DNA from: a virus
Direction: 5' to 3' (one strand)
DNA: 28,335 nucleotides
IMG/VR virus record: IMGVR_UViG_3300033978_000352
Location: 1-28,335 of that record
The notes beneath the pieces are model-generated. The model did not search any database. It saw only the letters and a program-made list of their open reading frames with translations, and was not told the DNA's origin. Within the stretch, counting starts at the first letter, position 1, and each line of letters opens with the position of its first letter. A program made the translations under genes and the position numbers. Shown piece by piece: positions 1 through 28,335 of the stretch.

Positions 1-135
1 ACTACAACAGTTCTATTTAAGTTGCCACAAGTAACGGGAAATTTTTTGTTTCACGCCAATGTCGGTGCTACTCAACCGTTTACATTTGCAACAACCGATA
101 TCATTAACTTTAATTTTGTTTATGAGGCTGCATAA
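1..135 (+). CDS. C-terminal end of a phage structural (tail) protein, partial
   Basis: An open frame enters from the left edge and runs 44 codons to a TAA at 133-135. The visible residues are rich in Phe, Thr, Asn and small residues and end in FVYEAA, the kind of beta-rich ending seen in tail and fibre proteins. The stop overlaps the ATG of the next gene (TAATG), so the two are probably translationally coupled. No domain can be recognised from this short end. A tail-fibre or baseplate role is inferred only from the tail genes that follow. Confidence 0.6.
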   Translation, partial: TTTVLFKLPQVTGNFLFHANVGATQPFTFATTDIINFNFVYEAA

Positions 136-383
136 TGAACTACCTAGATTTTGTTGCACCACACGAAAACGCAAACGAAATACCTAACGAATGGTATTTT
201 GAACGGTTTAGAAACTGGCGTAACCGTGAACTACAAGCATCGGACTGGACACAGATAGCAGATTGCACAGCCGACAAAACAGCGTGGCAAGAATACCGTG
301 AAGAACTACGAGACTTGCCATCACAAAACGCTGACCCTAAGTTGATTGTTTTTCCGACTCGCCCACAAGCGTTACTGGGCTAG
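135..383 (+). CDS. Tail fibre assembly chaperone-like protein (Phage_tail_APC-like)
   Basis: This 82-residue acidic protein has a central segment with the pattern RNRELQASDWTQ, then a short charged stretch with TAWQEYREELRDLP. That pattern is typical of the small Phage_tail_APC family, encoded next to tail fibre genes and thought to assist fibre assembly. The ATG overlaps the stop of the preceding structural gene (TAATG), and the glycine-rich adhesin gene G1 starts 3 bp after its stop, so it sits in a tail-tip operon. Family assignment is by motif recognition only; the assembly role is inferred from the family and location. Confidence 0.65.
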   Translation: MNYLDFVAPHENANEIPNEWYFERFRNWRNRELQASDWTQIADCTADKTAWQEYREELRDLPSQNADPKLIVFPTRPQALLG

Positions 384-386
384 ACG

Positions 387-1277
387 ATGACTAATTCACG
401 CAGACCGCTTGGATATGTTTCGGCTTACCCTGTAGTTGTGCAAACTGTAAGTGCTGTCCCTGTTGTTGTTGATTATCTTGTTGTCGCTGGCGGTGGTGGT
501 GGGGGAAACTGCAACAACGCAACTTTTAACGGTGGCGGTGGTGGTGCTGGTGGCGTAAGAAGCACTGTTGCGGTAAGCGGTGATGCTACGACTTTAGAAA
601 CAGCGTTCACACCAGTTAGCGGAACTGTTTACACAGCGACGGTTGGTGCTGGTGGTGCGTCAAACACATCTGGCACAGATAGTTCTGTTGCTGGCACGGC
701 TTTGACAACTATTACTTCAACTGGTGGTGGTCGTGGTGGTGGCACTAATGCGTCTGCTACTGGTGGGAGTGGTGGTGGTGGTTATAATTTGAATACGAAT
801 GGCTCAGCAGGCACAGCCAATCAAGGTCGTGCGGGTGGTTCTACGACTGGCGGTTTCGGCGGTGGCGGTGGCGGTGCAAGTAATACTGGTGGAAATACAT
901 TTGGGTCGGGCACTAATGCAGGTGGTGTTGGCGTAGTGAATGTGATATCAGGTTCAAGTGTTTACTACGGTGGCGGTGGTGGTGGTAATTCTCCTTCTGG
1001 GGCTGTTGCTTCTGGCGGAAATGGTGGTGGCGGTAACGGTGGAAATGCAAGCACACTTCCGCAGGCTGGCACAGCAAACACGGGTGGCGGTGGCGGTGGT
1101 CGTAATGACGGTCAAGGCGCAGGTGCAGGTGGTGCTGGCGGTTCAGGAATCGTTATTATGCGAACTCTTGACACATTCGCAGACCCAACCACATTGACAG
1201 TTGGCACACAAACAACCACGGGCGGATACAAAATATTTACGTTTCTTGCAACTGGCACGATTGCGTGGACTTTCTGA
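387..1277 (+). CDS. Glycine-rich putative tail adhesin G1 (type B)
   Basis: This 296-residue protein has three parts. A short N-terminus carries the LGYVSA motif shared by all G proteins here, followed by a VDYLVVAGGGGGG entry. The long middle is dominated by Gly runs with Asn, Ser, Thr and Ala. The ending, SGIVIMRT then a GGYK..F segment finishing in WTF, also occurs in G4 and G6, and I call it type B. Glycine-rich phage proteins of this kind resemble the polyglycine-II adhesins described for T-even-like phages (S16 gp38), so a receptor-binding role at the fibre tip is plausible but inferred. Its TGA overlaps the ATG of partner gene S1 (TGATG). Confidence 0.7.
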   Translation: MTNSRRPLGYVSAYPVVVQTVSAVPVVVDYLVVAGGGGGGNCNNATFNGGGGGAGGVRSTVAVSGDATTLETAFTPVSGTVYTATVGAGGASNTSGTDSSVAGTALTTITSTGGGRGGGTNASATGGSGGGGYNLNTNGSAGTANQGRAGGSTTGGFGGGGGGASNTGGNTFGSGTNAGGVGVVNVISGSSVYYGGGGGGNSPSGAVASGGNGGGGNGGNASTLPQAGTANTGGGGGGRNDGQGAGAGGAGGSGIVIMRTLDTFADPTTLTVGTQTTTGGYKIFTFLATGTIAWTF

Positions 1278-1612
1278 TGGCACACTTCGCAGAATTAGAT
1301 AACAACAATAATGTGCTACGAGTAATCGTGGTCGCTAACGAATATGAATCAAACGGTGTTGAGTGGTGCAACGATTTATTCGGTGGCACTTGGGTTCAGA
1401 CAAGTTTTAATAACAGGATTCGCAAACAATTCTGTGGCGTTGGGTTCAAATATCTGCCTGACGCTGATGTGTTCGTAGCACCACAACCGTTCCCTTCGTG
1501 GACTCTTGACAGCAACCACGATTGGCAACCACCGACACCAATGCCATCAGATGCTTCAACAGAAAACCCGTATGAGTGGAACGAAGAAGAACAAGAGTGG
1601 GTCACACATTAA
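1277..1612 (+). CDS. Short partner protein S1 of glycine-rich adhesin
   Basis: The chosen start is the ATG at 1277, which overlaps the G1 stop (TGATG) and gives the MAHFA N-terminus seen in S2 and, as MAHYA, in S4 and S6. An in-frame codon at 1265 lies inside G1 and is less likely. The 111-residue protein has a beta-strand-like N-terminus (NNVLRVIVV), a central W-V-Q-T-S-F-N-N segment, a GVGFKYLPDADVF motif and a C-terminal PQPFPSWTLD...WQPPTPMP tail ending in acidic WNEEEQEWV. This module is frequent in aquatic phages, but I know no established function. It may be a chaperone or capping subunit for the upstream glycine-rich protein. Confidence 0.65.
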   Translation: MAHFAELDNNNNVLRVIVVANEYESNGVEWCNDLFGGTWVQTSFNNRIRKQFCGVGFKYLPDADVFVAPQPFPSWTLDSNHDWQPPTPMPSDASTENPYEWNEEEQEWVTH

Positions 1613-1640
1613 CTAGGTGGCTTATACCGCTACCAGCAAC
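1611..1640 (+). repeat. Intergenic repeat copy R1
   Basis: About 29 bp beginning AACTAGGTGGCTTATACCGC recur almost unchanged at 11337-11366; I count two internal mismatches. Both copies directly follow a G/S adhesin cassette and precede the next transcription unit. The first bases overlap the S1 stop codon. A short GGTGGC/GCTACC stem can form here with one G-T pair. A boundary, promoter-associated or recombination role is possible. Confidence 0.6.
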
Positions 1641-1667
1641 AAAATTATTGCACCGGCTAAAGCGTAG

Positions 1668-1673
1668 TAAAAT
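1668..1673 (+). promoter_or_regulatory. Possible -10 element before the tail spike gene
   Basis: TAAAAT lies about 40 bp upstream of the spike start in a 99-bp non-coding gap. No convincing -35 hexamer is visible, so this is only a candidate. The gap breaks the otherwise coupled operon and is a natural place for a promoter. Confidence 0.25.
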
Positions 1674-1711
1674 ACACTGTAGTGTCGCAGTAGCGGCAGA
1701 AAGAGCACGAT

Positions 1712-3667
1712 ATGCCAGCAATTGATTTTCCAAATTCTCCATCTCTCAACCAAGTATACACTGCCGGCTCCCGCACGTGGACTTGGAATGGTTCTGCCTG
1801 GGAGGTAAATCCTTCAGCTGCAAATGTAGAAGCAGGCTCACTTGCTTCTTACGCACCGCTAAGCTCGCCTACTTTTACTGGCAACGTTGTATTACCAAGC
1901 ACAACGACTATCGGTGACGTGTCATCAACCGAGCTCGGCTACGTGAACAGTGTCACCTCGGCAATTCAAACTCAAATCAATGCAAAAGTCAATAAGACCT
2001 CTCTGCCAGTTTCTGTGTCAGATTATGGCGCAGTTGGCGATGGCGTTACAGATGACACTGCCGCTTTTGATGCCGCGGCACAAGCACGAACTGGCGCTGT
2101 CACCTACACTGACAATGGAATCCTGAGAGCAAATTGTGTATTTGTAACAATTCCAGATGGCAACTATGTGCTTTCTAGTCGAATAGATACTGGCGGTCGA
2201 GAAGTTGTTTGGGTTGCAGACCGTGGCGCAAAAATCCTTAATCCAGAAAATCTTAACGGTGACCTTCTTCGTGAGGGCCAAAGAATCATGTCGGCGCCTT
2301 ACGGCAACGAAGATAGCGCGACTGGTTTTGCGGTAAGACTTTATCCAAGTGGCTCGGACTTTAATAGCGCCGCCGAAGTTTTGGGTGTAACCAACGAGGC
2401 GGATATCTCTATCTACACTGACAGAGACGCAGTTTCTTTCTTTGCCGATGTTTTAGCTCCACCTCCAACGCTGACTTTAGCTGGCGCAACCTATACAGCA
2501 ACAACTGTTGTCCCTGCTTCAACAATCAGCGAGGCGAATAGAAGACTTTTGCGCAAAGGCATGATTATTGATACTGCTCACAGCCCAACAAAGTACAGCG
2601 GATTTATCACTGATTGGGCAGCAAATGGTTCAAGCATCACGGTTGAAGGTTGGTATCTCGCCAACGGTACAGCACAATCTGCCTCAACTCCATCGGGAAC
2701 AGCAACTGCCTATGTAAATCCGTTCACAAAAGTATGGGCGCATAACGCAAATGTTTTGATGGACGCGAATTCACATGCTTCAGCAATGACTGGTTTTGAA
2801 CTTGGACTTGTAGACAACAAAGAAGCATCAACCGCTGCAACTGGTGGTTCACACTATGCATGGGGTTTTGATGCCGTAAATCTTGGAACGTACAAAGTCC
2901 AAAGTTTCTTTGTTGCTCGTGGTTCTGGTTTTGTAGGACTACGAGTTGATAATGCCGATACTGGTTTATACTACACAGGTGGAACAAATGTTTTTGATTC
3001 TTATATTTCCAATGAGCGCTCCGCTCTTTTGCGTGCTGATGGCACACTGGAACTTGGAAAGCAAAACACTGCAGCAACCTGGTACATGGATATTCATACC
3101 TCTGGCAACAACGAATCGGTCAATGACTATGATGCAAGAATACAAGTCACCGGCGGTTCTGAAACTGATGGAAGCGCGACTGTAACTTTTTTTGCAACAA
3201 ACACAGATACTCAGGTCTTACGACCTCGCACTGATTCAACATACTCACTTGGTGGAGCGGCTCGTAGGTGGACGGTAGTTTACGCCGACACTGCAACAAT
3301 TAGCACATCGGATGAAAGAGAGAAAGAGCAGATCGGCGACATCAACGAGGCAGTTCTGCGCGCTTGGAGTAACGTCGAGTATCAACAGTTCAAGTTTAAA
3401 GACGCTGTTCAGAAAAAAGGAGACGGCGCGAGGTGGCATGTTGGGTTGGTGGCGCAACGAGTTAAAGAAGCATTTGAGGCTGAAGGCGTTGATCCGTTTG
3501 CCTACGGCATCCTGTGCTACGACGAATGGGAAGAGCAGGAAGAGCGCTTTGAGGACGGAATTGGCATGGTGCAAGAACACCAGGCTGCCGGAAATAGATA
3601 CGGAATTCGGTACGAAGAAGCCCTTGCTCTAGAGTGCGCGTATTTACGCAGTAGACTACCGCAATAA
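1712..3667 (+). CDS. Tail spike/fibre with pectate-lyase-like region and C-terminal peptidase S74 chaperone
   Basis: This 651-residue host-recognition protein starts after an AGAAAGAG ribosome site. Residues 1-33 (AIDFPNSP...TWTWNGSAWEV) form an N-terminal module shared with the next gene, probably for virion attachment. A helical linker with the LGYVNSVTSAIQTQINAK pattern follows at about 72-90. Near 104-120 the YGAVGDGVTDDTAAF motif marks the start of a pectate-lyase-3-type beta-helix. The C-terminus from about 530 is an intramolecular chaperone auto-processing (S74) domain: S533-D-E-R-E-K538 matches the Ser/Lys catalytic pair, followed by HVGLVAQRVKEAFEAEG. By family knowledge the chaperone trimerises the spike and is cleaved off near S533. 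The enzymatic target (glycan) is inferred only. Confidence 0.85.
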   Translation: MPAIDFPNSPSLNQVYTAGSRTWTWNGSAWEVNPSAANVEAGSLASYAPLSSPTFTGNVVLPSTTTIGDVSSTELGYVNSVTSAIQTQINAKVNKTSLPVSVSDYGAVGDGVTDDTAAFDAAAQARTGAVTYTDNGILRANCVFVTIPDGNYVLSSRIDTGGREVVWVADRGAKILNPENLNGDLLREGQRIMSAPYGNEDSATGFAVRLYPSGSDFNSAAEVLGVTNEADISIYTDRDAVSFFADVLAPPPTLTLAGATYTATTVVPASTISEANRRLLRKGMIIDTAHSPTKYSGFITDWAANGSSITVEGWYLANGTAQSASTPSGTATAYVNPFTKVWAHNANVLMDANSHASAMTGFELGLVDNKEASTAATGGSHYAWGFDAVNLGTYKVQSFFVARGSGFVGLRVDNADTGLYYTGGTNVFDSYISNERSALLRADGTLELGKQNTAATWYMDIHTSGNNESVNDYDARIQVTGGSETDGSATVTFFATNTDTQVLRPRTDSTYSLGGAARRWTVVYADTATISTSDEREKEQIGDINEAVLRAWSNVEYQQFKFKDAVQKKGDGARWHVGLVAQRVKEAFEAEGVDPFAYGILCYDEWEEQEERFEDGIGMVQEHQAAGNRYGIRYEEALALECAYLRSRLPQ

Positions 3668-3675
3668 CCGCTAGA

Positions 3676-3696
3676 TTTGTTGTAATTTTCAACAAA
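3676..3696 (+). other. Stem-loop after the tail spike gene
   Basis: A perfect 7-bp stem (TTTGTTG/CAACAAA) with a 7-nt loop begins 9 bp after the spike stop. No clear T-run follows on the plus strand, so it is a weak terminator candidate or an mRNA 3'-end structure. Confidence 0.35.
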
Positions 3697-3700
3697 AAGC

Positions 3701-3755
3701 AACTAGGTCGCGTAATCACCGCTGTATACTCGTGTTAATATACATAGGGTATAGT
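3701..3755 (+). promoter_or_regulatory. Partial R repeat and possible promoter region
   Basis: AACTAGGT at 3701-3708, with ACCGCT about 9 bp further on, matches the ends of repeat R1/R3 but diverges between them. Downstream, TATACT (3725-3730) and TATAGT (3750-3755) are possible -10 elements ahead of the GTG-start gene at 3781. The similarity to R1/R3 is limited, so this copy is tentative. Confidence 0.3.
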
Positions 3756-3780
3756 GCGTATCGAAAGATAGGATGATACA

Positions 3781-4173
3781 GTGGCAGCAATTGATTTTCC
3801 AAACTCACCGTTAACAAATGATCTTTTCACGTCTAGTGGCAAGACTTGGTTTTACAACGGCACCGCATGGACGCTTATGGGCGTATCCGCCCTGTCTCCG
3901 GGCGTGCCAGACGATGGGTCAGTCACGGCGGTTAAATTAGCAAGCGACGCTGTCACAACTGTTAAGATTCTTGATTTAAACGTTACAACTGCAAAGATTG
4001 CTGACGACGCGGTTACAGCAGACAAGCTTGCTAACACAGCAGTTACGCCAGGCTCATACACGACGACCAACATCACTGTTGACGCACAAGGTAGAGTTAC
4101 TGCAGCATCATCAGGAACTGGCTTCGACGCGTTCGATGATCAAGTTTTCATCGCAACGCAAATATGGTCTTAA
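3781..4173 (+). CDS. Short tail fibre-like protein sharing the spike N-terminal module
   Basis: This 130-residue protein begins with GTG after a GATAGGATG ribosome-site-like stretch. Its N-terminus (AIDFPNSPLTNDLF..GKTWFYNGTAW) is paralogous to residues 1-33 of the upstream spike, so both probably dock on the same virion site. The middle holds imperfect repeats of about 10-15 residues (VTAVKLASDAV, VTTAKIADDAV, VTADKLANTAV), followed by ITVDAQGRVTAA, all common in phage fibre shafts. It lacks a receptor-binding or chaperone domain. It may be an adaptor onto which the downstream G/S proteins assemble, which is inference from gene order. Confidence 0.7.
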   Translation: MAAIDFPNSPLTNDLFTSSGKTWFYNGTAWTLMGVSALSPGVPDDGSVTAVKLASDAVTTVKILDLNVTTAKIADDAVTADKLANTAVTPGSYTTTNITVDAQGRVTAASSGTGFDAFDDQVFIATQIWS

Positions 4174-4191
4174 CAAAATAGGAGATAGATA

Positions 4192-4563
4192 ATGGCAACA
4201 CTAAGCAAATTATGTCTACAGCCAGCCGGCACTACGGGCACAGGGTTAGCGATAAAAGTTGCTGCTACTGCCACAGCTGGTACGGCAATTCACACAGCAT
4301 CGGCTACTGCAACGACGATCGATGAGATCTGGTTGTACGCCGTGAATACCTCTGCTTCGTCGGTTAAATTGACGATTGAGTGGGGTCAGGCTGATGCGCC
4401 TGATGGCAACATTGAGGTCACAGTACAGCCAGAGGCTGGACTTGTAACTATCATTCCAGGACTGTTGTTGCAGGGCAACGCTTCAGCAAAGGTTGTTCGT
4501 GCATTCGCCGCTACTGCAAACGTCATCACGATTCACGGATTCGTCAACAGAATTACGGCGTAA
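4192..4563 (+). CDS. Small putative virion protein
   Basis: This 123-residue Ala/Thr/Val-rich protein follows a good AGGAGATAGATA ribosome site. It has no transmembrane segment and no recognisable catalytic motif. The alternating hydrophobic pattern (IDEIWLYAVNTS, VKLTIEWGQ, VTIIPGLLLQG, ITIHGFVNRI) suggests a compact beta-sandwich. Similar short proteins occur near tail genes in environmental phages and are usually annotated hypothetical. Its position between a fibre-type protein and glycine-rich G2 suggests a head decoration, tail or fibre subunit, without further support. Confidence 0.6.
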   Translation: MATLSKLCLQPAGTTGTGLAIKVAATATAGTAIHTASATATTIDEIWLYAVNTSASSVKLTIEWGQADAPDGNIEVTVQPEAGLVTIIPGLLLQGNASAKVVRAFAATANVITIHGFVNRITA

Positions 4564-4566
4564 CCT

Positions 4567-5451
4567 ATGGGTCGCAGGACATTTGGATATGTCAGCGCAG
4601 AGCCAACAACAAGTGCCGTCTATGTAAACGGCACTCAAACGGGTTACGGTGTTGCGACAGGCGGAACTTCGTCAAGTATTACTGTGTCAGCACAGGCATA
4701 CACGCTTCTAACTTTTACAAGCACAGGAACTTTGACGGTTACTACCGCAGGTTTGTTTGACGTTTTAGTTGCTGGCGGTGGCGGTGGTGCTGGTGGTAGT
4801 GGTGGTGGTGTTGCTGGTGGCGGTGGCGGTGCTGGACAACTTGTAGGTCTTTTTACAACATCAACACTTTATCTAGACGCAAATCAAACAATTACAATCG
4901 GTGCTGGTGGTGCTGGTGGTGTGGGTCAAAATTTTGGAACAGCAGGAAGTTTCACCGCAGTCGGCACAAAACTTGTTGCTTCTGGTGGTGGTTTTGGACA
5001 CTCTAACGACAACGCCGCTGGTCCAGGTGGTTCTGGTGGTGGTGGTGGTGGTCGTGGTGGTGCTGGTGGTATTGCTAATTTTGCAAATTTAGGTAATGAT
5101 GGCGGCATTGGTTCTCGTGATGGAGACTTAAGGGCTGGCGGTGGCGGTGGCGGTTATTCAGCCGCAGGTGGCACCTCAGGTACCACTACTGGCGGTACTG
5201 GTGGTAATGGCGGTGATGTCAGTGCATTTATTTCAGGCAGTGCAACTTACAAATCAACTGGCGGTGGCGGCGGTGGCACTAGTTCTGGCGGTGCTGGTGG
5301 TAACTCATCGGCAAATTCAAACGCTGGCAAAACATCAGGCACAGGTAATTCTGCTTCAGCAAATAGCGGTAGTGGTGGCGGCAGCACAGTCAACGGTTCA
5401 AATGGCGGTGCAGGCGGTAGCGGTATTGTTTATGTAAGGTTCAAGGTTTAG
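4567..5451 (+). CDS. Glycine-rich putative tail adhesin G2 (type A)
   Basis: This 294-residue protein starts MGRRTFGYVSAEP, the FGYVS/LGYVS start shared by the G family. A conserved block at about residues 20-60 (GYGVATGGTSSSITV...LLTFTSTG...GLFDVLVAGGGG) is shared with G3 (twice) and G5. It leads into a long Gly-run region (GGGGG blocks separated by Ser, Thr, Ala, Asn) and ends SGIVYVRFKV, the type A ending. The glycine-rich core could form stacked polyglycine-II helices as in S16 gp38, with loops between Gly blocks as the variable receptor-contacting parts. That structural idea is inference. It starts 3 bp after the preceding stop. Confidence 0.7.
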   Translation: MGRRTFGYVSAEPTTSAVYVNGTQTGYGVATGGTSSSITVSAQAYTLLTFTSTGTLTVTTAGLFDVLVAGGGGGAGGSGGGVAGGGGGAGQLVGLFTTSTLYLDANQTITIGAGGAGGVGQNFGTAGSFTAVGTKLVASGGGFGHSNDNAAGPGGSGGGGGGRGGAGGIANFANLGNDGGIGSRDGDLRAGGGGGGYSAAGGTSGTTTGGTGGNGGDVSAFISGSATYKSTGGGGGGTSSGGAGGNSSANSNAGKTSGTGNSASANSGSGGGSTVNGSNGGAGGSGIVYVRFKV

Positions 5452-5453
5452 TT

Positions 5454-5705
5454 ATGGCACATTTTGCAAAAATAGAAAACGGTTTAGTGCAACAAGTAAT
5501 CGTTGTCAGCAACAATGATGCACCAACCGAAGCAGACGGTCAAGCGTTCATCGCATCTATCGGTTTTGACGGTGTGTGGGTTCAGACTTCTTACAACAAC
5601 AATCCGATTGAAGGTGCTTCTCGTGGCAAATATGCTGGCATCGGTGATACTTGGAATGGCACAGAGTTTGTTGCGCCACCAAGTCCAGTTATTGAAGGAG
5701 CTTAA
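5454..5705 (+). CDS. Short partner protein S2 of glycine-rich adhesin
   Basis: This 83-residue member of the MAHFA family follows G2 by 2 bp. It has the N-terminal KIENGLVQQVIVV strand, a GVWVQTSYNNN segment as in S1, RGKYAGIGDTW, and the short tail APPSPVIEGA in place of the longer PQPYPSW tail of S1, S3 and S6. Its last codons carry a GAAGGAG sequence that serves as the ribosome site of G3, so coding and translation signal overlap. Function is unknown; a partner or assembly role for G proteins is inferred from strict pairing. Confidence 0.6.
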   Translation: MAHFAKIENGLVQQVIVVSNNDAPTEADGQAFIASIGFDGVWVQTSYNNNPIEGASRGKYAGIGDTWNGTEFVAPPSPVIEGA

Positions 5706-5707
5706 CT

Positions 5708-7408
5708 ATGCCGAATCGGCGTGAACTCGGATATGTAAGTAGCGGTAATACCCCGACTATTGTTGGGCAAGTAGGCGCTTACGGTGTAGGTTCGGGCGGC
5801 ACATCGTCAAGTATTACTGCTGGTGGTTCTAACTATAATCTTTATACTTTTACTTCTGACGGCAACTTTGTTGTAACCTCTGATGGTTTATTTGATGTCC
5901 TTATGTTTGGTGGCGGTGCTGGCGGTTCTAGTGGTCGTATTGGCACAGATAGCGGTGGCGGTGGTGGCGCAGGTGGCGTTATTGAAAGCACAATTTATTT
6001 AACTGCTGGAACTTACGCAGTTGATGTTGGTGCTGGTGGCGCAAGTAATACGGAAGGTTTAGGTTCAAACATTAACTCAACTGGTCGCAGTTTTGGTATT
6101 GGCGGTGGCGGAACTGGCGTTAATTATGGGGCTGTCACAAACAAAAGCGGTGCGTGTGGCGGTGGTGGTAGTGGCACAGGTTCGGCTCCAGAAATTGTCG
6201 GAGGTGCTGCAACTAATGCAGGTGTAAATGGTTTTGCAGGCGGTAACGGCGTGCAAAGTAATGGCTCTGGCGCTGGCGGTGGCGGTGGCGTAACAGCCGT
6301 TGGTGCAAACGCAAGCGGTGGAAACGGCGGAAACGGCGGTGCTGGTTATGATGTCAGTGCATTTATTGGTGGAAGCGCATTATTTAAGGGTGGCGGTGGC
6401 GGCGGTGGCACTCGTAGCGGTTCGGCTGGTGCTGGTGGTAGTTCAGTTGGTGGTGCAGGCGGAGTAACTGCGGTAGGTTCATCGGCAGCAGCAAACACGG
6501 GTTCAGGTGGTGGAGGCGGTGGCGGTGCAACGGGCGGCACAGGCGGTTCAGGCATTGTTTATATTCGTAGCAAGACGAGTGCTGTAGCAACTTTGAGTGG
6601 TTATGGTGTTGCTTCGGGCGGCAGTAGTTCAACGATTACTGTTGGTAATCAGAGTTACACGCTGTTGTCGTTTACGAGCGACAGCAATCTTGTTGTTTCT
6701 ACTGGTGGATTGTTTGATGTCTGTTTAATCGGCGGCGGCGGTGCAGGTGGTGGCAGTTACACGGATTCTGTGCCTGGCGGCGGTGGAGGTGGTGGCGGTG
6801 TTTTAGGTATTACCAGCACGACCACAATCTATTTGCCTGCTGCAACTTACACGCTTGATGTTGGTGCTGGCGGTGCTGGAACAACCGCAACCGCAACGGG
6901 TGGCATCGGTTTAAAGTCATCTATCGGTTCACAGATTTCTGTTGCTGGCGGTGGCGGTGGTGGTTGTTATGACGGTCAGTTAAACGCATATCCAACGGGT
7001 GCATCTGGTGGTGGTGTTATTGACGCTGCCTTAAGTGGCACAGGTTCAGTTTCTTGCGACAGTAATGTTGGGAACAATGGTGGTGGCGCAACTACAAGTA
7101 ATGGTGCTGGAGGTGGTGGCGGTGCTGGTGGAACTGGCGGTGGTTCAACTTCTGGGACTGGTGGAACTGGCGGTAACGGCATAGACATAAGCGGTTTTAT
7201 TACTGGCGCAACCTATTATGCGGGTGCAGGTGGAGGCGGTGGCGGTGCAAGTGTTGGTGGGGCAGCAGGTAACGGCGGTGTTGCAGGTAAAACAACTGGC
7301 GCAGGAAACAACGGCTCAAATTACGGTGCAGCAGGTGGCGGAACAGTTAGCGCATTACAATCGGGCAACGGTGCTGCTGGCGCAGTTTTTGTCAGGTTCA
7401 AAATCTAA
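5708..7408 (+). CDS. Double-length glycine-rich putative tail adhesin G3 (two type A units)
   Basis: This 566-residue protein contains two full type A units in one frame. Unit 1 begins MPNRRELGYVSSG, has YGVGSGGTSSSIT...GLFDVLMFGGG and ends SGIVYIRSKT near residue 288. Unit 2 follows at once with GYGVASGGSSSTITV...GLFDVCLIGGGG and ends GAVFVRFKI. No stop, ribosome site or S gene lies between them, so it looks like a fusion or internal duplication of two adhesin units. The ribosome site AAGGAG lies inside the end of S2. The reading frame is intact throughout. A receptor-binding role is inferred as for the other G proteins. Confidence 0.7.
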   Translation: MPNRRELGYVSSGNTPTIVGQVGAYGVGSGGTSSSITAGGSNYNLYTFTSDGNFVVTSDGLFDVLMFGGGAGGSSGRIGTDSGGGGGAGGVIESTIYLTAGTYAVDVGAGGASNTEGLGSNINSTGRSFGIGGGGTGVNYGAVTNKSGACGGGGSGTGSAPEIVGGAATNAGVNGFAGGNGVQSNGSGAGGGGGVTAVGANASGGNGGNGGAGYDVSAFIGGSALFKGGGGGGGTRSGSAGAGGSSVGGAGGVTAVGSSAAANTGSGGGGGGGATGGTGGSGIVYIRSKTSAVATLSGYGVASGGSSSTITVGNQSYTLLSFTSDSNLVVSTGGLFDVCLIGGGGAGGGSYTDSVPGGGGGGGGVLGITSTTTIYLPAATYTLDVGAGGAGTTATATGGIGLKSSIGSQISVAGGGGGGCYDGQLNAYPTGASGGGVIDAALSGTGSVSCDSNVGNNGGGATTSNGAGGGGGAGGTGGGSTSGTGGTGGNGIDISGFITGATYYAGAGGGGGGASVGGAAGNGGVAGKTTGAGNNGSNYGAAGGGTVSALQSGNGAAGAVFVRFKI

Positions 7409-7430
7409 ATAAAGCAAACAGGAGTAAATA

Positions 7431-7745
7431 ATGTCAGCACAATACTTTGCACAAATTGATGAAAACAATGTTGTAACCCATGTCGCTGTGGTGCAACGAG
7501 ATTTTCTTGAAGCGAACCCTGAACGATACACAGGCACTTGGGTTGAAACATTTTTTGATACGGCAGGTAAACAATACGCCGGTGTTGGTTACGAGTATTT
7601 ACCTGATGCACAAGATTTTAGACCGCAACAACCGTATCCGTCTTGGACTTGGGCAAATAAAGTTTGGAATCCACCAACACCTATGCCAACAGACGACAAA
7701 ATGTATTCTTGGAACGAATCAGAACTTGAATGGGTTGAGGTTTAG
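7431..7745 (+). CDS. Short partner protein S3 of glycine-rich adhesin
   Basis: This 104-residue protein has its own strong AGGAG ribosome site at the correct distance, unlike most S genes, which are coupled by overlap. The N-terminal half (DENNVVTHVAVV..FLEANPERY.GTWVETFFDTAGKQYAGVG) closely matches S5. The C-terminal half (YLPDAQDF..PQQPYPSWTW...PPTPMPTD...WNESELEWVEV) matches S1. It is therefore a mosaic of the two S subtypes. The 3' end carries the TGAGG ribosome site of G4 and lies within a 46-bp stretch repeated exactly at 10049-10094. No enzymatic motif is visible. Confidence 0.65.
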   Translation: MSAQYFAQIDENNVVTHVAVVQRDFLEANPERYTGTWVETFFDTAGKQYAGVGYEYLPDAQDFRPQQPYPSWTWANKVWNPPTPMPTDDKMYSWNESELEWVEV

Positions 7746-7781
7746 TTTATGGCTGCAAGGTTGATGGGTTATGTTTCGGCT
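7736..7781 (+). repeat. 46-bp exact direct repeat, copy 1
   Basis: Forty-six bases spanning the S3 stop, the G4 ribosome site and the first G4 codons are identical to 10049-10094 at the S5/G6 junction. Identity at the nucleotide level suggests recent duplication, ongoing recombination, or both. Confidence 0.9.
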
Positions 7782-8681
7782 TCAAACACACCGACAGTAA
7801 TTTTGGCGAATGTTACTGGTGTCCCAACTTCTTTAACCGTTGATTACTTAGTTCTTGGTGGCGGAGGTGGAGGTGGCGGTGAACTTGCTACAGGCTTTTG
7901 CGCTGGTGGTGGCGGTGCTGGTGGTATGCGTTGCACAGTAACCGCAACTGGTGGCGGTGGTTCTCTGCCTTCAGCATTATCGCTTTCTACTTACACAAAT
8001 TATGCAGTAGCCGTTGGGGCAGGTGGCGCTGGTGGTGTTACTCGTGCAAGTGGAACATCTGGTTCAGCAAGTTCATTTAGCACGGTTTCAGTATCTGGCG
8101 GTGGCGGAGGTGGAAGTCCAGATGGAGCAGGTTTAAACGGTGGTTGTGGTGGTGGAGGTGGTGGTGCTTTTAGCGCAACTTTAAAATCTGGTGGTACTGG
8201 AACAAGTAACGAAGGTTACGCAGGTGGAACAAATAGTTCAATAAACTCTGCTGGTGGTGGCGGTGGCACAAGTGCTGTCGGCACTAATAGCGTAAGTACT
8301 GGTTCGTCTGGTAATGGTGGAAACGGTACGGCTTCAAGCATTACTGGAACCTCCGTAACATACGGAGGAGGCGGTGGAGGAGGCGGAGGAAACTGGTCTA
8401 GCAACGGTATGGGCGGAACTGGTGGTGGCGGTAGCACAAGCAAATATGGTGATGCTGGTCGTGGTGCTGCAAATCTTGGTGGTGGCGGTGGCGGCTGTTC
8501 TGGCGGCGCTATTGACGGTAACGGTGGTCAAGGTGGAAGCGGTGTAGTTATTCTTCGCTACTCAGACGCTTATAGTATTCTTTTTGGTGCTGGTGTAGCA
8601 GGCGCAGAATCGGCTGCATCGGGCGGATATAAGCGAGCAACCATTTATACTGGTTCTGGAAATGTTAGTTGGTATCAATAA
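7749..8681 (+). CDS. Glycine-rich putative tail adhesin G4 (type B)
   Basis: This 310-residue type B protein starts MAARLMGYVSASNTPT, identical to G6. LTVDYLVLGGGGGGGG enters the Gly-rich core. The C-terminus GVVILRYSD...GAESAASGGYKRATI...VSWYQ is shared with G6 and, more distantly, G1. The core differs from G6 in the order and spacing of Gly blocks, so the ends are conserved and the middle varies, as expected of receptor-binding variants. Its TAA overlaps the S4 ATG (TAATG). Confidence 0.7.
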   Translation: MAARLMGYVSASNTPTVILANVTGVPTSLTVDYLVLGGGGGGGGELATGFCAGGGGAGGMRCTVTATGGGGSLPSALSLSTYTNYAVAVGAGGAGGVTRASGTSGSASSFSTVSVSGGGGGGSPDGAGLNGGCGGGGGGAFSATLKSGGTGTSNEGYAGGTNSSINSAGGGGGTSAVGTNSVSTGSSGNGGNGTASSITGTSVTYGGGGGGGGGNWSSNGMGGTGGGGSTSKYGDAGRGAANLGGGGGGCSGGAIDGNGGQGGSGVVILRYSDAYSILFGAGVAGAESAASGGYKRATIYTGSGNVSWYQ

Positions 8682-8959
8682 TGGCTCATTACGCATTTCT
8701 TGATGGAAACAATGTCGTTGTCAAAGTAATTGTTGGCATTGACGAAACACAAACACAAGTTGATACTGACGGCAAAGTTGTTGGCGGTTCAACAGAAGCG
8801 TGGGAAAAGTTTTATGAATCGCAAGCAATACATCTAGGTTTAACCTGCAAACGCACCTCATACAACGGGAACATTCGTGGCAGATACGCAGGTATCGGTT
8901 ACACCTATGACGCTGTTGCTGACGAGTTCATCGCACCTGTTATCGAGAGTGAGGTTTAA
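8681..8959 (+). CDS. Short partner protein S4 of glycine-rich adhesin
   Basis: The start is taken at the ATG of the TAATG overlap with G4, giving the MAHYAFLDGNNVVVKVIVG N-terminus that nearly matches S6; an upstream in-frame start at 8669 would lie inside G4. The 92-residue protein has an insert absent from S2, S3 and S5 (GGSTEAWEKFYESQ...GLTCKRTSYNGNIRGRYAGIGYTYD) and the short APVIESEV tail. The last codons provide the GTGAGG ribosome site of G5. Function is unknown; the pairing with a type B adhesin is consistent across S1, S4 and S6. Confidence 0.65.
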   Translation: MAHYAFLDGNNVVVKVIVGIDETQTQVDTDGKVVGGSTEAWEKFYESQAIHLGLTCKRTSYNGNIRGRYAGIGYTYDAVADEFIAPVIESEV

Positions 8960-8961
8960 CT

Positions 8962-9837
8962 ATGCCGAACAGGCGTGAACTCGGATATGTGAGTGCTGGA
9001 AGCACAAGCACTATTGTTGCTACTACAGGTTATGGTGTGGCGACTGGTGGCACTTCAAGTTCTATAACTGTTTCTTCACAGAACTGTACGCTTCTAACTT
9101 TTACGAGCGACAGCAATCTTGTTGTTACTACAGCAGGTTTGTTTGACGTTTTGCTTGTCGGTGGTGGCGGTGGCGGTCACGCTGGTTCGAGTTTATATGG
9201 CGGCGGCGGTGCGGGTGGCGGTGCTGTAGTTGGCATAAATTCTGCAACCACAATTTATTTGACTGCCGCTACTTATGCCGTTGATGTTGGTGCTGGTGGT
9301 GCTGGTGCTGGTGGCGCAAATAGCGCAACAACAGGGTTAGGTAGTTCTGTTGGAAGTGTAATTGCTTGTGCTGGTGGCGGTTCAACAGGTGCAGTTGCAC
9401 AAGCAGGCCAAAAAGATAGTGCAGGCGGTTCAGGAGCAGGCGGTTCAGCAGGTGCTACAGGTGCAGTTAGTTTGGAATTAGCAAACGGCAACAACGGCGG
9501 CAACGGCGGAAGCACAGCAGAATTTACGGGTGGCGGTGGCGGTGGTGCAGGTGGCGTTGGCGGCAATGGCGGCGCAACTAATGGGGGCACAGGCGGAAAC
9601 GGTATTGACATTTCACCGTTTATAACTGGTGCAACATATTATGCGGGTGCAGGCGGTGGCGGTGGCGGTAAAACAACTGGTGGCACGGCTGGAAATGGTG
9701 GCGTTGCAGGTAAAACTACAGGCAACGGCAACGCAGGCGTAAATTATGGTGCTGGTGGTGGGTCGTGTGCAAATAGTTCAGGTAGCACAGGTGGCGCAGG
9801 TGCGGCTGGGGTTGTTTATGTCAGGTTTAAAGTATGA
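8962..9837 (+). CDS. Glycine-rich putative tail adhesin G5 (type A)
   Basis: This 291-residue type A protein starts MPNRRELGYVSAG, as in G3. It has the YGVATGGTSSSITV...LLTFTSDSNLVVTTAGLFDVLLVGGGG block and ends AGVVYVRFKV. Part of its C-terminal half (GNGIDISPFITGATYYAGAGGGGGG) closely resembles the second unit of G3, so these two share a recent ancestor. The final GTA TGA codons overlap the S5 start by 4 bp (ATGA), giving translational coupling. The adhesin role is inferred. Confidence 0.7.
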   Translation: MPNRRELGYVSAGSTSTIVATTGYGVATGGTSSSITVSSQNCTLLTFTSDSNLVVTTAGLFDVLLVGGGGGGHAGSSLYGGGGAGGGAVVGINSATTIYLTAATYAVDVGAGGAGAGGANSATTGLGSSVGSVIACAGGGSTGAVAQAGQKDSAGGSGAGGSAGATGAVSLELANGNNGGNGGSTAEFTGGGGGGAGGVGGNGGATNGGTGGNGIDISPFITGATYYAGAGGGGGGKTTGGTAGNGGVAGKTTGNGNAGVNYGAGGGSCANSSGSTGGAGAAGVVYVRFKV

Positions 9838-10058
9838 AAACTTTTTTTGCTCAACTTAACGATGACAATGTTGTTATCGATGTTCATTGTGTTACACAAG
9901 AGTTTTTGGAAGCGAACCCTGACCGCTATCAGGGCACTTGGGTTGAAACTTTTTTTGATACAGCAGGCAAAACTTATGCTGGTATCGGCTGGACATATGA
10001 TGAGGCGACACAAGATTTTGTTGCACCACCAAGTCCTGTTATCGAGAGTGAGGTTTAG
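9834..10058 (+). CDS. Short partner protein S5 of glycine-rich adhesin
   Basis: This 74-residue protein overlaps G5 by 4 bp (ATGA). Its body (DDNVVIDVHCV..EFLEANPDRY.GTWVETFFDTAGKTYAGIGWTYDEATQDF) is the closest relative of the S3 N-terminal half, but it ends with the short APPSPVIESEV tail. It lacks the MAHFA start, beginning MKTFFAQL instead. The C-terminal codons carry the ribosome site of G6 and join the second copy of the 46-bp repeat. No catalytic motif is visible and the role is unknown. Confidence 0.65.
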   Translation: MKTFFAQLNDDNVVIDVHCVTQEFLEANPDRYQGTWVETFFDTAGKTYAGIGWTYDEATQDFVAPPSPVIESEV

Positions 10059-10094
10059 TTTATGGCTGCAAGGTTGATGGGTTATGTTTCGGCT
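10049..10094 (+). repeat. 46-bp exact direct repeat, copy 2
   Basis: This copy is identical to 7736-7781 and spans the S5 stop, the G6 ribosome site and the first G6 codons. The two copies are about 2.3 kb apart in direct orientation and flank G4-S4-G5-S5, so recombination between them would delete or duplicate that block. Confidence 0.9.
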
Positions 10095-10955
10095 AGCAAC
10101 ACACCGACAATCGTAAGTGCTGTTGGTGGCATAACTGTTGATTATCTTGTTATCGGCGGTGGCGGTTCAGGCGGAGCATTTGATATTCCTCTTGATGGTT
10201 ATTTTACTGGAAATAACGGAAATGCAAGCATATTCTCAACCATTGTTTCTCGTGGCGGTGGTGGTGGCGGTAAATATCAAAATGGAAACGGTTTAGCAGG
10301 CGGTTCTGGTGGTGGTGCTGGTGGTGGCACAACTGGTGTTGGCGGAACTGGTGAAAGTGGTCAAGGTTTTGCAGGTGGCGTAAATACTACTGGAACTAAC
10401 GGCGGTGGTGGTGGTGGCGGTGCTGGTGCGGTTGGTGGTGTCGGTGCAAACGGTGCTGGTGGTGCTGGTGTAGCAAACGACATTACTGGAACATCTGTTA
10501 CTCGTGCTGGTGGCGGTGGTGGTGGCGCAAGCGGAGCAGGTGGTTCGGGCGGTGGCGGTGCTGCTGCTTCGGGTGGCACGAATGCAGGTGCTGGCACAGT
10601 CAATACAGGTAGTGGTGGTGGTGCTTCACTCGTATCAGGAACTGCTGGTCACGGTGGCGGTGGTGCTGGTGGGTTTCGTTCAACAGTTACAGCAACAGGC
10701 GGTGGCGGTAGTTTAGAAACCCCACTTGATATTTCGCCTTCAACCAATGTTGTTGTTTCGGTTGGTGCGGGTGGTGCAAAAATAGATACAACAGGTGACT
10801 CTGGTGCAGGCGGTAGTGGTGTAGTGATACTTCGCTATTCAGATTCAAGAACGATTACTTTCGGAACAGGTTTAACTGGCACGGAAAGCGCAGCAAGCGG
10901 TGGATACAAACGGGCAACAATTACGGCTGGCACGGGATATGTGAGTTGGGCATAA
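10062..10955 (+). CDS. Glycine-rich putative tail adhesin G6 (type B)
   Basis: This 297-residue type B protein starts MAARLMGYVSASNTPT. ITVDYLVIGGGGSGG enters the core and the end is GVVILRYSDSRTITFG...GYKRATI...YVSWA, closely matching G4. The order of core blocks is permuted relative to G4: the GAGGFRSTVTATGGGGSLE segment that comes early in G4 (as GAGGMRCTVTATGGGG) lies near residues 205-225 here. That rearrangement fits recombination between Gly-coding repeats. Its TAA overlaps the S6 ATG (TAATG). A receptor-binding function is inferred. Confidence 0.7.
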   Translation: MAARLMGYVSASNTPTIVSAVGGITVDYLVIGGGGSGGAFDIPLDGYFTGNNGNASIFSTIVSRGGGGGGKYQNGNGLAGGSGGGAGGGTTGVGGTGESGQGFAGGVNTTGTNGGGGGGGAGAVGGVGANGAGGAGVANDITGTSVTRAGGGGGGASGAGGSGGGGAAASGGTNAGAGTVNTGSGGGASLVSGTAGHGGGGAGGFRSTVTATGGGGSLETPLDISPSTNVVVSVGAGGAKIDTTGDSGAGGSGVVILRYSDSRTITFGTGLTGTESAASGGYKRATITAGTGYVSWA

Positions 10956-11320
10956 TGGCACATTACGCATATTTAGATAGCAACAATGTTGTGGTCAAAG
11001 TTTTGACAGGCGTTGATGAAACAGTTACACAAAACGGTGTTGGCGGTTCTTCGGAGGCGTGGGAACAGTTTTATGAAAGCCTAGAATGGAACGCAGGTCT
11101 GACCTGTAAACGAACTTCATACAACGGCAACATTCGCAAACGATACGCAGGCATTGGCTTTATTTATCTGCCTGATGCTGATGTGTTCGTCTTACCACAA
11201 CCATACGGTTCGTGGACTCTAGATGCCAACTACGATTGGCAACCACCAACACCGAAGCCTGATGGCAACTATAGATGGTTTGAACCAAACCAAGTGTGGA
11301 TAGAAATTGTTGAGTCGTAG
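10955..11320 (+). CDS. Short partner protein S6 of glycine-rich adhesin
   Basis: The start is placed at the TAATG overlap with G6; a start at 10946 would lie inside G6. The 121-residue protein joins an N-terminal half like S4 (MAHYAYLDSNNVVVKV, EAWEQFYES, GLTCKRTSYNGNIRKRYAGIG) to a C-terminal half like S1 (YLPDADVFVLPQPYGSWTLD...DWQPPTPKP). The nucleotide similarity to the 3' end of S1 continues past the stop into repeat R3/R1, so the duplicated segment includes the downstream non-coding part. It is the last gene of the cassette array. Function is unknown. Confidence 0.65.
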   Translation: MAHYAYLDSNNVVVKVLTGVDETVTQNGVGGSSEAWEQFYESLEWNAGLTCKRTSYNGNIRKRYAGIGFIYLPDADVFVLPQPYGSWTLDANYDWQPPTPKPDGNYRWFEPNQVWIEIVES

Positions 11321-11336
11321 ATGTGGGTCGCAATTT

Positions 11337-11366
11337 AACTAGGTGACTGATACCGCTACCAGCAAT
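11337..11366 (+). repeat. Intergenic repeat copy R3
   Basis: AACTAGGTGACTGATACCGC and the following 10 bases match R1 (1611-1640) at all but two internal positions plus the last base. It lies 16 bp after the S6 stop, at the end of the adhesin array, just as R1 lies at the end of the G1-S1 cassette. Confidence 0.65.
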
Positions 11367-11407
11367 CCTTTAGTTTTCCGTAAAAGCAGCGAAAAGCTAC
11401 TTGAGAG

Positions 11408-11413
11408 TATAAT
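11408..11413 (+). promoter_or_regulatory. Possible -10 element before the two-domain glycosyltransferase gene
   Basis: A consensus TATAAT lies 30 bp upstream of the ATG at 11444, in a 123-bp gap that follows repeat R3. I see no good -35 hexamer at 16-18 bp. The position suits a promoter for the glycosyltransferase-methyltransferase pair. Confidence 0.4.
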
Positions 11414-11443
11414 ATAGACGATAAGACGCGTGGGAGAAAACGT

Positions 11444-13183
11444 ATGAAGATCGCTGTATACACAATAGCGCTAAACGAGCAAAAATTTGTAAAGCCTTGG
11501 TATGAATCGGCAAAGGATGCGGACTACCTGTTGATCGCTGACACTGGATCTACCGACGACACAGTAGAAACGGCTCGCGAACTGGGAATCAACGTAGTGT
11601 CAATCTGTGTTAGGCCTTGGCGATTTGACGATGCAAGAAATGCGTCATTGGCCATGATTCCAGCTGACATCGACTACTGCATCGCTCTTGACATGGACGA
11701 GGTGTTAGTCGCCGGCTGGAGAGAACACTTTGAAAAGACACCGCCGGGAGTGACTCGCCCAAGATACAAGTACGTGTGGAACTGGAATCCAGACGGCACC
11801 GAAGGCTTAGTTTATGGCGCGGACAAGGCTCACGCAAGAAAAGGATATCGTTGGCGACACCCAGTGCATGAGGTGTTGAGTCCAACTGATGGAGAGGTGC
11901 AGAGTTGGATTGGAATGCAGATTCATCATTTTGCTGATCATTCAAAGTCGCGCGGACAGTACCTTCCTCTTCTTAAGAAAGCAGTTGATGAACTTCCAAA
12001 CGACGATCGCAACGCGTATTACTACGCTCGTGAGTTGTTTTTTCACGGTCAAAGCGATCAAGCATTGACAGAGTTCAAGCGACACCTCGCTCTTCCAACG
12101 GCGCAGTGGCGTCCCGAGCGCGCGGCGTCGATGCGCTATCTTGCGAAGGTAGAAACGTCGGAGGCTGAGACCTGGCTTCTACGCGCGTGCGCAGAGGCGC
12201 CGGATTTTCGCGAGCCGTGGGTAGAGCTTGCGAGTCATTACTATGGCAAGAAACAGTGGGCGAACAGTTTGGCCGCGGCGCAACGTGCACTCGCGATAAA
12301 AGAAAAGCCGCTGCTGTATCTTTGCGATGCATACTCGTGGGGCGCGGCTCCGCACGATTTTGCCGCGATCGCGTCTTCGTACCTAGGCCAAAAGAAACAG
12401 GCGATCGACTACTGCCATGACGCGCTTCGCATCGAGCCTAACAACGAGCGCATGCAGGGGAACATGTCTCTGATGCTGCGCGATCATTACTATGAAAAGA
12501 TCACCGCGGTTATTCCAACTAAATCAAACGTAGACGGAGCTCTAGATGTCATCGATCGTCTTCAAAAAGACGGTCAGGTAGAGACAATCGTGGTTGTTGC
12601 TGACGGACCTGACGCCTTTGCAACGTATGAAAAGTTGCTTGCCGACAAGAAAAACGTCGTGCTAAAACAGGTAAAGCTCGGCGCCGGTATTCACGTCATG
12701 TGGAATCTTGGCATCGATGTCGCGATCGAAAAAGGCACAGGAGCAGTATTCATAAATGACGATGTAATTCTTGGAGATCACTGCGCTGGAGCACTGGCGT
12801 CCCTACTTGAGTACGACAAGTCAATTGGAATTGCCTGTGCGGGATATGACTATCGTAAGTTTACAGACATCGTTCAAGATGTGAACACCGTGTGCAACGG
12901 TCGCTATGACGGCACCGGCGGACTTGCTGGATTCTGCATGGCGCTGTCAAAAGATCTTACTAAGACATGGCGCTTCGATGAGTCAATGAAGTGGTGGTAC
13001 GGCGACAATGACGTGTTGAACTGGGTTCTTAGGACTCAAAAACGTCGCGCGGTTATTACAAGTGTAGCTCGCTGTAGCGGCAACAGCTCAAGTACGATTG
13101 AAAATGATCCGCCAGACAACTTTGTTCAAACTGTTCAAAACGATAAGTTGAAATTTTACATTAAATGGAACATTGAGGACTGA
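11444..13183 (+). CDS. Two-domain GT-A glycosyltransferase with central TPR-like helices
   Basis: This 579-residue protein follows a GGGAG ribosome site. Domain 1 (about 1-170) is a GT2-like GT-A fold: IALNEQ at 8-13, DTGSTDDT at 33-40 and an ALDMDE motif with D83-x-D85 as the metal/nucleotide-sugar DXD. Residues of about 185-350 are TPR-like (RALAIKEKPLLYLCDAYS, DALRIEPNNE). Domain 2 (about 355-575) is a second GT-A fold with VIPTKSN, FINDDV (D439-D440) and GDND (D521, D523). It probably adds sugars to a virion protein, possibly the adjacent adhesins, or builds a glycan with two activities; the substrate is not known. DNA-base glycosylation is less likely given its place in the structural operon. 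Confidence 0.75.
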   Translation: MKIAVYTIALNEQKFVKPWYESAKDADYLLIADTGSTDDTVETARELGINVVSICVRPWRFDDARNASLAMIPADIDYCIALDMDEVLVAGWREHFEKTPPGVTRPRYKYVWNWNPDGTEGLVYGADKAHARKGYRWRHPVHEVLSPTDGEVQSWIGMQIHHFADHSKSRGQYLPLLKKAVDELPNDDRNAYYYARELFFHGQSDQALTEFKRHLALPTAQWRPERAASMRYLAKVETSEAETWLLRACAEAPDFREPWVELASHYYGKKQWANSLAAAQRALAIKEKPLLYLCDAYSWGAAPHDFAAIASSYLGQKKQAIDYCHDALRIEPNNERMQGNMSLMLRDHYYEKITAVIPTKSNVDGALDVIDRLQKDGQVETIVVVADGPDAFATYEKLLADKKNVVLKQVKLGAGIHVMWNLGIDVAIEKGTGAVFINDDVILGDHCAGALASLLEYDKSIGIACAGYDYRKFTDIVQDVNTVCNGRYDGTGGLAGFCMALSKDLTKTWRFDESMKWWYGDNDVLNWVLRTQKRRAVITSVARCSGNSSSTIENDPPDNFVQTVQNDKLKFYIKWNIED

Positions 13184-13184
13184 C

Positions 13185-13700
13185 ATGCATGGCAATGTAA
13201 TGAACTGGGTAGCACGGTGCTTGGACCTGCGAAAGACGCTAGTCTCAAAGAGCACATCGGCGCGCGTGCTTGAAATTGGCAGCTTGGATATAAATGGAAG
13301 TGTTAGGCCGCTGTTTGCAAACACGATCTCGGACGGTGGATTATTCTTTGGAATCGACGTGCAAGAAGGTCCGGGCGTTGATCTTGTCGCTGATGCCAGC
13401 GTCTATAAAAGCGATGTTCAGTACGATGTAGTAGTTTGCGCTGAGGTATTTGAACATACTGCTGTCTGGCCAAAGATCGTTAAAAATGCGCACTCACTAC
13501 TTGTTCCAGGTGGAATGTTTATCGCGACTATGGCCGGTGAAGGACGACCGCCACACTCGGCTATTGATGAAAATCCAATTCGCAGCTGGGAATACTACAA
13601 AAACGTCACTAAGACAGACCTTGAAAAACAACTTGCAATTTTTTCAGATTTTAAGGTTGACGTAGTTGATACTGATACTAGATGCTGGGCTTTAAAGTAG
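13185..13700 (+). CDS. Class I SAM-dependent methyltransferase
   Basis: The start chosen is the ATG at 13185, preceded by GAGGACTGAC; a TTG start at 13173 would overlap the glycosyltransferase and is less likely. The 171-residue protein has the SAM-binding motif RVLEIGSLDINGS (about residues 25-37), an acidic strand end FFGIDVQEG, YDVVVCAEVFEHT (motif IV region) and LLVPGGMFIATMAGEG, as in Methyltransf_11-type enzymes. It lacks DNA-methylase motifs such as DPPY or PC. It begins 1 bp after the glycosyltransferase stop, so it may act in the same glycan- or protein-modification pathway. Its 3' end overlaps the convergent WhiB gene by 23 bp. Confidence 0.75.
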   Translation: MHGNVMNWVARCLDLRKTLVSKSTSARVLEIGSLDINGSVRPLFANTISDGGLFFGIDVQEGPGVDLVADASVYKSDVQYDVVVCAEVFEHTAVWPKIVKNAHSLLVPGGMFIATMAGEGRPPHSAIDENPIRSWEYYKNVTKTDLEKQLAIFSDFKVDVVDTDTRCWALK

Positions 13701-14211
13701 ACTTTTTACTTTTCTTAGTCTTAGTTTTTTCGCGTTCTACTTTCTTTTTCTTAGCACGTGCGGCGCGTTCTGCATGATAAGCGATCACCGCATTGGCACT
13801 CGTTCTGCTGCGCCATGTGAATTCGCAAGTTGAGCACCGCACAAGTTTCATTGTTGTCCATCTGCCTCCTTCTGGGGACTCTGCAACAACAACTTCTAGT
13901 TTGTCGGGCCTCGCTGCGCAATACGGACAGTTAGGAAACCGCTGTCTACGAGCTTCTTTACCTTCTTGGTTCACAGAAAGCGCACGTCTAAGTTCGCCTT
14001 CATCTTTTCCGCCCCAAATTCCCCATATCTGTTTGTTTTCAAGAGCGTACTTTAAACAGTCACTGCGTGCTTCACATCCGTAACACAGGTTCTTGGCATC
14101 GTATTTTTCTCGTGGCTCGTTAGAGAAGAAGAATTTGCTGAGATGTTTATGCTCAGGCTCTGCGCACTTCGCGCTGTCTTGCCAGTCAGTTTGGCTTAAC
14201 CTGTGCTTCAA
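13678..14211 (-). CDS. WhiB-family Fe-S regulator fused to a C-terminal zinc ribbon
   Basis: This 177-residue protein begins with TTG inside a TTGA overlap with the upstream gene; no ATG or GTG lies nearby. WhiB domain: C16, then C43-x2-C46-x5-C52, the [4Fe-4S] ligand set, followed by GIWGGKDEGELRR (64-76), the WhiB turn that contacts the sigma factor. Residues 95-129 add a CPYC...CSTC zinc ribbon (C95, C98, C126, C129), and the tail is Lys/Arg-rich. WhiB proteins bind the primary sigma factor and alter transcription, so this is likely a phage regulator of early or host genes. The added ribbon and basic tail are unusual and could bind DNA. It is the last gene of the minus-strand block. Confidence 0.88.
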   Translation of the reverse strand: MKHRLSQTDWQDSAKCAEPEHKHLSKFFFSNEPREKYDAKNLCYGCEARSDCLKYALENKQIWGIWGGKDEGELRRALSVNQEGKEARRQRFPNCPYCAARPDKLEVVVAESPEGGRWTTMKLVRCSTCEFTWRSRTSANAVIAYHAERAARAKKKKVEREKTKTKKSKKSTLKPSI

Positions 14212-14546
14212 GAGAACTCAACCCAAGTAACTTCAATGATATCGTCCACGTAGTTTCCGTCAGGAGTTTCTCCCAGTTCGTCACACACTGAATAGTCGAT
14301 TTCACCATCTACTTCTCCGGCGTACCCTTGAATAACAGAAGCAGCCTCAGCAAGTCTGTACCCGTCTCCAAGAGATACTGCAGAGCCATCTCGTTGAAGT
14401 GATGAAGCAAGCGCGCGGCGAACAACATCGTGCTCTAGGTCAACATGACCTTCAGTGAAAAATACTAGACTCGAGCTAGTTAAAGGAGAATAAGAATAGC
14501 CAGTCCACTCCCACCATAGGCATTCTCCAACACGCGAGTCTTTCAT
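14208..14546 (-). CDS. Unknown acidic phage protein upstream of WhiB
   Basis: This 112-residue acidic protein has many Asp/Glu and several aromatic residues at the N-terminus (ECLWWEWTGYSYSPL). The middle, VDLEHDVVRRALASSLQ, looks helical; the end, VDDIIEVTWVEF, looks like a beta strand. I do not recognise a family. Its stop overlaps the start of the WhiB gene by 4 bp, so the two are co-translated and it may act in the same regulatory step. It begins after a 98-bp non-coding gap with a possible promoter only 11 bp upstream. Confidence 0.6.
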   Translation of the reverse strand: MKDSRVGECLWWEWTGYSYSPLTSSSLVFFTEGHVDLEHDVVRRALASSLQRDGSAVSLGDGYRLAEAASVIQGYAGEVDGEIDYSVCDELGETPDGNYVDDIIEVTWVEFS

Positions 14547-14556
14547 ACGTATTCAT

Positions 14557-14562
14557 ATTGTA
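14557..14562 (-). promoter_or_regulatory. Possible -10 element for the unknown gene-whiB unit
   Basis: On the minus strand TACAAT lies 10-11 bp before the ATG at 14546, which would give a nearly leaderless transcript, common in Actinobacteria. No ribosome site is seen before that ATG, in keeping with this. No clear -35 is visible. Confidence 0.3.
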
Positions 14563-14596
14563 TCTCATGTCATCTAAGAAAAGTGATTGAAACTAT

Positions 14597-14617
14597 ACCG
14601 CAAAATATGTCTGCGGT
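14597..14617 (-). terminator. Possible weak hairpin after the glycosylase-like gene
   Basis: ACCGCA and TGCGGT form a perfect 6-bp stem with a 9-nt loop about 28 bp after the stop at 14645 on the minus strand. The following bases are only mildly T-rich, so termination is uncertain. Confidence 0.3.
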
Positions 14618-14644
14618 TAAACTGAGTGAACTGAGTGGCTAGTC

Positions 14645-15154
14645 TTAGGCAGCTACAAAACCATCTTGATGCGGCCATAGGTAAACGTATGTTTGCGGTT
14701 TAGCGCCAGAATCTTCATCCCAATTAAATTGATTATACCAATCGTAGTTCTTGCACAGCAGCGCAGTTCTATGCGTGGAGCATAGACGCTCGTAGTACTC
14801 GCGGTCTGTCATCCAAGTAGGCACAAGTAGATCTGTAGACACTCGATTAAGTTCTACTGCGCGATCGTACGTGCGGTAAGTCTTGTCAAGCAGCGTAGAC
14901 TTGAAGCCACGACTACGCCATTCAAAGTACGTTGCAGAAATGTAAGAAACAAGCAACGTTTCGTACCCACGCCACATGCGAGCGACAGGGTGGTTGTACC
15001 AGCCTTTGGGGTCACGATGATTGCCTTCAGGGTCTAGTTTAGTGTTTGTCAATAAACACTGCCATGCCTCAAGCGTCTGTTTGTGCAGACGCTTATTGTC
15101 AAGTGTTGCAGCAGTTGCTGTAAATGAATCTGGAATAGTAAGAAATGATTGCAT
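14645..15154 (-). CDS. Pyrimidine-dimer DNA glycosylase (endonuclease V) family protein
   Basis: This 169-residue protein starts after AAGGACAACTT. It carries the family pattern: MQSFL.IPD at the N-terminus, LDNKRLHKQTLEAWQCL (about 18-34), GWYNHPVARMWRGYETLL (about 51-68), EWRSRGFKSTLL, and HRTALLCK near 128-135. This matches the bacterial/phage relatives of T4 DenV (Pyr_excise), which cut DNA at UV-induced dimers by base excision. DenV uses the amino group of Thr2 as nucleophile; here residue 2 is Gln, so chemistry or activity may differ. A repair function suits a phage exposed to sunlight, which is inference. A TATAAT lies 26 bp upstream, so it may have its own promoter. Confidence 0.7.
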   Translation of the reverse strand: MQSFLTIPDSFTATAATLDNKRLHKQTLEAWQCLLTNTKLDPEGNHRDPKGWYNHPVARMWRGYETLLVSYISATYFEWRSRGFKSTLLDKTYRTYDRAVELNRVSTDLLVPTWMTDREYYERLCSTHRTALLCKNYDWYNQFNWDEDSGAKPQTYVYLWPHQDGFVAA

Positions 15155-15179
15155 AAGTTGTCCTTGCGTCGTTAATTAA

Positions 15180-15185
15180 ATTATA
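15180..15185 (-). promoter_or_regulatory. Possible promoter -10 for the glycosylase-like gene
   Basis: A perfect TATAAT on the minus strand lies about 25 bp before the ATG at 15154, within a 67-bp AT-rich gap. The hexamer 17 bp upstream (TTTAGT) is a poor -35. Confidence 0.45.
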
Positions 15186-15221
15186 TCAACAAACGCTAGA
15201 AAACTAAACTTAAGTCTCCAG

Positions 15222-16469
15222 TTATCCAGCTTCTGGGTACCATTGTTTCTTGACTTTTTGACGAGAAAATCCTTTGTCTGTGTCTACAAAATACTCGCGG
15301 TCTCCAATTAGAGTTCCGCTTCTTGTCAAAGACTGTCCGCCAAGAGAGGCGACAACTCCTTTACCTACCCAGTTTGCTGCTTGAGCTGCGACTGCCTTAC
15401 CCCACGTTGATTGCAAGTAGCTGTAGTCTTTCACTGACTCAAACTCCCAGTCGTCAGGCAGGCCTTGAATACGCGCTGCTTCTCGATGAGTAATTAGACG
15501 AGGCTCTGTAGGGTGAACAACATGATCTAGTGCTGAGCCAGTTAGCACGTTCGCCCAAAGATCTTTTCTCCAACGATACGGTTGAGAAAATCCTAAGTTA
15601 AAGTCGTTAGCAAGAATATTTGCACCAAGATTTTCCCAAGTCTTTGGAAACTTATTGCCATTTGCTTCATAAGCTTTTTTAAGATTTGTTCCAAGATCTT
15701 CACTGTTTTTCCAACCATCGTTGCCTACGATGTCAAACACATCTTTAACTCGCTGAGCATGAATATTTGTCTTGCCAATGTGCCCGTTTACCATGCCAGT
15801 CTCAGATCTAAGATGCGCAATAATTGGTGAAGCTGGCGCAGTGTACTTCTGTGCTTCCCACTGCAGAGGCATCTTTGCGAGATCTCCAATAACTTCCATA
15901 AGCCGTGGTAGACGTCCTACAATCGGCTCTTCAACACTAAAAGGCATTCCACCTCGTGTTGCAACCCAAAAGTATCGCGGCCGGTACGAGAATCCGCCTA
16001 CGTGCAAGTTGTTGTGCTTAACGTGATAGAGGTCGTAGCGTTTACCGCTTAGTTGTTCGACCATGTCTCTGTATTGAACCATGACGTCTCGCCCTTGAGT
16101 GAAAGCTTGTTGCACGCACTCAAATACAATTATTTCAGGAGCAACTTTTGCCGCGTAGCGCATAAACGCGCGTGTATGCTCGTGCGCTGCTGAGTCTGGA
16201 CCACGGTTTGCAGGACCCGACCATACAGACCAACCAGAGCACGGCGGACAACCCATGACAACATCTGCATCTTTTACTGGCCATTCGTCTTCTTTACTTG
16301 AGAAGAAAGAATCCCACTTGTCACCAAGAAACTTGCGGTTTACCTCTGCGACTTTGTTGCCAAAGTCTAAAGTTCCAGTGCGCAACGTCATTTCCATTCC
16401 AGCCTGAGTAAAGCCGTAGCTCATGAACCCAGCAAGACCGTTGCAGTCAATAAATGTTGGTTTTTCCAT
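15222..16469 (-). CDS. C5-cytosine DNA methyltransferase
   Basis: The ATG at 16469 follows ACGGACAAACT, the same type of ribosome site as the next gene; a TTG six codons upstream is less likely. The 415-residue protein shows C5-methylase motifs in order: I, FIDCNGLAGFMSYGFTQAG (6-24); IV, GCPPCSGWS with catalytic C77; VI, FECVQQ with E117 (ECV in place of the usual ENV); VIII, RPRYFWVA; IX-X, THREAARIQGLPDDWEF. A 100-150-residue recognition region lies between VIII and IX. The enzyme would methylate cytosine C5 in a specific sequence, perhaps against host restriction. No cognate endonuclease is visible. Its coexistence with a hydroxymethylcytosine-type pathway is notable. Confidence 0.85.
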   Translation of the reverse strand: MEKPTFIDCNGLAGFMSYGFTQAGMEMTLRTGTLDFGNKVAEVNRKFLGDKWDSFFSSKEDEWPVKDADVVMGCPPCSGWSVWSGPANRGPDSAAHEHTRAFMRYAAKVAPEIIVFECVQQAFTQGRDVMVQYRDMVEQLSGKRYDLYHVKHNNLHVGGFSYRPRYFWVATRGGMPFSVEEPIVGRLPRLMEVIGDLAKMPLQWEAQKYTAPASPIIAHLRSETGMVNGHIGKTNIHAQRVKDVFDIVGNDGWKNSEDLGTNLKKAYEANGNKFPKTWENLGANILANDFNLGFSQPYRWRKDLWANVLTGSALDHVVHPTEPRLITHREAARIQGLPDDWEFESVKDYSYLQSTWGKAVAAQAANWVGKGVVASLGGQSLTRSGTLIGDREYFVDTDKGFSRQKVKKQWYPEAG

Positions 16470-16500
16470 AGTTTGTCCGTTATCCAATCAGTTGTTTAAT

Positions 16501-16506
16501 CTTATA
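16501..16506 (-). promoter_or_regulatory. Possible -10 element for the C5-methyltransferase gene
   Basis: TATAAG on the minus strand lies about 31 bp before the ATG at 16469. No good -35 is visible, so confidence is low. Confidence 0.25.
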
Positions 16507-16526
16507 CTGCTCGACGCAGAAACTTA

Positions 16527-16820
16527 CTACAAACTAGCGTCGATTTCGCCGACTTCATAACCACACGCGGCGTACCCAGCTATATCTACCCATGTGTCTG
16601 GCTGAAATCCAGACTTAGAAGCGTAGCGAGCAACCTTTACAGCTACCATAGCCATTGCGACATCTTCTTTTGTCACTTCAATTCCAAAAATCACTGACCA
16701 CAGCTTTGCAATTCGTTCAAAGTTGTCTTCTGGTCCTCCGTACTGTTTAGCTCTTGCTCCAGAGATAATGTCACAGGCTTCAGCAAGCATTCTTTCTCTT
16801 GCGGTGCTGTTCTTTTTCAT
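16527..16820 (-). CDS. DUF6378-like phage protein
   Basis: This 97-residue protein has the pattern RAKQYGGPEDNFERIAKLWSV (about 23-43), then VTKEDVAMAMVAVKVARYAS, and a final TWVDIAGYAACGYEV. This matches a small helical family widespread in phages (annotated DUF6378), whose function I do not know. The spaced acidic residues loosely recall all-alpha pyrophosphatases, but a clear ExxE/ExxD metal site is not evident. The ATG overlaps the stop of the upstream gene by 4 bp (ATGA), placing it in the nucleotide-metabolism part of the minus-strand operon. Confidence 0.65.
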   Translation of the reverse strand: MKKNSTARERMLAEACDIISGARAKQYGGPEDNFERIAKLWSVIFGIEVTKEDVAMAMVAVKVARYASKSGFQPDTWVDIAGYAACGYEVGEIDASL

Positions 16821-17014
16821 TTGTCTTCAGTCCGTGCTCTAATTTGTACGTTACCAACGTACTCGTCGGCGCTGTGAGACACTATATGAATCTCAGTGTC
16901 GCGAGGAAGCACCGCGGTTGAATTATCTGTAAGATCACGCCATTCTTTCTCTGCGTTTTCTGCAATTTCGGCAATTGTTTTGCCGTAGACTTTGTACTCT
17001 ATGAATTGGCGCAT
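16817..17014 (-). CDS. Small hypothetical phage protein
   Basis: This 65-residue protein has an N-terminal strand-helix (IEYKVYGKTIAEIAENAEKEWRDL), then a polar stretch and a strand (TEIHIVSH), ending RARTEDK. No family function is known to me. It overlaps the upstream gene by 1 bp and the downstream DUF6378-like gene by 4 bp, so it is translated as part of the operon. The composition is normal for a soluble cytoplasmic protein, with no membrane segment or Cys cluster. Confidence 0.6.
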   Translation of the reverse strand: MRQFIEYKVYGKTIAEIAENAEKEWRDLTDNSTAVLPRDTEIHIVSHSADEYVGNVQIRARTEDK

Positions 17015-17433
17015 TATTTGATCCTTTTTTCCAGCGCGTACGGAGAATAGTGAACTCCATCAAGAAGCGGTGTCTTACCGTCTGTAGACTTAAAAATCAC
17101 GTCTCCATAGCGTACTGCAACTACCTTCCCTCTGCGTCCATTGTGAATGCGACCAGTTTCATCTGTAAACGCGTCTATCTTCACACGAATAACATCACCA
17201 ACTACGATGTTTCCAGGCTGCGCGGGCACCCAGGTTTCATCAGGCGCATCTTCTGTAAGCGGAATGTTTTGCGCAAACTTAGTGAACAGCTCAATAACTT
17301 CTTGGTTTTGCTTTGAACTGTGCTTGCCTTTTTCCCAAGCGGCAAGCAGCTCAAGTACTGTGTTGCCAACTCCTACCCTTATCTTGTGAGCCTGTAGTTG
17401 CTCACGAACCCATTGATAATCTACGCTTGGCAT
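17014..17433 (-). CDS. Hypothetical protein with a KOW/SH3-like C-terminal part
   Basis: This 139-residue protein has a helical N-terminal half (YQWVREQLQAHKIRVGVGNTVLELLAAWE) and a beta-rich C-terminal half (VVGDVIRVKIDAF...NGRRGKVVAVRYGDVIFKS). The latter resembles the small barrel of KOW or SH3-like domains that bind nucleic acid or protein. The resemblance is by eye and the function is unknown. It shares 1 bp with the pyrophosphatase gene upstream and 1 bp with the small gene downstream, indicating coupled translation. Confidence 0.6.
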   Translation of the reverse strand: MPSVDYQWVREQLQAHKIRVGVGNTVLELLAAWEKGKHSSKQNQEVIELFTKFAQNIPLTEDAPDETWVPAQPGNIVVGDVIRVKIDAFTDETGRIHNGRRGKVVAVRYGDVIFKSTDGKTPLLDGVHYSPYALEKRIK

Positions 17434-17900
17434 TACTTAACCTTTCCAGGACATTCTTGTTCAGGGCACGTGCTTACGTCAAAATCATCTAAAGCACGAG
17501 TGCATTTACTACACTTGACGCCGTCACTTTTGACTTTGTATCCTTTGATTTGACGCTGTCTGTTGACTTCCATCTTGTTGACGTAGTACGAGTCCAGTTG
17601 CTGGTCAGTTCCACCGACTGCGCATATTATGTTCGCAACAAAATGCAAAATGTCAACACACTCTTTAATCACTGCCTCGCGATTAACGTACGGATCATCG
17701 TGTTGCCACGGCTTCCACGAGATCTCTTTGCGCACCTCGGCGAGCTCATCGTCTATCGCGAGCATGTTCCAGCGCAAGTACTCAATGATATTGTTTAATT
17801 CCTGCGGCTGACTGCCTTCAAACTTCTCATAAGACACACCATATGACTCTTGCTGTAGCTGCTTAGTCTTTGCCAGCCAGTCGTTGAATAATAGTCCCAT
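17433..17900 (-). CDS. All-alpha dCTP/dUTP pyrophosphatase-like protein with C-terminal zinc ribbon
   Basis: This 155-residue protein carries the all-alpha NTP pyrophosphatase signature: D51-E52-x2-E55 (DDELAEVRKE), a W-K-P-W linker, then E80-x2-D83 in KECVDILHFVANI, and Y105Y..NKMEVNRQRQIKGY. The spacing and the DILHF...KGY part resemble the T4 gp56 dCTPase/dUTPase as I recall it. Such enzymes hydrolyse dCTP and dUTP to monophosphates, keeping plain cytosine out of phage DNA and supplying dCMP. Residues 130-150 add Cys pairs (C130, C133, C145, C150), a likely zinc ribbon not needed for the fold. It is encoded 6 bp after the glycosyltransferase pair. A MazG-type or dUTPase-only role is the alternative. 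Confidence 0.75.
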   Translation of the reverse strand: MGLLFNDWLAKTKQLQQESYGVSYEKFEGSQPQELNNIIEYLRWNMLAIDDELAEVRKEISWKPWQHDDPYVNREAVIKECVDILHFVANIICAVGGTDQQLDSYYVNKMEVNRQRQIKGYKVKSDGVKCSKCTRALDDFDVSTCPEQECPGKVK

Positions 17901-17906
17901 ATGTCC

Positions 17907-18932
17907 TTACTGTAGTTGTAAATGTGTTTCTAGCGTTTGTAAAACTGTAGATCTATCTGGAATTTTATCAGCATATTGTTCTTTTTGGCTGAATGACAGG
18001 TCAATTCTATCAAAAGGATCAAGATCTTCAACGGCTGAAGCAATATAATTCCATGCATCACCGATGGCGCCACTGTCTCGCCAGTCGGTAACAACAGGAG
18101 TAATCGTGTTCATTGCGTAGGCAAACATCGGACTCCACCAAGACCCGTCTCGCCCATGAGGAGAAATTGCGGCGCCAGAAGAACCTTCAAGTTTTGTTTT
18201 AAGTGACGCGTCGGTTGATTTGTATCCGTCTTTCGCCGCGGTAAACGGAAACTTTGACGTCGCTGCAACTCGTTTAGTCCAACTTGAAGTTACGTCACTT
18301 GCCACCCAAACGTGCTTTTTTACGATAGCTTTTTCTACAGCCGTGGTTGATGGTGTGTCAGACACAAGGTAAGAATCAACATTGACTGGCTTTAGCGCTT
18401 TTGCGGCGTTATCTCCTACTTGAGCACACACTTTGTAGTGGTTGTTCCACGGCAGCTCTGGGTACAAACATGTCTTCCAGTTGTCGTTCAACAAATAGTC
18501 AACAGCTGAAAGAAGCTTATTTTTAACTCCAGGACGCGCTGCTTCGAAGTACTCTTTACGTGATGAGTAGAACTGTTTGACAATATTCTCTGGAGCTGTG
18601 CTAATTGCGCGCAGACTAGAAAAAATCTGATGCGGAGCCGGAGCGTCGATGAACATAATCAACTTATCACTGTCTTTAAGCGCGTCTATTACGCTGAGGC
18701 CGCCATACGCGTAGTTAGCTGACACGCTTGTGATTGGAGATACACCAGCAACTACAGCGTCATACTCGTCTAAAAACGCAGCGTCCCATTCAACAGAAGG
18801 CGGTTCATGGGTGACGTCGTAGCCTGCTTTCTCAAGGATATCGACAAGAACTCCTGAAAACTGCAGGGTTCTAAGATTAGCGCGAATAGACGACTGCGAT
18901 GACGTCATTCCCGTAACTAGTACTTTTTTCAT
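17907..18932 (-). CDS. Putative GT-B-like glycosyltransferase, second of a tandem pair
   Basis: This 341-residue protein has an N-terminal Rossmann-like half: VLVTGM at 4-9, GVLVDILEKAGYDV (27-40), then YDAVVAG and LIMFIDAPAPHQI with D96. The C-terminal half has ISPHGRDGSWWSP (256-268) followed by TPVVTDW (278-284), the same layout as the upstream paralogue. Position and pattern of D96 recall the catalytic Asp region of T4 beta-glucosyltransferase, which glucosylates hydroxymethylcytosine. This is a motif-level resemblance, not a proven family match. It overlaps the upstream paralogue by 4 bp (ATGA) and precedes the dCTPase-like gene. It may transfer a second sugar or form a heterodimer. Confidence 0.55.
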   Translation of the reverse strand: MKKVLVTGMTSSQSSIRANLRTLQFSGVLVDILEKAGYDVTHEPPSVEWDAAFLDEYDAVVAGVSPITSVSANYAYGGLSVIDALKDSDKLIMFIDAPAPHQIFSSLRAISTAPENIVKQFYSSRKEYFEAARPGVKNKLLSAVDYLLNDNWKTCLYPELPWNNHYKVCAQVGDNAAKALKPVNVDSYLVSDTPSTTAVEKAIVKKHVWVASDVTSSWTKRVAATSKFPFTAAKDGYKSTDASLKTKLEGSSGAAISPHGRDGSWWSPMFAYAMNTITPVVTDWRDSGAIGDAWNYIASAVEDLDPFDRIDLSFSQKEQYADKIPDRSTVLQTLETHLQLQ

Positions 18933-20134
18933 GCGACTGTGCCGTCTGGGTTGAGTTTAAGTCCTCTATCTTCAGTAGCTGCTCGTGTAACAATTCTGTT
19001 GCAGTGCTCGACGAACGATTGGTACGTTGGCATGTGCGGACGAAGCGCCGCCGACTGTGCGTCGGCTGCTTCTTTGAGTTCGGCGTCGTTCATAGCCTCA
19101 ACCTGGCGGATAGTTAGTTTATATGGAGCGCCAAGTGGGTCGCCTTCTCCTTTATCAGTCACAAGAATTGAACCGACGCGAGCGGCGTACATGAATCGGC
19201 TACGCCACCAGCCTGACCCAGCGTGCGGGTATGGCGGCGACAAGATTCCCCAGTGATCATTGTAGAAGCCGAGAACATCAGCTTCAGTCTGAAAGCGCTG
19301 ACCGCCGTATTTGCGAATAAGTTTTCTACTGCCTACGATTTCAACTGGCCACGCAGGGCTCTTTCTTTCCAACCATGTGTCGTGAGGCATCAACGCGCCA
19401 AGAACCCACGAACGCTTTTTTGTAGCCGCGTCAGCAGGTGTGACTGCTTCAAGGGTGTCATATATCGTTGAGCTCGGATCAAGGGCCTCGATTGGTCCCA
19501 TAACGCTAGGCATGCGCTTACGAACTAACGTTCTGTTTCCAAATCCATACATTGGGCACGCTGGCACCATGCCTGCTGCCCATCGCTTTTCTAAGAAGTT
19601 TTTTGCAGACTCGACGATCATATTTTCATAAGGTTTTACAGCATCATCAGTGTCAAGCGAGTAGTACCTGTCGATGTAGATCTTGCCTACTGCGTTTGGA
19701 TTAAGAGCAATTGCGCGTGCATATGCGGCTTCAGCGTCAGCTCTGCTGAAATAGGTTGCGCTTTCATCACCGCGTTCTCCAGTAAGAAGATATTTGTAAA
19801 TCATTTCTGGGTGACGACCCAAAGCTCTGGCACCGTTAAACACCGCGCTGAACTGCCAGTCATCAAAAAATCCAACGCATGGGCGACCAGAACCAAGCGC
19901 GTACAACGAGCCCATAGCGCCTTGACGGCCATTTAACGAGTTTAAAGGAGCAAGATTGACCCACACGACGTCATAAATAGAAAGATCTTCTCCTGGTGTA
20001 ATTTTACGCCAGTCAACTTCGTGGCCAGATTCTCGTAGTGCTTTAACTATTGAGCCAGGGACGTCAATTTTTTGAATTGTTCGTCGTTCTGTGTTGATCT
20101 GTAGCGCGGTAAAACCTGACATTAGGATTTTCAT
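18929..20134 (-). CDS. Putative GT-B-like glycosyltransferase, first of a tandem pair
   Basis: This 401-residue protein starts after AAAAGGAATCACAT. The N-terminal half reads ILMSGF, GSIVKALRESGHEVDW (27-42), YDVVWVNLAPLNSLNG (54-69) and GRPCVGFFDDWQF with D91/D92. The C-terminal half has PYPHAGSGWWRSRFMYAARV (301-320) then GSILVTDKGEG. Gene 17907-18932 shares this layout, so the two are paralogues. The N-terminal order (nucleotide-binding strand, YD..V-N, then an FxD motif) parallels T4 beta-glucosyltransferase. With the dCMP-hydroxymethylase-like gene in the same operon, modified-DNA glycosylation is the best guess. A sugar transferase for other phage products remains possible. Confidence 0.55.
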   Translation of the reverse strand: MKILMSGFTALQINTERRTIQKIDVPGSIVKALRESGHEVDWRKITPGEDLSIYDVVWVNLAPLNSLNGRQGAMGSLYALGSGRPCVGFFDDWQFSAVFNGARALGRHPEMIYKYLLTGERGDESATYFSRADAEAAYARAIALNPNAVGKIYIDRYYSLDTDDAVKPYENMIVESAKNFLEKRWAAGMVPACPMYGFGNRTLVRKRMPSVMGPIEALDPSSTIYDTLEAVTPADAATKKRSWVLGALMPHDTWLERKSPAWPVEIVGSRKLIRKYGGQRFQTEADVLGFYNDHWGILSPPYPHAGSGWWRSRFMYAARVGSILVTDKGEGDPLGAPYKLTIRQVEAMNDAELKEAADAQSAALRPHMPTYQSFVEHCNRIVTRAATEDRGLKLNPDGTVA

Positions 20135-20151
20135 ATGTGATTCCTTTTCTT

Positions 20152-20250
20152 CTAGTCGTCGTCTTCTACGCCTCTGTCACCGCAGAACGGGTCGACAGGA
20201 GCTGGTGACTTACAAGCACACGGATTGTTGCGTTTTCCAATAATTGTCAT
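20152..20250 (-). CDS. Cys-containing 32-residue miniprotein
   Basis: The gap between the glycosyltransferase and the ssDNA-binding gene holds a short frame from ATG (minus strand, 20250) to TAG at 20152. The start is preceded by AAGGAACTT, a good ribosome site at normal spacing. The product begins MTIIGKRNNPCACKSP and ends in an acidic GVEDDD tail; three Cys (C-x-C plus one) could bind metal. No homologue is known to me. A longer frame through this region (to 20616) is an out-of-frame shadow of the Ala-Pro repeat and is not real. Confidence 0.5.
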   Translation of the reverse strand: MTIIGKRNNPCACKSPAPVDPFCGDRGVEDDD

Positions 20251-20326
20251 AAGTTCCTTAAGTAGATTAGTGTAAGACGCCGCTCCACCGAAGCAGAGCG
20301 ACGTCTTACGGGCGTTCCAAGTAAAC

Positions 20327-20872
20327 TTAGAACGGTGCGGTTGGCGCTGGCGCCGGAGCAGCTGCGGCCGCAGCAGCAGGCGCTGCGGCTGGCGCCGGAG
20401 CTGGTGCTGGTGCTGGTGCTGGAGCAGGCGCTGGTGCTGGTGCAGCAGCTGCTGCGGTTGCAGCAGCCTGAACAGCGTAGTACGCCTTAATTTCGTTCTT
20501 TTTCTGACCTTGCCATGTTCGTGATCCAATCTGCGCGCGGAACGATCGACCTTTGAGGATCTGTTCAATCTGAGCGTTTGTAGGACTCTGAGCAAAGTAC
20601 TCCCGGTTAAGACCAAGAGAATTCATCTTGCGAAAGAAGATTCCAAGTGCTGTCGGGTTATCGGTTGAAACAACGAGGTTGTCCCAAACAAGGCGCTTTG
20701 CGTGCGCTCCAGTCTGGACTTGCGCCTTTACGGCGAACATCGTCTTTCCTGTTTGTGTTACTTTTGCTACAGCTTCCACGATCTGAAGATCGTAGTCACC
20801 GTCCGGAAGCGGGTCGTAATTTCCGGTGTCTGCTGCCTCTTTGACGAGGTCTCCCCAGTTTAGGGTATTCAT
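20327..20872 (-). CDS. DUF669-like single-stranded DNA-binding protein with Ala-Pro tail
   Basis: This 181-residue protein has an N-terminal domain (about 1-130) with the DUF669/phage SSB-like pattern: YDPLPDGDYDLQIVEA near 19-34, TGKTMFAVKAQVQTG, KRLVWDNLVVSTDNP, then a LGIFFRKMNSLGL helix and a QIGSRTWQGQKKNEIKAYY strand. Such proteins sit beside Sak4-type recombinases and are thought to coat ssDNA. Residues 136-181 are an almost pure Ala-Pro repeat ending PTAPF; the hydrophobic end recalls the final residues of bacterial SSB tails that recruit partners, though the usual acidic residues are missing. It lies 30 bp after the ATPase gene. An SSB role is inferred from family and context. Confidence 0.7.
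   Translation of the reverse strand: MNTLNWGDLVKEAADTGNYDPLPDGDYDLQIVEAVAKVTQTGKTMFAVKAQVQTGAHAKRLVWDNLVVSTDNPTALGIFFRKMNSLGLNREYFAQSPTNAQIEQILKGRSFRAQIGSRTWQGQKKNEIKAYYAVQAAATAAAAAPAPAPAPAPAPAPAPAPAAAPAAAAAAAPAPAPTAPF
20330..20467 (-). repeat. Low-complexity Ala-Pro coding repeat
   Basis: The 3' end of the ssDNA-binding gene consists of repeated GCA/GCT/CCA/CCG-type codons giving alternating Ala-Pro and Ala runs. Such tracts expand and contract easily, so tail length may vary among relatives. Confidence 0.85.
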
Positions 20873-20902
20873 TGTCTGTTACCTATCTTTCTGTCTCGTG
20901 GT

Positions 20903-21655
20903 TTATTTTTTTGCTTTTGGTTTTTCACCAAACACAATATCAAGCATTCGCTCAATACCGAGGTTTTCCTGCTCGACAATTTTGCCGAGTCTACCTTGAA
21001 CGCGTTCTCCAGCTTCAAACTGGTTAGTTCGCTCAACGTACATACGACGCGCCTTGTATGGAGGCTGCGTAGGGTCGCCTGTTGAGAATTCTTCAACAGT
21101 AATCGCTCCTAAGATGTCGTAGAAATACGGCGCCTGAATTGCAAGTTGACCTTGCAAGTACGGACGATAACGACCGTCCTGGCTTTGACGTGCCATTGCG
21201 GTGAGGACTACAGCCTCGAGCGGAGCAGTCGGGTGCATCGTCAAGTCACGAAGGTCACGCAATAGCGCTCCCATGTGACGAAGAAGTTCGCCCCATTGCT
21301 GCATCTGCATTTGATTTGTACCGGCAATGTTATCCATGCACTTAACTTGTAGTTCAGACACGGAGTCAATAATCAGTGACTTAAACTGGTGCTTACCCAG
21401 CTGCAGCCACTGATACGCCTTAAGCACTGTGTCATACTCTGTCACGTTTACAACGCATGTATCCCAAGTTCCGTCTGCTACTGGTGGTTCTTCCCGTAGC
21501 GGATCCCAGTACTTAACATTGATTGGCAAGAATCTATGTCCGCCTTCAACGTCAAGCATGAGACGAGGATACGGTGCTGTCACCGCAAATGTTGATTTAC
21601 CTACCTTAGACTCTCCATAGACCATCATGGTCAAGGAGCGTTGTACTTCACCCAT
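20903..21655 (-). CDS. Sak4-like RecA-fold ATPase (phage recombination)
   Basis: The ATG at 21655 is placed 9 bp after GGAAG; a GTG at 21661 in a GTGA overlap is an alternative start. The protein (250 residues from the ATG) has Walker A GESKVGKST at about 14-22, a Walker B strand FKSLIIDSVSE near 90-100, and a sensor-like AVVLTAMARQ. This is the AAA_24/Sak4 pattern: short RecA-like ATPases that promote single-strand annealing with an SSB partner. Immediate neighbours are a Cas4/RecB-like nuclease upstream and the DUF669-like SSB downstream, a common phage recombination module. The C-terminus is Lys-rich (GEKPKAKK). Confidence 0.8.
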   Translation of the reverse strand: MGEVQRSLTMMVYGESKVGKSTFAVTAPYPRLMLDVEGGHRFLPINVKYWDPLREEPPVADGTWDTCVVNVTEYDTVLKAYQWLQLGKHQFKSLIIDSVSELQVKCMDNIAGTNQMQMQQWGELLRHMGALLRDLRDLTMHPTAPLEAVVLTAMARQSQDGRYRPYLQGQLAIQAPYFYDILGAITVEEFSTGDPTQPPYKARRMYVERTNQFEAGERVQGRLGKIVEQENLGIERMLDIVFGEKPKAKK

Positions 21656-21657
21656 TG

Positions 21658-22608
21658 TCACTCACTTCCTTTTATGTCTCTTGATTTGTAGTATTCATAC
21701 GGGTCGGCGACCTCGTACATCTCAGTGATTGCGTTCTCGGCGGCGCTTCCGTCGTCGATAAGCGGACAAACACTAAAGAACTGACACTTCCATTTGCAGT
21801 CACGACTAGGCCGTGGGTATGCAACGAAGTGATGATCGTGGCCTTCATCAAGCGACTTTTTTGTCTCCATCAAGTCTTTGATTGTTCCATGAATTCTTGC
21901 CCAAAATGATCGCAATGCGAACACATTATGGCGAACTTCCATTTGTTCGTAGAACGGTGGCCTTGCGTTTGCTGAACGCTTGACCTTTTTTAGCATTGTA
22001 AAGATGCCACCTTCACTTCGTTCTCCTTCCTTATTTTGCGCTGTCTCCAGCATCATATAAGTAAGGATCTGCTCATTCATGTGAGCCATTGAGGTGAAGT
22101 CTGTGAATGATCCGCCGACTGTCTTAAAGTCACGGAACATACGCACACCGTCACCGCGACGACGAACACGCATGTCAAGTTTACCTTGAAGTTCGACTGC
22201 ACCGTCAAACAAAGGCATGCTGATTATTTCTTCAGTTGAGATCATTTCAAGCTCGGCATCAATACCGTTCTCTTCTACCCATTGAAGATATCCTTCAAGC
22301 ATGATGCGCCCAAGTTCGGCTTCACTGTCAAGGTCTACAGTGTCACGGTAACTGTCGATAAGAGCCTGCTTGTCACGGTCTACGAACATCGAGTGCGCCT
22401 CAAGCAGCGGAATACCTTGGCCGTAGTACGCGTCAAGCGCGTTGTGAATTCTAGAACCAAGCGCCAGCGCGCCGGTCATGTTTTGAGTCTTTGGTTGAAG
22501 ACGTCGGTAATACGCCAACCACCACTTGCGTCTGCAGTCTTTGTATGTCTGCAGCTCGCTGTTAGAGAGCTTGTACGGCATGTTTACTTGTGTGACTGTA
22601 TCTGTCAT
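21658..22608 (-). CDS. Cas4/RecB-like PD-(D/E)XK exonuclease with Fe-S cluster ligands
   Basis: This 316-residue protein has LSNSELQTYKDCRRKWW at 14-30, GSRIHNALDAYY (51-62) with H55, a nuclease core GKLDM (D145) followed by RDFKTVGG (D160, K162), and a QILTY motif (Q180, Y184). C25 plus C271, C275 and C281 give the four Cys of the [4Fe-4S] cluster seen in Cas4 and AddB nucleases. These enzymes resect DNA ends; in phages they feed ssDNA to Sak4-type recombinases, as the gene order suggests. The ATG overlaps the SNF2 helicase stop (TAATG). There are no CRISPR genes nearby, so this is a replication/recombination nuclease. Confidence 0.85.
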   Translation of the reverse strand: MTDTVTQVNMPYKLSNSELQTYKDCRRKWWLAYYRRLQPKTQNMTGALALGSRIHNALDAYYGQGIPLLEAHSMFVDRDKQALIDSYRDTVDLDSEAELGRIMLEGYLQWVEENGIDAELEMISTEEIISMPLFDGAVELQGKLDMRVRRRGDGVRMFRDFKTVGGSFTDFTSMAHMNEQILTYMMLETAQNKEGERSEGGIFTMLKKVKRSANARPPFYEQMEVRHNVFALRSFWARIHGTIKDLMETKKSLDEGHDHHFVAYPRPSRDCKWKCQFFSVCPLIDDGSAAENAITEMYEVADPYEYYKSRDIKGSE

Positions 22609-24398
22609 TACGCTTTCTCCGATCGCAACATATCTAGAAGTTGCGCCTTATCTCGAACGATTTGTTCGAAGTTGTCTGCTTTTGTATCTAGCACTTGAAT
22701 TACACGCTCTTCAATGGTGTCCTCTGTTACGTAGTCCATAATGACGATGCTGTCATGAATTTCACTACCAATGCGGTGTACTCTGTCCATTGCTTGTTTA
22801 TGATCAATAAGTGACCATGGACGTTGAAGCATGACAAGTCGTCTAGCCGCGGTAAGAGTGATGCCAACGCCTCCAGCCTGAGCAGTGAACAATATCCATT
22901 TAATTTTTCCAGACTGGAAGTCATCAACGGCTTGCTGGCGTTCGTCCTCATTTTGCGCGCCTGTAATTAACCCGTGAGGTATCTTTTTAGCAGTCATCTG
23001 AGCACTTAGTAGTTCAATAAGTTGGCGAGATACTGCGCATACAGCGACAGAATCATCACCAAAGTCTCCATTTGATATGTCGTCCATAAGCGCGTCTACC
23101 TTGCACGATGGCTCTGCAAGAAGCGCTTTTATTTCACCAGTGTCTTCGTCAATATCTAACTGCGCGTACGAGCTGGCAAACTGCAGAAGACGTATAGTCT
23201 GAGTTAGCGGACTTGGCGCTGTAAGAGCGTCTCCACCTTCAAGTTCAGCAATCATAAGATCACGCATTTGCTGATACGCTTTCTTTTGCTTAGTAGACAT
23301 CTCAACATCACGACGCTCTGTGACTACTGGCGGAAGCCACTGCAACACCTTAGCTTTGAGCATTCGACGCATTCTTGGATTTATCGCCGCGTAAAATTCT
23401 TCTTCCATATGAGGTTTTACGCCAAGAACCATCATTCCGCCAAACGCATTCAACATGGTGTTAATCATGCGATCAACCCAGCGAGTCTTGCTTGGCCATT
23501 CTTCAGGCGATAGCCAATGAAGAATCGGCCAAAGATCTAAAACGTTATTGGCGATAGGTGTACCTGTAAGAGCAAATCTAAATTTTGCGCTGCCTGTTGC
23601 CGCCCAAAGTGCACGCGTCTGTTTTGATTTAGGCTCTTTGGAGCGGTGAATTTCGTCGGCAATGACTGAGTTAAAGTCAATTTTATTAAGTTCACGAATA
23701 TGAACTTCACAGCGGTTTTCTGTGACCTTTTCATCATGGCCGCCGCAGTCACGGCAGCGTGCTAACGATACCGAGCCATAAGAAGCCAGCCGTGAGTGAC
23801 CTCGAAGAGATTCCCAGTTAATGACAAATACGTCAACATCTTCCTCAAACTGTTTCCGTCGTTGCATTGCTGAACCTTTGACTACCTGCACTTTTACATC
23901 TGGCCACCATCTGGCGAATTCTCTTTCCCAGTTCTTTTTAAGCGTGTTTGGGCAAACAACAAGCGCGGGGAACACTTTTTCACCGCGGCTGCGAAGTTCT
24001 TTAAGCGCCGTTATTGCTTGTGCTGTTTTCCCAAGACCAGGCTCATCAGCAAGAAGTGCCCTGTGTGCCGTAGCAAGAAACTGAACACCAGCGCGTTGGT
24101 GAGGAAACAGCGTGTCTTCACCGTCAATTGCTTCAACAGAACGAAGAGCGTTAGCAGGCGCAACGCGTGTCAATAGCTCATTTGTCGCCCAGTCAGTTAA
24201 CCGCTGGCCAATGACAAGTTCTGACTTAAAAGTTGATCGCAACGCTAGACACGTTGCCCAGCCGACAGGTGTTTTCCACGTTTGCTCGCTAGACGACCAC
24301 GTAGCGCCTGGGATACTCTTGCACAGCTCTTTGTAACGCCATTCAGCGTTAATAATTATGTATCTACCCGTGCTATCGAGTTCTGCTTGTACTGTCAC
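22608..24398 (-). CDS. SNF2-family DNA helicase/translocase
   Basis: This 596-residue protein starts with GTG after AAGGATTGTGTAG. A HARP-like N-terminal segment (about 10-60) precedes the ATPase: FPHQRAGVQFL (98-108), Walker A DEPGLGKTA (118-126), VCPNTLKKNWEREF (148-161), DEIH (248-251) and LTGTPIANN. A zinc-finger-like insert C215-x2-C218...C230-x2-H233 lies just before the DEIH box. The second lobe has WILFTAQAGGVGITLTAA and QAMDRVHRIGS. SNF2 proteins of this size are common in phage replication blocks and remodel or translocate on DNA; the exact role here is inferred. A 13-bp inverted repeat lies in the 90-bp gap upstream, and its TAA overlaps the nuclease ATG. Confidence 0.9.
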   Translation of the reverse strand: MTVQAELDSTGRYIIINAEWRYKELCKSIPGATWSSSEQTWKTPVGWATCLALRSTFKSELVIGQRLTDWATNELLTRVAPANALRSVEAIDGEDTLFPHQRAGVQFLATAHRALLADEPGLGKTAQAITALKELRSRGEKVFPALVVCPNTLKKNWEREFARWWPDVKVQVVKGSAMQRRKQFEEDVDVFVINWESLRGHSRLASYGSVSLARCRDCGGHDEKVTENRCEVHIRELNKIDFNSVIADEIHRSKEPKSKQTRALWAATGSAKFRFALTGTPIANNVLDLWPILHWLSPEEWPSKTRWVDRMINTMLNAFGGMMVLGVKPHMEEEFYAAINPRMRRMLKAKVLQWLPPVVTERRDVEMSTKQKKAYQQMRDLMIAELEGGDALTAPSPLTQTIRLLQFASSYAQLDIDEDTGEIKALLAEPSCKVDALMDDISNGDFGDDSVAVCAVSRQLIELLSAQMTAKKIPHGLITGAQNEDERQQAVDDFQSGKIKWILFTAQAGGVGITLTAARRLVMLQRPWSLIDHKQAMDRVHRIGSEIHDSIVIMDYVTEDTIEERVIQVLDTKADNFEQIVRDKAQLLDMLRSEKA

Positions 24399-24435
24399 CT
24401 ACACAATCCTTCCGTCATTTCGTATGTCTATATTA

Positions 24436-24488
24436 CCATATACTAAGACACTTTACTGCAAGTTTGCAGATATTTTCTTAGTATATGG
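24436..24488 (-). promoter_or_regulatory. 13-bp perfect inverted repeat with nested hairpin before the SNF2 gene
   Basis: CCATATACTAAGA (24436-24448) and its exact complement (24476-24488) flank a spacer that itself holds the hairpin CTGCA-AGTT-TGCAG (24456-24469). The element begins right after the RuvC stop and ends 37 bp before the SNF2 start. No T-run follows on the minus strand, so an operator or mRNA structure is more likely than a terminator. A TAATAT just downstream on the minus strand is a possible -10. Confidence 0.7.
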
Positions 24489-24959
24489 CTATCTAAGCAA
24501 TTTCATTGGTTTCCAACCAGTCTTTACTAAGCGAAGAAGCCCGTGTCTTATTGCGTCAAGAGCGTGACCTTCTCCACCTCTATGCCAGTACTCTAGCTTT
24601 TTAAGAGCGTCGTTAGAGAACATCTTCTTCGCGTCTGATGGAGATTGAAAAATCAATTCATCAGGGTCAATTCCGTTGTCAAGCATAATGTACTTCAAAA
24701 TACCAATCTGCTCCAAACTATACGGAGCTTGCGAGTTCCTTACTGTCTGCGCATTTATAATAAACCTCTCGCATACGATCTCTACTTTAGAGTCTGTTGC
24801 TTTAGCATATTTAAGCGTTTCGTAGATAGGCAAGTGGTACTCTTTCATTTGGTACTCACCAGACTTCTCAAGCACAGGCTCTCCGCCTGGCGTAATTGAG
24901 AAAGTGCAGATACCGCTTGCTTTACCCGGATCTACTGAAAGAATAATTCTGTCGCCCAT
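24489..24959 (-). CDS. RuvC-like Holliday junction resolvase
   Basis: The ATG at 24959 overlaps the polymerase stop (TAATG) and follows GGGGAGAAAA; an ATG six codons upstream lies inside the polymerase gene and lacks a ribosome site. The 156-residue protein has the RNase-H-fold signature of RuvC: ILSVDPGKASG with D10, VEIVCERF with E64, and GHALDAIRHG with H132 and D135. It would cut branched DNA arising in replication and recombination or before packaging, as phage resolvases do. It follows the polymerase and precedes the SNF2 helicase. Confidence 0.85.
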   Translation of the reverse strand: MGDRIILSVDPGKASGICTFSITPGGEPVLEKSGEYQMKEYHLPIYETLKYAKATDSKVEIVCERFIINAQTVRNSQAPYSLEQIGILKYIMLDNGIDPDELIFQSPSDAKKMFSNDALKKLEYWHRGGEGHALDAIRHGLLRLVKTGWKPMKLLR

Positions 24960-26782
24960 TAGTACTTTTCTCCCCATGTTTCAAGTGGACCATCAATACC
25001 TGCAGTTAGCGGAACTGCCCAGCCGTCTGAAGTTGTCATGCACTGCTTTACAATTCTTTTTATTTCTTCAGCGTCTTTTCGCGGCGCGTTTAGCACGATT
25101 TCGTCGTGCACTGGAACGATCAACAGTTCTGTCAAGTCTGCTTGGTCGAGTTTCACAAGATTTGATTTGAACACTTCAGCAGCTCCACCTTGAATAAGGT
25201 AATTGACAAGAGTGTATACACGATCTTCGTCGCACGGCAGTCGACGGCCTGTCCATGTGTAGACATAACCTTGACCTTCGTCGCGGAGCCGACGCATTCC
25301 GGCGTCTTCAACTTGCTTTTGAAAGTACGACATTCCAGGAAAACGCAGGTCAAAAGCGTCAGATACAGCGCGCATTTGCGGTTCTGCAACGCCTGCTGTA
25401 ATCGCCTGTTTTGCAACTCCAGCGCCATAGAGTCTTCCGTAGACCGTGCCTTTTATCAGTCCACGACGCTTGTCTGAGCGTTCCATTGTCGGGTCTGCAT
25501 ATATTTCACGACCAATCTCAGTAAAGGGGTCAGACCCGATTGAGTCAGCGCGGTTAAACAGATCAATCAAATTGTTGTCATTTGAAAGACTTGCGAACAT
25601 TCTAAATTCGACTTGGTCTAAGTCTGATGTAACAATTACGTGATTTTCATCTTTTGGAAGAAACGCCCTGCGCACTACATCGTCGCCTTTTGGCAGTGTC
25701 TGCAGCGCCGGGTTTTGTATTGACATGCGTGAAGTTCTAGCACCTAGAGTCTTCACAGACGGGTGAACAAACCCATTGACATTTTCGCTTAAAAAGTTAG
25801 AAAAATAGGTATTGGCAAGTTTGTCGGCCTTGCGCTGTTTTAGAACTATGTCAGCAAGTTGCTTGACTTCATCGTTGCCGTTGATTTTAAGAATCTTCAA
25901 TTGGTCTTTAGTGCACGATTTCTGCCCTGTTGGCGTAAACTCTGTGATCTCTGCTCCGATACTCTCGAACAAGCGAACTAGTTGTTGATTGCTAGTGATT
26001 GACGCGCCACCGTACGTCTGCTTGGCCCAGGTTTTTACTGACTCGGTGTACGTCGTAAGTTCTTCGTATTTCTTTTTTGAGTACTCAAGATCTACTCGTG
26101 CGCCATTCAGCTCCATACGAGTGACGATGCGACGAGTCTGCATTTCAAGTTCATAAGGCTTGTGGTACGGCCCATCTGGACCACACTGCTTATAGAACAT
26201 TTCCCACAGCCGTGTAGTTAGCACGCAGTCTAGCGCGCCGTACGACCAGTAAGGTTTGAAGTCTACTGGAACTGTTCCCCAAGTCCAGCCGTTCTTAGCA
26301 AGTTCTTCATCAAGTGTGTTTTGTAGAGTTACAGCGCGGCCATCGACGTGCAAAGCTGCAAGTCGTTTAAGCGCTCCTGAGCCTAGTGGATCGATGATGT
26401 GCGCCATAATCATCGTGTCGTGTGCGCGGTGCCACGGCATCTTCCAACGCGATTGAACATCAAACCAACGAGCTTCAAACGCAATGTTGTGACAGATCAG
26501 CGGTCCGTCAAATTTATCCATTGCTTCATAGAAAACACCTGCCCATTCTCCCCATGGAATTGACCAACCTTGTTCTCCATCACCAACCTGCACTAAGCGC
26601 AGTCGACCATGCCATGGCGAGAACGCGTGCTCTCTAGGATTGCCAGGCAGTTCGCCAGTTTCTGTGTCTACAGACAGCGCGTCGTATGGGCGACGCTGGC
26701 TAAGCCAGTGTATGAAATCACTTGCCTTTTGTGAGCTATCAACCAAATGAAGCTGCACGTTTGCAAGATTATCAGTCGACAT
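24959..26782 (-). CDS. Family A DNA polymerase with 3'-5' exonuclease domain
   Basis: This 607-residue replicative polymerase lacks a 5' nuclease domain. Exonuclease (about 1-200): D39-T-E41, HNIAFEARWF with E103 where Asp is more usual, and Y181-GAL-D185. Polymerase: motif A SDLDQVEFRMF, motif B RRGLIKGTVYGRLYGAG, motif C VPVHDEIVL. In motif B a Tyr stands where E. coli Pol I has F762, as in T7 polymerase, a feature linked to poor discrimination against dideoxynucleotides. Its 5' end overlaps the dCMP deaminase stop by 11 bp and its 3' end overlaps the resolvase start. If the genome contains modified cytosine, this enzyme must accept it. Confidence 0.93.
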   Translation of the reverse strand: MSTDNLANVQLHLVDSSQKASDFIHWLSQRRPYDALSVDTETGELPGNPREHAFSPWHGRLRLVQVGDGEQGWSIPWGEWAGVFYEAMDKFDGPLICHNIAFEARWFDVQSRWKMPWHRAHDTMIMAHIIDPLGSGALKRLAALHVDGRAVTLQNTLDEELAKNGWTWGTVPVDFKPYWSYGALDCVLTTRLWEMFYKQCGPDGPYHKPYELEMQTRRIVTRMELNGARVDLEYSKKKYEELTTYTESVKTWAKQTYGGASITSNQQLVRLFESIGAEITEFTPTGQKSCTKDQLKILKINGNDEVKQLADIVLKQRKADKLANTYFSNFLSENVNGFVHPSVKTLGARTSRMSIQNPALQTLPKGDDVVRRAFLPKDENHVIVTSDLDQVEFRMFASLSNDNNLIDLFNRADSIGSDPFTEIGREIYADPTMERSDKRRGLIKGTVYGRLYGAGVAKQAITAGVAEPQMRAVSDAFDLRFPGMSYFQKQVEDAGMRRLRDEGQGYVYTWTGRRLPCDEDRVYTLVNYLIQGGAAEVFKSNLVKLDQADLTELLIVPVHDEIVLNAPRKDAEEIKRIVKQCMTTSDGWAVPLTAGIDGPLETWGEKY

Positions 26783-27254
26783 CTTTATCCTTGACTAGCG
26801 TGACAACTAAACTGCACTTTTCCATAAACGCGACGACATCATATGGTCTACGATGCATGTCAGCCTTGCGCAGTCTAGACACTACTCTGCGTATTCCTGA
26901 GTTTGAAATAAGCTTAGCGCACTGCATGCACGGCACACTTGTTATGTAGATAGTTCCATTCTCGCTTCGTGATCTATCAACGTACAGAAGCGCGTTTGCC
27001 TCTGCGTGAACAGCAGGGCAAGCATCATATAAGTTGTCAAGTGGGCTTAAACCTTTAGCGCGATCGCACCAGTTGATGCAGTCGCCTGACTCTGGCCAAC
27101 TAGCGGCTGGTCCATTGTACCCAGTGGCAACAATGTGTTGATCATGAGAAACGATCACTGCGCCCATCTGCGCCCGCGTGCATCGAGATCGCGCAGACAC
27201 GATGTCAGCGACGGACAACCATGTATCGTCCCAAGACAACCTTTTAAGCGTCAT
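26772..27254 (-). CDS. Deoxycytidylate (dCMP) deaminase
   Basis: This 160-residue protein has the zinc deaminase motifs H83-A-E85 (CPAVHAEANAL) and P-C109-x2-C112 (SVPCMQCAKL), with the N-terminal CTRAQMGAVIVSHD and the ATGYNGPA loop typical of dCMP deaminases. The enzyme converts dCMP to dUMP and so adjusts the pyrimidine pool. In a genome with a dCMP-hydroxymethylase-like enzyme it would compete for the same dCMP, as the T4 cd product does. An additional Cys pair region (GDCINWCDRA) lies at 57-65, as in phage dCMP deaminases that bind a second zinc. The gene ends inside the start of the polymerase gene (11-bp overlap). Confidence 0.9.
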   Translation of the reverse strand: MTLKRLSWDDTWLSVADIVSARSRCTRAQMGAVIVSHDQHIVATGYNGPAASWPESGDCINWCDRAKGLSPLDNLYDACPAVHAEANALLYVDRSRSENGTIYITSVPCMQCAKLISNSGIRRVVSRLRKADMHRRPYDVVAFMEKCSLVVTLVKDKDVD

Positions 27255-27434
27255 TTACTCTTCTTCCTTGTTGTTTTCTTCGATTATAGAGCCAACTGTG
27301 CCGGTCAGTATTTTTGCAACAAGTTCTAACGCCTCTTTGCGACTGAATCCTGCACGTCTAAACTCTGAAAACACTTCATGCATCTGTACAGCAACGCTTC
27401 TAAGTGGGCTTGGATAGTCGTCGTCTTCTTTCAC
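27255..27434 (-). CDS. Small acidic helical phage protein
   Basis: This short gene of 59 residues starts with GTG at 27434, in a GTGA overlap with the stop of the ThyA-family gene, after an excellent AAGGAGAGCAA ribosome site. The product starts VKEDDDYPSPLRSVAVQMHE (first residue read as Met), continues with a helix rich in Phe/Arg (VFSEFRRAGFSRKEALELVAKIL) and ends in an acidic tail. The pattern resembles small actinophage proteins of unknown function encoded near nucleotide-metabolism genes. It ends directly before the deaminase start. No enzymatic motif is visible. Confidence 0.7.
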   Translation of the reverse strand: MKEDDDYPSPLRSVAVQMHEVFSEFRRAGFSRKEALELVAKILTGTVGSIIEENNKEEE

Positions 27435-28294
27435 TTGCTCTCCTTTTTGAAGTTCTTCTCTATAGCCGAAATCATCGCGTCAGTGTACCACTTTTGATCT
27501 GGAGTTAGCCGTTGACGGATGTACTCATCAAACACCGCGTCAAGCGCATGACGGGCTTTTGCCTCTACTTGCGTCCATGAAGACCCAGTTATTGGCGGTA
27601 TCGATTCAATAGAGCTTCGCTCTACATGATGTAGATCTTCAGCTACTTCGTAGTGCTGCTCGTACAAATGCAACGAGCCGACATGATGTCCGTACGTCCC
27701 TGGCTCAATTCCAAGTATAGACGCCATGGCGATTTGTACTCTAGTAAACTGAAAAAAGTCATATGCAGCGCCAAGCCAGACGTCATTGGATCTCATGTAG
27801 ACGCTCATGTTAAGTCTGTTATTGCGAATTCTAAACTGATGAAGAATAGTGCAAGGGTAGTCGCGTTTGTTTGATTGCAAGTCTAATTCTGGGTCCCAGA
27901 TAGTTACAACTGCTTGCCGCGTACTAGGATCGTTTTTAAGTCTGTCTAGCGCCTTAGCGTACTGTGTGTGCGTGCGTAGACCGTACGCGCCGTGAAACAG
28001 TCCGTTGTCTTCTGCAAAATTTTTGAACTGCGGACCGACGGCTATGACTGTCTTTGGATAGCTTACGCCAGCAATTAGCTGACAAGCTTCGACTGCGCCA
28101 ATGCCAGGCACCGCGCCGCGGCTGACGCCAACAGGCAGAGTATTATAGACGTTATCAATGAAGACAGTGGCATCTTCAATTTCTTTAGTTTGCTGCCCGC
28201 GCGGAGCAACTTCTTTGCCATACTTAAGAACCCAGTTAACAAGATCGACGTAGCCGTTCACTCCGTCTTCAACACGAATTACCGTAGTGTCCAT
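27431..28294 (-). CDS. ThyA-family enzyme, probable dCMP hydroxymethylase
   Basis: This 287-residue protein starts after AGGGAGAG. It has the thymidylate synthase fold markers: the catalytic Cys in YPCTILHQF (C148), STRQAVVTIWDP, MRSNDVWLG (167-175) and VGSLHLYEQHY with H209 and Y211. Where ThyA has the Asn that reads uracil (E. coli N177), this protein has D179. In T4 gp42 (dCMP hydroxymethylase) the same change sets cytosine specificity, and the PCT, MRSNDV and VGSLH.Y words agree with gp42 rather than ThyA, as I recall those sequences. It would make 5-hydroxymethyl-dCMP from dCMP and methylene-tetrahydrofolate. The usual ThyA C-terminus (PxIxxxxAV) is absent. A plain thymidylate synthase is the less likely alternative. 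Confidence 0.8.
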   Translation of the reverse strand: MDTTVIRVEDGVNGYVDLVNWVLKYGKEVAPRGQQTKEIEDATVFIDNVYNTLPVGVSRGAVPGIGAVEACQLIAGVSYPKTVIAVGPQFKNFAEDNGLFHGAYGLRTHTQYAKALDRLKNDPSTRQAVVTIWDPELDLQSNKRDYPCTILHQFRIRNNRLNMSVYMRSNDVWLGAAYDFFQFTRVQIAMASILGIEPGTYGHHVGSLHLYEQHYEVAEDLHHVERSSIESIPPITGSSWTQVEAKARHALDAVFDEYIRQRLTPDQKWYTDAMISAIEKNFKKESK

Positions 28295-28335
28295 GACTCT
28301 TCTGCTCTCCCTTCAGCCGCTGCTGCTATAGCAGC
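28279..28335 (-). CDS. Possible C-terminal end of an upstream minus-strand gene
   Basis: An open frame enters from the right edge and ends at a TAA inside the start of the ThyA-family gene (28279-28281), giving an Ala/Glu-rich end AAIAAAAEGRAEESWTLR. The overlap with the next start is 16 bp, in line with the compact operon. Only 18 codons are visible, so this could be chance. Confidence 0.3.
   Translation of the reverse strand, partial: AAIAAAAEGRAEESWTLR

Follow-up and report, generated by a model that had tools for sequence, protein, structure and literature searches.

A candidate cytosine-replacement and glycosylation module in an actinophage genome

A minus-strand gene block of an actinophage probably encodes a cytosine-replacement and glycosylation module giving glycosylated hydroxymethylcytosine (hmC) in phage DNA, a reading to which we assign a probability of about three in four. 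The block lies in an IMG/VR virus record of 28,335 bp, the whole of which was analyzed and is here termed the window, and which ends just beyond the gene for a thymidylate synthase (ThyA) homologue. A first-pass annotation had proposed a T4-like cytosine hypermodification pathway, and this proposal gained support from hydroxymethylase residues in the ThyA homologue, a T4 gp56-family enzyme, GT-B folds of two glycosyltransferase-like proteins, a kinase-like gene upstream and the presence of the module in other actinophages. Gene content, gene order, active-site residues, predicted folds and co-occurrence are what the analysis shows.

Results

Gene content of the minus-strand block

Using the ORF list and a Pfam search, the genes named in the first-pass annotation were all recovered as open frames on the minus strand, at unchanged positions (Table 1). 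The ThyA homologue, the dCMP deaminase and the family A polymerase matched PF00303, PF00383 and PF00476, respectively, the dCTPase/dUTPase-like and WhiB genes matched dUTPase_2 and WhiB, and the two tandem glycosyltransferase-like proteins at 17907-20134 (GT1 and GT2) both modeled as GT-B glycosyltransferases. A weak match of the polymerase to a 3'-5' exonuclease (PF01612, 0.0019) fell under the Pfam cut-off. The DUF6378 protein and a C5-methyltransferase homologue, absent from the first-pass annotation, are encoded on the same strand as the block.

Table 1. Features of the minus-strand block and flanking genes in the window.
Feature	Position	Strand	Evidence
WhiB regulator, host indicator	13678..14211	-	PF02467 8e-15
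Pyrimidine dimer DNA glycosylase	14645..15154	-	PF03013 2e-11
C5-cytosine methyltransferase homologue, motif-X Asn to Lys (K364)	15222..16487	-	PF00145 2.8e-19; alignment to M.HaeIII
DUF6378 protein	16527..16820	-	PF19905 7.6e-28
Small cassette protein	16817..17014	-	ORF; no PHROG, no Pfam match above cut-off
Small conserved cassette protein	17014..17433	-	Kept in related lineage L250
All-alpha dCTPase/dUTPase, T4 gp56 family	17433..17900	-	PF08761 (dUTPase_2) 2.5e-11
GT2, GT-B glycosyltransferase, GT1 paralogue	17907..18932	-	Predicted structure; hhalign GT1 family vs GT2 family
GT1, GT-B glycosyltransferase, candidate hmC-DNA glycosyltransferase	18929..20134	-	AlphaFold model and Foldseek
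DUF669 protein, 5' of GT1	20327..20872	-	PF05037 4.9e-8
RecA-like AAA ATPase	20903..21661	-	PF13479 2.7e-19
PD-(D/E)XK nuclease	21658..22608	-	PF12705 5.8e-20
SNF2-type DNA helicase, replication block	22608..24398	-	PF00176 8e-43
RuvC-like resolvase, replication block	24489..24977	-	phrog_1981 (no function given); DSL-LC01 ortholog annotated RuvC-like resolvase
Family A DNA polymerase (DNA_pol_A)	24959..26782	-	PF00476 6.6e-53
dCMP deaminase	26772..27254	-	PF00383 9.9e-19; phrog_174
Predicted dCMP hydroxymethylase, ThyA superfamily	27431..28294	-	PF00303 1.2e-23

The ThyA homologue and associated nucleotide enzymes

In alignments, the window ThyA homologue showed D/D/C/T/S at the positions of T4 D179/D145/C148/T149/S169, the equivalents of D179, D145 and C148 being dCMP-hydroxymethylase residues, in agreement with the first-pass annotation. 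The Asp at T4 D179 (E. coli ThyA N177) and the Asp at T4 D145, three residues ahead of the catalytic Cys, were present in the window and in 60/60 family rows (54 distinct cores, with the window and DSL-LC01 copies counted in), and the hydroxymethylase residues likewise occurred in three Gordonia phages and two further lineages. The position of T4 S94 (two residues ahead of Y96), which belongs to the published dCMP hydroxymethylase signature according to the available sections of PMC6400193 and PMC8670742, the sources of the residue definitions used here, was Gly in the window, in all 60 rows and in the three Gordonia phages; the hydroxymethylase of Micrococcus phage Kurnik has Ser there, together with D145 and D179. 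Comparison with T4 gp42 thus upheld the dCMP-hydroxymethylase residues but not membership of the gp42 clade, for which Ser/Thr is expected at S94, and the residues support the assignment of the 27431-28294 product as a predicted dCMP hydroxymethylase outside that clade. At the T4 E60 position, Glu was found in one alignment only, the other having a gap there. The ThyA C-terminal tail (E. coli APVAI-type), judged in the window protein only, is absent from it. Although the best PDB match was the MilA CMP hydroxymethylase, a MilA-type enzyme was rejected on the deoxyribose-type Ser and Arg of the window protein, and a plain thymidylate synthase was rejected on the active-site residues.

Profile comparison of the dUTPase-like protein with T4 gp56 (hhalign 97%, E 9.9e-11, 95 columns, 26% identity) placed the dCTPase/dUTPase-like enzyme of the first-pass annotation in the gp56 family. 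Its ExxE...ExxD metal-binding motif comprises E52, E55, E80 and D83, the last three being invariant across 19 aligned rows. The kinase, which had been expected outside the window or from the host, has a candidate: in two contigs with a hydroxymethylase and GT1 identical to those of the window, the next gene upstream of the hydroxymethylase is kinase-like, and such a gene was found directly 5' of the hydroxymethylase in 73/73 loci with enough sequence (partly redundant), the family matches of its product being under curated cut-offs.

GT1 and GT2

Neither GT1 nor GT2 gave a meaningful Pfam match. The AlphaFold model of GT1 (pLDDT 84.6) had T4 beta-GT 1qkj as its top PDB match in Foldseek (E 8.1e-5), and that of GT2 (pLDDT 92.8) had T4 beta-GT 1nzd as its VIA top match (Z 18.0, rmsd 3.7, 296 aligned). 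The corresponding VIA values for GT1 with 1nzd were Z 16.3, rmsd 4.5 and 301 aligned, a tie with SenB (Z 16.9), and the VIA matches listed for both proteins were glycosyltransferases. These models support GT1 and GT2 as predicted GT-B fold glycosyltransferases, and the two are paralogues (hhalign between their families 99%, E 4.5e-18). Each has a conserved Asp (D92 in GT1, D96 in GT2), a possible counterpart of the catalytic Asp100 of T4 beta-GT. Sequence-level kinship to T4 beta-GT was rejected, with non-significant hhalign probabilities of 0.95% for GT2 and 9% for the GT1 family, and a PDB search with the GT1-family profile gave nothing useful. The comparison with beta-GT therefore held for the GT-B fold but not for the sequence profile. 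Since the Foldseek top match of GT2 was 4rii, with beta-GT not among the best 50 matches listed, and since SenB tied with beta-GT for GT1, the fold leaves DNA as acceptor unproven.

The GT1 search matched no Escherichia phage. In Morganella phage Rgz1, a GT1 relative adjoins a nucleotide-sugar gene and a gene annotated as arabinose-5-phosphate isomerase, by the DNA polymerase. A UDP-galactopyranose mutase gene lies beside the GT1 relative in Aeromonas phage Aes508 and in Actinomycetia phage DSL-LC01; it was present in only 2/41 records and was rejected as a general part of the module.

Conservation of the module in other phages

Gene order was highly conserved across the loci compared, which are partly redundant: GT2 followed GT1 in 70/70, the dCTPase gene followed GT2 in 63/63, the DUF669 gene was 5' of GT1 in 68/70 and the dCMP deaminase gene came closely after the hydroxymethylase in 67/77. 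With insertions, the module was found in DSL-LC01, where the UDP-galactopyranose mutase gene is inserted between the glycosyltransferase genes, in Gordonia phages GodonK, GMA2 and Sixama, and in Kurnik, which differs in having a T4-type hydroxymethylase in the slot and glycosyltransferases unlike those of the window, with no match to the GT1-family profile. Current annotations in these phages read thymidylate synthase, methyltransferase/methylase, glycosyltransferase or hypothetical.

Proposed pathway and alternative readings

From sequence and predicted structure we infer each of the following reactions, as well as the sugar and the use of DNA as acceptor. The 17433-17900 enzyme would convert dCTP (and dUTP) to the monophosphate, the ThyA homologue would add a hydroxymethyl group to dCMP, and the upstream kinase-like protein may begin the phosphorylation toward hm-dCTP, which host enzymes would finish. 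Incorporation of hm-dCTP would then fall to the family A polymerase of the phage, and GT1 and GT2 could transfer one or two sugars onto hmC in DNA, sequentially or as alternatives. The dCMP deaminase would channel some of the dCMP into dUMP, from which thymidylate is made.

Several other readings of the same genes were weighed. If hm-dCMP is made and incorporated, GT1 and GT2 might nevertheless glycosylate proteins of the virion or the surface of the host, leaving plain hmC as the base, which we consider unlikely. Such a role would fit a fold that is not specific to DNA glycosyltransferases, as the SenB tie illustrates, and phage C48C1, in which a GT1 relative is present and no ThyA-family gene was found; the DSL-LC01 authors tie the mutase gene to the host cell wall in the accessible part of PMC10611076, and some actinobacteriophages are described as having glycosylated virions (excerpt of PMC13313380). 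However, both genes sit inside the replication-modification block, with the dCTPase gene invariably after GT2, and in T4-like phages the GT1 relatives have neighboring sugar-nucleotide genes that resemble those in the RB69 arabinosyl-hmC module, as far as the available description of that module goes. A dCMP methylase role for the ThyA homologue, giving DNA with 5-methylcytosine, is quite improbable: an Asp at ThyA N177 alone can make ThyA a dCMP methylase (PMC8670742, in the portion available), but D145, the water-activating residue of the hydroxymethylases, occurs in every family row, the window protein has no ThyA tail, and the glycosyltransferases would be left without an acceptor. Ordinary nucleotide metabolism, with ThyA making dTMP, a dUTPase acting against uracil and unrelated glycosyltransferases, agrees with the database names (thymidylate synthase, dUTPase) but is highly improbable given specificity residues of the dCMP type and the T4-type hydroxymethylase in the same module of Kurnik. 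Glycosylated hmC in DNA remains the preferred reading.

The C5-methyltransferase homologue

The C5-methyltransferase homologue belongs genetically to the module, and the T4 scheme does not explain it. Its catalytic PPC Cys, motif VI Glu and motif VIII Arg were invariant in 16 aligned sequences, and the Cys was present in 81/84 distinct family ORFs, the other three being unreadable. The motif-X position was Lys in 103/103 distinct family ORFs among the matches listed (identical ORFs and rows gapped at that column left out), and this held down to 32% identity in the 16-sequence alignment; counted by segment, Lys occurred in all 171 family segments with a letter (99 distinct; 9 gapped). Bacterial comparators had Asn in 74/79 cases among the matches listed, and four rows with Pro reflect an apparent alignment slip at AFPPPVA. 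The bacterial-genome scan listed 80 distant loci of 121 relatives and the viral counts are those among the matches listed, so that closer relatives may have been missed in both. Co-occurrence with a ThyA-family gene was near-complete in records from the C5-methyltransferase scans; of the 20 selected (two sets of 10), three (L213, L381, L349) were excluded as contigs already in the hydroxymethylase list, and the distant relatives L395, L396, L398 and L400 were not counted among the 20. One lineage is altogether without the homologue.

Because of the motif-X Lys, carboxymethylation of the kind carried out by CmoX of Synechococcus phage S-B43 (PMC12783734) was considered. In CmoX a basic residue also replaces the motif-X Asn, and the engineered methylase M.MpeI N374K acquired carboxy-SAM use through the same Asn-to-Lys change. 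However, CmoX combines Arg with SPPC, whereas the window homologue has Lys, not Arg, at the HhaI N304 position and GCPPC, not SPPC, and lies beside a dCMP hydroxymethylase. No match to the carboxy-SAM synthase CmoA (TIGR00740) was found in 15 distinct records (sets of 11 and 10 with six in common), several of them fragments, and a 170-aa methyltransferase of DSL-LC01 was rejected as a CmoA-like protein, giving only weak generic matches under the cut-off. With no CmoA found and SPPC absent, CmoX-type carboxymethylation was downgraded.

The homologue may be an ordinary 5mC methylase whose substrate is host or residual cytosine, with Lys a neutral lineage marker, a tentative reading held at somewhat below even odds. 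It accords with the invariant catalytic residues and with the lineage without the gene, and a single ancestral Asn-to-Lys change suffices because the Lys proteins all form one family. Against it stand the constancy of Lys across divergent sequences and the near-complete co-occurrence with a ThyA-family gene; moreover, the site matters, since CmoX carrying R350N at this position could use neither Cx-SAM nor SAM (PMC12783734). More speculatively, and rather doubtfully, the Lys-type homologue could be not a methylase but a DNA-modifying enzyme of a new kind, belonging to hmC phages, the Lys fitting a charged SAM-like donor or C5-hydroxymethylated cytosine, in which case precursor hydroxymethylation and glycosylation would be joined by a third covalent step on cytosine.

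Implications and comparison with known systems

Literature searches found no report of hmC in these actinophages (Gordonia, Micrococcus), and the accessible parts of PMC9957025, PMC11946847 and PMC10286901 report none in actinophages; PMC11946847 describes, in its available text, a Pseudomonas phage dUMP hydroxymethyltransferase. Rhodococcus phage Finch likely has DNA modified by a Rosebush-type system, which is of a different kind (excerpt of PMC13313380). On this reading, Gordonia and Micrococcus phages whose present annotations list an ordinary thymidylate synthase and a methyltransferase should carry glycosylated hmC. If so, some actinobacterial hosts would be engaged in a modified-DNA arms race, much as T-even hosts are, and these phages would supply two groups of glycosyltransferases that have no Pfam family, together with a methyltransferase homologue altered at the residue that in CmoX determines which cofactor is used.

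In Bacillus phage G, the gp301-gp319 cassette encodes, all within ~15 kb, a ThyA homologue that carries dCMP-hydroxymethylase residues, a putative CMP/dCMP deaminase, two proteins annotated as alpha glucosyl transferases and a homologue of C5-methyltransferases. Motif X of this last protein has Gln, unlike the Lys of the window, and phage G shows no match to the GT1-family profile and has an annotated glucose-1-phosphate thymidylyltransferase. The RB69 arabinosyl-hmC module, as described in the available part of PMC6024577, includes sugar-nucleotide genes resembling those beside the Rgz1 GT1 relative, whereas none was seen in the window.

The closest logic is that of T4, with a dCTPase, a dCMP hydroxymethylase, a monophosphate kinase, a phage polymerase and GT-B glycosyltransferases. 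T4 gp56 and the window dCTPase are of one family, and gp1 is the monophosphate kinase of the T4 hmC-glucosylation pathway, which also comprises gp42, beta-GT and alpha-GT. Unlike T4, the window has a hydroxymethylase of another ThyA clade (S94 being Gly), a family A polymerase and glycosyltransferases with no sequence-profile link to beta-GT, and it adds the Lys-type C5-methyltransferase homologue.

Layout of the window and conservation of the module

The window, an IMG/VR virus record of 28,335 bp, opens with a rightward block followed by a leftward replication block, and ends just past the ThyA homologue. The genes named in the first-pass annotation for the block at 17433-28294 were all present as stated, as judged from ORFs and family matches, and the actinobacterial host proposed there is supported by the WhiB gene and by kinship with phages of Gordonia and Micrococcus and predicted Actinomycetia phages. 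Elsewhere in the window, the family 2 glycosyltransferase may serve virion glycosylation and not the cytosine module, and the Peptidase_S74 product is probably a tail protein.

Features of the window and of related viral contigs
Record	Position (strand)	Feature
Window	1712-3667	Peptidase_S74 domain near C-terminus (3308-3487)
Window	11444-13183 (+)	Glycosyltransferase family 2 domain, TPR repeats; overlaps next gene
Window	13173-13700	Small SAM methyltransferase
Window	15222-16487 (-)	C5-methyltransferase homologue
Window	16527-16820 (-)	DUF6378 protein
Window	17433-17900 (-)	dCTPase
Window	17907-18932 (-)	GT2
Window	18929-20134 (-)	GT1
Window	27431-28294 (-)	Hydroxymethylase (ThyA homologue)
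L002	9006-10013	Kinase-like protein
L250	4130-5045	Between DUF6378 and pyrimidine dimer glycosylase, lineage without C5-methyltransferase homologue; GT1, GT2, dCTPase kept
L254 (phage G)	218000-236000	Cassette with gp301, gp309, gp310, gp319
L388	7140-9594	Content of the GT slot
G014:C1	15123-16370	C5-methyltransferase homologue, one in-frame stop
G017:C1	32929-34179	C5-methyltransferase homologue, one in-frame stop

The module comprises the hydroxymethylase, dCMP deaminase, polymerase, RuvC-like protein, helicase, nuclease, RecA-like and DUF669-like proteins, GTs, dCTPase and C5-methyltransferase homologue, and recurs, with insertions, in Actinomycetia phage DSL-LC01, Gordonia phages GodonK, GMA2 and Sixama, and Micrococcus phage Kurnik. 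The polymerase followed the deaminase in 73/73 loci, GT2 followed GT1 in 70/70 and the dCTPase followed GT2 in 63/63, with DUF669 preceding GT1 in 68/70 and the deaminase lying close after the hydroxymethylase in 67/77. A GT1-profile search gave no match in Kurnik, whose GTs are others. Across 37 records (22 picked by the hydroxymethylase, 10 by the C5-methyltransferase and 5 named phages), the ThyA family was found in 36, the GT1 profile in 34 and the C5-methyltransferase homologue in 32. Three records without the latter (G002, G013, G022) are contigs ending before its expected place; G004 truly lacks it, with GT1, GT2, dCTPase and DUF6378 kept, and G011 gave no match though its contig continues for ~2 kb past that place, so that the C5-methyltransferase homologue is accessory to the module. 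The likeness of the dCTPase to T4 gp56, which had been put forward for checking, was borne out by its family profile (95 columns, hhalign 97%, E 9.9e-11), and the family carries the ExxE...ExxD motif.

Predicted hydroxymethylase and upstream kinase-like gene

Features separating dCMP hydroxymethylase from ThyA are described in PMC6400193 (section 20) and PMC8670742 (section 11). In alignments with T4 gp42, SPO1 gp29 and E. coli ThyA as references, the window protein and 60/60 family rows (54 distinct cores, the window's own and DSL-LC01's copies among them) had Asp at T4 D179 and D145, the catalytic Cys, Thr at T149 and Ser at S169, as did GodonK, GMA2, Sixama and two further lineages. The dCMP-hydroxymethylase residues reported at first pass are thus present, except at the signature position S94, which is Gly in the window, in 60/60 rows and in GodonK, GMA2 and Sixama, and Ser in Kurnik. 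The position of the catalytic Glu (T4 E60) was a gap in one alignment and Glu in a second. The best solved relative is the CMP 5-hydroxymethylase MilA. Given the dCMP-type residues, the absence of the ThyA tail and Gly at S94, the protein is, by its residues, a predicted dCMP-type hydroxymethylase outside the gp42 clade. The Kurnik hydroxymethylase has S94, D145 and D179 and, among the matches listed, shares 45-52% identity with ThyA-family proteins from T4-like phages and from others; one of these proteins carries the name dCMP hydroxymethylase. A single module appears to be served by both this T4-type lineage and the other ThyA lineage, which suggests hm-dCMP as their common product. In Microbacterium phages (191 records), ThyA homologues match T4 gp42 at 25-30% identity among the matches listed.

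A kinase for hm-dCMP had not been seen, and this stands for the window, which stops first. On two contigs extending beyond its end (L002 and L003, with hydroxymethylase and GT1 identical to the window's), the next gene upstream of the hydroxymethylase encodes a P-loop protein, which in DSL-LC01 bears the name thymidylate kinase. Such a kinase-like gene lay directly 5' of the hydroxymethylase in 73/73 viral loci with enough upstream sequence, a subset of 80 loci with the hydroxymethylase, some of which duplicate or overlap one another. It matched thymidylate kinase models below curated cut-offs and, by profile, 2axp, the uncharacterised prophage protein YorR (6.1e-9); judged from sequence and position, it probably fills the gap. 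Its conserved C-terminal region of ~130 residues, with no Pfam match, presumably resembles a uracil-DNA-glycosylase-like domain, as judged by eye.

Glycosyltransferases

GT1 and GT2 are paralogues for which a Pfam search found no family. Their models (mean pLDDT 84.6 and 92.8) were compared with the T4 enzymes, as first-pass annotation had proposed. In Foldseek against the PDB, GT1 matched T4 beta-GT best (E 8.1e-5, with a TM-score of only 0.45 over the model), and GT2 matched the chimeric glycosyltransferase 4rii best, with T4 alpha-GT at rank 15; in VIA, T4 beta-GT came first for GT2 (Z 18.0, rmsd 3.7, 296 aligned), and SenB (16.9) and beta-GT (16.3) tied for GT1. A GT-B fold near T4 beta-GT was therefore found, but sequence-profile comparison gave no link to beta-GT. 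Because SenB ties with beta-GT for GT1 and 4rii tops Foldseek for GT2, the modelled fold says GT-B without pointing to DNA as acceptor, and genomic context is the stronger argument for their role.

GT1 relatives occur in T4-like phages. In Morganella phage Rgz1 the relative has as neighbours, next to the polymerase, a nucleotide-sugar gene and a gene annotated as arabinose-5-phosphate isomerase, an arrangement comparable to that described for the RB69 arabinosyl-hmC genes (PMC6024577). The relative in Aeromonas phage Aes508 adjoins a UDP-galactopyranose mutase; each of these two phages has a second ThyA-family match besides the td-like one. In DSL-LC01 a UDP-galactopyranose mutase gene lies between GT1 and GT2, and the mutase was present in only 2/41 records. 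Phage C48C1, in which a GT1 relative was found but no gene of the ThyA family, counts against an hmC-DNA role. In the contig L388, the GT slot is occupied by a HAD-like protein (below cut-off), a MobA-like NTP-transferase (just at cut-off) and a 439-aa frame without family, which suggests that a sugar nucleotide may be phage-made in this lineage.

C5-methyltransferase homologue

The product of 15222-16487, not named at first pass, retains the catalytic Cys together with other core residues, with the motif-X Asn replaced by Lys (GK opposite the GN of M.HaeIII in the alignment). Among the matches listed, Lys was found in 103/103 distinct ORFs of the family for which the column could be read and, in a second count, in 171/171 family segments (99 distinct); bacterial comparators had Asn in 74/79, Pro in 4 (an apparent alignment slip) and Asp in 1. 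Of the other viral relatives listed, 9 had Asn and 2, phage G and S-TIM5, had Gln. As all Lys-type proteins form one family, a single ancestral event may account for them. In CmoX, the carboxymethyltransferase of Synechococcus phage S-B43, this position is Arg and not Lys and touches the carboxymethyl group of Cx-SAM; CmoX R350N uses neither Cx-SAM nor SAM, and the engineered M.MpeI N374K, with Lys as in the window family, uses Cx-SAM (PMC12783734). A search for CmoA gave no match in 15 distinct records (two sets of 11 and 10, 6 shared).

Of 17 Lys-type records retrieved with the C5-methyltransferase and not contained in the hydroxymethylase list, some being near-duplicates, 15 had a ThyA-family gene (8/9 in one set, 7/8 in the other). 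In the two exceptions, L236 and L354, <6 kb separates the C5-methyltransferase gene from the contig end on which the hydroxymethylase would be expected. No ThyA-family gene was found in the 6 records with a readable Asn, a small sample and partly fragments, or in L395, where the column was unreadable. Each of the two Gln-type phages encodes a ThyA homologue in which position 177 is Asp. That of cyanophage S-TIM5 (L263, L257), ~2.4 kb from the Gln-type gene, has Asp at N177, but Cys at L143 and His at H147, and is possibly a dCMP methylase. Since C5-methyltransferases can attack hmC in DNA covalently, presumably releasing the hydroxymethyl group (PMC11347137), an hmC-directed role would be chemically possible; that the Lys-type homologue is a new DNA-modifying enzyme of hmC phages and not a methylase seems unlikely.

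Relation to known cytosine-modification pathways

Among the titles and abstracts listed in searches of the open-licence PMC literature on Gordonia phages, GMA2, Kurnik and actinophages, none reported hmC in these phages; in the available text of a review (PMC10286901), the one mention of Gordonia is within the title of a reference, and that of the DSL-LC01 paper (PMC10611076) names the methyltransferase and mutase and no cytosine-modification pathway of this kind. A parallel of the window module is found in an unrelated giant phage, Bacillus phage G, whose cassette encodes a C5-methyltransferase homologue (gp301) that has Gln in motif X, along with two proteins annotated as alpha glucosyl transferases, gp309/gp310, a putative deaminase and a protein with dCMP-hydroxymethylase residues (gp319). 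As T-even glucosylation and RB69 arabinosylation are already known, the module would be a variant of known cytosine-modification pathways.
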